Position numbers and translations under genes: made by a program. DNA of 64,000 nt from Prorocentrum cordatum (Eukaryota > Sar > Dinophyceae > Prorocentrales > Prorocentraceae), in assembly GCA_963575745.1 (NCBI GenBank), contig CAUYUJ010000207.1, positions 1 through 64,000 of the forward strand, read 5' to 3'. Under the pieces are notes generated by a model. It did not search any database. It was not told the DNA's origin and worked only from the letters and a program-made list of their open reading frames with translations. This document shows, in pieces, positions 1 to 64,000 of the stretch. Within the stretch, counting starts at the first letter, position 1. Every line of letters begins with the position of its first letter.

Positions 1-1211
1 GAGGATGGCAGTTCCTGGACCTGGACAACAGTCGGTGTTTCCTCGTGCGCATCGAGACGCACGCCGGCTTCTGATGTGCTGTACCCCGAGGTGGGAGGAG
101 AAAAGGACACTTGAGTCAAAATATTTGCGTTCCCAGTGGAAGTGGAAGGAGGCCTCGAAACTGACACGATTAGGCAGTACTAAGGGGCAGGCGACGGGTG
201 AACATCCTTGGTGTTTCATGTTCCAGACGATATTTCCCTAGTTTGTGAATCTGGAGGATCGGTGGTGGAGGGCGTGCTCTTTCTCTTACTCTGACTTCGT
301 TCAGTATTGCAGGCAGTTCCTGGAAGCTTGTACTTTGGGTTCTTTGTTTGACTTGTTTGTTGTCCGTGGAGGAACTGGAGGACGAGGAAACTACATAAAG
401 GAGAGGGGGGAGGAGATGATGGCTCGTCCGTTGTCGGTGAAGGAGTCTGAGAAGCTGGCCCAGAGATTGGCCTCGAACAATGAACAGGAGCCGACTTGGG
501 ATCTGAGTGATGACGGGATCGGTCTGGAGCTGACGGGAGATTCGCTTCTTATCTGTAATTGGATCAACGGTCTCTGGTAGGTTGAGGGTGGAGAAGGAGG
601 AGATGGGGCTTCTTATCGTAGGCGGGTTGCAAATATTATTTCTCTGTTGGAAGAATTGGAGGAGGAAGGAGTACGACCCCCCTCATGGGGCAACGACTTT
701 ATTCGACACATATATCGGGAGAGTAACACAGTAGCTGATGAACTTACCCATCTAGCACGGGAAGGCCAGATATTCAGAGAGCTGTTCCACCACCGTATCT
801 TTCGCCCTGATGTTCAAGACAACTTTCGAGTTATTGGCCTCCGCGGATCCTTCGACGGCGGAGTGTGTGCCCAAGGTGTGGGCGTCGGCTGGTTTCTGCA
901 GATTGGATATATCCCTCGCTTCCATGATCCGTACCCTGACCCTGAACATATAGATAAGAGAGCTCGGGTAGTCTCCCTCTTCCCCCAAGCCTCCTCTCCT
1001 TGTCCAATCATATGGGAAGTAGTAGGGCGTTGTGCACAGGCACTCCCCTCCATAGCAGTATCACTGACGCTGAGCTTTCGGGTCTCGAGGGCCTCTTGCG
1101 GGCCGCAGCCCAGGTGGCCCAAGACCTCCAGCTGCAGAGAGACTAGGTAGGCACTTAACGGGCGCTGGGGCGCTCGGTGCCTGGTCAGCCTCCCCAAAAA
1201 AAACGGAGGTT
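1..1211 (+). mobile_element. NLR1: 3' part of a non-LTR retrotransposon, cut by the window edge
   Basis: The stretch holds the end of ORF2 (RNase H region), a short 3' UTR and an A-rich tail, and stops at GGTT. The next bases are GACGGTTTACCGCCGGCGCCC, the right half of the Hel hairpin. This is the same 3' junction as in NLR2-NLR8. The 5' part lies outside the window, so its length and any target duplication cannot be judged. Confidence 0.85.
5..1146 (+). pseudogene. NLR1 ORF2 C-terminus, RNase H region, broken
   Basis: One reading frame matches the C-terminal parts of the other ORF2 proteins of this window. It has the WW segment (LEDRWW) before the RNase H region, then LTGDSLLICNW with the third catalytic Asp, HIYRESNTVADELTH with the fourth, and GSFDGGVCAQGVGVGW with the first. 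The frame is broken by TAG at 239-241, by TAG at 578-580 in the middle of the domain, and by a frameshift near 1050. After the shift the ITDAELSGLEG box, with the catalytic Glu, continues in another frame to a stop at 1144-1146. The RNase H halves are in swapped order, as in all copies here. The first 240 bases align poorly and their frame is less certain. This is a dead copy. Confidence 0.75.
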
Positions 1212-2468
1212 GACGGTTTACCGCCGGCGCCCACTTCAAAATTATGTTCTCAAAATTTGAACATTCGTTCGAGCTCTAGTATTTTTTCCCGTGATATTCG
1301 ATCTTATTCCCGCTCGCCATCTTGATCTCAGCTCGATCGGGTGAATATTACTCTCGAAAAGCACTGTGGCGGGATCGGCCGTTTCGAGTCATCTTGATAC
1401 GCGCTGTCGGTATATTGGACTCAACTCGAGATACAGGACAGCTTGAGAGCTGATAAGCACACCTTATCGATTCAGAATGATCAGGCGCGTTCGTCTGTCG
1501 CATCCAGAGATCTGAAATCGGTCTGCTAGCTGAGCTAGGTCCGCAAACCTGTTCGTATTATTCGAGTCATCTTGACAGACGTTGTCGGCTTTGTGTACTT
1601 ACTCGAGCTGTAGCACAGCTACAGACTTACAGAAACCGATTCAGGATCATCGGTCGCGTTTGTCTGTTAATTCAGAGCTCTGAACTTGGTCTGCTGCCCG
1701 AGCTAGGTCGCAAACTTTTCGTCATCTTGAGAGGTGCTGTCGGTTTTCTGCACTTAACTAGGGCTGTAGGGGGGCTACAGGGCTCATAGCCACAGGAATC
1801 GATTCAGAGACATCAGGCGCGTTCGCTTGTCGCATTTAGAGGTCTGAACTCGGTCTGCTACTCGAGCTAGGTTCGCGAAACTATTCGTATTGGTCGAGTC
1901 ATCTTGGGAGGTGCTGTCGGTTTTCTGCACTTAACTCGGTCTGTAGGGGGGCTGCAGGGGGCATAATCACAGGAAACGATTCGGACATCAGGCGCGTCCG
2001 CCTGTTGCATTCAGAGGTCTGAACTCGGTTTGCTACTCGAGCTAGGTTCGCAAACCCATTCGTATTGTTCGAGTTATCTTGACAGGTGCTGTCAGTTTTC
2101 GCACGTAACTCGGGCTGTAGGAGAGCTACACAGCTGATGCGCACAGAAACTGATTCGAAATCATTTTGCGCGCTCGTCTGTTGCATCCAGAGGTCTGAAC
2201 CGGGTTTGCCTCTCGGACTAGCTCCGCAAAACTATTCGCATTCTTCAAGTTACCTTGGCAGATTTCGCCCCTCTTCTGCATTGACCTCGGGCTGTAAGAG
2301 CTACGAGCTGGTACGCACACAAAACGATCCAGAAGTATGAGAGGCGTTCGGCTGTTGCATCGAGAGGTCTGAAATCGCTGGGGCTGAACAACTATTCGTT
2401 CTCTACAACTTTTTTAACAGTATGCATGATCAGGAAGCTCTACGAGTCCCCCGGCGGTAACAAAGGTT
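1212..2468 (+). repeat. HelA element (left part, interrupted by NLR2)
   Basis: Bases 1212-1233 are the right hairpin arm of the element that hosts NLR1. From there a HelA leader (Gly-free, AT-rich, with ATTCGATCTTATTCCCGCTC near 1300) runs to about 1380. About six monomers follow, each marked by GAGTCATCTTGA or a close variant near 1386, 1564, 1722, 1896, 2070 and 2248. The element ends with the inverted repeat AGGAAGCTCTACGAGT and the left hairpin arm at 2449-2460. NLR2 then splits the hairpin, and the right arm reappears at 8378-8401. There is no gene in it. Confidence 0.75.
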
Positions 2469-2782
2469 GCTCAAGGCGTGGTTGCTCAAGGCGTGGTTGC
2501 TCAGCGCAGCCGACAGGGGTTTTAAACTCTGCCTGGACCTCGCCTCCAGTTTAGAGCCCCTACGCCAGCAAAGTTCTGTTTCGCTTACGTTACGAGGGCA
2601 TGCACGCATCAAGCCCCTTGGGGAGTGGGCTTCATAGCTTCCCTCTCGCCAGTTTTCAATCAGCTGAATCTTGTTGTGCACTCAGGACGCGTTACAGATA
2701 GCAGATTCGACTTGGTTGTGGCAATTTCTTCAGTTGTACTTGTACTTTGTCTCCTTGCCTCGTTCTCTTTCACATTGCAGTT

Positions 2783-3955
2783 ATGGAGGAAATGACAAAA
2801 GAAGAGGAGTTGGATATCGAAGGAATGGGAGGGGATGATCTTCAGAGCAAGATCCGTGGGGGTATACCGCCAGGTCTCTTGGACGCAGCTGCGGGAGCAG
2901 CAGGTGGACTTTTGGAGGAAGAAAAGGATGCTAAACGTCGTCGTCAGAGTGAGTTGGCACGGCAGCAGCGTGAGCAGGCATTGATTCAACAACAACAACA
3001 GCAGCTCAATCCTCAGTTGGCTGCACTCTCGCAGCTGCTCGACTCGAAGTTTGCCACGCAAAAGGAGAATTTCCAGTCTATTATGCAAGGTGAAGTTGCG
3101 CCGATCAAATTGAAGTTGGAAGAACACAGTACCGATTTGCAACGCCTCAATGCACAGGTGCAGTCACAGTAGAGACAGTTAGAAACCCTCCAAAGTAAAA
3201 CGAATGCCGATGCCTCAACAGTTGCTTCATCACGTGGGACTGGGTCGGGGAATCCTGGCTTCCAGTTCCAGGGTACTCGTGGGGAGTTTGGCTTCAAGGG
3301 TCCGAGGCCAACATTTCAACCAACGATGATAACTATAAAAGGATGGGCACGCACAGCGTCAGAAGAGCTTCATAAACGATCCAAGGCTTTACTCCCTGGA
3401 GCGGTGGCCCAGCGCCTCCTTGCGACTCTATTTCAGAAAGCGAATTGTTTGGCGCACGTGGATGAGATAAAAACGAACGATGAGAACAGTAAGAACCCCA
3501 TGGGATGTTATCAGCCCAAGATATGCTTCAAAGCCACGGCGACGAAGGATATGATGTGGGATTTTGGCAAAGTGTTCATTCAATGTTTCGAGCAGAAAGC
3601 CATCTTTGAGGATCCACACGGCGCGACCACGTATAACCACATCTGTGATGAAAGGATCACGGTCACTGTGGAGGCCTCTCCGTGGCAAGAACCGCACATC
3701 AAAGCTGCTGGCAAATTCAAGGCCCTATTTTATAAGCATCGTTCGTGTGCCAGCGCCTTTGTAAAGGTTGAGAAATATGGACCCCCAGCCACGTTTCTTT
3801 GGGCTTACCCGTCCGAGCAGCAGCTGCAAAAGGGACAGTGTGTTGCCTCATGGAAGCCTGATCGTGCAGTGGGTTGGAAGATTGATGAGGATATGATCAA
3901 GGAAGTCGATCCAAACTTCAAACTGGGGGATTTCAAAGCTGATCTCATGAGTTGA
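2783..3955 (+). pseudogene. NLR2 ORF1 (RNA-binding/coiled-coil type), one nonsense codon
   Basis: The start is the ATG at 2783 (MEEMTKEEELD), matching the intact NLR3 copy. The N-terminal third is acidic and then Arg/Gln-rich, with a CAA repeat giving a Gln run near residue 75 and a predicted long helix or coiled coil behind it. TAG at 3170-3172 replaces the CAG of NLR3, a single C-to-T change. The same frame then continues through the PTMITIKGWARTASEE segment, which is the LKGW box shared by all ORF1s here, to TGA at 3953-3955. By analogy with LINE ORF1 proteins it would bind element RNA; no known RNA-binding motif is obvious to me by eye. Apart from the one nonsense codon the frame is intact. 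Confidence 0.8.
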
Positions 3956-6900
3956 CGGTGCCCTGGCAAGTGGCACGAACAATTGGCTGAGGTTGATCGC
4001 TCAATTTTCAGCTGGAACGTTCGTTTGCTAGGGATTGCACAATGCCACGAGATTTTCGCCCAGGTCTTCAATTCAAGCAATGTGATTCTCCTTCAAGAGT
4101 GCCAGTTTGTCTCCGATCGTGTTGCTGAGGAACACGGTTGGAATCTTTGGCGCTCCTCTTGTGAGCGATCGTGCGTGGGCCTCCGTGGTGTTTGGAAGGA
4201 CGATGTCCAACGCGAGGCCAGAGGCGACCGTTGGGTTGCCGTTGTTTGCTCTAATGTCATCTTTCTCTCTCTTTACTTGCCGCATAAGTATTTGCATGGA
4301 AAGTCTCGTGAGCAGGTTTTGCGTACGCTTAGTGTATACCAAGAAGTGCTGAGGGATACAGCGCTCAATGTTGCCAGACTGAAAAAGCAGTTTCGAATTC
4401 AGGATGTTGTTTTAGGAACCGATGCTAGTGTGGAGGTTGAGCCTCAGGTTTTCCACATGTCTCAGGCTGTCTCGGGTCCTAGTGTTGTTGGTGTGCCTAT
4501 TGTCCCTCGTACGAGGGATGGCGGATTTCAGAGGCGATCTAAGGAGTTTGCTTTGGAACTCAGCGAGGCTCTTACTTCAACTATTGGCACCCTGGGCCTC
4601 CAGTTGGCCGACACTTTCAACCCTACGAGGCTCCCTACCTGGCGCTCTGCTAAATGGGCTCACTACAGGCACCTACCTCAAGAACAGCAGTACTCTCACG
4701 TCTATGACTACATAGGTGTACCTTCGTCTTGGGGAGCTCCTGAGGTCTCCGTCTTGTGGCCACAGCCGGGGGCAGCACATATGTCTGGGAGCTCGGCCTC
4801 GAGTTTTTGGAGTGATCATGGTCTGTTACACTTGCGTGTCCCTGCTCGTGTCTTGCCTCGTCGAGTTGAGCGTCCCAATCCTGTCCGCAACACACGTTGG
4901 CATGTTCAGTCTCATCGTGTACCTCTTTTGCGCTATGCGGTTGGTGCAGCCCTGGTGTCTGGCAACAGCCAGACAGAACAGACCGATTGGAGTGGACATA
5001 CGGGTCTCTCGCCCACGGAGCTAGGTGACATGATTCGACAGCCCTGTGAGGAAATCGGCGAGGTCCCCACCAAAGCAGACCTTGCCCCGAAAGTTTCTGA
5101 GCAGTATGTTGCCGCTCGGGAGGCCGCACTTGAGATGAGGAGGAAGAGAAATAAGGGTGAATGCACGGAGGAGGAGTTCAAGAAGGCGAGGAGGAGGTAT
5201 AGATATGAGAGGAGGAAGCATGGGAGGAATATCTTGGAGTATGAGTTCCGTCCAGGTCTACAGCATCGAACATACCTTAAGACGCTCAAAGTCGAGGGGG
5301 TGCTCACTTGGGACAAGTCTAAGTGGGAGAAGGCCCTCAGAGCGCACGGTCTGGCCATGTATACTGATGAACATGAGCGTGCACGCACAAACAGTAAGCT
5401 GGAGGAGATGAGGAAGAGGTTGCAGGAGGTGAATACGCAGGAGTACCAGCCTATCGATATCGGCCTGCTCATGCGTGCTAGGTCTCGTCTTCGTTCAGGA
5501 AAGGCCGTAGGTAAGGACAACATCAGCGTCTCCATGCTTAAGCACATCCCTTGGTCAGGTTGTCTTCAAGTCTTGCGGTGCTTTCAGCAGCTGTTTATGC
5601 GCGAGTATTGCACACCCACAGAATGGTGCCATATATGTATACAGCTGATGCCGAAGTCTGTGAAGACTTGCGAATTCAATGACACACGAGCTTTATCATT
5701 ATTATCTTGCCTGTCAAAATGGTATATGTCATGTCTCACCTTGTTGGCCGTGGACCATCTCAAACGGAGTGTTGCCCCCGAGGTCATGCTCTTCGGGTTT
5801 GTTGCTGGAAGACGGACACACGATATTACTGGTGGTTTGAAGAGAGTTGCTCAGCACGCGACAGAATGGGGGAAGTCATATTGTATGCACATGGCGAGCT
5901 TAGACGTGTATCGTGCTTTTGATAACGTACAGGTGGCAGACGTTGCTGACTGCCTGGAGGAGTTGAGGTTTCCACCTGAACTTAGTTATGCGCTCATGGA
6001 GGGCCTAGCTGAGAACAGGGCCGATTTATCTTTCCAGCAGGTGGATGTCTCGGACATAGCTTGGGATAGTTGTAACCGCACAGGTAGTGTTGAGGCTCCG
6101 CTCTTTTAGCTATGTGAGAGTGTGCTCATGTTCCGTTCTGTTGTCTTGAGTTGGCAGGAGCGGGGGATGGGTGTGCAGTTGACGCAGCAGGCAGGTACTC
6201 GTCATCTTACACATGCTATTTGGGCCGACAATGTTCTGTTGTGTGCCAGGGATCAGGGTGAGTTGACGACCATGATTGCGGAGATCAGTGTCCCACTTTA
6301 TCACAGGAAGTACAGATGGAAACCGAGTAGCTTGCAGTTTATTCGCTTTGGCTATGATGAGCCTGGGATCGAGAGTTTGGATGTCTCTTTTGCGTTGCCG
6401 ACTTCCCAGGATAAGCGTCAGAGAGTGACTATAACGTTGCAGCAGACAGATCGTTTGGAAATACTTGGCACGATTCTTGAAAACAGTATGCGACAACATG
6501 AGGACTTAAATCATCGGATTTCTCTCGCACAAAAGGCGTTTTGGCAAGATAAGAAGTATTACATGTGCCACGGTATTAAGTTGAAGAAAAGATTGCGGCG
6601 ATATGACTCACGTGTAAGAAGCCGATTCTTGTTTGCAGTGGAAGGGATGACAGCTGACAAAAATGCTATTGAATCGATTCATGCGTTTGAAGGCCGCTTA
6701 CTGTCGAAGATGGTATGGAGACGGAAACGTGACACTGAGAGTTGGCCACAGTTTTTCCAGAGCGTGTACTTGACGGGGCGGAAAGCACTCAGGACAGCTC
6801 AGATGCCGAGTGCGGTCCAGCTCTTTCTTTTCAAACAGTGGAGTTGGGCAAAGGATGTGGCGACGACAACTGCTCAAAACGGGATCCGCCAAGTTGATGA

Positions 6901-8326
6901 CGCCCAGCCTACAATTGATCCAATGGAAATGGATGGTGCAGTGTCTCTTCATATGGATGGGATGTCTCAGAATGCGGGTGCTACTGTACCGATTACCACG
7001 GATTTGATGTCTCAGAATGCGGGTGCGAGTGTACCGATTACCACGGGTTCGATGTCTTTGAATGCGGGTGCTGCTGTACCGAGCACCGGAGATCTGAAAC
7101 GACGGAGAGTGACTGTTATTGTGGCCCCTGTCCTTACTGCCCGAGGGGACCTCACTGTTGCTCTGCCTGAGGGTCTGGAGAACAGCGCCACGAGTCAGAA
7201 CCGACGACGGCTTATCTCTCAGGCGTCCCGTGCTGCTGCCAAAAGGAGCAGGAATGCTCCCACATCATCAACGCCATCATCATCATCAGCCCCTACACCA
7301 GCGCCAGCTGCCATGCGAAGAAGGTTTCGAAGTGATATGGTGGGGGCGAGTGCGGATGACCCTTTCTTGCAGGCCCGTTACACGATGATGCATGCCGCCA
7401 GCCCGTGGACTCAGCAGATGGATGCCGTTATTCGCACATATAACTCGCAGGAAGCACGATCCTTTACACGTCGAAGGGAAGGTGGAAAAACAGTGGGACT
7501 TCGTCCGTGGGGCTTGCCTTTTGAAACGGTGGGTGGAGATGCTTGGTATGATACTCTTGAGTGGACTCAGGCAGGGTGGAGATGTTTTATCCGTACGTTG
7601 CTTTCGGAATGGGACCTACAACATGTTTTAGAATATGCTCACCTGCCTGAACCAAAACCCTGGAGGCAGAAAAACGACGAGGAGGAGGTGGAGGGGACGG
7701 AGGAGAGAAATAATGAGATTGCAAAGCGGCTCGCCTATAACTTCGAGAATGCCAGCGTCTGGAACTACGAGGCTGAAGGGGTTCCCGTCGAGCTCTGTGG
7801 TGACTCCCAGGTGGTAGTGAACTGGCTGGTGGGACAATATGTATGTACGACGGAAGTGTATTGTGAGACCATTGCACACATTCAAAGTATATTATACAGA
7901 CTACACTTGAACTACCGCGTGAATCTGAGGCCGCCGTCTTGGGGTTTAGATCCTTGGAAGTGGTTTTATCGTGAGGGAAATGAGCGTGCTGATGCTGAAA
8001 CTTGGAAGGCCCGCGCGGGCCAGAACCATCGTACTTTCGACCCGTACATTCATACTCTCAGAAGGGAACAAATAAAGGGGATTCGCGGCTACTTCGATGG
8101 TGGTCGGTCCTCCCACGGTGTTGGCATTGGTTGGGTCATTGACTTATTCGTGCTCCCCCTCCCTGCTCTTCAACACTCTCAAGGCTCTTGGCTATTCAAC
8201 ATAGCCTCCGAGGCTGCCGCCATCCCGCCGACCTGCACGGTTAGTCAAGCTGAGCTCTTGGCCAGCAAGCGCCTCGCTGAAGGTGTCGAGCACCTGCTGC
8301 TCCTCTGCTGCGGACCTGAATCCTGA
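3956..8326 (+). pseudogene. NLR2 ORF2 (endonuclease, reverse transcriptase, RNase H), one nonsense codon
   Basis: The frame opens directly after the ORF1 stop, in the same frame. The endonuclease has SWNVR, LQEC, GTDASVE (Asn of the usual D-x-N changed to Ser), YDYIGV and WSDHG. The reverse transcriptase has SLDVYRAFD (motif A), RTGSVEAPLF (motif B) and HAIWADNVLLC (motif C, at 6221-6232). TAG at 6107-6109 replaces the TGG of NLR3 just after motif B. A 72-base in-frame deletion near 5428 removes part of the segment before the fingers. A linker with three 15-residue repeats (6962-7096) leads to the RNase H region, with GDSQVVVNW, REGNERAD, FDGGRSSHG and SQAELLA in that order. It ends with TGA at 8324-8326. 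Confidence 0.88.
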
Positions 8327-8377
8327 GCGGGGGCTCCCCTGTCCCTGTGGGCTCCGAGCAAAGCAAAAACAAAGGTT

Positions 8378-9210
8378 GACGGTTTACCGCTGGCGCCCAG
8401 TTTTGGACGCTACAAAGTGGACGCTACTAAGTGGTCAGTTGAAAATTCCTCGTAGAGCTCTTCGTCATCCCTCGTAGAGCTCTTTGACATCGATGAGCTA
8501 GAGGAACTCTGGCGCGGGATTGAGCTAGTACCTCGTAGAGCTCTTCGGCATCGAAGAGCTAGAGGAATTCCGGCGAGGGGCGGAGCTAGTTGGCCCACCC
8601 GGCTGGGGCGGACAAATTGGTGACTTTTGGTTGGTTTTGCGAAAATTTGAAAGATATTCAACAATGTATTTTTCCTGGAGAGCTCTCTGAGAGCTAGAAG
8701 GTTTTAGATTAGAAGCCGGACGGTGGTGGTGTCTGCCAGCAGCCCATCTTCGCCGCTCCAGAATCCCCGCAGCGACTTGTAAAACGTCGTTGCGGGTCCG
8801 GGAGCGCTTCGGGCACGCGTCCACGCGTGCCTGCACGCGTGCAGGCACGCGTGGAAGCGCTCCCGGCAGCGCTTCAGAAGCGCTGCAGGGGAGCCCCCAG
8901 AGCTCCAGAAGCGCTTCACGAGAGCGTCCGAGGGCCCCCAGGAAAGCTTTCCGGCGTGTATTCGAGCTCTAGTTTTCCCACCATATTCGATCTAATTCCC
9001 GCTCGCCATCTTGATCTCAGCTCGATCGGGTGAATATTTCATCAAAAAAGCGTCGCGGCGGGATCGGCTGTTTCGAGTCATCTTGATACGCGTTGTCGGC
9101 ATTTTGTTCTTAACTCGAGCTGTAGGGCAGCTACAGAGCTCATTATCACAGACATCGATTGCGAATCATCAGGCGCGTTCGTCTGTCCCATCCAGAGGTC
9201 TGATCTCGGT
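8378..9210 (+). repeat. HelA end, HelB 5' pieces and HelA leader mosaic
   Basis: Bases 8378-8401 close the HelA that hosts NLR2. A short unit GGACGCTAC(C/T)AAGTGG follows, also seen downstream of NLR8 near 62430. Three overlapping HelB 5' ends (CTCGTAGAGCTCTT...) start near 8447, 8470 and 8531, each joined to the next at or near GAGCTAGT. A GC-rich palindromic block follows at 8800-8886. From about 8962 a HelA leader and first monomer run to GATCTCGGT at 9210, where another HelA (9211-16400) is inserted. The interrupted monomer resumes at 16401. I see no gene; the short frames here are not conserved between copies. Confidence 0.65.
8800..8886. repeat. GC-rich palindromes
   Basis: A perfect 34-base palindrome of alternating ACGCGT/TGCA-type sequence lies at 8821-8854. 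It is flanked by GGGAGCGCTTC (8800-8810) and its complement GAAGCGCTCCC (8854-8864). Directly after it comes a second palindrome, GCAGCGCTTC-A-GAAGCGCTGC (8866-8886). I found no similar block elsewhere in the window. Confidence 0.9.
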
Positions 9211-10709
9211 AACTCGTAGAGCTTCCCTTAGCAAGTTATTGCTGGAAGCTTCAGAGTAATTCTGGGGCGCTGGAGAGCTAGTTGGCAAGAAAAATCTCGA
9301 CGGACCTTTTGGTGACTTTCGGTCGGTTGAAAATTTTGTTTTCGAAATTCCCTAATTCGTTTGAGCTCTAGTATTTTTTCCCCTGATATTCGATCAAATT
9401 CCCGCTCGCCATCTTGATCTCAGCTCGATCGGGTAGCTTTTACTGCCAAAAAGCACACTGGCGGGATCGGCCGTTTCGAGTCATCTTGTCACGCGCTGTC
9501 GGTTTTCTCAAGATAACTCGAGCTTCAGGACAGCTACAGAGCTGGTGAGCACAGCTAATCGATTCAGAATGATCAGGCGCGTTCGCCTGTTGAAGCCAGA
9601 GGTCTGAACTCGGTCTGCTAGCCGAGCTAGGTCCGCAAACCTATTCGTATTATTCGAGTCATCTTGACAGACACTCTCGGTTTTCTGTACTTAACTCGAG
9701 CTAAAGGACAGCTACAGAGCTGATACGTACAGAAATCTGATTCAGAATGATCAGTGGCCGTTGTCTGTTGAATCCAGAGCTCTGAACTCGGTCTGCTGCC
9801 CGATCTAGAATCGCGAAACTATTCGTATTGTTCGAGTCATCTTGAGAGATGCTGTCGGTTCTCTGCACTTAACTCGGGCTGTAGGGGGGCTGCATGGCTG
9901 GTAATCATTGGAATCGATTCGGAGACATCAGGCGCGTCCGCGTGTCGAATCCAGAGCTCCGAACTCTGTCTGCTGCCCGAACTAGGTCCGCGAAGCTATT
10001 CGTATTGTTCGAGTCATCCTGAGAGGTGCTGTGGGTTTCCTGCACTTAGCTCGGGCTGTAGGGGGGGCTGCAGGGCTGGTAATCACAGGAATCGATTCAG
10101 AGACATCAGACGCGTATGCAGAGGTCTGAACTCGGTCTGATACTCGAGCTAGGTTTGCCCAACTATTCGTATTGTTCGACTCATCTTGAGAGGTGCTGTC
10201 GATTTACGCACGTAACTCGGGCTGTAGGAGAGCTACAGAGCTCGTACAGAAGACAATCCAGAAGCATCGGGGGCGTTCGGCTGTTGCATCCGAGAGGTCT
10301 GAAATTGCCTGGGCTGAAAAAATATTTTTGCTGTGTAATTTTTTTCGACATTACATGTTGTCAGGAAGTCTACGAGTCCCCCGGCGGTAACAAAGGTTGC
10401 TCAAGGCGTGGTTGCTCATCGCATCCGACAGGGGTTTTAAACTCTGCCTGGACCTCGCCTCCAGTTTAGAGCCCCTACGCCAGCAAAGCTTTTGTTTCGC
10501 TTACGTTACAAGGCACACACGCAGTCAAGCGCTGACTCCGTGACAGGCATCACGGTGCCCGATCTTTGCACTCTCGCCAGTTTTCAATCAGCTGAATCCT
10601 GTTGTGCACTCAGGACGCGTTACAGATAGCAGATTCATCTTGGTTGTGGCAATTTCTTCCGTTGCACTTGTACTTTGTCTCTTTGCCTCGTTCTCTTTCA
10701 CATTGCAGT

Positions 10710-11882
10710 ATGGAGGAAATGACAAAAGAAGAGGAGTTGGACATCGAAGGTATGGGAGGGGATGATCTTCATAGCAAGATCCGTGGGGGTATACCGCCAG
10801 GTCTCTTGGATGCAGCAGCGGGGGCAGCAGGTGGACTTCTGGAGGAAGAAAAGGATACCAAACGTCGTCGTCAGAGTGAGTTGGCACGGCGGCAGCGTGA
10901 GCAGGCATTGATTCAACAACAACAACAGCAGCTGAATCCTCAGCTGGCGGCACTCTCGCAGTTGCTCGATTCGAAGTTTGCCACACAAAAGGAGAATTTC
11001 CAGTCTATCATGCAGGGTGAAGTTGCGCCGATCAAACTGAAGTTGGAAGAGCATAGTACCGATTTGCAACGTCTGAATGCACAGGTGCAGTCACAGCAGA
11101 GACAGTTAGAAGCCCTCCAGAGTAAAACCAATGCCGATGCATCAACAGTTGCTTCATCCCGTGGGACTGGGTCGGGGAATCCAGGCTTCCAGTTCCAGGG
11201 TACTCGTGGTGAGTTTGGTCTCAAGGGTCCGAGGCCAACCTTCCAACCAACGATGATAACTATAAAAGGATGGGCACGCACAGCGTCGGAAGAACTTCAT
11301 AAACGATCCAAGGCCTTACTCCCTGGTGCGGTTGCCCAGCGCCTCCTGGCGACTCTATTTCAAAAAGCGAATTGCTTGGCGCACGTGGATGAGATAAAAA
11401 CGAATGATGAGAACAGTAAGAACCCCATGGGATGTTATCAGCTCAAGATATGCTTCAAAGCCACGGCGACGAAGGATAGGATGTGGGATTTTCGCAAAGT
11501 GTTCATTCAATGTTTCGAGCAGAAAGCCATCTTTGAGGACCCACACGATGCGACCACGTATAATCACATCTGTGATGAAAGGATCACGGTTACGGTGGAG
11601 GCCTCTCCATGGCAAGAACCGCACATCAAAGCTGCTGGCAAATTCAAGGCCCTATTTTATAAGCATCGTTCGTGTGCCAGCGCCTTTGTAAAGGTGGAAA
11701 AATATGGACCCCCAGCCACGTTTCTGTGGGCTTACCCGTCCGAGCAGCAGCTGCAAAAGGGACAGTGTGTTGCCTCGTGGAAGCCTGATCGTGCAGTGGG
11801 TTGGAAGATTGATGAGGATATGATCAAGGAAGTCGATCCAAACTTCAATCTGGGGGATTTCAAAGCTGATCTCATGAGTTGA
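10710..11882 (+). CDS. NLR3 ORF1 protein (coiled coil, LKGW-box family)
   Basis: A 390-residue protein from ATG at 10710 (MEEMTKEEELD; the upstream context CATTGCAGT is the same in NLR2). Residues about 1-50 are acidic and Gly-rich. Residues 50-75 are Arg/Lys/Gln-rich with a run of Gln from CAA/CAG codons. Residues about 75-150 look like a long amphipathic helix or coiled coil (LDSKFATQKENFQS...). A Gly/Ser/Pro-rich hinge follows, and then the conserved box PTFQPTMITIKGWARTASEE. The C-terminal 200 residues contain the pairs CFKATATKDRMWDF and VEASPWQEPHIKAAGKFKA, found in diverged form in all ORF1s here. The layout recalls L1-type ORF1p, in which a coiled coil is followed by RNA-binding domains; that is an analogy, and no domain family was recognised with certainty. 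It ends in TGA, followed in the same frame by ORF2. Confidence 0.85.
   Translation: MEEMTKEEELDIEGMGGDDLHSKIRGGIPPGLLDAAAGAAGGLLEEEKDTKRRRQSELARRQREQALIQQQQQQLNPQLAALSQLLDSKFATQKENFQSIMQGEVAPIKLKLEEHSTDLQRLNAQVQSQQRQLEALQSKTNADASTVASSRGTGSGNPGFQFQGTRGEFGLKGPRPTFQPTMITIKGWARTASEELHKRSKALLPGAVAQRLLATLFQKANCLAHVDEIKTNDENSKNPMGCYQLKICFKATATKDRMWDFRKVFIQCFEQKAIFEDPHDATTYNHICDERITVTVEASPWQEPHIKAAGKFKALFYKHRSCASAFVKVEKYGPPATFLWAYPSEQQLQKGQCVASWKPDRAVGWKIDEDMIKEVDPNFNLGDFKADLMS
11880..11882 (+). promoter_or_regulatory. In-frame stop separating ORF1 from ORF2: candidate readthrough site
   Basis: The context is ATG-AGT-TGA-CGG-TGC. ORF2 continues in the same frame straight after the TGA, with no ATG before SWNVR. 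TGA followed by CGG is a known leaky context in some plant and animal viral RNAs. NLR2 has the identical site (3953-3955), NLR5 has TGA-CGA (29589-29591), NLR6 TGA-CAA (42896-42898) and NLR7 TAG-AGG (48670-48672). Reinitiation at a non-ATG codon is the alternative. Confidence 0.5.
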
Positions 11883-14800
11883 CGGTGCCCTGGCAAGTGG
11901 CACGAACAATTGGCTGAGGTTGATCGCTCAATTTTCAGCTGGAACGTTCGTTTGCTAGGGATTGCACAATGCCACGAGATTTGCGCCCAGGTTTTCAATT
12001 CAAGCACTGTGATTCTCCTTCAAGAATGCCAGTTTGTCTCCGACCGTGTTGCTGAGGAACACGGTTGGAATCTTTGGCGCTCCTCTTGTGAGCGAGCTTG
12101 CGTGGGCCTCAGAGGTGTTTGGAAGGATGATGTCCAACACGAGGCCAGAGGCGACCGTTGGGTTGCCGTTGTTTGCTCTAATGCCATCTTTCTCTCTCTC
12201 TACTTGCCTCATAAGTATTTGCATGGAAAGTCTCGTGAGCAGTTTTTGCGTACGCTTAGTGTATACCAGGAAGTGCTGAGGGATGCAGCGCTCAATGTTG
12301 CCAGATTAAAAAAGCAGTTTCGAATTCAGGATGTTGTTTTAGGAACTGATGCTAACGTTGAGGTTGAGCCTCAGGTTTTCCACATGTCTCAGGCTGTCTC
12401 GGGTTCTAGTGTTGTTGGTGTGCCCATTGTCCCTCGTACGAGGGATGGCGGATTTCAGAGGCGATCTAAGGAGTTTGCCTTGGAACTCAGTGAGGCTCTT
12501 ACTTTCACTATGGGCACCCTGGGCCTCCAGTTGGCCAACACCTTCAACCCTACGAGGCTCCCTACCTGGCGCTCTGCTAAATGGGCTCACTACAGGCACC
12601 TACCTCGAGAACAGCAGTACTCTCATGTCTACGACTACATAGGTGTACCATCGTCTTGGGGAGCTCCTGAGGTCTCCGTCTTGTGGCCACAGCCGGGGGC
12701 AGCACATATGTCTGGGAGCTCGGCCTCGAGCTTTTGGAGTGATCATGGTCTGCTACACTTGCGTATCCCTGCTCGTGTCTTGCCTCGTCGAGTTGTGCGT
12801 CCCGATCCTGTCCGCAACACACGTTGGCACGTTCAGTCTCATCGTGTACCTATTTTGCGCTATGCAGTTGATGCAGCCCTGGTGTCTGGCAACAGCCGGA
12901 CAGATCAGACCGATTGGAGTGGACACACGGGTCTCTCGCCCACGGAGCTAGGTGACAAGATCCGACAGCCTTGTGAGGAAATCGGCGGGGTCCCCACCAA
13001 AGCCGACCTTACCCCGAAAGTTTCTGAGCAGTATGTTGCCGCTCGGGAGGCTGCACTTGAGATGAGGAGGAAGAGAAATAAGGGTGAATGCACGGAGGAG
13101 GAGTTCAAGAAGGCGAGGAGGAGGTACAGATATGAGAGGAGGAAGCATGGGAGGAATATCTTGGAGTATGAGTTCCGTCCAGGCCTACAGCATCGGACAT
13201 ACCTTAAGACGCTCAAGGTTGAGGGAGTGCACACTTGGGACAAGTCTAAGTGGGAGATGGCCCTCAGAGCGCACGGTTTGGCCATGTACACTGATGAACA
13301 TGAGCGTGCACGCACAAACAGTAAGCTGGAGGAGATGAGGAAGAGGTTGCAGGAGGCTTCAGGCAAAATAAGAGCAGAGGAGAAAATTGAAGCACAGGTT
13401 GAGACAAGATGGCCGGCGCGCCTGACAAGACCTCTGCGCGAATACCAGCCTATCGATATCGGCCTGCTCATGCGTGCTAGGTCTCGTCTTCGTTCAGGAA
13501 AGGCCGTAGGTAAGGACAACATCAGCGTCTCCATGCTTAAGCACATCCCTTGGTCAGGTTGTCTTCAAGTCTTGCGGTGCTTTCAGCAGCTGTTTATGCG
13601 CGAGTATTGCACACCCACAGAATGGCGCCATATATGTATACAGCTGATGCCGAAGTCTGTGAAGACTTGCGAATTCAATGACACACGAGCTTTGTCATTA
13701 TTATCTTGCCTGTCAAAATGGTATATGTCATGTCTCACCTTGTTGGCCGTGGACCATCTCAAACGGAGTGTTGCCCTCGAGGTCATGCTCTTCGGGTTTG
13801 TTGCTGGAAGACGGACACACGAGATTACTGGTGGTTTGAAGAGAGTTGCTCAGCACGCGACGGAATGGGGGAAGTCATATTGTGTGCACATGGCGAGCTT
13901 AGACGTGTATCGTGCTTTTGATAACGTACAGGTGGCCGACGTTGCTGACTGCCTGGAGGAGTTGAGGTTCCCACCTGAACTTAGTTATGCGCTCGTGGAG
14001 GGCCTAGCTGAGAACAGGGCCGATTTATCCTTCCAGCAGGTGGACGTATCGGACATAGCTTGGGATAGTTGTATCCGCACAGGTAGTGTTGAGGCTCCGC
14101 TCTTTTGGCTGTGTGAGAGTGTGCTCATGTTCCGTCCTGTGGTATTGAGTTGGCAGGAGCGGGGGATGGGAGTGCAGTTGACGCAGCAGGCAGGGACTCG
14201 TCATCTTACACATGCGATTTGGGCCGACAATGTTCTGTTGTGTGCCAGAGATCAGAGCGAGTTGACGACCATGATTGCGGAGATCAGTGTCCCACTTTAT
14301 CACAGAAAGTACAGATGGAAACCGAGTAGCTTGCAGTTTATTCGCTTTGGCTATGATGAGCCTGGGATTGAGAGTTTGGATGTCTCCTTTGCGTTGCCGA
14401 ATTCCCTGGACAAGCGTCAGAGAGTGACTATAACGTTGCAGCGGACAGATCGTTTGGAAATACTTGGCACGATTCTTGAAAACAGCATGCGACAACATGA
14501 GGACTTAAATCATCGGATTTCTCTCGCTCAAAAGGCGTTTTGGCAAGATAAGAGGTATTACATGTGCCAGGGTATTAAGTTGAAGAAAAGATTGCGGCGA
14601 TATGACTCACGTGTAAGAAGCCGATTATTGTTTGCAGTGGAAGGGATGACAGCTGACAAAAATGCGATTGAATCAATTCATGCGTTTGAAGGCCGCTTAC
14701 TTTCGAAGATGGTGTGGAGACGGAAACGTGACACTGAGAGTTGGCCACAGTTTTTTCAGAGCGTGTACTTGACGGGGCGGAAAGCACTCAGGACAGCTCA

Positions 14801-16325
14801 GATGCCGAGTGCAGTTCAGCTCTTTCTTTTCAAACAGTGGAGTTGGGCAAAGGATGTGGCGACGACAACTGCTCAAAACGGGATCCGCCGAGTTGATGAC
14901 GCCCAGCCTACAATTGATCCAATGGAAATGGGTGGTGCAGTGTCTCTTGATATGGATGGGATGTCTCAGGATGCGGGTGCTACTGTACCGATTACCACGG
15001 ACTTGATGTCTCAGAATGCGGGTGCGGTCGTACCGATTACCACGGGTTCGAGGTCTTTGAATGCGGGTGCTGCTGTACCGATTATCGGAGATCTGAAACG
15101 ACGGAGGGTGACTATTATTGTGGCCCCTGTCCTTACTGCCCGGGGGGACCTCACCGTTGCTCTGCCAGAGGGTCAGGAGAACAGCGCCACGACTCAGAAC
15201 CGACGACGGCTTATCTCTCAGGCGTCCCGTGCTGCTGCCAAAAGGAGCAGGAATGCTCCCACATCATCAACGCCATCATCATCATCTGCCCCTACACCTG
15301 CGCCAGCAGCCATACGAAGAAGGTTTCGAAGTGATATGGTTGGGGTGAGTACGGACGACCCTTTCTTGCAGGCTCGTTACACGATGATGCATGCCGCCAG
15401 CCCGTGGACACAGCAGATGGATGCCGTTATTCGCACATATAATTCGCAGGAAGCACGATCCTTTACACGTCGAAGGGAAGGTGGGAAAACGGTGGGACTT
15501 CGTCCGTGGGGCTTGCCATTCGAGACGGTGGGTGGAGATGCTTGGTATGATACTCTTGAGTGGACTCAGGCAGGGTGGAGATGTTTTATCCGTACGTTGC
15601 TTTCGGAATGGGACCTACAACATGTTTTAGTGTATGCTCACCTGCCTGAACCAAAACCCTGGAGGCCGAAAAACGACGAGGAGGAGGCGGAGGGGACGGA
15701 GGAGAGAAATAATGAGATTGCAAAGCGGCTCGCCTTTAACTTCGAGAATGCCAGCGTCTGGAACTATGAGGCTGAAGGGATTCCCGTCGAGCTCTGTGGT
15801 GACTCGCAGGTGGTGGTGAACTGGCTGGTGGGACAATATGTATGTACGACGGAAGTGTATTGTGAGACCATTGCGCACATTCAGAGTATATTATACAGAT
15901 TACACTTGAACTACCGCGTGAACCTGAGGCCGCCGTCTTGGGGTTTAGATCCTTGGAAGTGGTTTTATCGTGAGGGAAACGAGCGTGCTGATGCTGAAAC
16001 TTGGAAGGCCCGCACGGGCCAGAACCATCGTACTTTCGACCCGTGCATTCATACTCTCAGAAGGGAACAAATAAAGGGGATTCGCGGCTACTTCGATGGT
16101 GGTCGTTCCTCCCACGGTGTTGGCATTGGTTGGGTTATTGACTTATTCGTGCTCCCCCTCCCTGCTCTTCAACACTCTCAAGGCTCTTGGCTATTCAGTA
16201 TAGCCTCGGAGGCTGCCGCCATCCCGCCGACCTGCACGGTTAGTCAAGCTGAGCTCTTGGCCAGCAAGCGCCTCGCTGAAGGTGTTGAGCACCTGCTGCT
16301 CCTCTGCTGCGGACCTGAATCCTGA
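11883..16325 (+). CDS. NLR3 ORF2 polyprotein: APE endonuclease, reverse transcriptase, permuted RNase H
   Basis: An uninterrupted frame of 1,480 residues counted from the codon after the ORF1 stop. Residues below are counted from the TTG at 11910. Endonuclease: SWNVR (10-14), LQEC (Glu39), GTDANVE (Asp147, Asn149), YDYIGV (241-246), SDH (277-279). These are the metal-binding and catalytic boxes of the APE family that nick target DNA. Reverse transcriptase: RSGKAVGKDN (fingers), LDVYRAFD with Asp665, RTGSVEAP (723-730, where Gln-Gly is usual), WADN (771-774, where YADD/FADD is usual), YRWKPSSL. A linker holds three 15-residue repeats (14961-15095) and basic Ser/Pro-rich stretches. RNase H: GDS Asp1298, REGNERAD Asp1361, then FDGG Asp1396 and AEL Glu1448, the reverse of the usual order of halves. 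No zinc finger was seen. No ATG precedes the first endonuclease box, so ORF2 is probably made by readthrough of, or reinitiation near, the ORF1 stop. Confidence 0.92.
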   Translation, partial: RCPGKWHEQLAEVDRSIFSWNVRLLGIAQCHEICAQVFNSSTVILLQECQFVSDRVAEEHGWNLWRSSCERACVGLRGVWKDDVQHEARGDRWVAVVCSNAIFLSLYLPHKYLHGKSREQFLRTLSVYQEVLRDAALNVARLKKQFRIQDVVLGTDANVEVEPQVFHMSQAVSGSSVVGVPIVPRTRDGGFQRRSKEFALELSEALTFTMGTLGLQLANTFNPTRLPTWRSAKWAHYRHLPREQQYSHVYDYIGVPSSWGAPEVSVLWPQPGAAHMSGSSASSFWSDHGLLHLRIPARVLPRRVVRPDPVRNTRWHVQSHRVPILRYAVDAALVSGNSRTDQTDWSGHTGLSPTELGDKIRQPCEEIGGVPTKADLTPKVSEQYVAAREAALEMRRKRNKGECTEEEFKKARRRYRYERRKHGRNILEYEFRPGLQHRTYLKTLKVEGVHTWDKSKWEMALRAHGLAMYTDEHERARTNSKLEEMRKRLQEASGKIRAEEKIEAQVETRWPARLTRPLREYQPIDIGLLMRARSRLRSGKAVGKDNISVSMLKHIPWSGCLQVLRCFQQLFMREYCTPTEWRHICIQLMPKSVKTCEFNDTRALSLLSCLSKWYMSCLTLLAVDHLKRSVALEVMLFGFVAGRRTHEITGGLKRVAQHATEWGKSYCVHMASLDVYRAFDNVQVADVADCLEELRFPPELSYALVEGLAENRADLSFQQVDVSDIAWDSCIRTGSVEAPLFWLCESVLMFRPVVLSWQERGMGVQLTQQAGTRHLTHAIWADNVLLCARDQSELTTMIAEISVPLYHRKYRWKPSSLQFIRFGYDEPGIESLDVSFALPNSLDKRQRVTITLQRTDRLEILGTILENSMRQHEDLNHRISLAQKAFWQDKRYYMCQGIKLKKRLRRYDSRVRSRLLFAVEGMTADKNAIESIHAFEGRLLSKMVWRRKRDTESWPQFFQSVYLTGRKALRTAQMPSAVQLFLFKQWSWAKDVATTTAQNGIRRVDDAQPTIDPMEMGGAVSLDMDGMSQDAGATVPITTDLMSQNAGAVVPITTGSRSLNAGAAVPIIGDLKRRRVTIIVAPVLTARGDLTVALPEGQENSATTQNRRRLISQASRAAAKRSRNAPTSSTPSSSSAPTPAPAAIRRRFRSDMVGVSTDDPFLQARYTMMHAASPWTQQMDAVIRTYNSQEARSFTRRREGGKTVGLRPWGLPFETVGGDAWYDTLEWTQAGWRCFIRTLLSEWDLQHVLVYAHLPEPKPWRPKNDEEEAEGTEERNNEIAKRLAFNFENASVWNYEAEGIPVELCGDSQVVVNWLVGQYVCTTEVYCETIAHIQSILYRLHLNYRVNLRPPSWGLDPWKWFYREGNERADAETWKARTGQNHRTFDPCIHTLRREQIKGIRGYFDGGRSSHGVGIGWVIDLFVLPLPALQHSQGSWLFSIASEAAAIPPTCTVSQAELLASKRLAEGVEHLLLLCCGPES

Positions 16326-16400
16326 GCGGGGGCTCCTCTGTCCCTGTGGGCTCCGAGCAAAGCAAAAACAAAGGTTGACGGTTTACCGCCGGCGCCCAGT

Positions 16401-16834
16401 CTGCTGCCCGAGCTATGTACGCGAAACTATCTGTGTTGTTCGAGTCATTTTGAGAGGTGCTGTCAGCTTTCTGCACCTAACTCGGGCTCTAGGGGGGCCA
16501 CAAGGGTTCGTACTCACAGGGATCGATTCAGAGACATCAGGCGCGTCTGTCTGCCAAATCGAGGGCCCGAGCTCGGCCTGATATTCGCGAGACTATTTGT
16601 ATTGTTCGAGTGATCTTGAGAGATGCTGTCGATTTTCGCTCGTAACTCGGGCTGGAGCAGAGCTACGGAGCAGAAGCATGAAGGGCGTGCGGCTGTTGCA
16701 TCGAGAGGTCTCAAATCGCTTAGGCTGAAAAACTGTTCTTTCTTTGTAATTTTTTTCGACATTAAATGTGATGAGGAAGCTCTACGAGTCTCCCGGCGGT
16801 AAGAAAGGTTGACGGTTTACCGCCGGCGCCCAGT
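16401..16834 (+). repeat. Rest of the HelA that hosts the 9211-16400 insertion
   Basis: The monomer broken at 9210 resumes here with CTGCTGCCCGAGC. Two more monomers (near 16441 and 16610) and the terminal segment follow, with the inverted repeat AGGAAGCTCTACGAGT and an intact hairpin at 16791-16834. There is no gene. Confidence 0.7.
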
Positions 16835-18637
16835 GGTGACTTTGGGTCGGTTTTGATCAGATTTGAAAGATATTCGACAGTTGCTTTTGAGAAAGCAGAT
16901 TTTTACGTCGAGCATTGGCATATAAACTTCGTTGCCGGCGCCAGTAATTCCGGCGCGGTGGAGAGCTAGTTGGGAAGAAAAAACTCGACGGATTTTTTGC
17001 TGACTTTTGGTCGGTTGAAAATTTTGTTCTCGAAATTCAACAATTCGTTTCAGCTCCAGTATTTTTTTCGAACATATTCGACCTTATTCCCGCTCGCCTT
17101 CTCATTCTCAGCTCGATCGGGTAAATATCTCTGCCAAAAAGCATCGCGGCGGGATCGGCTGTTTCGAGTCATCTTGATACGCGTTGTCAGTATTTTGTAC
17201 TCAACTCGAGCTGTAGGGCAGCTACAGAGCATCGATTGCGAATCATCAGGCGCGTTCGTCTGTTCCATCTAGAGGTCTGAACTCGGTCTGCTGCCCGAGC
17301 TAGAATCGCGAAACTATTCGTGTTGTTCGAGTCATCTTGAGAGGTGCTGTCAGTTTCCTGCACTTAACTCAGGCTGTAGGGCGGCTACAGGGCTGGTAAT
17401 CACAGGAATCGATTCAGAGACATCAGGCGTGTCCGTCTGCCGAACCCAGAGCTCAGAACTCGGTGTGCTGCTCGAGCTAGATCCACAAAACTATGCGTAT
17501 TACCTCGTAGAGCTCTTCAGCAAAGAGCTAAGAGGAATTCCGGCGCAGAGTAGAGCTAGTTGGCCGGCCCGACCAAAAGAGAGGATGTGGTAACCTGGAG
17601 TCGTTTTTTTTTACTGTGTGCAAAGATTTGAAGTTTGTTTTCAGAAGTGAGATTTTCATTATCTGTAGTTTGATATGGCGTATTCGATGGTTAAAGTTTT
17701 ATAGCTCTAGGTGCAGTATTACTATCAAATCACTTGGAGGAACCGACTTTGTATTAACATTAAAAAATGCGTTTGCCTGCGTAATCTGATAAGGTTTTCG
17801 TTGAACGAAGAGTTATGATGCGTTTGTCAGTCGAATTCTCAGATCCGTTAGATGCAGTATTACTATGAAACTTGGAGGAACTGATTCGATGAGAACCGAA
17901 AAATCGTAATTTTTCGAATTTCCTGGCTCTCGCTTCAGAGCTCCCTTCATGTGTTCCGAGGAGCGCTGTGCAAGAGAAGAGCTCTACGAGGTGCCCGGCG
18001 GTAACCTGGTTGACGGTATGCCGCCGGTTCCCAGTCGTCGATTCATCTTGAGAGGTGCTGTCCGTTTTCTGCACTTAACTCGAGCTGTAAGGGGGGCTGC
18101 AGGGCTGGTAATCACTGGAATCGATTTGGAGACATCAGTCGCGTCCACCTGTCGCATTCAGAGCCCTGAAATCGGCCTGCTGCCCGAGCTAGGTCCTCGA
18201 AACTATTCGTATTGTTCGAGTCATCTTCAGAGGTGCTGCCGATTTTCTGCACTTAACTCGGGCTGTAAGGGGGCTGCAGGGCTGGTAATCACAGGAATCG
18301 ATTCGGAGACATCAGGCGCGTCCGCCTGTTGCATTCAGATGTCTGAACTCGGTCTGATACTAGATTCGCGAAACTATTTGTATTGTTCGAGTGATCTTGA
18401 GAGGTGCTGTAGATTTTCGCACGTAGCTCGGGCTGTAGGAGAGCTACGGAGCTCGTGCGCACAGACAACGATCCAGAAGCATGAGGGGCGTTTGGCTGTT
18501 GCATCGAGAGGTTTGAAATCGTTTAGGCTGAAAAACTATTCGTTCTCTGCAATTTTTTTCGACATTATATATGGTCAGGAAGCTCTACGAGTCCCCCGGC
18601 GGTAAGGAAGGTTGACGGTTTACCGCCGGCGCCCAGT
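16835..18637 (+). repeat. HelB remnant, then HelA with an inserted HelB
   Basis: Bases 16835-16945 are an internally deleted HelB (GGTGACTTTGGGTCGG... to GCCGGCGCCAGT). A HelA lacking its first 45 bases follows from 16946, with a leader to about 17160 and monomers near 17167 and 17330. The HelB at 17502-18035 is inserted here. Monomers then resume (near 18040, 18220, 18395), followed by the terminal segment and a hairpin at 18593-18637. No coding region is supported: the open frames over the monomers are a by-product of the repeat. Confidence 0.65.
17502..18035 (+). mobile_element. HelB element inserted in a HelA monomer
   Basis: It starts ACCTCGTAGAGCTC after GCGTATT. The inverted copy GAGCTCTACGAGGT lies near 17980, and the hairpin end (17993-18035) closes with CCCAGT. 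The monomer resumes with CGTCGATTCATCTTGAG, so the empty site would be close to CGTATT|GTTCGAGTCATC, with a few diverged bases and no clear duplication. At 534 bases it is longer than the roughly 400-base copies at 26868 and 34063. Confidence 0.7.
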
Positions 18638-18939
18638 AATTCCGGGGCGCTGGAGAGCTAGTTGGCAAGAAAAATCTCGACGGTCCTTTTGGTGACTTTT
18701 GGTGGGTTTTTTTTTGTTCTCGAAATTCAACCATTCGTTAGAGCTCTAATATTTTTTCCAGTGATATTCGATCTTATTCCCGCTCGCCATCTTGATCTCA
18801 GCTCGATCGGGTACCTTTTACTGCCAAAAAGCACTGCGGCGGGATCGGCCGTTTCGTGTACCTTTTACCGCCAAAAAGCACTGCGGCGGGATCGGCCGTT
18901 TCGAGTCATCTTGATAGGCTCTGTCGGTATATTGGACTT

Positions 18940-20029
18940 AACTCGTAGAGCTTCCCTTAGCCAGTTGTTGCTGGAAGCTTAAGAGTAATTCCGGGGCGCT
19001 GGAGAGCTAGTTGGCAAGAAAAATCTCGACGGACCTTTTGGTGACTTTTGGTCGGTTGCAAATTTTGTTCTCAAAATTTGAACATTCGTTAGAGCTCTAG
19101 TAGTTTTTTCCCGTGTTATTCGATCTTATTCCCGCTCGCCATCTTGATCTCAGCTCGATCGGGTACCTTTTACTGCCAAAAAGCAGGCAGGCGGGATCGG
19201 CCGTTTCGGGTCATCTTGATACGCGATGACGGTTTTCTGAAGATAACTCGAGCTTCAGGACAGCTACAGAGCTGGTAAGCACAGCTAATCGATCCAGAAT
19301 GATCAGGCGCGTTCGCCTGTGGAATCTAGAGCTCTGAACTCGGTCTGCTAGCCGAGCTATGTCCGCAAACCTATTCGTATCATTCGGGTCATCTTGACAG
19401 ACGCTCCCGGTTTTCTGTACTTAACTCGAGCTATAGGACAGCTACAGAGGTGATGCTTACAGAAACCGATTCCGAATCATCAAGAGCTCTCAACTCGGTC
19501 TGCCGCTCGATCCAGAATCGCGAAATTTATCGTATTGTTCGAGGTATCTTGAGAAGTGCTCTCGGTTTTCTGCACTCAACTCGGGCTGGGGGGGGGGGGG
19601 GGGCACAGTGCTGGTGGTCACATGAATCGATTCGAAGACATCAGGCGCGTCCGCCTGTCGAATTCAGAGCTCGGAACTCGCTGGCCGAACTAGTCCGCGA
19701 AACTATTCTATTGTTCGAGTCATCATGAGAGGTTCGATTTACGCACGTAACTCGGGCTGTAGGGTGGCTGCAGGGCTGGTAATCACAGGAGTCGATTCGC
19801 AGACATCAGACGCGTCCGCCCACTCAGAGGTCTGAACTCGGTTTGATACTCGAGCTGGGTTGCCAAACTCGAGCATCGGGGGCGTTCGGCTGTTGCATCG
19901 AGAGGTCTGAAATCGCTTGGGCTGAAAACTATTCGTTCTCTGCATTTTTGTCCACATTATATGTTGTCAGGAAGCTCTACGAGTCCCCCGGCGGTAAGAA
20001 AGGTTGACGGTTTACCGCCGGCGCCCAGT
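18940..20029 (+). mobile_element. Complete HelA element (1,090 bases) inserted in HelA
   Basis: It begins AACTCGTAGAGCTTCCC and ends GCGCCCAGT. The flanks join to TATTGGACTT|AACTCGAGATA, which is the uninterrupted sequence seen near 37555, so there is no target duplication and insertion was 3' of a T. The core has fewer complete monomers than the 1.21 kb copies and contains a 16-G run at 19588-19603. Confidence 0.82.
19588..19603 (+). repeat. Run of 16 G
   Basis: The run lies at the point where other monomers read GGGCTGTAGGGGGGCTACAG, so it is an expansion of the existing G tract. The exact length may be affected by sequencing error. Confidence 0.85.
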
Positions 20030-20900
20030 AACTCGAGATAGAGGACAGCTACAGAGCTGGTAAGCACACCTTATCGATTCAGAATGATCAGGCGCTCTCG
20101 TCTGTTGCATCCAGAGGTCTGAACTCGGTCTGCTAGCCGAGCTAGGTCCGCAAACCTATTCGTATTATTCGAGTCATCTTGACAGGCGCTCTCGGTTTTC
20201 TGTACCTAAATCGAGCTATAGGACAGCTACAGAGCTCATACGTACAGCAATCGATTGAGAATCATCAGTCGCGTTCGTCTGTTGAATCCAGAGCTTTGAA
20301 CTCGGTCTGCTGCCCGATCCAGAATCGCGAAACTGTTCGTATTGTTCGAGTCATCTTGAGAGGTGCTGTCGGTTTTCTGTACTTAACTCTGGGTGTAGGG
20401 GGCTTACAGTGCTGATGGTGACAGCAATCGATTTGGAGACATCAGGCGCGTCCGCCTGTGAAACCCAGAGCTCGGAACTCGCTCTGCTGCCGGAACTAGG
20501 TCTGCGAAACTGTTCGTATTGTTCGAGTCATCCTAGAAGATGCTGTCGGCTTTCTGCACTTAACTCGGGCTGTAGGGGGGCTGCAGTTCTGGCAATCACA
20601 GGAATCGATTCGGAGAGATCAGACGCGTCCGCCTGTCGCATTCAGAGGTCTAAACTCGGCCTGATACTCGAGCTGGCTTTGCCAAACTATCCGTTTTGTT
20701 CGAGTCATCTTGAGAGGTGCTGTCGACCAACGCACGTAACTCGGGCTGTTGGAGAGCTACAGAGCTCGTACAGAAGACAATCCAGAAGCATCGGGGGGCG
20801 TTCGGCTGTTGCATCGAGAGGTCTGAAATCGCTTAGGCTGAAAAACTATTCGTTCTCTGCATTTTTTCGACATTATATGTTGTCAGGAAGCTCTACGAGT

Positions 20901-20945
20901 CCCCCGGCGGTAAGAAAGGTTGACGGTTTACCGCCGGCGCCCAGT
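20901..20945 (+). other. Intact Hel 3' hairpin (typical uninvaded target of the retrotransposons)
   Basis: The stem CCGGCGGTAA pairs with TTACCGCCGG. The loop is GAAAGGTTGACGGT, and CGCCCAGT closes the element. Other copies with both arms lie at 16791, 17993, 18593, 19985, 22054, 23293, 24444, 25596, 26809, 27224, 28338, 34419, 35242, 35463, 35879, 38356, 39533, 40036, 53005, 54164, 55645, 55980, 56319, 58619 and 58917 (+), and at 63288-63332 (-). Paired changes keep the stem: GGCGGTGA occurs with TCACCGCC at 27224, 35242, 35463, 53005 and 56319. Confidence 0.9.
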
Positions 20946-22098
20946 AATTCCGGGGCGCTGGAGAGCTAGTTGGCAAGAAAAATCTCGACGGACCTTTTGG
21001 TGTTTTTTGGTCGGTTGAAAATTTTGTTCTCGAAATTCAACCATTCGTTAGAGCTCTAGTATTTTTTCCCGTGATATTCGACCTTATTCCCGCTCGCCAT
21101 CTTGATCTCAGCTCGATCTGGTAGCTTTTACTGCCAAAAAGCACTGCAGCGGGATCGGCCGTTTCGAGTCATCTTGATACGCGCTCTCGGTATATTGGAT
21201 TTAACTCGAGATACAGGACAGCTACAGAGCTGGTAAGCACACCTTATCGATTCAGACTGATCAGGCGCGTTCGTCTGTTGCATCCAGAGGTCTGAACTCG
21301 GTCTGCTAGCCGAGCTAGGCCCGCAAACCTATTTGTATTATTCGAGTCATCTTGACAGGCGCTCTCGGTTTTCTGTACTTCACTCGAGCTATATGACAGC
21401 TACAGAGCTGATACCTACAGAAACCGATTGAGAATCATCAGTCGCGTTTGTCTGTTGAATCCAGAGCTCTGAACTCGGTCTGCTGCCCGATCTAGAATCG
21501 CGAAACTATTCGTATGGTTCGAGTCATCTTGAGAGGTACTGCCGGTTTTCTGTACTTAACTCGGGTTGTAGGAAGGCTAGAATGCTGGTAATCACAGCAA
21601 TCGATTTGGAGACATCAGGCGCGTCCGTCTGTCGAATCCAGAGCTCGGAACTCGGTCTGCTGCCCGAATAGGTCCGCGAAACTATTCGTATTGTTCGAGT
21701 CATCCTGAGAGGTGCTGTCGGTTTTCTGCACTTTAACTCCGGCTGTAGGGGGGGCTGCAGGGCTGGTAATCACAGGAATCGATTCGGAGACATCAGACGC
21801 GTCCGCCTGTCGGTCTGATACTCGAGCTAGATTTGCCAAACTATTCGTACCATTGAGTCATCTTGAGAGGTGCTGTCGATTTACGCACGTACCTCGGGCT
21901 GTAGGAGAGCTACAGAGCTCGTACAGAAGACAATCCAGAAGCATCGGGGGCGTTCGGCTGTTGCATCGAGAGGTCTGAAATCGCTTGGGCTGAAAAACTA
22001 TTCGTTCTCTGCATTTTTTTCGACATTATACATTGTCAGGAAGCTCTACGAGTCCCCCAGCGGTAAGAAAGGTTGACGGTTTACCGCCGGCGCCCAGT
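20946..22098 (+). repeat. HelA without its first 45 bases
   Basis: Leader from AATTCCGGGGCGCTGG, monomers near 21168, 21345, 21525, 21700 and 21860, terminal segment and a hairpin at 22054-22098 (one G-to-A change in the stem: CCCCCAGCGG). There is no gene. Confidence 0.75.
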
Positions 22099-24488
22099 AA
22101 TTCCGGCGCGCTGGAGAGCTAGTAACTCGTAGAGCTCCCCTTAGCTAGTTGTTGGAAGCTTAAGAGTAATTCCGGCGCGCTGGAGAGCTAGTTGGCAAGA
22201 AAAATCTCGACGGACCTTTTGCTGACTTTTGGTCGGTTAAACATTTTGTTCTCGAAATTCAACAATTCGTTTGACCTCTAGTATTATTTCTGACCATATT
22301 CGATCTATTCCCGCTCGCCTTCTTAATCTCAGCTCGATCGGGTAAATATTTCTGCCAAAAAGCGTCGCGGCGGGATCGGCTGTTTCGAGTCATCTTGATA
22401 CGCGTTGTCGGTATTTTGTTCTTAACTGGAGCTGTAGGGCAGCTAGAGAGCTCATTCTCACAGGAATCGATTTCGAATCCTCAAGCACGTTCGTCTGTTT
22501 CATCTAGAGGTCTTAACTTGGTCTGATGCCCGAGCTAGGTTCGCGAAACTATTCGTATTGTTCGAGTCATCTTGAGAGGTGCTCTTAGTTTTCTGCACTT
22601 AACTCGGGCTGTGGGGAGGCTATGGGGCTCGTACGCACAGAAATCGATTCGGAGACACCAGGCGCGTCCGCCTGCCAAATGCAGAGCTCAGAACTCGGTG
22701 CGCTGCCGGAGCTAGGTTCGCAAAACTGTTCATATTCCTCGAGTCATCTTGAGAGTTGCTGTATTTTTTCTGCAAGCTCGAGCTGTAAGGGGGCTGCAGG
22801 GCTGATAATCACTGGAATCGATTCGGAGACATCAACCGCTTCCACTTGTCGCATTCAGAGCTCTGAACTCGGTCGGCTGCCCGAGCTAGATCCGGGAAAC
22901 TATTCGTATTGTTCGAGTCATCTTCAGAGGTGCTGTCGGTTTTCTGCACTTAACTCGGGCTGTAAGGGGGGCTGCAGGGCTGGTAATCACAGGAATCGAT
23001 TCGGAGACATCAGGCGCGTCCGCCTGTCGCATTCAGAGGTCTGAACTCGGTCTGATACTCGAGCTAGATTCGCGAAACTATTTGTACCATCGAGTCATCT
23101 TGAGAGGTGCTGTCGGTTTTCGCACGTAACTCGGGCTGTAGGAGAGCTACGAAGCTCGTGCGCACAGAACACGATCCAGCAGCATGAGGGGCGTTTGGCT
23201 GTTGCATCGAGAGGTCTGAATTCGCTTAGGCTGAACAAATATTCGTTCTCCGCAATTTTTTACATTATATATGGTCAGGAAGCTTTACGAGTCCCCCGGC
23301 GGTAAGAAAGGTTGACGGTTTACCGCCGGCGCCCAGCTGGCAAGAAAAATCTCGACGGACCTTTTGCTGACTTTCGGTCGGTTGGAAATTTTGTTCTCGA
23401 AATTCAACAATTCGTTTGAGCTCTAGCATTTTTTCTGACCATATTCGATCTTATTACCGCTCGCCGTCTTAATCTCAGCTCGATCGGGTGAATATTTCTG
23501 CAAAAAAGCGTCGTGGCGGGATCGGCCGTTTCGAGTCATCTTGATACGCGTTGTCGGTATTTTGTACTTAACTCGAGCTGTAGGGCAGCTACAGAGCTCA
23601 TTCTCACAGAAATCGATTGCAAATCATCAGGCGCGTTCGTCTGTTCCATCCAGAGGTCTGAACTCGGTCTGCTGACCGAGCTAGGTTCGCGAAACTATTC
23701 GTATTGTTCGAGTCATCTTGACAGGTGCTGTCAGTTTTCTGCACTTAACTCGGGCTGTAGGGGGGCTACAGGGCTCGTGCTCACAGGAATCAATTTGGAG
23801 ACATCAGGCGCGTCCGCCTGCCAAATCGAGAGCTCAGAACTCGGTGTGTTGCCCGAGCTAGGTCCGCCAACTATCTGTATTCTTCGAGTCATCTTGAGAG
23901 GTGCTGTCCGTTTTCTGCACTTAACTCGAGCTGTAAGGGGGCTGCAGGGTTGGTAATCACTGGAATCGATTCGGAGACATCAGTCGCGTCCGCCTTTCGC
24001 ATTCAGAGCTCTGAACTCGGTCTGCTGCCTGAGCTAGGTCTGCGAAACTATTCGTATTGTTCGAGTCGTCTTCAGAGGTGCTCTCGGTTTTCTGCACTTA
24101 ACTCGGGCTGTAAGGGGCCTGCAGGGCTGGTAATCACAGGAATCGATTCGGAGACATCAGGCGCGTCCGCCTGTCGCATTCAGAGGTCTGAACTCGGTCT
24201 GATACCCGAGCTAGGTTTGCCAAACTATTCGTATTGTTCGAGTGATCTTGAGAGGTGCTGTCGATTTTCGCACGTAACTCGGGCTGTAGGAGAGCTACGG
24301 AGCTCGTGCGCACAGGAAACGATCCAGAAGCATGAGGGGCGTTTGGCTGTTGCATCGAGAGGTCTGAAATCGCTTAGGCTGAAAAACTATTCGTTCTCTG
24401 CAAATTTTTTCGACATTATATATGGTCAGGAAGCTCTACGAGTCCCCCGGCGGTAAGAAAGGTTGACGGTTTACCGCCGGCGCCCAGT
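22099..24488 (+). repeat. HelA interrupted by the complete HelA at 22124
   Basis: The outer copy shows AATTCCGGCGCGCTGGAGAGCTAGT at 22099-22123. It resumes at 23338 with TGGCAAGAAAAATCTCGACGG, continues with monomers near 23537, 23717, 23897 and 24067, and ends with a hairpin at 24444-24488. There is no gene. Confidence 0.75.
22124..23337 (+). mobile_element. Complete HelA element (1,214 bases)
   Basis: It starts AACTCGTAGAGCTCCCC after GAGAGCTAGT and ends GCGCCCAGC (last T changed to C). The flanks join to GAGAGCTAGT|TGGCAAGAAAAAT, the standard leader sequence of HelA, with nothing duplicated. Inverted ends, leader, about five monomers and the hairpin are all present. Confidence 0.83.
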
Positions 24489-25641
24489 TCCGGGGCAGTG
24501 GAGAGCTAGCTGGCAAGACAAATCTCGACGGACCTTTTGGTGACTTTTGGTCGGTTGAAAATTTTGTTCTCGAAATTCCTCAATTCGTTTGAGCTCTAGT
24601 ATCTTTTCCCGTGATATTTGATCTCACTCCCGCTCGCCATCTTGATCTTAGCCCGATCGGGTACCTTTTACTGCCAAAAAGCACACTGGCGGGATCGGCT
24701 GTTTCGAGTCATCTCGATACGCGCTCTCGGTATATTGGACTTAACTCGAGATAAAGGACAGCTACAGAGCTGGTAAGCACACCTTATCGATTCAGAATGA
24801 TCAGGCGCGTTCGCCTGTTGAATCGAGAGGTCCGAACTCGGTCTGCTAGCCGAGCTAGGTCCGCAAACCTATTCGTATTATTCCAGTCATCTTGACGGGC
24901 GCTCTCGATTTTCTGTACTTAACTCGAGCTACACAACAGCTACAGAGCTGTTATTCACAGAAATCGATTCAGAGTCATCAGTCGCGTTTGTCTGTTGAAT
25001 CGAGAGCTCTGAACTGTGTCTGCTGCTCTAGAATCGCGAAACTTTTCGTATTGTTCGAGTCATCTTGAGAGGTGCTGTCGGTTTTCTGTACTAAACTCGG
25101 GTTGTGGGGGGCTACAGCGCTGGTAGTCACAGGGATCGATTCGGAGACATCAGGCGCATCCGCCTGTCGAATCCAGAGCTCGGAACTCGGTCTGCTGCCC
25201 GAACTAGATTCGCGAAACTATTCGTACTGTTGAGATGCTGTCGGTTTTCTGCATTTAACTCGGGCTGTAGGGGGGCTGCAGGGCTGTTAATCACAGGAAT
25301 CGATTTGGAGACATCAGACGCGTACGACTGTCGCATTCAGAAACCTGAGCTCGGTCTGATACTCGAGCTAGGTTTGCCAAACTATTCGTATTGTTCGAGT
25401 CATCTTCAGAGGTGCTGTCGATTGACGCACGTAACTCGGGCTGCAGGAGAGCTACAGAGCTCGTACAGAAGACAATCCTGAAGCATCGGGGGCGTTCGGC
25501 TGTTGCATCGAGAGGTCTGAAATCGCTTAGGCTGAAACACTATTCGTTCTCTGCAATTTTTTTCGACATTATATATTGTCAGGAAGCTCTGCGAGTCCCC
25601 CGGCGGTGAGAAAGGTTGATGGTTTACCGCCGGCGCCCAGT
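24489..25641 (+). repeat. HelA without its first 45 bases
   Basis: Leader from TCCGGGGCAGTGG, monomers near 24710, 24890, 25060, 25230 and 25400, then a terminal segment with inverted repeat and a hairpin ending at 25641. The hairpin carries G in the left arm (GGCGGTGA) without the matching change on the right, so that stem is one pair shorter. There is no gene. Confidence 0.75.
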
Positions 25642-26854
25642 AACTCGTAGAGCTTCCCTTAGCAAGTTATTGCTGGAAGCTTAAGAGTAATTCCGGCGCG
25701 CTGGAGAGCTAGTTGGCAAGAAAAATCTCGACGCACCTTTTGGTGACTTTTGGTCGGTTGAAAATTTTGTTCTCGAAATTCCTCTATTCGTTTGAGCTCT
25801 AGTATTTTTTCCCGTGATATTCGATCCCATCCCCGCTCGCCATCTTGATCTCAGCTCGATTGGGTACCTTTTACTGCCAAAAAGCACACTGGCGGGATCG
25901 GCCGTTTCGAGTCATCTTGACACGCAATAACGGTTTTCTGAACATATCTCGAGCTTTAGGACAGCTACAGAGCTGGTAAGCACAGGTAATCGATTCAGGG
26001 ATCAGGCGCGTTCGCCTGTTGAATCGAGAGGTCCGAACTCGGTCTGCTAGCCGAGCTAGGTCCGCAAACCTATTTGTATTATTCGAGTCATCTTGACAGA
26101 CGCTTTGGGTTTTCTGTACTTAACTCGAGCTATAGGACAGCTATAGAGCTGATACTTACAGAAACCTATTCAGAATCATCAGTCGCATTTGTCTGTTGAA
26201 TCCAGAGCTCTGAACTCGGTCTGCTGCCCGATCTAGAATCGCGAAACTTTTCGTATTGTTCGAGTCATCTTGAGAAGTCTCTGCTTTTCTGCACTCAACT
26301 CGGGCTGAGGGGGGCTACAGTGCTGATGGTCACAGAAATCGATTTGAAGACATCAGGCGCGTCCGCCTGTCGAATCTAGAGCTCGGAACTCGGTCTGCTG
26401 CCCGAACTAGGTTCGCCAAGCTATTGTATTGTTCGAGTCATCCTGAGAGGTGCTGTCGGTTTTCTGCACTTAACTCGGGAGGTAGGGGGGGCTGCAGGGC
26501 TGGTAATCGCAGGAGTCGATTCGCAGACATCAGACGCGTCCGCCTGTCGCATTCAGAGGCCTGAACTCGGTCTGATACTCGAGCTAGGTTTGCCAAACTA
26601 TTCGTATTGTTCGAGTGATCTTGGGAGTTGCTGTCGATTTACGGACGTAACTCGGGCTGTAGGAGAGCTAGAGAGCGTGTACAGAAGACAATCGAGAAGC
26701 ATCGGGGGCGTTCGGGTGTTGCATCAAGAGGTCTGAAATCGCTGTGCTGAAAAACTATTCGTTCTCTGTTTTTTTTCCATATTATATATTGTCAGGAAGC
26801 TCTACGAGTCCCCCGGCGGTAAGAAAGGTTAACGGTTTACCGCCGGCGCCCAGT
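25642..26854 (+). mobile_element. Complete HelA element (1,213 bases), placed directly after another Hel end
   Basis: It starts AACTCGTAGAGCTTCCC immediately after a neighbouring ...GCGCCCAGT and ends GCGCCCAGT before TGGCAAGAAAAAT. The right flank is HelA leader, as if the insertion point were CCCAGT|TGGCAAG at the junction left by an earlier insertion. This gives a head-to-tail tandem of two elements. Confidence 0.78.
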
Positions 26855-28382
26855 TGGCAAGAAAAATACCTCGTAGAGCTCTTCGTTATCGATGAGCTAG
26901 AGGAATTCCGGCGCGGGGTGGAGCTAGTTGGCCGACCCGGCCAGAAAGGACAAAGTGATAACTTTTGGGTGTTTTTGCGAACAATTCAAGGATAGTTGAT
27001 AATTCATTTTGAGGAAGCAGATTTTTCGCACCTGTAAACGACTATGATGGCCTCTCTGTCTTAATATGAGCTCTGTAGGCGCACTTTCACGATCAAAACA
27101 CTTGGCGGAACCATCTCCATGTCGACACGAAAAAAATCAAATTTTCCTTTTTTCGAGAAATGCTTCCAGAAGCTCTCTCTTTCGACTCTGAGCACTCTTA
27201 CGCGTGTAAGGAGCTCTACGAGGTTCCCGGCGGTGACCAGGTTGACGGTTCACCGCCGGCGCCAGTCTCGACGGACCTTTTGGTGACTTTTGGTCGGTTC
27301 AAAATTTTGTTCTCGAAATTCAACAATTCGTTTGAGCTCTAGAATTTTTTCCCATGATATTCGATCTTATTCCCGCTCGCCATCTTGATCTCGCCTCGAT
27401 CGGGTATCTTTTACTGCCAAAGAGCACACGGGCGGGATCGGCCGTTTCAAGTCATCTTGACACGAGATGACGGTTTTCTGAACATAACTCGAGCTTTAGG
27501 ACAGCTACAGAGCTGGTGAGCACATCTAGTCGATGCAGAATGATCAGGCGCGTTCGCCTGTTGAATCCAGAGGTCTGAACTCGGTCTGCTAGCCGAGCTA
27601 GGTCCGCAAATCTATTCGTATTATTCGAGTCATCTTGACAGACGCTCTCGATTTTCTGTACTTCACTCGAGCTACAGGACAGCTACAGAGCTGATTGGAC
27701 AGAAACCGATTCAGAATCATCAGTGGCAGTTGTCTGTTGAATCCGGAGCTCTGAACTCGGTCTGCTGCCCGATCTAGAATCGCGAAACCATTCGTATTGT
27801 TCGAGTCATCTTGAGAAGTGCTCTCGGTCTTGTGCACTCAACTCGGGCTGAGGGGGGCTACAGTGCTCGTGGTCACAAGAATCGATTTGAAGACATCAGG
27901 CGCGTCCGTCTGTCGAATCCAGAGCTCGGAACTCGGTCTGCTGCCCGAACAAGAATCGCGAAACTATTGTATGTTATCCTGAGAGGTGCTGTCGGTTTTC
28001 TGTACTTAACTGGGGCTGTAGGGGGGGCTACAGTGCTGGTAGTCACAGGAATCGATTCGCAGACATCAGATGCGTCCGCCTGTCGCATTCAGAGGTCTGA
28101 ACTCGGTTTGATACTCGAGCTGTGTTTCCAACCTTTTCGTTTTGTAGAGTTATCTTGAGAGGTGCTGTCGATTTACGCACGTAACTCGAAGAGAGCTACA
28201 GAGCTCGTAAACAAGACAATCCAAAAGCATTGGGGGCGTTCGGCTGTTCGATCGAGAGGTCTGAAATCGCTTGGGCTGAAGAACGATTCGTTCTCTGCAT
28301 TTTTCCACATTATATATTGGCAGGAAGCTCTACGAGTCCCCCGGCGGTAAGAAAGGTTGACGGTTTACCGCCGGCGCCCAGT
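26855..28382 (+). repeat. HelA interrupted by HelB
   Basis: The leader begins TGGCAAGAAAAAT, is broken by the HelB at 26868-27266, and resumes CTCGACGGACCTTTTGG. Monomers lie near 27455, 27625, 27805, 27970 and 28150, with a hairpin at 28338-28382. There is no gene. Confidence 0.75.
26868..27266 (+). mobile_element. Complete HelB element (399 bases) in a HelA leader
   Basis: It starts ACCTCGTAGAGCTC and has the inverted copy GAGCTCTACGAGGT near 27210. The hairpin GGCGGTGACC...TTCACCGCC has compensating changes, and the end is GCCAGT. The flanks join to GGCAAGAAAAAT|CTCGACGGACC, identical to uninterrupted HelA, so no bases were duplicated. Confidence 0.85.
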
Positions 28383-28698
28383 TGGCCGACCCCGCCAGAA
28401 AGGACAAAGTGGTAACTTTTGGGTGGTTTTGCGAAAAGTTGAAGGATTTTTGACAATTCATTTTGAGAAAGCAGATTTTTCGCACCTGTAGTGGGTTATG
28501 GCGCGTCCGCCAGTAGAAATTTCAGGCCCATAGGTGCAGTATTACTATCAAAACACTTGGGGGAACCGACGTTGGATAAAAACAGAAAAACGTGATGTTT
28601 CGAGTTTTTCGTTTCCCGCTCTAGAAGCTTTCTTCATGTGTTCCGACTATTGCTGTGCAAGAAAAAAGCTCTACGAGGTTCCCGGCGGTAACCAGGTT
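28383..28698 (+). repeat. HelB (3' two-thirds) hosting NLR5
   Basis: It has typical HelB body sequence (CGCACCTGTAGTGGGTTATGG, GCAGTATTACTATCAAAACA) and the inverted repeat GAGCTCTACGAGGT region as AGCTCTACGAGGT. The left hairpin arm CCCGGCGGTAACCAGGTT follows, and NLR5 starts at that point. The right arm is at 33762-33783. Confidence 0.75.
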
Positions 28699-28700
28699 GG

Positions 28701-29591
28701 AAGCGTTCAGGTTGTGTTGCGATTTCTAATCTGGAGACGAGCGTTCAGGGGCTTGAGACTGAACATAATCGACTCGAGACGATCGTCCAGGGACTCCAGG
28801 GACAGGTTCGTGCGGGTTCCGTTGCCAGTGACGCTTCGACGAGGCCTGATAATACCAGGACGGGAAGATACCAGGCTCCTGGAACCACCTACTTCTCTCC
28901 AACGTATGTCGAACTCAAGGGATGGGTCACCAACTGGAGTGACAGGGATAGGAGGTCTCAGGAGATGCTCATGTGGGAGGATGTGAAGGTGCTCATAGAT
29001 AACATTACAAATCATTGTCTTTCGGAGGATGATCGTGTGCACGTGTGTGTTGACGGTACGGAGCGCATTAACGCTGGCCGTTACATGTTCGGATCGGCCA
29101 AAATCAAATTCAAGCCAGGGACCGACAGGGATATTATTTGGAGGGTCAAACGGTGCATCGACCTTGTGACGGTACCCCCTGCTAAACGCCCCGCGCCTCC
29201 TCCAGGAATCCAGATCGCTGCACCACAGTGCCTCATTGAGAATATGAAGCAGGTAATCAACCCTGAGTCGATCAAAGTCAGTGTCGAGTGCCCCGAGTGG
29301 AAGAGGGACCACGTTAAGGCGGTGGGGAGATTCTGCGGCACTATTCGGGGCATGTGTACACAGATTGGCATAGAGGTTATTGCTGTGCGAGGGGAAATGG
29401 GACCGCCCAAATCGACTATATGGACAGTGCCCACGACGGCCGCTCCGAGGCCAATGCTTCCGGCCGAGTTTACCACGACACAAGCGACGTGGGAGGTATC
29501 GAGTGAGACTGTCGACAGGTTGCATCAACTCATACCTGCGTTTACTAAGACGAAGGCTGATATCGAGACGGAAGTCAACGGGAGGGTGTGA
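28701..29591 (+). pseudogene. NLR5 ORF1, 5'-truncated
   Basis: The frame is open from the first bases of the element, with no start codon of its own. It opens with a heptad-like stretch (NLETSVQGLETEHNRLETI), which is the coiled coil. A Ser/Thr/Gly hinge follows, then the box YVELKGWVTNWSDRDRRSQE and the C-terminal region (RINAGRYMFGSAKIKFKP, VSVECPEWKRDHVKAVGRFC, VRGEMGPPKSTIWTV). This is closest to ORF1 of NLR6. It ends in TGA at 29589-29591, directly followed in the same frame by ORF2. The missing N-terminus is the only defect visible. Confidence 0.8.
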
Positions 29592-32500
29592 CGACGACGA
29601 CGCCGAACACCGTTCAAGGGGATCCGACTGGGCAGCTGGAACCTCAATCGGGCGGGGTCGGCCAATTTCAAGGGGAATGAGATTCTGAGGAGCCTTTCAA
29701 TGCGAGATTGCATCTGGGGTGTTCAGGAATGCCAGAATCTTTTTGGAGGCAAATTCGATGCATATATCAGACGGTGTGGTCTATCATATCGTGTGAGTTG
29801 TGACGGTAAGTGTGGGTTATTATTTAACAAAGAGTGGAGTACATGTGTGCGTGAATCAATATGTCAATATGAACGGTTCTGTGTGGTGGTCTTTGGTAGT
29901 GGAAGTGCCCCTGTGATAGTTGCCTCTGCGTATCTTCCCGACCCCGGCGTCGAGAACGCCGTAGATGTGCAGTGCGGGGTGTTGGACACGCTCGAGTCAG
30001 TCATTCTCACTCTGCGCAGTCGTTGGACGGGGGCGACTGTCTCTGTGCTGCTCGATGCCAACGTCTAGCTACCCCCATCAACTCAGCTGCAGTGCTCACG
30101 CACTGGGACTGTCTATGAGGCGGTGGGAAGTGCTACCAAGGAGGAGAGGAGGACTTGCGAGGAGGGAGGTGCACAGCGGGTGAGGAGGGACGTACGACAA
30201 CAGTTGCGCGAGCGTGTTCTCTGCTTTCTAGGGCGCCTGGGGATGAAGGCTGCCAATTCGTTCTTGCCACGACGACTACACGCATGGGAGAGTAACGGAG
30301 TATCTCGGTGGGGGACGTGTAAGAAGGTTCTTGACTACATTTTTGTTCCCAGGACGTGGGTGATCGATAAGATGACGGTTGAAACGATCATGAGTAAGGG
30401 GGGGAGGACAAATCGTAGTCGTCTCAGCGACCATGGCCTGCTTCAGGGGACTTTTAGTGATACAGGCGCTGAGCTGGTCAAACGTAGTATCCCGACGGCA
30501 GCTCGTGAAAAGAGTTTGGTGGGTTATAAGACGGTGAATTGGGGGGACCTCAATATGGCGCGAAAGGAAATCGATCGGGTCTTGGGAGATGCCAATACTA
30601 CTTGTTCTCCAGGGGACCTTCTGTCGACCACTATTCGGGCCTGTACTGAGCAGGAGGAAATCAAATTCACGACTGCCACCACGGGGCGGGGACTACCGCC
30701 AATTAGGCCTGCAGGGCTCACGGCCTGCCAGGAGATTTTGCGACGGAAGCCTTTGCCGGCGTCAGTGGACGTACCCAGCTTGCGCAGACGTGCCAACGGA
30801 CTTCGGAGGGAGTATCGTGCGGCGTTGGCCGCGTGGACCTCTCCTGCCTCCAGGCGCAAAGAGCGTTATGGTATCAAGCACCTCATTGTGCAGGGGCGGA
30901 TATCTGAGGACAGGGAGGAGTGGGTGGAGGAGATCAGAGCACATACCAGACAGAGGTATACTTCGGAGGAGGTCAGAGGACGGGATATGGCGATGTTGGA
31001 GGAGTTGAGGAGGGATGCACAACAGAACCTATGTGACGGGTACTGCACTGAGGGACTGACAATGGCGGTGGTATGCCAGGCACGGTCACGTCTCAAGTCC
31101 AGGCGTGCCACTGGCCCCGACAGGCTGCCTTGTGAAATACTCAAGGCATTGCCGTGGGCGACTTTGCGTGGCGTAGCTCGGATGTTTGATGAGATATTTC
31201 GCTTGGCACGGCAGTATCCGCAGGACTGGAGGCAGATTTTGATCGCCTTCATGCCCAAGCTGCCGAGCTTGACATCACTGACAGATGCACGGTACCTCTG
31301 TCTGCAAAACAGTCTCAGCCGTTGGTATTCTGCTTGTGTGGTGATCCTGGTCGAACAATTTGTGTCTCGGGCTGGCCTCATGGGACCCCTGGGCATCTAC
31401 GGCTTCCAGGAGGGACGTAGGGCGGTGGAAATTGTGGGGGCCCTCAAGGCTCTGGCTCAACATGGGGACATCTGGGGAAAGGATCAGACGGTCCATATCG
31501 CTAACGCCGATATCAAACAAGCGTTCGACCATTGCAGCCTTCAAAACGCCAAGCGAGCTATGTGCCATGCCAATATTCCTGCCTATCTCCAGTATGCTTT
31601 GCTTTCACCGCTGGTTTGCACTACGGGGTCGTTAGTTGTCGAGGGTATGGCCATTCACGACATCAACTGGGACGTCTGTATACGGACGGGCGGCCCTGAG
31701 GGGCCTCTTCTCTTTAACCTTATCATATGTGCCATGTGGGGACCTATATTTCGGGATTGGGACAGTAGAGGAGTGGGGTATGTGCTGGAGGGCGTCTGTG
31801 GTGAGTATGAGCGACGGACAATCGTGAACCACTTTGTGTGGGCGGAAAACTGCTACCTTGTCTCTGCCTCCTCAACTGTGTTGGCTCAGATGATGCACGA
31901 TCTAACACTACCACTACATGACTGGGGGGTGAGATGGAAGGATAGCAGCCTGTTGTACATGGCATGTGGGGAAAATGCGAGAGTGGACGGTGACGGACAT
32001 ATACTTGCCAGCGAGGATTTGTGTATACCTGCGTGCTCGAGATATCAGGACTTTAGACTTCGACGTGTGTGCAGAATGAATGTACTGGGTCGTGAGATTT
32101 TCTCCACCTACCTAGTGCCCGCTCATCCTGATGTGGAATATCGCATCAAGGAGGCTCGTGCTTGTTTCATTGGACAGTCGGATTTCTTTCGTAACAGAGC
32201 GGTAGCTGTTCGTGATAAGTTTTGTCGTTATCAAGACAAGGTGCAGAGTATGGCGTTGTATTGTCTAGAGACATGTACTGCTGATACTTCCTCGCTACAC
32301 ATGCTCAATGCCTTCGAGGGGTGGTGTTTGTGCCGTATGTTTCGACGGCCGAGGAGGGAGGAGGAGACTATGGCGGACTGGAACCGACGACGGTACCGCG
32401 AGGCCAGAGAGCAATTTCGATCTTATGGATTTGCGAGTTTGGTGCAGCGATTTCTCCGTATGGTGTGGAACTCCGCTAAGGATGCTGCAGATTTCATTTC

Positions 32501-33561
32501 TATATTGTGTACTGCTTCTCATGAGGAAATATCTTCGACGCAACGTACGTGGAGAGATCACCACATGACTACTGTTGCATACGGCCCACTGTGGGACAGG
32601 CTCAGGACGGATGCGTCTGAGTGCCTGCGGGGTATGTTTCACTTCCAGGAGGCTTCAGCTAAAATGGAGACATGTTAGCTCAGGTCGAGCTATTGGCCAG
32701 AGATGCTGGCTATTTTCTTTCTGCGAATTCTACGGACTCAAATGGTGGGAGTCCTTTGTGCCGACAGATGCTGCGTATGTTCAGTTCTGCGAACACATGT
32801 GTACACGGACGATTCTGAGTTATTTTCAGAAAAGAAAAGGGTACGGTACAACAGGTGGGGCCCTGCAGGAGGTACATACCATCGCACAAAACGACCTACA
32901 CACCTATGGGGCCCAAGAGGGCACTGCGGCTTTCAACGACAAGCTGGCCAAGCGTATTGCGTTACAAAATATGAAGGAGGTTGAGTACGACCTCGACTCA
33001 TTTGGGATCCCTGTGTACATTTCTGGGGACAGTCTTCTGGTGGTGTCTTGGCTGCAGGGTGTCTGGAGGGTGCTTAATCGTACTTATCAGGATAGGATCA
33101 ACAGAATGATAAACCAACTTGACAACATGTGTCAGAGGTTTGGAATTAGGCCTGCCTGTCATGGGAGGGAAATTGTCGACCACACATATAGGGAATGGAA
33201 CACGCGTGCAGATGTACTCACTCATACGGCCCGTGTCGGGCCACCAGTGATTCGAGATAGGATAGGGCTTCACGCCCCTCAGTTACAACAGGTGTTTCGC
33301 GTTTGTGCCATCAGAGCTGGATTCGATGGTGGTGTCTCTTGCGACGGCGTGGGAGTCGGGTGCTGGATAGATGTTGGACGGGTATCGAGGCTCTCAAGGC
33401 AGCCACTCAGCCATGATATTATTTGGACGGAGGTGTACAGTGCGGCACTCTCGATTGATCCAACTTCAACAGTGACTGATGCCGAGGTCTCGGCCGTTGA
33501 GCATACGATTATAATCTTGCCGCGGGTTGTACAAGCGTATTTCGGACAGGATATGATGTGA
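29592..33561 (+). pseudogene. NLR5 ORF2 (endonuclease, reverse transcriptase, RNase H), two lesions
   Basis: It starts in the ORF1 frame with RRRRR...GSWNLNRAG and VQECQNL (endonuclease). LLDANV is followed by TAG (30066-30068) where NLR6 has GAG (Glu), a simple nonsense change. The frame continues with SDHGLL, LKSRRATGPDRLP (fingers), ANADIKQAFDHC (motif A), CIRTGGPEGPLLF (motif B) and HFVWAENCYLVS (31839-31850). In that last box the first catalytic Asp of motif C is Glu, so this copy should be inactive even without the stops. A frameshift near 32660-32676 moves the frame. The remainder runs to 33561 with YISGDSLLVVSWLQG, YREWNTRADVLTH, GFDGGVSCDGVGVG and TVTDAEVSAVE, again the permuted RNase H order. 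Fragments before and after each lesion are otherwise full-length. Confidence 0.88.
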
Positions 33562-33761
33562 TTTTGATTGTGCTCACTCACGCCATGCCTTTGTTTGTCG
33601 TGTGTGTGTGCTTGACTTCTCATCCTCCTAATAAGAGTTGGCTTTCGCCTCTGATCGTTTGGATCGGTGAGGCTTCCGCCTACTCCCGATGCGCCCGCTC
33701 CTTGCTTCCGACTAGGCTGGAAAGCCTGCACAGTCGACCGCAAAGTCCGCAAAACCAGGTT

Positions 33762-35287
33762 GACGGTTTACCGCCGGTTCCCATTATTGCTGGGAGCTTC
33801 AGAGTAATTCCGGAGCGCTGGAGAGCTAGTTGGCAAGAAAAATCTCGACGGACATTTTGCTGACTTTTGGTCGGTTGGAAATTTTGTTATCGGAATTCAA
33901 CAATTCGTTTGAGCTCTAGTATTCTTTCGCATGATATTCGATCTTATTCCCGCTCGCCATCTTGATCTCAGCTCGATCGGGTACCTTTTACTGCCAAAAA
34001 GCAGGCAGGCCGGATCGGCCGTTTCAAGTCATCTTGACACGCGATGACGGTTTTCTGAACATACCTCGTAGAGCTCTTCGTCATCGATGAGCTAGAGGAA
34101 TTCCGGCGCGGGGTGGAGCTAGTTGGCCCACCCGGCCAGAAAGGACAAAGTGGTAACTTTTGGGTGATTTTGCAAATATTTCAAAGATATTTGACAGTTC
34201 ATTTTGAGAAAGCAGATTTTTCGCACCTGTAGTGGGTTATGGCGCGTCCGCCAGTAAAATTTTCAGGTCCGTAGCTGCAGTATTACTATCAAAACACTTG
34301 GGGGAACCGACGTTGGATAAAACAGAAAAACGTGATTTTTCGAGTTTCTCAAATCTTGCTCCAGACGCTTTCTTCATGCTTATCGAGGAGCGCCGTGTGA
34401 GAAAAGAGCTGTGCGAGGGCCCCGGCGGTAACCTGGTTGACGGTTTACCGCCGTTTCCCAGTAATTCGAGCTTTAGGACAGCTACAGAGCTGATAAGCAC
34501 AGCTAATCGATTCAGAATGATCAGGCGCGTTCGCCTGTTGAATCCAGAGGTCTGAACTCGATCTGCTAGCCGAGCTAGGTCCGCAAACCTATTTGTATTA
34601 TTCGAGTCATCTTGACAGACGCTCTGGCTTTTCTGTACTTAACTCGAGCTATAGGACAGCTACAGAGCTGATACTCACAGAAACTGATTCAGAATCATCA
34701 GTCGCATTTGTCTGTTGAATCCAGAGCTCTGAACTCGGTCTGCTGCCCGATCTAGAATTGCGGAACTATTCGTATTGTTCGAGTCATCTTGAGAAGTGCT
34801 CTCGGTTTTTTGCACTCAACTCGGGCTGAGGGGGCTGCAGTGCTGGTGGTCATAGAAATCGATTTGAAGACATCATGCGCGTCCGCCTGTCGTGTCCAGA
34901 GCTCGCAACTCGGTCTGCTGCCCGAACTAGGTTCGCGAAACTATTGTATTGTTCGGTCATCCTGAGAGGTGCTGTCGGTTTTCTGCACTTAACTCGGGCT
35001 GTAGGGAGGCTGCAGGGCTGGTAATCGCAGGAGACGATTCGCAGACATCAGACGCGTCCGCCTGTCGTCAGAGGTCTGAAGTCGGTTTGATACTCGAGCT
35101 GGGTTGCCAAACTATTCGTTTTGTTAGAGTCATCTTGAGAGGTGCTGTCGATTTACGCACGTAACTCGGGCTGTAGGCTGGAAAACTATTCGTTCTCTGC
35201 AATTTCTTCCCACATTATATATTGTCAGGAAGCTCTACGAGTCCCCTGGCGGTGAGAAAGGTTGACGGTTCACCGCCGGCGCCCAGT
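33762..35287 (+). repeat. HelB right arm, then HelA with an inserted HelB
   Basis: Bases 33762-33783 complete the HelB that hosts NLR5. A HelA leader follows from ATTGCTGGGAGCTTCAGAG to GAACAT at 34062. After the inserted HelB the first monomer resumes at 34463. Further monomers lie near 34605, 34785, 34955 and 35130, and the terminal segment (shortened by about 80 bases) and a hairpin occupy 35242-35287. There is no gene. Confidence 0.72.
34063..34462 (+). mobile_element. Complete HelB element (400 bases)
   Basis: It starts ACCTCGTAGAGCTCTTCG. The inverted copy near 34405 reads GAGCTGTGCGAGGG (diverged), and the hairpin end closes with TTTCCCAGT. The flanks join to TTTTCTGAACAT|AATTCGAGCTTTAGG. 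The uninterrupted sequence near 27475 reads GAACATAACTCGAGCTTTAGG, one base different, so there is no duplication. Confidence 0.8.
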
Positions 35288-36228
35288 GAGAAAGCAGATT
35301 TACGCGTCGCAGTGGCATGTAAACTCCTCTCTGACAGCAGCTCAGCTCTCCTGATGTATTTTCTTAAGAGTTGACTTCCGGGAACTGAGCGAATATGAAC
35401 ATGAAAAAAATCAAGAATAAAGATTTTCGCACTCTTTCTAGTGTGAGGAGATCTACGAGGTTCCCGGCGGTGACTAGGTTGACGGTTCACCGCCGGCGCC
35501 AGGAAAGCTAGCCAGCCAGACAGGACAATGTGATAACTTTGGGTCCGTTTTGCTGAGATTCGAAAGATATTTAACCATTCATTTTGAGAAAGCAGATGTT
35601 TCGCACCTGTAATGGGTTATTCGACGGTTCACCGCCGGTTTAAAAAATTGAAAGATATTTGACCATTTATTTTGAGAAAGCAGATTTTTTGCAGTTGTAT
35701 ACGACTGTAAGGGCCTCTGCTTCTTATTATCAGCTTTTTAGGCGCTTTTTCACTGTCGAAACACTTGGCGGAACCAACTTTATGTCGACAAGAAAAAAAT
35801 GAATTTTGAGGAATGCCGCCAAAATCTCTTTCCTTCGACTCTGAGCACTGTCACCCGTGCAAGGAGCTCTACGAGGTTTCCGGCGGTGACTAGATTGACG
35901 GTTTACCGCCTCTTCGGCATCGATGAGCTAGAGGAATTCCGGTGGCAACTTGTGGTCGGTTTTGCTAAGATTTGAGAGATATTTGACCATTCATTTTGAG
36001 GAATCAGTTGTTTCGCACTTGTAAACGACTATGAGGGCCTCTGCGTCTTAATATGAGCTGTGTAGGCGCAACTTTATTATCAAAACACTTGGCGGAACCA
36101 CCTTTATTTCGACATGAAAAACATGAATGTTCAATTTTTCGAGAAATCCCTCCAGAAGCTTTCTCTTTCGACTCTGAGCACTTTACGCGTGGAAGGAGCT
36201 CTACGACGTTCCCGGCGGTGACCAGGTT
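35288..36228 (+). repeat. Three HelB-type copies (truncated variants) in tandem
   Basis: Copies end at hairpins near 35463-35502 and 35879-35910 and at the split hairpin 36211-36228 that hosts NLR4. Each has the pieces GAGAAAGCAGATTTTTCGCAC, an ACACTTGGCGGAACCA segment and GGAGCTCTACGAGGTT. They form a subfamily with GACTAGGTT or GACCAGGTT loops. There is no gene. Confidence 0.65.
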
Positions 36229-37493
36229 GCTGCTGTCCCTCCTCGGGGATCTCAGCGGTGGCCTGGCCCGTCGGGGGCTTCCTCAAGCCTGTCTCCTCAG
36301 GCTGCCCCCTGGGCGGCCGTGTGCGCGCGGGCGGGCCGTGCAATAAATTCGGGTACTTCGTCGGCTGCGACGACCTTCTCTCCTTGGGCCTACAGACGAT
36401 AGGTGCTGGAGGCCAGCTCTGTTTGGCATCAGAAGTGGACTGACTTCAGCGCATAGGCCGCTGTCGTCGCTTTGTACTTGTTTGTGCTGCCTGCTTGCGC
36501 TTTCTCCATTCTTGCTCTTGCACGTGTGTGTATTCTTTGACATTGAGGTACTTTGACAGTTCTGTGACATTGGAGTATCTTGAGATTGAGGTTCTCTGCA
36601 TTGTATCGGCGTGCCTGTTTTCATTCTTTCTTTGAATCGTTTCGTTCAGAGTTCAAGATACTTGAGTGCGTTATCAGACATTCAGTTATGCAGGTGATTC
36701 AAGATACTGAGTGCGTTATCAGACATTCAGTTATCCGAGAGTTACTTCTTGAGTGCGTTATCAGACATTCAATTATCACACATTTGACGTGAGCATACGA
36801 CTCTTGTCTTACCGCGGGTTGTTACGACATATTTCGGACTTTGTGTTTGCGTTGACTCTTGCCTCGCTGTGTGTGTGTGTCGGACATGCGCGTATGTTGG
36901 TATAAGAGCTCCGCGTGATCTGGACTTTGTTCGGAATAAGAGTTTTGCATTTGCCCACTCCCGCTCAAAGAGTGGTGGGTGTCTTGCCTGACTCTGTGCA
37001 CAGTCGCCCGCAAATTCGTTGTGTTTCACGTGCATGGTCTTTCAGTGGTGCTGAGACGGTAATCGCTATATGTGGTTACTGCATGGTCTCGCATTACTTT
37101 GAAGTGACTCGTCATTTTAGTTGTTGGTTTTGTGTTTGTCTCAGTGGTGTTGAGACGGTAATCGCTGTATAAACCAGTTGTTACTGTATGGTCTCTCACT
37201 GCTTTTATTTTCAGTGGTGCTGAGACGGTAATCGCTATATGTGGTTACTGCATGGTCTCGCATTGCTTCTTGCTGTCTTGCACAGCTTCTTTCATCATCT
37301 TTGTTGTTTTGTATTTTAGTGTATTGGCAGTCTTGTGCATATCTGTACAGCTTCGCTGTTTGATGCACCTCTGCTTTAATATTTGCAGCTTCGCTGTCTT
37401 CCTGTACAGCTTCGCTGTTTAGGTTCTTTGTGTTTAGGCCTGCTCCCATGGGAGCTCGAACCGGCCTTCGCAAAAGACGCAAAAGACCAGGTT
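36229..37493 (+). mobile_element. NLR4: non-coding element with a retrotransposon tail in a Hel hairpin
   Basis: It lies between GGCGGTGACCAGGTT and GACGGTTCACCGCC, with GACCAGGTT on both sides (9 bases). No long frame resembles ORF1 or ORF2. Inside are three copies of GAGTGCGTTATCAGACATTC (36664, 36707, 36750) and a stretch at 36850-37010 that matches the short tail copy at 54518. Three copies of a roughly 60-base unit containing GTGCTGAGACGGTAATCGCT follow (about 37045-37270), with three CAGCTTCGCTG hairpins near 37348-37420. It ends CTTCGCAAAAGACGCAAAAG, like the coding elements. It is probably a non-autonomous element moved by NLR machinery, or a 3' UTR-derived chimera. Confidence 0.7.
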
Positions 37494-38400
37494 GACGGTT
37501 CACCGCCGGCGCCAGATTGGCTGTTTCGAGTCATCTTGATACGCGCTGTCGGTATATTGGACTTAACTCGAGATACAGGACAGCTACACAGCTGGTAAGC
37601 ACACCTTATCGATTTAGAACAGGCGCGTTCGTCTGTTGCATCTAGAGCTCTGAACTCGGTCTGCTAGCCGAGCTAGGTCCGCAAACCTATTCGTATTATT
37701 CGAGTGATCTTGACAGGCGCTCTCGGTTTTCTGTACTTAACTCGAGCTATATGACAGCTACAGAGCTGATACTTACAGAAACCGATTCTAAATCATCAGT
37801 CGCGTTTGTCTGTTGAATATAGAGCTCTGAACTCCGTCTGCTGTCGCGAAACCATTCGTATTGTTCGAGTCATCTTGAGAGGTGCCAACGGTTTTCTGTA
37901 TTTAACTCGGGCTGTGGGGGGGCTACAGTGCTGGTAGTCACAGGAATCGATTTGGAGACATCAGGCTCGTCCGCCTGTCGAATCTAGAGCTCGGAACTCG
38001 GTCTGCTGCCCGAACTAGGGTCCGCGAAACTATTCGTATTGTTCGAGTCATCCTGAGAGGTGCTGTCGGTTTTCTGCACTTAACTCGGGCTGTAGGGGGG
38101 CTGCAGAACTTGGTCTGATACTCGAGTTAGGTTCGCCAAACTATTCGTATTGTTCGAGTCATCTTGAGAGGTGCTGTCGATTTACGCACGTAGCTCGGGC
38201 TGTAGAAGAGCTACAGAGCTCGTACAAAAGACAATCCAGAAGCATCGGGGGCGTTCGGCTGTTGCATCGAGATGTCTGAAATCGCTTGGGCTGAAAAACT
38301 ATTCGTTCTCTGCATTTTTTTTCGACATTATATATTGTCAGGAAGCTCTACGAGTCACCCGGCGGTAAGAAAGGTTGACGGCTTACCGCCGGCGCCCAGT
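37494..38400 (+). repeat. HelB right arm, then HelA monomers
   Basis: Bases 37494-37515 complete the hairpin split by NLR4. HelA resumes at the first monomer (TTGGCTGTTTCGAGTCATC), followed by monomers near 37705, 37870 and 38045 (one shortened by about 90 bases near 38106) and a terminal one near 38160, with a hairpin at 38356-38400. There is no gene. Confidence 0.7.
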
Positions 38401-39577
38401 AATTCCGGGGCGCTGGAGAGCTAGTTGGCAAGAAAAATCTCGACGGACCTTTTGGTGACTTTTGGTCGGTTGAAAATTTTGTTCTCGAGATTCAACCATT
38501 CGTTAGAGCCCTAGTATTTCTTCCCGTGATATTCGATCTTACTCCCGCTCGCCATCTTGATCTCAGCTCGATCGGGCTCCTTTTACTGCCAAAAAGCGTC
38601 CAGGCGGGATTGGCCGTTTCGAGTCATCTTGGTACGCGCTGTCAGTATATTGGACTTAACTCGAGATACAGGACAGCTACACAGCTGGTAAGCACACCTT
38701 ATCGATTCAGAATGATCAGGCGCGTCCGTCTGTTGCATCTAGAGGGCTGAACTCGGTCTGCTAGCCGATCTGGGTCCGCAAACCTATTCGTATTATTCGA
38801 GTCATCTTGACTGGCGCTCTCGGTTTTCTTTACTAAACTCGAGCTATAGGACAGCTACAGAGCTGATACTTACAGAAACCGATGCAGAATCATCAGTCGC
38901 GTTTGTCTGTTGAATCCAGAGCTCTGAACTCGGTCTGCTGCCCGATCTAGAATCGCGAAACTATTCGTATTGTTCGAGTCATCTTGAGAGGTGCTGTCGG
39001 TTTTCTGCACTTAACTCGGGCTGTAGGGGGGCTACAGTGCAGATGGTCACAGGAATCGATTTGAAGACATCAGGCGCGTCCGCCTGTCGAATCCAGAGCT
39101 CGGAACTCGGTCTGCTGCCCGAACTAGGTCTGCGAAGCTATTCGTATTGTTGGAGTCATCCTGAGAGGTGCTCTCGGTTTTCTGCACTTAACTCCTGTAG
39201 GGGGGCTGCAGGGCTGGTAATCACAGGGATCGATTCGGAGACATCAGACGCATCCGCCTGTCGCATTCAGAGGTCTGAGCTCGGTCTGATACTCGAGCTG
39301 GGTTTGCCAAACTTTTCGTTTTGTTCGAATCATCTTGAGGTGCTGTCGATTTACGCACGTAACTCGGGCTGTAGGAGAGCTACAGAGCTCGTACAGAAGA
39401 CAATCCAGAAGCATCGGGGGCGTTCGGCTGTTGCATCGGGAGGTCTGAAATCGCTTGGGCTGAAAAATTATTCGTTCTCTGCAATTTTTTCACACTGTGT
39501 ATATATATATATTGTCAGGAAGCTCTACGAGTCCCCCGGCGGTAAGAATTGTTGACGGTTTACCGCTGGCGCCCAGT
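38401..39577 (+). repeat. HelA without its first 45 bases
   Basis: Leader from AATTCCGGGGCGCTGG, monomers near 38620, 38795, 38975, 39150 and 39325, and a terminal segment with a short (TA)n at 39499-39511. The hairpin lies at 39533-39577, with loop GAATTGTTG in place of GAAAGGTTG. There is no gene. Confidence 0.75.
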
Positions 39578-40079
39578 TCGCCCACCCGGCCCGGGCGGAC
39601 AATGTGACAACTGGCGTCGGTTTTTCGAGGATTGTGAGAGATTTGAGAATTCGTTTCGGAAAGCACTATTTTTGTAACGTGGAGTCGATCGTGGCGCATT
39701 CGCCTGTCAAATCCTCAGGTCTGTAGCTGCAATATAACGATCAAAAAACGTGGAGGAAGCGTCGGCCGTCAGGCGATATTTTTCAAAATAATAACGGTCT
39801 CGTGCATTTCACAAGAGCTGAGCTACATTAATCCAGTATTTCTTTGCACATGTAGTGAGTTATGGCTCGTCGGCCTTTTGAATTCTAAGATCTTGAGCCG
39901 CCTTCAATTTCGAAGCTCGATGAACAACCTTCGTATTATACTTAAATATTATTATAAATTATTTCAAAGCCAATATCACTTGAGCTTTCTGGTCGACATC
40001 TGAGCACTATTACGTGATTCGAGAGCTCTACGAGGGCCCCGGCGGTAACCTGGTTGACGGTTTACCGCCGGCTCCCAGT
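39578..40079 (+). repeat. HelB subfamily copy (long, AT-rich body)
   Basis: It has CCCACCCGGCCCGGGCGGACAAT near its start, then an AT-rich body with TGAACAACCTTCG and TTATTATAAATTATTTC. GAGAGCTCTACGAGGGCCCC and a hairpin at 40036-40079 end it. The copy at 56362-56815 is the same subfamily. There is no gene. Confidence 0.65.
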
Positions 40080-41376
40080 TCCGGAGCGCTGGAGGAACCG
40101 ACATCACGTTGAGACCGAAAAATGAAAATTCGACGTTTTTCCAGAAAAGCTCCGAGAAGCTGTAACTCGTAGAGCTTCCCTTCGCTAGTTGCTGGAAGCT
40201 TAAGAGTAATTCCGGGGCGCCGGAGAGCTAGTTGGCAAGAAAAATCTCGACGGACTTTTTTTTATGACTTTTGGTCGGTTGAAAATTCTGTTCTCGAAAT
40301 TCAAGCATTCGTTAGAGCTCTAAGTATTTTTTCCCGTGGTATTCGATCTTATTCCCGCTCGCCGTCTTAATCTGAGGTCGATCGGGTAGATATTACTGCC
40401 AAAAAGCACTGCGGCGGGATCGGCCGTTCCGGTCATCTTGACACGCGGTAGCGGTTTTTTGTACTTAACTCGAGCTATAGGACAGCTGCAGATCTGATAC
40501 TTACAGAAACCGATTCACAATGATGCGGCGCATTTGTCTGTTGAATCCAGAGGTCTGAACTCGGTCTACTGCTCGAGCTAGGTCCGCGAAACTATTCGTA
40601 TTGTTCGAGTCATCTTGAGAGGTGCTGTCGGTATTCTGCACTTAACTCGTGCTGTAGGGGGGCTACAGGGCTGGTACTCACAGAAAACGATTCAGAGACA
40701 TCAGGCGCGTCCGCCTGTCGCATGCAGAGGTCTGAACTTGGTCTGATACTCGAGCCAGGTCCGCAAAACCATCCGTATCGCTCGAGTCAACTAAACGGGG
40801 ACTGTCGGTTTTCTGTACTGACCTCGAGCTCTAGGGGAGCTACAGAACTCATATGCACAGAAACCAATGCAGAATATTCAGGCGCGTTCGTCTGTTGCAT
40901 TCAGAGGTCTGAACTCGATCTGCTACTCGAGCTAGGTTCGCGAAACTGTTCGTATTGTTCGAGTCATCTTGAGAGGTGCTGTCGATTTCCGCACGTAACT
41001 CGGGCTGTAGAAGAGCTACAGAGCTGATGCGCACAGAAACTGATTCGGAATCATCGTGCGCGTTCGTCTGTTGCATTCAGAGGTCTGAACTGGGTTTGCT
41101 ACTCGGGCTAGGTCCGCAAGCCTATTTGTATTCTTCTGTCCATTTTCTGTATTGAAGTCGGGCTGTAGGAGAGCTACAGAGCTGGTGCGCACAGACACCG
41201 ATCCAGGAGCATTAGGAGCGTTCGTCTTTTGCATCGAGAGGTCTGAACTCGGTCTGCAACTACTGCTGAAAACTATTGTTTGAAAACTATTGCTGATAAC
41301 TTGCAGAAAACTATTGCTGAAAACTGCTGATTCTTTGGACAGAATGAATGGTCAGGAAGCTCTACGAGCCCCCCGG
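40080..41376 (+). repeat. HelB piece interrupted by a HelA that hosts NLR6 and NLR7
   Basis: HelB sequence ends GAGAAGCTGT at 40163 and resumes at 52960 with CTGCAATCTGAGTAC. The uninterrupted form near 56268 reads GAGAAGCTGTCTGCTTTGATTC. Between them a HelA begins AACTCGTAGAGCTTCCC at 40164, with monomers near 40430, 40610, 40790, 40960 and 41130. A small AACTATTGCTGAAA minisatellite lies at 41255-41330, and the inverted repeat AGGAAGCTCTACGAG leads to CCCCCGG. Its left hairpin arm is cut short where NLR6 begins; its right arm is 52936-52959. Without the retrotransposons this HelA is about 1.24 kb. Confidence 0.75.
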
Positions 41377-41488
41377 CTCAAGAAGGCGTGTCGGCTCAAG
41401 GTCACGGAGCCGCTGACTTTGTCCTGCCTGGGCTACCTCCGCCAAGGCCAGCGGTAGTGATCAGCAGAGCCTGAGGAGCATATCGTAA

Positions 41489-42898
41489 TTCTTCGTGCAA
41501 GTATTTGGGACCACGTCGTACGACACACCCGAGTCGAGACAAGCTTTGTTGGAAGCAATTGGATTGGGGCGTTGGAACGAAACAGTTGCTCAGTGGCATC
41601 AGAATACAAGTCAAGATCTTGACTGCCCATTGACACCTCGAGAGGACCGTGTGGATCATTTCGACTACTTGGATCAATTTGAACCTTGGGACGCCGCTGA
41701 TTTAAGATCCTTGGAGCGTGCATCAGGGAAACGACAGCGTGAAGACGACAAAGCATTTCTAAACAAGTGGGGTATTCCATCACAGATTTCAGAAGCAATA
41801 ATGTTGGGTGCATCCTCTTCGGTTGATGCAAATATGAACGCTGCTGTGGACACAAATAAAGAAAACAAGAGACCGAGGAATGGAGGTGATATTCAAAAAC
41901 AACGTGAGGAGATGATGAAAACTGCCACCACTGGGTTTGAGCGGTTCGTCATGGACCATTTCTTCAAAGCAGAGGATAGTAAGGAGGAGATTTTACAGAC
42001 CATTCAGAACACGAACAATCATATCAAAGCCGTGGAGAGTACATTGCAGAAGCACGATGACAGAGCTAATAAGATGGAGGAGAGGATGAATAAATTTGAA
42101 GAGGCCCTGCGTCAAGTACATAATGGAAGTGGTGCTGGATCAGATGTTTCTCGTACTACGGCTGGTGGAGGTATTGGAGGCGGCGGGCCGCCTGGCTTAT
42201 CTCCCAGCTCGCGTTTCCAGGATTTCAGACCGACATACATTGAGTTGAAGGGGTGGGTGACGAATTGGTCAGATCATGGCGCGCGGGCGTAGCAACTCCT
42301 AACGTGGAGTGATTGCCAAAAACTTATCGACAATTGCTTGGAACGATGCAATCAACTCGAGAAGGATGCAGTAGATCGTGAAACAACTGAGCGTATCAAT
42401 TCGGGCAGGTATATGTTTGGCAGTGTCAAGATCAGTTTCAAACCCAATACGAGTAGGGACCTGCTCTGGACGATTAAAAAGAAGTGGGATGCAATCATTA
42501 AGAATACTGTTGATGGGCACAATGGTCTGCCCTTACCTGCAGTCTTGACTGAGGGCCTTGTGATTCAGTTCCCAGGATCAAATTTACGTGTCCAAATCGA
42601 GTGCGCACCCTGGAAAAGGGATCACGTTAAAGCTGTGGCGAGGTTTTGCGGAGCGTTCAGAACGATGACGCAACAGCACGCCCAGATCGAAGTGAGAGGA
42701 GAAATTGGACCACCGCGATCGTTGATATGGACCGTCGCCAAGGGTGCTTTGCGTCCCATCAATATTGCCACATTCACTTCAGCTCGTAATACTTGGGAGG
42801 TGCACGAGCCGCAGTGGCAGCAGGTTGTCAGCGCATTTCCTGCGGTGGCGGCTGTCACTAAGCAGATGTTAGAGAGTGAGGTCAACAGACGCCAATGA
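41489..42898 (+). pseudogene. NLR6 ORF1, one nonsense codon
   Basis: The frame opens after TAA at 41486-41488. No ATG is found before well-conserved sequence (LNKWGIPSQISEAIMLGASSS matches AKWNIPCNISDGKMAASSA of NLR7), so the true start is unclear; GTG at 41495 is only the first near-cognate codon. The middle has a coiled coil (TIQNTNNHIKAVESTLQKHDD...MEERMNKFEE), a Gly-rich hinge and the box YIELKGWVTNWSD. TAG at 42290-42292 interrupts here. The C-terminal region continues in frame (RINSGRYMFGSVKISFKP, VQIECAPWKRDHVKAVARFC, EVRGEIGPPRSLIWTV) to TGA at 42896-42898. ORF2 follows in the same frame. Confidence 0.8.
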
Positions 42899-45800
42899 CA
42901 AAAACGATATTGGAGCAAGGGACTTCGTATCGGAACATGGAATGTAGGTAATTCGGGTGTTTCCAACTCACGTGGGACCGAGGTTCTAACATCTCTGAGG
43001 AAGATAGGAGCCTCTTCAATTTTCGGTTTGCAAGAGTGTGAGTTCTTTGACTCAGCTGAATTAGATAGACTCGGTTGGCATTTTAAACCTTCCAGGGATA
43101 GACGTGCAGGCTTGTTGTATGCCCATGGGTGGGCCCAACTCCTGCGCGAATGTGTCACAGACTGCGATAGATTTGTCTTGGGTGTGTTTGGAACGGAGGC
43201 GTCTCAGGTGATCATATGTTCGGCTTATTTTCCACATCATGATCGTGATCAGTGTGATCTTGAATCGGCGGAAATGCTGGGGGAGTTGGAGGGTCAGATC
43301 CGTCTCTTGAAGCAGAAATATCGTCAGGCCAGCTTTTGTTTGCTTGCGGATGCCAATGTTGAGTTGCCACCACTTGTTCAGCTTGAGGTTGCAGGTCAGG
43401 GTTATGCTGCCACTGGGACAGGTACGAAATCATGGAGGAGGACGGGATCTGAGGGGAAGGCGGAGAGGGAGAGGAAGGATAGGAGGCAGATATTGACGGA
43501 TAACTTGCTGACCTTTATGCAGACTTGGGGTTTGTTAGCTGCCAACACCTTCGACCGTCGTCGCCCGACCTGGGAGCCCTGGGGACAAGAGCGAAATCGT
43601 TCTCGGACTAGATCGATGAGGAGAGTCTTAGACTATGTGATGGTTCCGATGGGGTGGGAGGTGCAGGAGTGTAAGATCGATTTCAAGTATCGCAGCGGAG
43701 GAACTCATAATCGTAGTAGACTTGCTGATCATGCTCTAGTTATGTGCACAGTACGACAGTCCAGTCCTGGCAGGACTGATTGGACAGTCGAGCGTGTGCA
43801 TAGGGAACCTTCTTTGGTGGGATGGCGGGCTCAGACGTATGCGGACGAGATGATAGGGAGGGAAAGGGTTGACCTCGAGTTTTGCGGTGCCGTGTTTGCT
43901 GGATGTGGTTCCCCTCCAGCTGCGTCGACACGACCACAGGACGTGACAGAGACCGCTCCTGTCATTTTGAAAGCATTTACGCAGGAGGATGTGGATTACT
44001 CCACGGCCTCAGCTGCCCGGCCTCCAGCGCCTACTCGCCCGCCCGAGCTCACACGTCTCGAAGAGCGGATTCGGTCCCTTCAGAATGGTCCAGAGAAAAA
44101 GAGACTCAGAGCAGCTGCCAATGTTTGGAGGAGACAGTATCGGCGTGATCTTCTTGAATGGGCTGTACCCCCGACTCGTCGTAAGATTCGACATCGTATC
44201 AAACATGTGGTGGTTGATGGATGGGAGACGGAGGATAGATATATCTTGAAGGAGAAGTTGGAGGAGCATGTTAAGGGGAAGGTGACATCACAGCGTAGGA
44301 GGGAGGAGAACAGCAACTTGATGGAGGAAATCAGGAGGAAGGCGGAGGTGGAGATCAAGGGTGGCCAGATCATTCGAAGTATTACGATGTCGATATGTTG
44401 TGCAGCGAGGACTCGTCTTCGAACGCGACGGGCAACAGGACCGGATCGCGTACCTTGTGAAATGCTCAAGCTTCTCCCATGGTGCACAGTTCGGCACATC
44501 CAACAGATCTTCGACTCTCTTTTGAGGCTGGTTGTCCAGTATCCTGTTCGATGGAGGGACATTCTCATTGCATACATGCCTAAACTAAAGGGGATCACGA
44601 ACTTGGCGGATGCTCGACTCTTGTGCTTACAGAATAGCATAACTCGCTGGTTCTCGGCGTGCGTAGTTATCCTGGTGGAGCAGCATGTGGAAGAGTCTAA
44701 GCTATTTCATCCTCTGGGCCTCTATGGGTTCCGTCAGGGTCACAGCACATCCCATATCACGAGTAGCCTTACTAACATGTGTATGCACGGGGACAAGTGG
44801 GGGAAGCGTGAGTGTCTGTACGTTGCGGACATGGACATATACCAGGCCTTTGACAACTGCACGATACAGAACGTTCATAAGGGTCTTGAGCATGCACGTG
44901 TCCCTGCGTATTTACAGCACGCGTTTCTGGATCCGTTATCGCACAGCACGGGCTGCCTCTACTATGACGGGTTGGAGATTGATAACATCCAGTGGGACAC
45001 CTGTATTAGGACTGGAGGCCCAGAAGGGCCCTTGGGCTTTAACCTCATTATTGCTGCCATGTGGGGTGACGTTATTCACAATTGGGACGTTCAGGGCATG
45101 GGGTATGCGGTAGATTTCGGTACGGAGCATCGGTCGGTGGTGAATCATTTTATCTGGGCAGATAACGTGTACCTCGTCAGTCGCAGCCGTGAGGAGCTTA
45201 CTCGTATGGTAAGAGACTTGACACTTCCACTTTACAACTTCTCGATGCGATGGAAACCCACATCGCTGAAGTACATGGTGTGCGGAGCTCCTGCTGTCTT
45301 GGATGAGGACGGGAATATCCCGCGTTCGATGGATCTTAAAATACCGATCTTCTCAGATGCATGTGACGGGAGGAATGCAGTGCAGCAGATTGATGAGTTA
45401 TGTTACCGTCGAGTTGTTTCTATGGACGTACTGGGCACGCAGCTGCATAGTGAATATAACTGTTCTGTACATCGTGATGTTTCTTTTCGCCTAGACTGTG
45501 CTCGTCGCGCATTTTACTCTCAGGCAGGGTATTTCAGGTCGCACTGTATTCCTCTCAAGGATAAGCTGCGGAGATACCAGGACAGAGTCCAGAGCCTGGC
45601 TCTGTATGGTATGGAGACCACCACTGCAGATTCTTATACTCTCTCGTTTCTCCATTCCTTCGAAGGGAAATGCCTGAAGATGATGATCTCTTCTCGAAAA
45701 GGCCCGACGGAAACGGAGCAAGCTTATCAGCAGAGGAGATATCATGTCGCACGGGAACGTTTCTTGAAGGCTGGGTACTCCTCTCTTGTCCAGCGTTATC

Positions 45801-46888
45801 TGATATTGCACTGGAATTTCGCAAAAGACATTGCAAGTTTCGCAAATGGCATGATTGTTGAGAAAGTGATTGACTTGAAGGCGGCGGAGAGGACATGGCG
45901 CGATTCCCGTATGGCGAGTTTATGTTTTGGACCGTACACTGACCGCACTCGTACACTTATGAGCGAGACGATGAGACACTTTGGCAACTGGTCGGAGGCC
46001 TCTTCTTACAAACGTCGCTGTCGAGGTACGGAGAGTATTGGACAGAGATCATGGCAATATACATTAGCTGAGTTTTTCGGAGATGATTGGTGGATTCATT
46101 TCACAGGCTCCCAGCTTGGATTTATGCAATACGCCACGCACCTTTGTACTCATAGCATGCTTCAATGTTTCCAGGAGGTGTCGACGTGCGGACCTGTGAG
46201 TTCGCCCGCATATTTGGCGCCCTCCGAGCATGGTGAAATCCAGGTGAGCACGGATGATAGTCCGATGGCTGCTGAGAAACTTGCAAAGCGCATCGCTCTT
46301 CATAATATGAAAGCAACCCGTTGGAACCTGGAGGCCCCTGGAATCCCTCTGGAGGTGGTGGGTGACTCGCTTCTCGTGGTTAGCTGGGCTACGGGACGGT
46401 GGCGTGCAGATAATAGATCATATGCGGATAGAATATCAAAAATTATCAATACGCTTGATGGGCTTTGTTGCAGCTATAATATACGACCTCCAGCGCCGGG
46501 TATGGATCTTATTCGTCATGATTTTCGGGAGTGGAACACTCGTGCCGACGTTCTAACACACCAGGCCCGAGAGGGCCAGATTTCTAGTTCAGAATGTAGT
46601 CCGTATACACATGATTATGAGACAGAATTTTACGTTGCTGCTGCTATTCGGGCTGGTTTCGATGGCGGCGTGTCGTCTGAGGGATGTGGGTGCGGTTGCT
46701 GGATAGACATAGGCCTCAAACCTCGGTATTGGGATCGACGGGACCCCGCTCAGCTGATATGGAAGTCAGTTTTTGAGAGGGCTTGGCTTATTTCTCCGAC
46801 CACAACTGTTACTGATACAGAACTCAGTGCTTTGGAGTGCATCGTGACTGCGCTCCCACAGGCAGTTCTATGGTTATCACAGACTTGA
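42899..46888 (+). CDS. NLR6 ORF2 polyprotein: APE endonuclease, reverse transcriptase, permuted RNase H
   Basis: An open frame of 1,329 residues starting directly after the ORF1 stop. Endonuclease: GTWNVGNSG (about residue 12-20), LQECEFF (Glu46), SAYFPHH, LLADANVELP (about 149-155), LDYVMVP, LADHALV (Ser of SDH replaced by Ala). Reverse transcriptase: LRTRRATGPDRVP, MDIYQAFDNC (Asp codon 44834-44836), RTGGPEGPLGFN, HFIWADNVYLVS (45155-45166), RWKPTSLKYM. The linker between polymerase and RNase H is shorter than in NLR3 and lacks its repeats. RNase H: VVGDSLLVVSW (Asp 46364-46366), REWNTRADVLTH (Asp 46547-46549), then GFDGGVSSEGCGCGCW (Asp 46661-46663) and TVTDTELSALE (Glu 46820-46822). All four catalytic acids are kept, in permuted order. 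It looks functional; its partner ORF1 is broken. Confidence 0.9.
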   Translation, partial: QKRYWSKGLRIGTWNVGNSGVSNSRGTEVLTSLRKIGASSIFGLQECEFFDSAELDRLGWHFKPSRDRRAGLLYAHGWAQLLRECVTDCDRFVLGVFGTEASQVIICSAYFPHHDRDQCDLESAEMLGELEGQIRLLKQKYRQASFCLLADANVELPPLVQLEVAGQGYAATGTGTKSWRRTGSEGKAERERKDRRQILTDNLLTFMQTWGLLAANTFDRRRPTWEPWGQERNRSRTRSMRRVLDYVMVPMGWEVQECKIDFKYRSGGTHNRSRLADHALVMCTVRQSSPGRTDWTVERVHREPSLVGWRAQTYADEMIGRERVDLEFCGAVFAGCGSPPAASTRPQDVTETAPVILKAFTQEDVDYSTASAARPPAPTRPPELTRLEERIRSLQNGPEKKRLRAAANVWRRQYRRDLLEWAVPPTRRKIRHRIKHVVVDGWETEDRYILKEKLEEHVKGKVTSQRRREENSNLMEEIRRKAEVEIKGGQIIRSITMSICCAARTRLRTRRATGPDRVPCEMLKLLPWCTVRHIQQIFDSLLRLVVQYPVRWRDILIAYMPKLKGITNLADARLLCLQNSITRWFSACVVILVEQHVEESKLFHPLGLYGFRQGHSTSHITSSLTNMCMHGDKWGKRECLYVADMDIYQAFDNCTIQNVHKGLEHARVPAYLQHAFLDPLSHSTGCLYYDGLEIDNIQWDTCIRTGGPEGPLGFNLIIAAMWGDVIHNWDVQGMGYAVDFGTEHRSVVNHFIWADNVYLVSRSREELTRMVRDLTLPLYNFSMRWKPTSLKYMVCGAPAVLDEDGNIPRSMDLKIPIFSDACDGRNAVQQIDELCYRRVVSMDVLGTQLHSEYNCSVHRDVSFRLDCARRAFYSQAGYFRSHCIPLKDKLRRYQDRVQSLALYGMETTTADSYTLSFLHSFEGKCLKMMISSRKGPTETEQAYQQRRYHVARERFLKAGYSSLVQRYLILHWNFAKDIASFANGMIVEKVIDLKAAERTWRDSRMASLCFGPYTDRTRTLMSETMRHFGNWSEASSYKRRCRGTESIGQRSWQYTLAEFFGDDWWIHFTGSQLGFMQYATHLCTHSMLQCFQEVSTCGPVSSPAYLAPSEHGEIQVSTDDSPMAAEKLAKRIALHNMKATRWNLEAPGIPLEVVGDSLLVVSWATGRWRADNRSYADRISKIINTLDGLCCSYNIRPPAPGMDLIRHDFREWNTRADVLTHQAREGQISSSECSPYTHDYETEFYVAAAIRAGFDGGVSSEGCGCGCWIDIGLKPRYWDRRDPAQLIWKSVFERAWLISPTTTVTDTELSALECIVTALPQAVLWLSQT

Positions 46889-47289
46889 TAGTTGCAGTTT
46901 TTCTTATTTCACTGTTCTTCCTCATACTATGATTTACTCAGCTTTCGCTGGGACTTCTCTTTTCTCTTGCATGTTTAGTTGACTGCACTTTGATTCATTT
47001 CTGTGTGCGTTTGCTCGTTCGCTCATATTTGTGATTGATGATTCATCGCAGCTTCGCTGCTCTGGGTTGTCTTGACTTTAGGTTCGAATAAGAGCTTTCG
47101 CTTCCTGATGACACCTGACCTCATGCTTGCTCGTGGCCCTAGGGCCAGTAGGAGCCTCGCAAAGCCGCAAAAAGAGAGGTTGCATCGTGCAGTCAGGCAG
47201 CCTGCCCCTGGCCCGCCGCGCGGGGGGCGCGTGGCGATCGGGCCACTTCGGCGACGCCTGCACTTGTTTGCGGCATTGTTTGCACTTGT

Positions 47290-48672
47290 TTGCGAGCAGG
47301 CCGCCTGCACTTGTTTGCGGCATTTTGCCGCGTCGAGCTGGACGGGACGAGCCAGAGTCAATCGATCGATTTGGACCGCTGGGGAGCCAACTTCGGACAT
47401 TGGGAGTGGGAGTATCTTGCCAGACAGGTTGGTAGAGCTCGACACGACGATAAGGATTCTCTAGTCGACATACCATCTGGGTCACCTGATCTCTCTCCCA
47501 CTTTACCTCGCCATCCTGTTGCCCCATATAACTTTCATCAGTTGAGTGCACATCTCAAACGTACTCGTGAAGATCGATCGTTCTGTGCGAAGTGGAATAT
47601 CCCTTGTAATATCTCAGACGGCAAGATGGCTGCCTCATCAGCTGCTGCGGTCCCCGAGGTTTTCGCTATGGACGCCACTGATATGCCCGTTCCAGGAGCC
47701 AAGGAGGAGGAGGTCCCAGAGGGAAAACGGGTCAAAATTCAGACGGTTGAAGGCCTCGAGGAGGCCATGACAAAGGGGATGGACAAGATCACGACGCTTG
47801 TTGCATCTCTGGGAGGTAAGATGACGGAGGGCTTCCAATCAACACATCGAAGCATCACGGATCTCGGCACCCAGCTCAATGCTCGTGTTGATTCGGTGGA
47901 GAAAAATGTACAGCAGGCGATGACGGACATAGATGCTATTACTAAGAAGGTTGAGGATCAGAGGCTCCAGATAATCCAGCTCCAGCAGGCTCCTGCAGGT
48001 GGGGCCCCCAGAGCAGGCACCTCTACGACAGCGTCCTCGGCGGAAACTCGGCAGTCAGTGCAGAATTTCACCCCATCGTTCGTCGAGCTCAAGGGATGGG
48101 TGACGGACTGGAGGGATGCAGAGAAGCGTCAGGAGGAGATGTTATCACAGCAGGCGTTGAATTCACTGCTGAATGAGGTCCTGGCTGGAGAATGGTTCAG
48201 TGGTGTGAAGGAGTTTCTGGACCTGAACCAATCCAAGAGGTTCAACACAGGTAGAGAGGCGTGGGGGTATTCGCGTGCTCGGCTCTATTTCCAGAATGGG
48301 GTTACCAGTGACCAGCTGTGGGATCTTCGTCGTCGACTCGTTGCCGCGATCGCCGACAACAAACTCCAGCACGCTCCCAGGGCCCTCAAGGTCCACGTGG
48401 AGGCCCCCCCCTGGAAGAAGCCCCATCTGGATGCCGCTGGGATCTTTCAGGCCAAGTTCAAGAGTTTCAAGAAGCATCATTCGAATCTCAGGGCTGAGAC
48501 GGGACCACCGATTACGTTCATGTGGGGCTCCAGTGACCACTTACCACCTCCAGGGAAGATTGTGGCCAAGTTCTCTCTGCAGAATGGCTGGGAGATCACT
48601 CGTGCAATGAATCAGCTTGAGCCAGGGATCAACATTGATGAGTTGCGAGCGAGGATTTCCAGTACGAACTAG
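47290..48672 (+). CDS. NLR7 ORF1 protein (coiled coil, LKGW-box family)
   Basis: An open frame of up to 460 residues. The first codon used for numbering is TTG and no ATG is present before conserved sequence, so the start is uncertain; ATG codons appear only from GKMAASSAAA (about residue 112). The N-terminal part contains LDRWGANFGHWEWEYLA, diverged from the same region of NLR6, and AKWNIPCNISDGKMAAS. Residues about 150-235 form a coiled coil (LEEAMTKGMDKITTLVASL..., VDSVEKNVQQAMTDIDAI). The box FVELKGWVTDWRDAEKRQEE follows, then a C-terminal region with ARLYFQNGVTSDQLWDL and VEAPPWKKPHLDAAGIFQAK. It ends in TAG (48670-48672), followed by AGG and ORF2 in the same frame. Confidence 0.8.
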   Translation: MRAGRLHLFAAFCRVELDGTSQSQSIDLDRWGANFGHWEWEYLARQVGRARHDDKDSLVDIPSGSPDLSPTLPRHPVAPYNFHQLSAHLKRTREDRSFCAKWNIPCNISDGKMAASSAAAVPEVFAMDATDMPVPGAKEEEVPEGKRVKIQTVEGLEEAMTKGMDKITTLVASLGGKMTEGFQSTHRSITDLGTQLNARVDSVEKNVQQAMTDIDAITKKVEDQRLQIIQLQQAPAGGAPRAGTSTTASSAETRQSVQNFTPSFVELKGWVTDWRDAEKRQEEMLSQQALNSLLNEVLAGEWFSGVKEFLDLNQSKRFNTGREAWGYSRARLYFQNGVTSDQLWDLRRRLVAAIADNKLQHAPRALKVHVEAPPWKKPHLDAAGIFQAKFKSFKKHHSNLRAETGPPITFMWGSSDHLPPPGKIVAKFSLQNGWEITRAMNQLEPGINIDELRARISSTN

Positions 48673-51600
48673 AGGTGCCACGACACCATTGCGTCATGGA
48701 ATGTGCGTCGGGCAGGTGCAGAGAACGGCCATGACATAATTAATTCACTACGTCGTTTAGATGTGGGACTCGCGGGGTTGTGCGAGTGTCAGTTCCTTTC
48801 AGTTCGTGATCTCAGCATGCGAGGTTACACAATTTTTCGGAGTACTTGTCGGAAGGCTGCGGTGATTATGTCTAAGTCTTGGAGAGACTCGCTCAGAGCC
48901 ACATATCGTGGCAAAGGTTTTGTCATTTGTAGTTATTCTAGTGTTACGGTTATTGTTGCATATATGCCACATGAGAGTATCAATGCCCTTACGGAAGAAC
49001 AGTATGAGCATGATGTGTATGAGCAGATATTGTTTGATATATCCCAAGTGCTTCGCACACATAGGTCTAAGTTCCCGAAGCAGCCGCAGGACCTGGTCTT
49101 CTTGACAGATGCTAACGTCGAACTCGAGCCAGATTCGGAGGTCAACGGCTTTAGAGTTACTGGATCAGGGCTTCTGGAGGCGTCTGGGATTGCTGGGGAG
49201 TCTACGGAGATTGATACTGGGATGGAGGAGGGAGCGGATGACGGCAACCCGTATATGACTCAAACAAAACGTGGTGCACGCAAAGCCAGACCTCATAGGC
49301 TTGTCTCGGGCTTCGAAATTCGACGGGCGTCTAGGTTGCAATCGATGAGGAGGGCCCTACTGGACTTCTGCGGGCTCTGGGGCATCAGGATGGAGAACAC
49401 ATTCGGGCAGAGGAGGGTTACTTTCAAATCAGGTACGGGGGTGGAGAAGGTGCTCGACTATGTTGGTGTCAGCCGTCGTTTACACAGGCAGGAGCTCACC
49501 GTTGGCTGGATGCTGCCTTCGGAAGTCGGCCACGCCTGGACTGAGCACCCTTGCAGCAGATACGAGCGTGAGCTGTCTGACCACGCCTGCATAGTTGTTC
49601 GCTTGTCTTGTGCACCGTCTGCGAAGAGACGGACCCAGCCTGCTCGAAAATTCATCCACTTGCAACCGGTGTCACAGCTGGAGTTTGCGAAGAACATGGA
49701 CGATCGGGGCAGTCGTTACCGTGCTCTGTGCCAGGAAAATGCTGACCCAGAGGATCGACAGGAGATGTTGGATACGCTGGGACCTGACCTCATAAAGGCC
49801 GCCGAGGAGACCCCCCAGAAAGATATCAATCCCAGGAATAATGTGCCAAAGAAATCCGAGATCCACTGGGCCGCCCAGGCAAGTAAACGTGAAGCTCTTC
49901 GTCGGGGGGATAGAGAGGAGGCTAAACGGTGCTCAAAGATTGTGAGGAGAGAAAGAAGGAGGCTAGAGGCAAGAGTACAGAGGTGGAGGACGGAAATGAA
50001 CACGAGGAGGAGGAGGAGGGCCAAGACGGAGACGTTGATCCTTGCCAACGGGATGGAGTCTCAGAACCGCGAGGAGTGGGGGGACGAGATATTGGGGCAC
50101 ATGAAGTCTAAGGTGGAGGACCCCGAGGCCAGAGAGGTGACCCTGCGTGAGCTTCAGTCGCTGCGTGGTCTATGTTCGGGAAGCGGATCCTCAGAGGTGT
50201 TCTCGATGTCGCTCCTGCTGCGGGCGAGGGCGAAGCTGTCCACGGGAAAGGCCCCAGGTCCCGACAACGTGACTGTCACGATGTTGAAACAGCTCTCGTG
50301 GGCATCTGTGCGACGTGTTCTGGTGAGCTTCCAAGGTGTGTATTCCAGAAGGTTATGTTGTCCCGACAGTTGGCGTCAACTAGCTGCCACACTCATGCCA
50401 AAAGAAATGGACATACAACATTTGACAGATACACGTATGCTATGTCTACAGTCGTGTCTTATGAAATGGTACATGACATGTATTGTGATGTTGATTGAGA
50501 AGAGGATTGAGGAGCACCGACACTATGTATGCCTGTACGGATTCAGATCGGGACGCAAAACATCGGAAATCACCAGCGTTGCCAAGAGGCTCAGCCAGCA
50601 CTCCGCTGTCTGGGGCAAAGGAGACAGTTTGTGGCTTGCCAATCTTGATATCTTACAAGCTTTCGATAATGTTACTCCGTGCCTCGCCATGCGCTGTCTT
50701 CGTGCTCTTGACATACCTGCTGATCTCATTGTGGCGTTGATTGAACCCATGATGGATAATCAGTGCGTGGCCAGCTTCGAGGGCATCGAGGCATCGTCAG
50801 CGGTCTATTGGGACAAATCTATTCGAACGGGAGGAGTAGAGGGACCTATGATTTTTCTGGCAGTTTCTATTGTACTCTGGAGAGATGTTATCGACAGATG
50901 GAGGCAAGAAACGCAGTACGGCATCAAATTGGAAAATGATGAGCGCATGTTCAATGGTGAGCGTATGACCCACAGTTTCTGGGCAGATAATCTTTTGTTG
51001 TATTCGAAGACCCGCACTGACCTTGAGTTGATGGTGCGTGACATGAGTATCCCCCTGATGAATGCAGGAATGACCTGGAAGCCGAAATCTTTGATGTATA
51101 TTTACTTTGGTGCGCCGCCTGGCATCCCGCCGTCCCCTGAGCAGGATATCCGTGTGCTGGTGCCGTCTAGTGACGCCGCTCTTGGGACCCGAGAAGTGGT
51201 CCTACCGCGTGTTCAAGCGTTTGAGATCCTGGGAGCCACTCTGGAGGAGACCTGGAAGGACCACTCGGACTCAGAGGCCATGCTCCAGAAAGCCCAGAGG
51301 ATGTTCTTTGGGGAAATCGCGTATTACCGCTGTTCTGGGATTGACTTGGCTGAAAGATTTACTCGCTATCAAGCTAAAGTGATTGCTGCATTATTATTCA
51401 ACTGTGAGGGCAGAACGCCCGACTATTCTACCATTGCTGCTGTTCACTATTTTGAAGGCAGATGTCTAGCTATAATGTCAGGTATACGCAAGCGGAGAAC
51501 TGAAGGCTGGTCTGAGTTTCAACGTAGGCGATACAAAGCGGGACGACAGAGTTTTGCTGGACTTGGATTCCGAAGTGCGGTGCAGATATGGATATTTCGT

Positions 51601-52852
51601 TGTTGGGATTGGGCTAAGGATGTCTCAGTTGCTGCAAGTATTCGTATGAGGAGATACACAACACACACAGAGGAGGAGGAGGGAGAGACGGTACCAAATC
51701 GGCGTCAGAGGAAAACTCGGGCGATGGCGGCGGCGGCGACTTCTCAAACATATCATGTAACTCAGATATCCCAGATGTCGAGTGGCTGTCGCCGGCGTAC
51801 ACCAGATGACCAGCCTGCCATACCTGAGGAGTCGGACATGTCACGTGAATGGATGATATCTAGGCTGGCCATGATTACATGGAAGGGGGAAGTGGACGGA
51901 ACATCGTGACACATGTATTCTAGCAATGCCTGTAAAAGATAGGAAGCAGCTGACACGCGTGAACGTAGGCGGCCGCCCCCGTGGACATACTGCGTGGGAC
52001 TGGTGCTTGTGCGATCTCTTTGGTTGTGAGTGGTACCTCTCATTCGACAGTTCCGCTGGGTCCCGTGAGAAATACTGCAAGCATTTGCTGACTGTGATTG
52101 GTATGCAACACTTGTTCGACTTGTTTGTTCTACCCAGGCCGCCTGGTGTGAGACATGTGAAGGCAGAGGAGGAGGAGGAGAGTGAGATGAATGAGAGGAT
52201 GAGCAAACGTATTGCCGCAAATTTTGAGAATGAAACGGAGTGGAGGTGTGAGAATATTGAGCGTCTTGGGATGGAGATCTTGGGAGATAGTAAGACTGTT
52301 GTAAACTGGATGTGTGGTGAGTGGCAGATTCGCAACAAGCAGTATGTACGACTGGTGGGAACACTACAAAATACGGTATCGATGCTGTCTGGATGGGGAC
52401 TGACCTCACCTGCATCGGGACAGAATCTGTATAAGCATTTCTTTCGTGAGGGTAATGAGCGTGCGGATAAATTGTCGTGGGAGGCCAGAGGTGGCCAAAC
52501 TATTACTCGCTGGTTTGCATATGATAAGTTCCTCAGTACTCGTAAGACTGCTCTCCGTGGTGCATTCGATGGGGGTGTCAGTAATGAAGGATGTGGAGGT
52601 GGGTGGTGGCTTCAGATTGGCGTTGTAGGTAGGGGTTCCAGCGTGCAGGTTGATTTTCCCATCTCCTCCTCCTCCTCCTCCTCCTCCTCTTCCTCCTGCA
52701 CCAGCTCGCACAGCTTCCATTGGCACGATGTGGCCGAGGAGGCGATGAGCTTGCCTCCTGGTAGCACGGTAACCTGCTGTGAACTAGCTGCCTGCGCTGC
52801 CCTGACGAGAGCTGCTGCTAAGGTGGCGTGCGCTCTGCTACGACCTACCTAA
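48673..52852 (+). pseudogene. NLR7 ORF2 (endonuclease, reverse transcriptase, RNase H), one frameshift
   Basis: It starts in the ORF1 frame with RCHDTIASWNVRRAG. Endonuclease boxes: SWNVRR, LCECQFL (Glu kept, Gln changed), AYMPHES, LTDANVELE, LDYVGVS, SDHACIV. Reverse transcriptase: LSTGKAPGPDNVTV, NLDILQAFDNV (Asp 50647-50649), SIRTGGVEGPMIF, HSFWADNLLLYS (50980-50991), TWKPKSLMYI. The frame ends at TGA (51907-51909), and the homologous sequence continues in another frame from about 51900, so one indel lies near 51880-51905. The second part carries EILGDSKTVVNWMCG, REGNERADKLSWEARGG, AFDGGVSNEGCGGGWW, a Ser run encoded by (TCC)n at 52665-52697, and STVTCCELAACAAL. The domain is complete but in permuted order. 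A sequencing indel cannot be excluded. Confidence 0.88.
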
Positions 52853-52935
52853 GATGGTGGGGGCTCAGTTGCACTGCTCCGCCGATTCGGATTCGGATTC
52901 TAGTGGCGGACCGCAAACCGCAAAAAAGAGAGGTT

Positions 52936-53045
52936 GACGGTTTACCGCCGGCGCCCAGTCTGCAATCTGAGTACTTTTACGCGTTCAAGGAGCTCTACGA
53001 GGTTCCCGGCGGTGACCAGGTTGACGGTTCACCGCCGGCGCCAGT
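52936..53045 (+). repeat. HelA right arm and HelB 3' end
   Basis: Bases 52936-52959 finish the HelA that hosts NLR6/NLR7. From 52960 the HelB broken at 40163 resumes (CTGAGTACTTTTACGCG, GGAGCTCTACGAGGTT) and ends with a hairpin at 53005-53045 (GGCGGTGACC...TTCACCGCC). Confidence 0.75.
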
Positions 53046-54210
53046 TCCGGGGCGCTGGAGAGCTAGTTGGCAAGAAAAATCTCGACGGACCTTGTGGTGA
53101 CTTTTGGTCGGTTGAAAATTTTGCTCTCGAAATTCAACAATTCGTTTGAGCTCTAGTATTTTTTCCCATGATATTCGATCTTATTTCCGCTCGCCGTCTT
53201 GATCTCAGCTCGATCGGGTACCTTTCACTGCCAAAAGCAGGCAGGCGGGATCGGCCGTTTCGAGTCATCTCGACAGGCGTTGTCGGTTTTTTTGTAATTA
53301 ACTCGAGCTATAGGACAGCTACAGAGCTGATACTTACAGAAACCGATGCAGAATAATGAGACGCGCTTGTCTGTTGAATTCAGAGCTCTGAACTCGTTCT
53401 GCTGCCCGAACTAGGTCCGCGAAACTATTTGTACTGTTCGAGTTATCTTGAAAATTGCTGTCGGTTTTCTGCACTTTACTCGGGCTCTCGGGTGGCTACA
53501 GGGATGATAGCCACAAGAATCGGTTCGGAGACATTAGGCGCGTTCGTCTGTCGCATTCAGAGGTCTGAACTCGGTCTGCTACTCGAGCTAGTTTCGCGAA
53601 ACTAATCGTATTGTTCGAGTTATCTTGAGAATTGCTGTCGGTTTTCTGCACTTAACTCGGGCTGTAGGGGGCTAGAGGGATGATAATCACAGAAACCGAT
53701 TCGGAGACATCAGGCGCGTCCGCCTGTCGCATTCAGAGGTCTGAACTCGGTCTGCTACTCGAGCTAGGTTCGCGAAGCTATTCGTATTTTTCGAGTCATC
53801 TTGAGAGGTGCTGTCGATTTTCACAAGTAACTCGGGCTGTAGGACAGCCACAGAGCTGATACGCACAGAAACTGGTCCGAAATCATTGTGCGCGTTCGTC
53901 TGTTGCATCCAGAGGTCTGAACTGGGTATGCTACTCGAGCTAGGTCCGCAAAACTGTTTTCTTGAAGTCACCTCGGCAGATGTTGATTCTTTTTATGTAT
54001 TGAACTCCGGTAGGAGAGCTACAAGCTGGCACACACAGAAAACGATCAAGAAGTATCAGGGGCGTTCGGCTGTTGCATCGAGAGGTCTGACATCGCTCGG
54101 GCTGAAAAACTATTCCTTCTCTACAAAATGATTCACATTACATATGGTCAGGAAGCTCTACGAGTCCCCCGGCGGTAAGAAAGGTTGACGGTTTACCGCC
54201 GGCGCCCAGT
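53046..54210 (+). repeat. HelA without its first 45 bases
   Basis: Leader from TCCGGGGCGCTGG, then very regular monomers near 53253, 53434, 53615 and 53796 (181-base spacing) and a terminal one near 53960. The hairpin is at 54164-54210. There is no gene. Confidence 0.78.
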
Positions 54211-54517
54211 TGGCAAATCCGGCCCGGGCGGACAATGTGGTGACCTGGGGTCGGTTTTTCGAAGATTGCGAGAGATTTTGAAATTCATTTTGCGAATTCG
54301 AATTTTGTTCTATGCAGTTAATCATGGCGCTTTCGATGGTGCAATCCTTAGGGCTCTAGCTGCATTATTTCGATCAAAAGACTAGGGGGAACCAACCGTG
54401 TGTAACACCGAAAACAACATTTCTTTTTTTGCAAGCTTGTTTTCAGAAGCGTTTTTCTGCTGTTATCAGGGAACTGACTTGGTCTATTCAGAGCTCTACG
54501 AGGGTCCCGGCGGTAAC
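54211..54517 (+). repeat. HelB copy hosting a short retrotransposon tail
   Basis: It begins TGGCAAATCCGGCCCGGGCGG, has a diverged HelB body, and reaches GAGCTCTACGAGGGTCCCGG and CGGTAAC, where the short NLR tail begins. The right arm lies at 54736-54758. There is no gene. Confidence 0.65.
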
Positions 54518-54735
54518 GGGCGTGTGTGTGTGTGTGTGTGTCGGGCATGCGCGCATGTTGGTATAAGAGCTCCGCGTGCTTTTCACTTTGTTCGGAATAA
54601 GAGTTTCGCACGTGCCCACTTCCGCTCAAAGAGTGGTGGGTGTCTTGCCTGACTCTGTATGCCGCCCTTTTTCCTGCTAGCGACTGGGCCTGACGGCCCG
54701 CATAGTCGATCGCAAAGACCGCAAAAAAACAGGTT
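54518..54735 (+). mobile_element. Short NLR 3' end (about 220 bases) in a Hel hairpin
   Basis: It opens with a (GT)n run (54521-54541). GGCATGCGCGCATGTTGGTA and GGAATAAGAGTTTCGCACG follow, and it ends CGCAAAGACCGCAAAAAAACAGGTT in effect, before GACGGTTTACCGCC. The same sequence lies inside NLR4 (about 36855-37010). This is a strongly 5'-truncated insertion containing only 3' UTR; no coding part. Confidence 0.75.
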
Positions 54736-55685
54736 GACGGTTTACCGCCGGTTCCCAGTTATTCGAGTGATCTTGACGGTGCTGTCGGTTCTCTATACTT
54801 AACTCGAGATGTAGGACACCCACAGAGCTCATATTAACAGAAACCCATCCTGAATGATCAGACGCGTTCATCTGTTCCACCCAGAGGTCTGAACTCGGTC
54901 TCATACTCGAGCTATTTCCACGAAGCTATTCGTATTATCTGGGTGGTCCTGACAGGTGCTGTCGGTTTTCTGAACAGCACTCGAGCTGTAGGACAGCTAC
55001 AGAGCTGGTATTAACAGAAACCCTCTTAGAATGATCGGGCGCCTCGTGTGTTGCATCGAGAGGTTCGAACTCGGTCTGCTACCCGAGCTAGGTCCGCGGA
55101 GCTATTCATATTGTTCGAGTCATCTTGACAGACGCTGTCTCTACTTAACAGCAACCCATCAAAAATCATCAGGCACATTCATTTGTTGCACCTAGAGGTC
55201 TGAACTCGGTCTGCTCCTCGAGCTAGGTCCGCAAACTTATTTCTATTATTCGAGTCATCTTGACAGGTGCTGTCGGTTTTGGACTTAACTCGAGCTAGGA
55301 GAGCGAAAGAACTGATACGTACAGAAACCCATTTGAAATCATCAGGGCGTTCATCTGGTGCATCTAGAGGTGTGAACTCGGTCTGCTACTCGGGCTAGGT
55401 CCGTGAACGTATTCGTATTATTCGAGTCATCCTGAGAGAAGCTGTCTGTTTTCTGTACTTATCGAAATGTGGGAGGGCCACAGGTCGTACGCACATCAAC
55501 CGATTCAGCATCATCAGGCGCGTGCGTCTGTTGCATCGAGAGCTCTGAACTCAGTCTTGTATTCGAGTCTGCTATCAGCGGAGGCCGAAAAACTTTTCGT
55601 TCTCTGCCAATTCTTTGGACATAGAATATGGCAGGAAGCTCTACCGGAGGTAAGAAAGTTGACGGATTACCGCCGGCGCCCAGTT
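54736..55685 (+). repeat. HelB right arm, then diverged HelA monomers
   Basis: Monomers lie near 54760, 54935, 55105, 55250 and 55425, older and more diverged than elsewhere (several end in AACAGAAACCCATC). The terminal segment has a partly deleted end (AGGAAGCTCTACCGGAGG) and a hairpin at 55645-55685. There is no gene. Confidence 0.65.
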
Positions 55686-56361
55686 GGCCCACCCGGCCCG
55701 GACGGACAATGTGTGAACTTTGGGCCCGTTGGGCGAAAATTCTGAGGAATTTGAACATTCGTTTTGAGATCTGGTATTTTTCGCACCTGTAGTGGGTTAT
55801 GCCGCGTCTGCCACTAAAACTCTCAGGTTTCTAGCTGCAGTATTACTGTCAAAACACTTGAGGGAACTTTCTTTGGGCATAAACTAAAAAAACATGTTTT
55901 TCGAGTTTTCAGCTCATATACGAGAAAGCTTCTCCCGCGTCTTCCGAGCAGCGCCGTGCGAGCAAAGAGCTCTACAAGGCTCCCAGCGGTAATCTCGTTG
56001 AGGGTTTTCCGCCGGCTTCCAGTTGGCCGACGCGACCAGAAAGGACAAAGTGACAACTTTTGGATGGTTTTGCGAATATTTGAAAGATATTTGACCATTT
56101 ATGTTAAGAAAGCAGATTTTTGCGCGTAGCATTAGAATCGGAACTTATTCTTAAAGCAGCTCAGTTCTCTAGAGAGAGTTTTACTATCCGAAAATTAGCG
56201 GGAACTGACATCGGAGTGACATCGACAAATGGAAAGTTGACGTTTTTTTGAGAAAGGCCCCGAGAAGCTGTCTGCTTTGATTCTGAGCATTTTCGTGCCT
56301 GCAAGGAGCTCTACGAGGTTCTCGGCGGTGCCCAGGTTGACGGTTCACCGCCGGCGCCAGT
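55686..56361 (+). repeat. Two HelB copies in tandem
   Basis: The first runs from TGGCCCACCCGGCCCGGACGG to the hairpin at 55980-56023 (CCCAGCGGTAATCTCGTTGAGG, several changes). The second runs from TGGCCGACGCGACC to the hairpin at 56319-56361 (GGCGGTGCCC with TTCACCGCC). The second shows GAGAAGCTGTCTGCTTTG, the uninterrupted form of the HelA insertion site of 40164-52959. There is no gene. Confidence 0.68.
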
Positions 56362-56815
56362 TGGCCCACCTCGCCCGGGCGGACAATGTGACAACTTGGC
56401 GTCGGTTCTTCGAAGATTGTGAAAGATTTGAAAATTCGTTTCGGGAACCACTATTTTTGTAACGTGAAGTGGGTTGTGCCGCGTTTGCCTGTTCAATTCT
56501 CAGGTCCCTAGCTGCACTACTACTGTCAAACAACGTGGAGGAAACATTTGGCCGTCGGGAAATATTTTCCAAAATGATAATGGTCCCGTGCATTCGACAA
56601 GAGCCTCAACGCAAGATACATTACCCCAGTATTTCTCTGATATGTTTTAGATTATGGCGCGTCGGTCTGTTGAATATCGAGATCCTGAGTTGTCATTGAA
56701 ACACAACCTACACTGACATATATTTCAAATTATTGTTAGGCCAATATTTACTCGAGCTCTCTGGTCGACATCTGAGCATTATTACGTGACTCGAGAGCTC
56801 TACGAGGGTCCCGGC
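56362..56815 (+). repeat. HelB subfamily copy (AT-rich body), hairpin split
   Basis: This is the same subfamily as 39578-40079 (CACCTCGCCCGGGCGGACAAT, ATGGCGCGTCGGTCTG, GTCGACATCTGAGCATTATTAC). It stops in the left arm at GAGGGTCCCGG, where another element begins. The right arm is at 57273-57298. There is no gene. Confidence 0.65.
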
Positions 56816-57272
56816 AAGAAGCATCGGAAACGGCACGGATGACATATTCATTGATTGTCGGTGCACAGTACACTTTCATTGACTGTCGGAGGATACGTTC
56901 GTTGACTGTTGGAGTACGCATACATTGATTGTCGGAGTACACATTCATTGACTGTTGGAGTATGCATTCATTGATTGTTGGAGGTCCATTAACTATTGGA
57001 ACATACACTCATTGATTGATAATTGATAATTCATTGCATGAGGTCTTACTTTGATAATTGTTAATTTCATTGCATGAGGTCTTACTTCAACTGCATTGAT
57101 GCTCTCTCTCGTTGCTCTTCGCTTCATTTGTAGCGGCGACGTGAGGCGTAGTAGATACTTCAAGAGTATCACGTTTTTCAGGGTACATCCAGCCCACAGG
57201 GGATGGCTGCACCAACCCGACCGCCCTTGTAGGGCCCCGTGGTCGGACCGCAAGCCGGAAAAAAAACAGGTT
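56816..57272 (+). mobile_element. Non-coding NLR-tailed insertion with a minisatellite
   Basis: It begins CAAGAAGCATCGG after CCCGG and ends GGACCGCAAGCCGGAAAAAA and ACAGGTT, before GACGGTTTTCCGCC. Bases about 56844-57015 are repeats of a unit near CATTGATTGTCGGAGTACA, and about 57030-57090 are two copies of TTCATTGCATGAGGTCTTAC. It has no ORF1 or ORF2 sequence. The 3' end and the insertion point match the NLR pattern; the left junction lacks the usual duplicated loop. Confidence 0.65.
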
Positions 57273-58665
57273 GACGGTTTTCCGCCGGCTCCCAGTTCTG
57301 GGGCGCTGGAGAGCTAGTTGGCAAGAACAATCTCGACGGACCTTTTGGTGACTTTTGGTCGGTTGAAAATTCTGTTCTCCAAATACAACCATTCGTTAGA
57401 GCTCTAGTTTTTTTTTTCCGTGATATTCGATCTTATTCCCGCTCGCCGCCTTGATCTCAGCTCGATCGAGTACCCTTTACTGCCAAAAAGCACACGGGCG
57501 GGATCGGCTGTTTCGAGTCATCTTGATACGTGTTGTTGGTATTTTGTACTTAACTCGAGCTGTAGGGCAGCTACAGCTCATACTTACAGAAACCGATTCA
57601 GAATCATCAGGCGGGTTCGTCAGTTGCATCTCGAGGTCTGATTTGGGGCTGCTACTCGAGCTAGGTTCGCGAAACTATTTGATTATTCGAGTCATATTGA
57701 CAGATGCTGTTGGTTTTTGTATACTTAACTCGGGATGGAGGAGAGCTACAGAGCTGGTATTCACAGAAACCCATGCATAATCATCAGGCGCGTCTGTCTC
57801 TAGCATCTAGGGGTCTGAACTCGGTCTACTACTCGAGCTAGGTCGCGAAACTATTCGTATTCTACGATTTTTTTGGCGGATACTGTCGATTTTCGGCGTT
57901 TAATTCGAGCTGTAGAGGTGCTACACAGCTGATACGCATACTTAACCGATTCAGAATCAGCAGGCGCGTTCGTCAGTTACATCTAGAGGTCTGAACTCGG
58001 TCTGCTACTCGAGCTAGGTCCGCGAAACTATTCGTATTCTTCGAGTCATCTTGACACGTGCTGTCGGTTTTCAGTACGTAACTCGGGCTGTAGAAACGCT
58101 TGAGAGCTGGTACTCACAGAAACCGATTCGAAATCATCAGGCGCGCTTGTCTGTTGCATCGAGAGGTCTGAACTAGGTCCTTTACTCGAGCCAGGTCCAC
58201 GAAACGATTGTATTCTTCGAGTTCTCTAAACAGGCGCTGTCGGTGTTCTGTACTTAACTCGAGCTTCAGAATAGCTACAGAGCTTGTACGCACACATAAT
58301 CGACTCAGAATCACAGGCGCGTTCGTTTGAAGCATCCAGAGCTCTGAACTCTGTCTGCGACTCGAGCTAGGTCGCAAAACGATTCGTATTGGACCGATTT
58401 TCCTTCGAAATGACGGTGAATTTCTTCACCTAACTTGAGCTCTTTGGCACATCAATGAGGCGCCGCTTGGCTGGATCTCTTCAGCGCAGCAATGGGAAGG
58501 GAATTATCAGCGACAATAGTAGACGCCTGAGATCAGTCTGCTATCAGCGCTCGGACTGAACAACTATTCGCCCCCTGCTACTTCCTTGGACATAATATAT
58601 CGAAAGGCAGCTCTACGAGTCTCCCGGCGGTAAGAAAGGTTGACGGTTTACCGCCGGCGCCCAGT
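57273..58665 (+). repeat. HelB right arm, then HelA (old copy)
   Basis: HelA leader from TTCTGGGGCGCTGG, monomers near 57517, 57690, 57865, 58040 and 58215, and a diverged terminal segment (AGGCAGCTCTACGAGT) with a hairpin at 58619-58665. There is no gene. Confidence 0.72.
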
Positions 58666-59127
58666 TTTCCTAAGTTTTGAAAGATATTTGACAATTCATG
58701 TTGAGAAACCAGATTTTTCGCACCTGTAGTGGGTTATGCCGCGTCTGCCAGTCAAATTCTCAGGTCCGTAGTGCAGTATTACTATCAAACCGCTTGGAGC
58801 AACCGACTTTGGATGAAAACCGAAAAATCGTGATGTTTCGAGTTTTTCGGCTTTCACTTCAGAAGCTTCCTTCATGTGTTCCAGGAGGCGCTGTGCAAGA
58901 AAAGAGCTCTACGAGGTGCCCGGCGGTAACCTGATTGACGGTTTACCGCTGGTTCCCAGTTGGTGCAATTCTCAGGGCTGTAGCTTCATTATTTCGATCA
59001 AAAGACTAAGGGGAACCGACGTTGTGTAAAAACTTTAAAATTTGTTTCTTCAGTTTTCAAGCTCATATCCACAAGCGGTTTTCTCCTGTTGTCTGGGAAC
59101 TGGTTTGGTCTCTCCAGAGCTCTACGG
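58666..59127 (+). repeat. HelB copy, then a HelB start hosting NLR8
   Basis: Bases 58666-58960 are a HelB missing its 5' part, with the inverted repeat AGAGCTCTACGAGGT and a hairpin at 58917-58960. Bases 58961-59127 are a second HelB that stops at GAGCTCTACGGGG, short of the hairpin, where NLR8 begins. There is no gene of its own here; the open frame of NLR8 runs back into it by chance. Confidence 0.65.
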
Positions 59128-62100
59128 GGCGAGGAGGGAGGTGCAGTCGATTCTGGAAGGTCTGGCATCGAAGCTCAACCAGTCCCAGTGCGTGAGCATC
59201 ACCATGCATGACATCTTGCGAGCGAGGGCTCGCCTCAAGAGTGGGGCGGCTGGACCTGACCAAGTGACACGGGAGATGCTGCAGCTCATCCCCTTTGCCA
59301 GCCTCAAGACAATCCGACATCATTTCAGCCTGATCGCTAATCGTCGTCAACAGGTCCCCTCGGATTGGAAGAGGTTTCTGGTAACTCTCATCCCGAAGGC
59401 GCCGTCCATTCAGGAGCTCTCAGAGACTAGGGCGATCTGCCTCCTGAGCCTGGTCCAGAAGTGGTACAACCATGTCCTAGTCATTAAAGGGGAACAACAT
59501 CTGGTGAATATCAAACACTCTCTTAACATGTATGGGTTTGTGCAGTTCAGGAAGGTTTCTGAGGTCACATCGTTTACCAAACATCTTTGCCAACATGCGG
59601 CACAATGGGGAAAAGGGGAGAAGCTCTATCTGGCCAGCCTCGATGTACTCCAGGCGTTTGACCACGTTACTATCAAGCTAGCGTTACAAAGTATGGAGAA
59701 GCTTGGTTTTGACCCCGCTTTGATTTATGCCCTTCTTTGTCCTATGACCGAAAACACGTGTAAAGCCACCTTCGAAGGGACCCAGAATTTGGATTGGATT
59801 GGTTGGGATCGGAGTATCAGGACGGGCGGGGTGGACGGACCATTCATATTCAAAGTGGTGAGTGTGGCCTTGTGGAATGATATCGTCGGGACCTGGCCAG
59901 GGCGTGATCTGGGTTATGTAGTCGAGTCCCCCGTTCCCATGCCCACTAGATCGACGATTTCACATGCCCTCTGGGCGGACAATTTGCTGCTGTACGCTAG
60001 AGATGAACGGCAGCTCAGGACCATGGTGACTGAGCTCACTCTCCCCCTGCTCCAGGCCGGCCTCAATTGGAAACCATCCTCTCTCAAGCTCATCCCCTTT
60101 GGCGTCAATGGCTCGAATGATGTAGTTCTTCATATCCAGGCCCACACGTATAAACTTGAATGCGTTAACACTTTGGACATCCTGGGTTACAGGTTGGACA
60201 GATATTGGACACAGCATAGCGATCTGCAGTTCAACTTGGATCGTGCCCGTGGGGCCTTCTTTGCCGACATTGAATATTACAGAAGTCATCGCATCCCGAT
60301 TGAGAGACGATTCCAGCGATACCGACTCCGTATCCAGAGTAAGCTACTTTTCGCAATTGAGGGGATGACGATTGACAACATCACGGCACAAAAAATATTC
60401 TCCTGGGAAGGAAAGTTATTAGCTATCATCGGAGGAAGGAGGAAAGGAGTGAATGAAGATTGGACGGTCTACCAAAAGAGGAGGTTCAAGTATGCTCGCG
60501 ACCAGTTCGCCAACCTTGGATTTCTGTCGGCGGTGGAACTCTTCATTCACAAGAACTGGCTCTGGGCCAAAGATGTCGCTTGCTTTGCCAGAGGCTTTGC
60601 GTGTCAAAATATCCCGACAGCTGCGCTGCACACGGACAGAGTACATGCTTTGTCTCAGAGTGTTTCGCCTGAGCCCCAGAGACCTGCGGCTATGTTTGAT
60701 AGCCGTGGGGGACTGACGGAGCACAAAAAAGATTGTCAACGTTCTTCTGGTCGTGTGTCGTCTGCGTCCAGTATAAGAGCTTCTTTGGAGCCGAACAAAA
60801 AGGATGCTCATTGTTCTTCTGGTCGTGTGTCGTCTGCGTCCAGAATAAGAGTTCCTTTGAGTGATCCGCTGCAGGTGGCGCATCTGTTAGAGTGCGCCAG
60901 GCTCCTGGAAGAAAGGAGCAGCCAGCGTGAATCCCAAGGCACTGTCAGTCCTGCGGCCACAGCCCCCCCAGTCGAAGGCGAGAGCGAACCCACGCCCGCG
61001 GCCAAGAACCGTCGCAGGCAGATTGTGGAGACCCGTCTGGCCGCCAGGGGAGAGAAGCGGTGCCCTGGCCCGAGTCTCACGGCGAGCCAGGAGGAGCTCG
61101 CCAAGCGTGTCAGACAGCCCCAGCGCCCATGCGACAAAAGAGATCGGGATGAAATATGTTCGCCGAGGGGCAGTCAAAAGAGACGGTGTATTGCTCAGGT
61201 GAATGATGACCCCATCGCTTCCGCCGATAGTCTGCCTGCTGCCCCACAGGGAAGTAAGCGACCACGGGACCTCCCCTCTTCTAGCCATGATAGTGAGCCG
61301 CGAGAGGCACGACCCTCTGGCGCAAACGTGAATGTCTTCAAACTCAACGCCTACTCTCAGGCGCGGTTGGGCATGATGCATGCGTCAGGTGACTGGGCCG
61401 CTCATCGTCGCGCGTTCGCTGCGCGCTCGAGGGATTCCCAGGCTGCTCTTCTTGGATGGCGTGGTGGTACTAAATACGTCGGCTGGAGAAAATGGGAAGA
61501 TGTCTTCATTGCGGATCAAGATGGCAACACTAAATGGTGGGAGACTATGACGTTTGGGAAAGAAGATTGGTCGATTTTCGTTGAGAAGTTGCTCAAAAGA
61601 TTGCACCTGCCCGCCATTCTTGACTATCTGGCCAAACCTAGAGTTTCGGTTGCCCGTACGGAGGAGGAGGAGACGAAAGTTAATAATGATAGGATTGCGC
61701 GTCGCATCGCTCATAACTTTGAAAATGAGACTATCTTTGACTATGAGGCGGATAAGATTCCATTTGAAATACTGGGTGATAGCTTGTGTGTGGTCCAATG
61801 GATAAGAGGGCACTGGAGGTGCACGAACATGGGCTATAATAACACCTTGGAGGCGGCACAAAACACTCTTGATGCTATAACGGACACCTGTTTGAGAACT
61901 GCGTGCGCGGGGGCTGACCCAATCAAACATCTTTATAGGGAGGGTAACAGTTATGCTGATGAACTCACGTGGGCTTGCAGAGCTTGCCCACACACATCGA
62001 AGAGAAACGAGTATCTTGCCCCTTTATATACTTCGAAAGTTTTAGGATTGAGGGGTTACTTCGACGGAGGCACCTCGGATATTGGGGCTGGGGGAGGCTG

Positions 62101-62366
62101 GTGGCTGCAGGCTTTTGTAGAACATAAAAATGCTATACAGTGTCACGTGATTGCCGAGGAGGCGTTTGGCCTCGATAGGGAGTCAACCGTGACGGTCTGT
62201 GAGTTAACGGCCGCCTCGAAGCTAATTCACGCAATCTCGCAGATTGCGTCTGTTATAGATAGCGTCTCACACGCTCGGTAGAGCCACTTGCGCCTGGTGG
62301 CCGCGGGGAGCACCGCTGCTTGCATGTGCTGGAGGACCCCACCGCAAAGCCCGCAAAAACCTGGTT
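59128..62366 (+). mobile_element. NLR8: 5'-truncated non-LTR retrotransposon with open ORF2
   Basis: It lacks ORF1 and the endonuclease, starting inside ORF2 just before the reverse transcriptase. It ends CGCAAAGCCCGCAAAAACCTGG and TT, before GACGGTTTACCGCC. On the left the hairpin arm and loop are missing, so no duplication can be seen and the 5' junction removed a few dozen bases of HelB. The 3' junction is standard. Confidence 0.88.
59129..62281 (+). CDS. NLR8 ORF2, 5'-truncated: reverse transcriptase and permuted RNase H
   Basis: About 1,050 residues without a stop, from ARREVQSILEG onward; there is no start codon of its own, and the open frame only happens to extend back into HelB to 59042. 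Reverse transcriptase: ARLKSGAAGPDQVT (fingers), SLDVLQAFDHV (Asp codon 59642-59644), SIRTGGVDGPFIF (motif B, Asp-Gly), HALWADNLLLYA (59972-59983), NWKPSSLKLI. The linker is long, basic and Ser-rich. It contains a 72-base in-frame direct repeat (SSGRVSSAS, starting 60741 and 60813) and TPAAKNRRRQIVETR-type stretches. RNase H: EILGDSLCVVQW, YREGNSYADELTW, GYFDGGTSDIGAGGGWW, STVTVCELTAASK, in the permuted order with all four acids. It cannot be autonomous without the endonuclease, but the polymerase part looks undamaged. Confidence 0.88.
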   Translation, partial: ARREVQSILEGLASKLNQSQCVSITMHDILRARARLKSGAAGPDQVTREMLQLIPFASLKTIRHHFSLIANRRQQVPSDWKRFLVTLIPKAPSIQELSETRAICLLSLVQKWYNHVLVIKGEQHLVNIKHSLNMYGFVQFRKVSEVTSFTKHLCQHAAQWGKGEKLYLASLDVLQAFDHVTIKLALQSMEKLGFDPALIYALLCPMTENTCKATFEGTQNLDWIGWDRSIRTGGVDGPFIFKVVSVALWNDIVGTWPGRDLGYVVESPVPMPTRSTISHALWADNLLLYARDERQLRTMVTELTLPLLQAGLNWKPSSLKLIPFGVNGSNDVVLHIQAHTYKLECVNTLDILGYRLDRYWTQHSDLQFNLDRARGAFFADIEYYRSHRIPIERRFQRYRLRIQSKLLFAIEGMTIDNITAQKIFSWEGKLLAIIGGRRKGVNEDWTVYQKRRFKYARDQFANLGFLSAVELFIHKNWLWAKDVACFARGFACQNIPTAALHTDRVHALSQSVSPEPQRPAAMFDSRGGLTEHKKDCQRSSGRVSSASSIRASLEPNKKDAHCSSGRVSSASRIRVPLSDPLQVAHLLECARLLEERSSQRESQGTVSPAATAPPVEGESEPTPAAKNRRRQIVETRLAARGEKRCPGPSLTASQEELAKRVRQPQRPCDKRDRDEICSPRGSQKRRCIAQVNDDPIASADSLPAAPQGSKRPRDLPSSSHDSEPREARPSGANVNVFKLNAYSQARLGMMHASGDWAAHRRAFAARSRDSQAALLGWRGGTKYVGWRKWEDVFIADQDGNTKWWETMTFGKEDWSIFVEKLLKRLHLPAILDYLAKPRVSVARTEEEETKVNNDRIARRIAHNFENETIFDYEADKIPFEILGDSLCVVQWIRGHWRCTNMGYNNTLEAAQNTLDAITDTCLRTACAGADPIKHLYREGNSYADELTWACRACPHTSKRNEYLAPLYTSKVLGLRGYFDGGTSDIGAGGGWWLQAFVEHKNAIQCHVIAEEAFGLDRESTVTVCELTAASKLIHAISQIASVIDSVSHAR

Positions 62367-62838
62367 GACGGTTTACCGCCAACTCCCAGTTTCCCCTCCC
62401 CGACGGTCTCTTCGCTCTCCGGGTCTTGGAGGCTACCAAGTGGACGCTACCAATGGACGCTACCCAGTGTACACCTGCTCCTCGTCGTTTCCCTTCTCCT
62501 CCTTCTCCTCCCGTTCTTCCGTCTCCATCTGCTCTTCTCCTCTTTCTTCCTCCTGCTCCTGTTTTTCCTCCTTCTCCTCATCTTCTTCCTCTTGATCGTC
62601 AGCGTCGTTCCTCTTCTCCCCCTCCGCCCTTCCCCCTTCTCCTCGTCATCCTCCTCCTCCTGCCCCTCCTTCTCCTCCGCCTGCTCCTTCTCCTCCTCCC
62701 TCTCTTCCTCAGCCTCCTCCATCTCCTTCTCGTCCTCACTTCTTCTCCTCCGCGTCCTCCTCCATAAAACTGCGCCATCGCGCGCTCGGAATGCGAGACT
62801 GTCGCGCCCGCATTCCATTCATGTATATCGAGGTACCT
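62367..62838 (+). repeat. HelB right arm and a pyrimidine-rich spacer
   Basis: Bases 62367-62391 complete the hairpin split by NLR8. Copies of GGACGCTACC(C/A)A follow (about 62430-62470), and then the CT-rich tract listed separately. A short non-repetitive stretch ends it, with GGAATGCGAG and CGCATTCC as an imperfect palindrome near 62789-62818. There is no gene that I can support. Confidence 0.6.
62474..62762 (+). repeat. Long pyrimidine (CTCCT) tract
   Basis: About 290 bases in which almost every base on the + strand is C or T, built of CTCCTTCTCC-like units. It translates to Leu/Pro/Ser runs in one direction and Glu/Arg/Lys runs in the other, so the short frames on both strands are compositional. 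Confidence 0.9.
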
Positions 62839-64000
62839 CTACTCGTAGAGCTTCCCTTAGCTAGTAACTCGTAGAGCTTCCCTTAGCTAGTTGCTGGAAG
62901 CTTAAGAGTAATTCCGGGGCGCTCAAGAGCTAGTTGGCCAGAAAAATATCGACGGATTTTTTCTGACTTTTGGTCGGTTAAAAGTTTTGTTCTCGAAATT
63001 CAACTATTCGTTAGAGCTCTAGTATTTTTTCCCGTGATATTCGATCTGATCCCCGCTCGCCGTTTTAATCTCAGGTCGTTCGGGTAGATACTACTGCCAA
63101 AAAGCACTTCGGCGGGGTCGGCCGTTTCGGGCCATCTTGACACGCGATGGCGGTTTTCTGAACATAACTCGAGCTTTAGAACAGCTACAGAGCTGATACT
63201 AACAGAAACCCTCTTAGAATGATCATGCGCGTTCGTCTGTTGCATCCGGAGGTCTGAACGGTCTGCTAGCCGAGCTAGGTCCGCGAAGCTGGGAACTGGC
63301 GGTAAACCGTCAACCAGGTTGCCGCCGGGGCCCTCGTAGAGCTCTTTTCTCGCACGGCGCTCCTCGGTACACATGGAGGAAGCGTCTGGAGCAAGACCCG
63401 ACAAACTTGAAAATTCACGTTTTTATGTCTTTATCCAAAGATGGTTCCCCCAAGTGTTTTAATAGTAATACTGCGCCTACGGACCTGAGAATTTGACTGG
63501 CAGACGCGGCATAACCCACTACAGGTGCGAAAAATCTGGTCTCTCAAAATGATTTGTCAAATCTTTTTCAAATCTTAGCAAAACCGACCCAAAGTTACCA
63601 GATCTCCTTTTCTCGCCGGGTCGACCAACTAGCTCCACCCCGCGCCGGAATTCCTCTTAGCTCATCGATAACGAGGAGCTCTACGAGGTACTATTCGTAA
63701 TATTCGAGTCATCTTGACGGTGCTGTCGGTTTTTTTACTTAACTCGAGCTGCAGGACAGCTACAGAGCTGATATTGACAGACACCCATCCAGAATCATTA
63801 GGCGCGTCCATCTGTTGCATCTAGAGGTCTGAACTCGGTCTGCTACGCGAGCTATGTCCACGAACCTATTCGTATTATTCGAGTCATCTTGAGGGGTGCT
63901 GTCGGTTTTCTGTACTTAACTCGAGCTGTAGGACAGCTACAGAGCTGATATTAACAGAAACCCTCTTAGAATGATCAGGCGCGTTCGTCTGTTGCATCCA
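62839..64000 (+). repeat. HelA copies with an inverted HelB, running off the window
   Basis: A HelA start (ACTCGTAGAGCTTCCCTTAG, from about 62847) is broken at GCTAGT by a second HelA start (AACTCGTAGAGCTTCCC, 62867). The leader runs to about 63120 and the first monomer to CCGCGAA at 63287. After the inverted HelB it resumes ACTATTCGTAATATTCGAG at 63690, with monomers near 63705 and 63885. The 3' end is outside the window. There is no gene. Confidence 0.72.
63288..63689 (-). mobile_element. Complete HelB element in inverted orientation (402 bases)
   Basis: Read on the - strand it starts ACCTCGTAGAGCTC, has GAGCTCTACGAGGGCCCC and the hairpin GGCGGCAACC...TTTACCGCC, and ends TCCCAGC. The flanks join to CCGCGAA|ACTATTCGTA, the normal monomer sequence, with nothing duplicated. 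On the element's own strand the insertion point is again 3' of a T. It is the only clearly inverted Hel copy in the window. Confidence 0.85.

Follow-up and report, generated by a model that had tools for sequence, protein, structure and literature searches.

A base-exact LINE insertion point in the 3' terminal hairpin of Helitron2-like transposons in a dinoflagellate genome

Results

Elements of the locus

In the window, a 64-kb stretch of the Prorocentrum cordatum genome, the 3' ends of ten LINEs or LINE tails lie amid Helitron2-like elements (Table 1). Junctions were read directly from the sequence and then tabulated; the names NLR1-NLR8 are those of the original prediction, as far as positions allow, and the name NLR4 is assigned to the short element spanning 36229-37484. 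RNase H-type coding lies upstream of seven of the ten 3' ends (NLR1, 2, 3, 5, 6, 7 and 8; tblastn), and NLR4 and two tails are short and gave no such match (3/10). With the ten elements masked, a blastn search of the remaining window (E 1e-3) returned no further LINE-like DNA.

Table 1. Features of the window, with positions counted from its first base.
Feature	Positions	Strand	Remarks
NLR1, 3' part	1..1211	+	ends in loop AACGGAGGTT at hairpin; 5' end beyond window
NLR2 with both AACAAAGGTT duplications (2459-2468, 8368-8377)	2459..8377	+	element 2469-8367, starts GCTCAAG
NLR3 with both AACAAAGGTT duplications (10389-10398, 16367-16376)	10389..16376	+	element 10399-16366
Helitron2-like unit (TAACTCGTAGAGC...CCCAG), NLR3 within its terminal hairpin	9210..16399	+	joined flanks match 2 unoccupied window copies
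Complete unoccupied Helitron2-like element, example	18939..20028	+	inserted between T and T; hairpin at 19990
NLR5 left arm GGCGGT (28684-28689), then left duplication AACCAGGTT	28690..28698	+	
NLR5, LINE truncated in ORF1	28699..33752	+	codes in several frames for APE endonuclease, RT and RNase H-like regions
NLR5 right duplication AACCAGGTT (33753-33761) and right arm GACGGTTTACCGCC (33762-33775)	33753..33775	+	
Short complete Helitron2-like element	34062..34461	+	empty hairpin at 34424
NLR4 with both GACCAGGTT duplications (36220-36228, 37485-37493)	36220..37493	+	short LINE derivative; no match to LINE coding sequence
NLR6 and 3' loop copy GAGAGGTT, then NLR7 directly	41375..47181	+	5' end GGCTCAAG joined at CCGGC; element 41375-47171
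NLR7 and 3' loop copy GAGAGGTT, then GACGGTTTACCGCC	47182..52935	+	
LINE tail, 5'-truncated, same 3' junction	54518..54735	+	5' junction directly after GGCGGTAAC
LINE tail, 5'-truncated, same 3' junction	56816..57272	+	5' junction directly after CCGGC
NLR8, 5'-truncated LINE	59126..62366	+	3' loop AACCTGGTT at hairpin; left flank partly lost
RNase H-like regions	46016-46885, 15417-16322, 61466-62278, 51971-52849, 32668-33558		

Proteins and class of the LINEs

RVT_1 was detected in five of five proteins, in four of them above the Pfam cut-off, and the A1 profile searched against the PDB matched L1 ORF2p (E 2.3e-17) and R2 (E 0.0015), which identifies LINE-type reverse transcriptases of L1-like character. 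Identity between the RT cores of the five coding families ranges from 32 to 52%. The RT box of LINEs is usually written (F/Y)ADD; here four coding families have WADN at the catalytic box (45155-45166 in NLR6) and NLR5 has WAEN, with Asn in place of the second Asp.

The endonuclease is predicted to adopt an EEP/APE fold: R1 endonucleases ranked first in Foldseek, with R1Bm, TRAS1, L1 and APE1 among the matches, and the motif residues are invariant. Confidence in the model is modest (pLDDT 65), and the Pfam endonuclease family was recovered below its cut-off (E 0.0043) in one of five proteins; the structural matches and the invariant residues nonetheless support an apurinic-type endonuclease domain. 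A-rich 3' ends, 5' truncation and target-site duplications are all present in the elements, and their description as APE-type LINEs with true target-site duplications is supported. In the C-terminal RNase H-like region, the GDS..RE.N..AD half precedes the FDGG.S..G.G.G..E..A half in six of six aligned copies; the region seems to be circularly permuted, judging from invariant residues and predicted element order, the match statistics being weak.

The 5' ends of NLR2 (2469-2515), NLR3 (10399-10430) and NLR6 (41375-41410) start (G)GCTCAAG, and a start of this kind is repeated in NLR2 (as a 15-base unit) and in NLR6. NLR6 opens with GGCTCAAG, and the GCTCAAG of NLR2 and NLR3 matches the dinoflagellate spliced leader at its 3' end, the leader being given as DCCGTAGCCATTTTGGCTCAAG in the accessible part of PMC12014239; the resemblance points to a dinoflagellate host and suggests that the LINE RNAs may be trans-spliced. 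A 130-bp stretch is common, at 92%, to NLR4 (36229-37484) and the short tail at 54518-54727 (blastn), both of which probably represent a derivative that was mobilised in trans and shares the target site.

The carriers of the target

The units carrying the target hairpin start with TA(A/C)CTCGTAGAGCT (10 starts) and end in CCCAG before T, a T following 24 of 25 pattern-matched 3' ends. They have asymmetric inverted repeats with a 5' hairpin, the 3' repeat (AGCTCTACGAG-type) standing just upstream of the 3' hairpin, and long units contain central tandem repeats of ~176 bp. Two 5' ends had fold z-scores of -3.0 and -5.2, and three 3' hairpins of the window had scores of -2.5 to -3.8. Carriers are inserted at T without target duplication: joined flanks matched unoccupied copies (≤4 mismatches in 35) for four of five units tested, the unit at 17501 having no such copy in the window, and shifted-cut controls matched unoccupied copies in none of five cases.

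The 5' T, the asymmetric terminal inverted repeats, the 5' and 3' hairpins, the ~176-bp repeats and insertion at T without duplication together resemble Helitron2 and HINE elements. In the portions of the literature available, a T start, asymmetric inverted repeats and hairpins are listed as marks of Helitron2 (PMC3627910, PMC4067079), and HINEs with satellite-like centres are described (PMC7492417). The original prediction that the target is a Helitron-like terminus thus agrees with the published anatomy of non-autonomous Helitron2/HINE elements. A literature text search gave no occurrence of the hairpin strings among the matches listed.

Neither an exact match of two hairpin patterns nor a relative of the LINE proteins was found in viral contigs, and prokaryote genome contigs gave no relative of the LINE proteins. 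In the latter, a 20-base hairpin pattern had two matches. One, in an actinomycete contig (L001), looks like chance, with approximately one chance match expected. The other (L002:1-5397) lies in a contig that is binned in a Nitrospinota MAG but is eukaryote-like, and that probably belongs to a protist and was mis-binned; it bears six pattern-matched hairpins, all empty. Their stems differ, the core GGTTGACGGTT(T/C)AC is common to them, and the bases before it are AACC(A/T) in four, AACTT in one and AACA in one. As this core is shared despite the differing stems, what the hairpin family conserves, in at least two sources, is the core of the loop. Protein searches, each scoring the ~8,000 candidates that shared most words, yielded a near-identical copy of the NLR6 protein (P0001, 98%) and one distant protein (P0002); the RT region of NLR7 had no match among them, P0001 included.

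One insertion point for ten elements

All ten 3' ends lie directly after a loop closing in GGTT and in identical orientation to the hairpin; the next sequence is a GACGG-type right arm in nine and another LINE in one (NLR6, followed by NLR7). At the four intact left borders (NLR2, NLR3, NLR5 and NLR4) the left and right duplications are identical and 9-10 bp long. NLR2 reads GGCGGT, AACAAAGGTT, element, AACAAAGGTT, GACGG, and NLR3 has the same layout; NLR5 has AACCAGGTT on both sides, and NLR4 has GACCAGGTT on both sides and the right arm GACGGTTCACCGCC. The right-hand GAC of NLR4 could partly be tail, given that its tail repeats GCAAAAGAC. Direct reading therefore agrees with the original prediction that these four elements sit inside the hairpin loop, with duplications of 9-10 bases and constant borders, and the junction table likewise upholds the 3' junction it had assigned to NLR1, NLR7, NLR8 and two short tails. 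Constancy of the borders in duplications of either 9 or 10 points to a second cut positioned by sequence, in what are small numbers.

Nine 5' ends are visible. Duplications accompany four, all with an intact left border; NLR6, NLR8 and one tail show a short target loss instead (3/9), and the join of the other tail is neither a clear duplication nor a clear loss, as expected of imprecise 5' ends.

The exact shared insertion point is real: independent copies, from five coding families, occupy one site to the base. The right arm GACGGTTTACCGCC (≤1 mismatch) occurs 35 times in the window against 0.01 expected. With 36 sites in 29,091 non-LINE bases, both strands counted, the chance of hitting a site is 6e-4 per insertion and ~1e-32 for ten, under a uniform-insertion model that assumes independence. 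A loose insertion preference with survival only in repeat arrays could make strict specificity superfluous; arrays of Helitrons could plausibly shelter insertions and all copies come from a single window, but the single orientation and base-exact 3' position in ten of ten cases make this reading very improbable.

It is more doubtful still that the LINEs spread as passengers of Helitron-like elements, their shared junction tracing to a few original insertions. The unit at 9210-16399, which holds NLR3 inside its end and is itself nested in another carrier copy, speaks for such spread; against it stand the divergence of the five coding families at the RT core, the differing loops and host copies, and the differing downstream flanks of NLR2 and NLR3.

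Loop variants of filled and empty hairpins

The loop of the target hairpin is written as GGTTGACGG. Allowing ≤1 mismatch in the left arm and ≤2 in the right, we counted 27 empty hairpins in the window, 26 on the plus strand, with the loops AAGAAAGGTT (11), AACCTGGTT (4), GACCAGGTT (2), GAGAAAGGTT (2) and eight single variants. Of the filled sites, only NLR4, on either side, and NLR8, on its right, have a loop that recurs among them. The loops of NLR2, NLR3, NLR5 and NLR6/NLR7 are one base from the local type (for the last pair when two tail As are counted in, so that GAGAGGTT, present twice, becomes AAGAGAGGTT), and that of NLR1, whose host copy lies outside the window, is two to three bases away; in the two tails, an A run directly before the loop makes its reading ambiguous. 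The earlier claim of a duplicated loop that matches the local variant is consequently sustained only in part: left and right copies agree in four of four cases, but they mostly differ from neighbouring empty copies.

The loop common to NLR2 and NLR3 is found in none of the 27 empty hairpins. The two host copies are distinct, their nearest relatives being E54171 (85%) and E22059 (90%) rather than each other, and the third loop position is G in 16 of 16 empty hairpins of their type, as sorted by eye from the flanks. Its presence in two of two filled versus none of 16 empty hairpins has a chance of ~1 in 153 by simple counting, on a pattern noticed post hoc. The likeliest cause would be a preference of the LINE family for this loop.

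Such sharing despite differing hosts might also be expected if the loop copies were element sequence, a common tail, rather than a target duplication. NLR5 speaks against this: 5'-truncated inside ORF1 (tblastn), it has AACCAGGTT on both sides, and its left loop copy therefore cannot be element sequence. Furthermore, NLR2 and NLR3, with their GCTCAAG start, look as if trans-spliced at the 5' end, and trans-splicing would remove upstream target sequence. We consider the shared tail highly unlikely, and target duplication, as originally proposed, holds on the evidence of NLR5. On the junction table, this alternative was demoted together with passenger spread and loose preference.

A tandem pair and the form of the target

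NLR6, which was missing from the original list, ends in a loop copy, the next base being the 5' end of NLR7, and this copy alone separates the two. Had NLR7 inserted first, NLR6 would have used the left arm and loop with the right arm missing; had NLR6 been first, NLR7 would have used the loop and right arm with the left arm missing. The former order is favoured because it leaves the proposed first nick site intact. Whichever the order, the second element to insert met a site unable to form the hairpin, and a linear duplex thus suffices.

This bears on whether the endonuclease reads an extruded stem-loop (a cruciform or single-stranded hairpin) instead of linear sequence. Rolling-circle replication would expose single strands, and the insertion point falls within the predicted loop. 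The second of the tandem elements, however, entered where one hairpin arm was kilobases away, and the proposed first nick maps to the stem, not the loop. A need for extrusion is unlikely, and we hold recognition of the stem-loop to be improbable.

Discussion

Insertion point, orientation, duplications, domains and target anatomy were read from the sequence. On this basis we have high confidence that the conserved hairpin at the 3' terminus of Helitron2-type (HINE-like) transposons is where a group of APE-type LINEs inserts, by site-specific target-primed reverse transcription. The element endonuclease would nick the bottom strand opposite the junction of GGCGGT and (A/G)A, at Y/ACCGCC, and the freed 3' end would prime copying of the A-rich RNA tail; a top-strand cut between GGTT and GACGG would then produce the 9-10 bp duplication, the 5' join of truncated copies often being imprecise. 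The substrate would probably be linear duplex, comprising left arm and loop, rather than an extruded stem-loop. We infer which strand is nicked first and exactly where, a position blurred by the A run except in NLR4, as well as the substrate form and any specificity beyond the 64-kb window, from which all the LINE copies behind this reading derive.

Target-specific APE LINEs are already known. The available parts of two papers (PMC4640811, PMC8869645) name rRNA, tRNA, snRNA and spliced-leader genes, telomeric repeats, microsatellites and transposons as LINE targets. In the open-licence literature we saw, among the matches listed, neither LINEs aimed at Helitrons nor a Helitron terminus as a LINE target; on this limited search, what would be new here is the target class. 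Tx1L of Xenopus, specific for the DNA transposon Tx1D, is comparable as an APE-type LINE targeting another transposon. It differs in host group and in target class, Tx1D being of the cut-and-paste type and the terminus described here of the rolling-circle type; moreover, several diverged families use one site here. R1, TRAS and SART of the R1 clade have a similar site-specific APE-type endonuclease, R1Bm and TRAS1 being among the best fold matches to our model; this likeness is one of predicted fold, and their targets are rDNA or telomeric repeats, unlike the present hairpin.

An interpretation to which we give even credence is that an old clade of dinoflagellate LINEs depends, as an obligate parasite, on rolling-circle transposons. 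The LINE endonuclease would read a hairpin loop that the Helitron-type transposase must keep, the host transposon could not drift away, and specificity would outlast divergence of the LINEs to about a third identity; repeated insertions in Helitron ends would offer a ready route for capture of a LINE-type endonuclease, as proposed for Helentrons. The nesting of LINEs in Helitrons is of interest because, according to the part of PMC4067079 available, the endonuclease of Helentrons is related to that of LINEs and may have been acquired through insertion of a LINE into a Helitron.

The finding would bring the terminus of a rolling-circle transposon into the small set of exact LINE targets, and the diverged endonucleases sharing one short site would form a natural panel, useful for asking how APE-type LINEs gain specificity. 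It may also provide a concrete setting in which Helentrons could have captured a LINE endonuclease, an idea already in print in that source (PMC4067079, in part).
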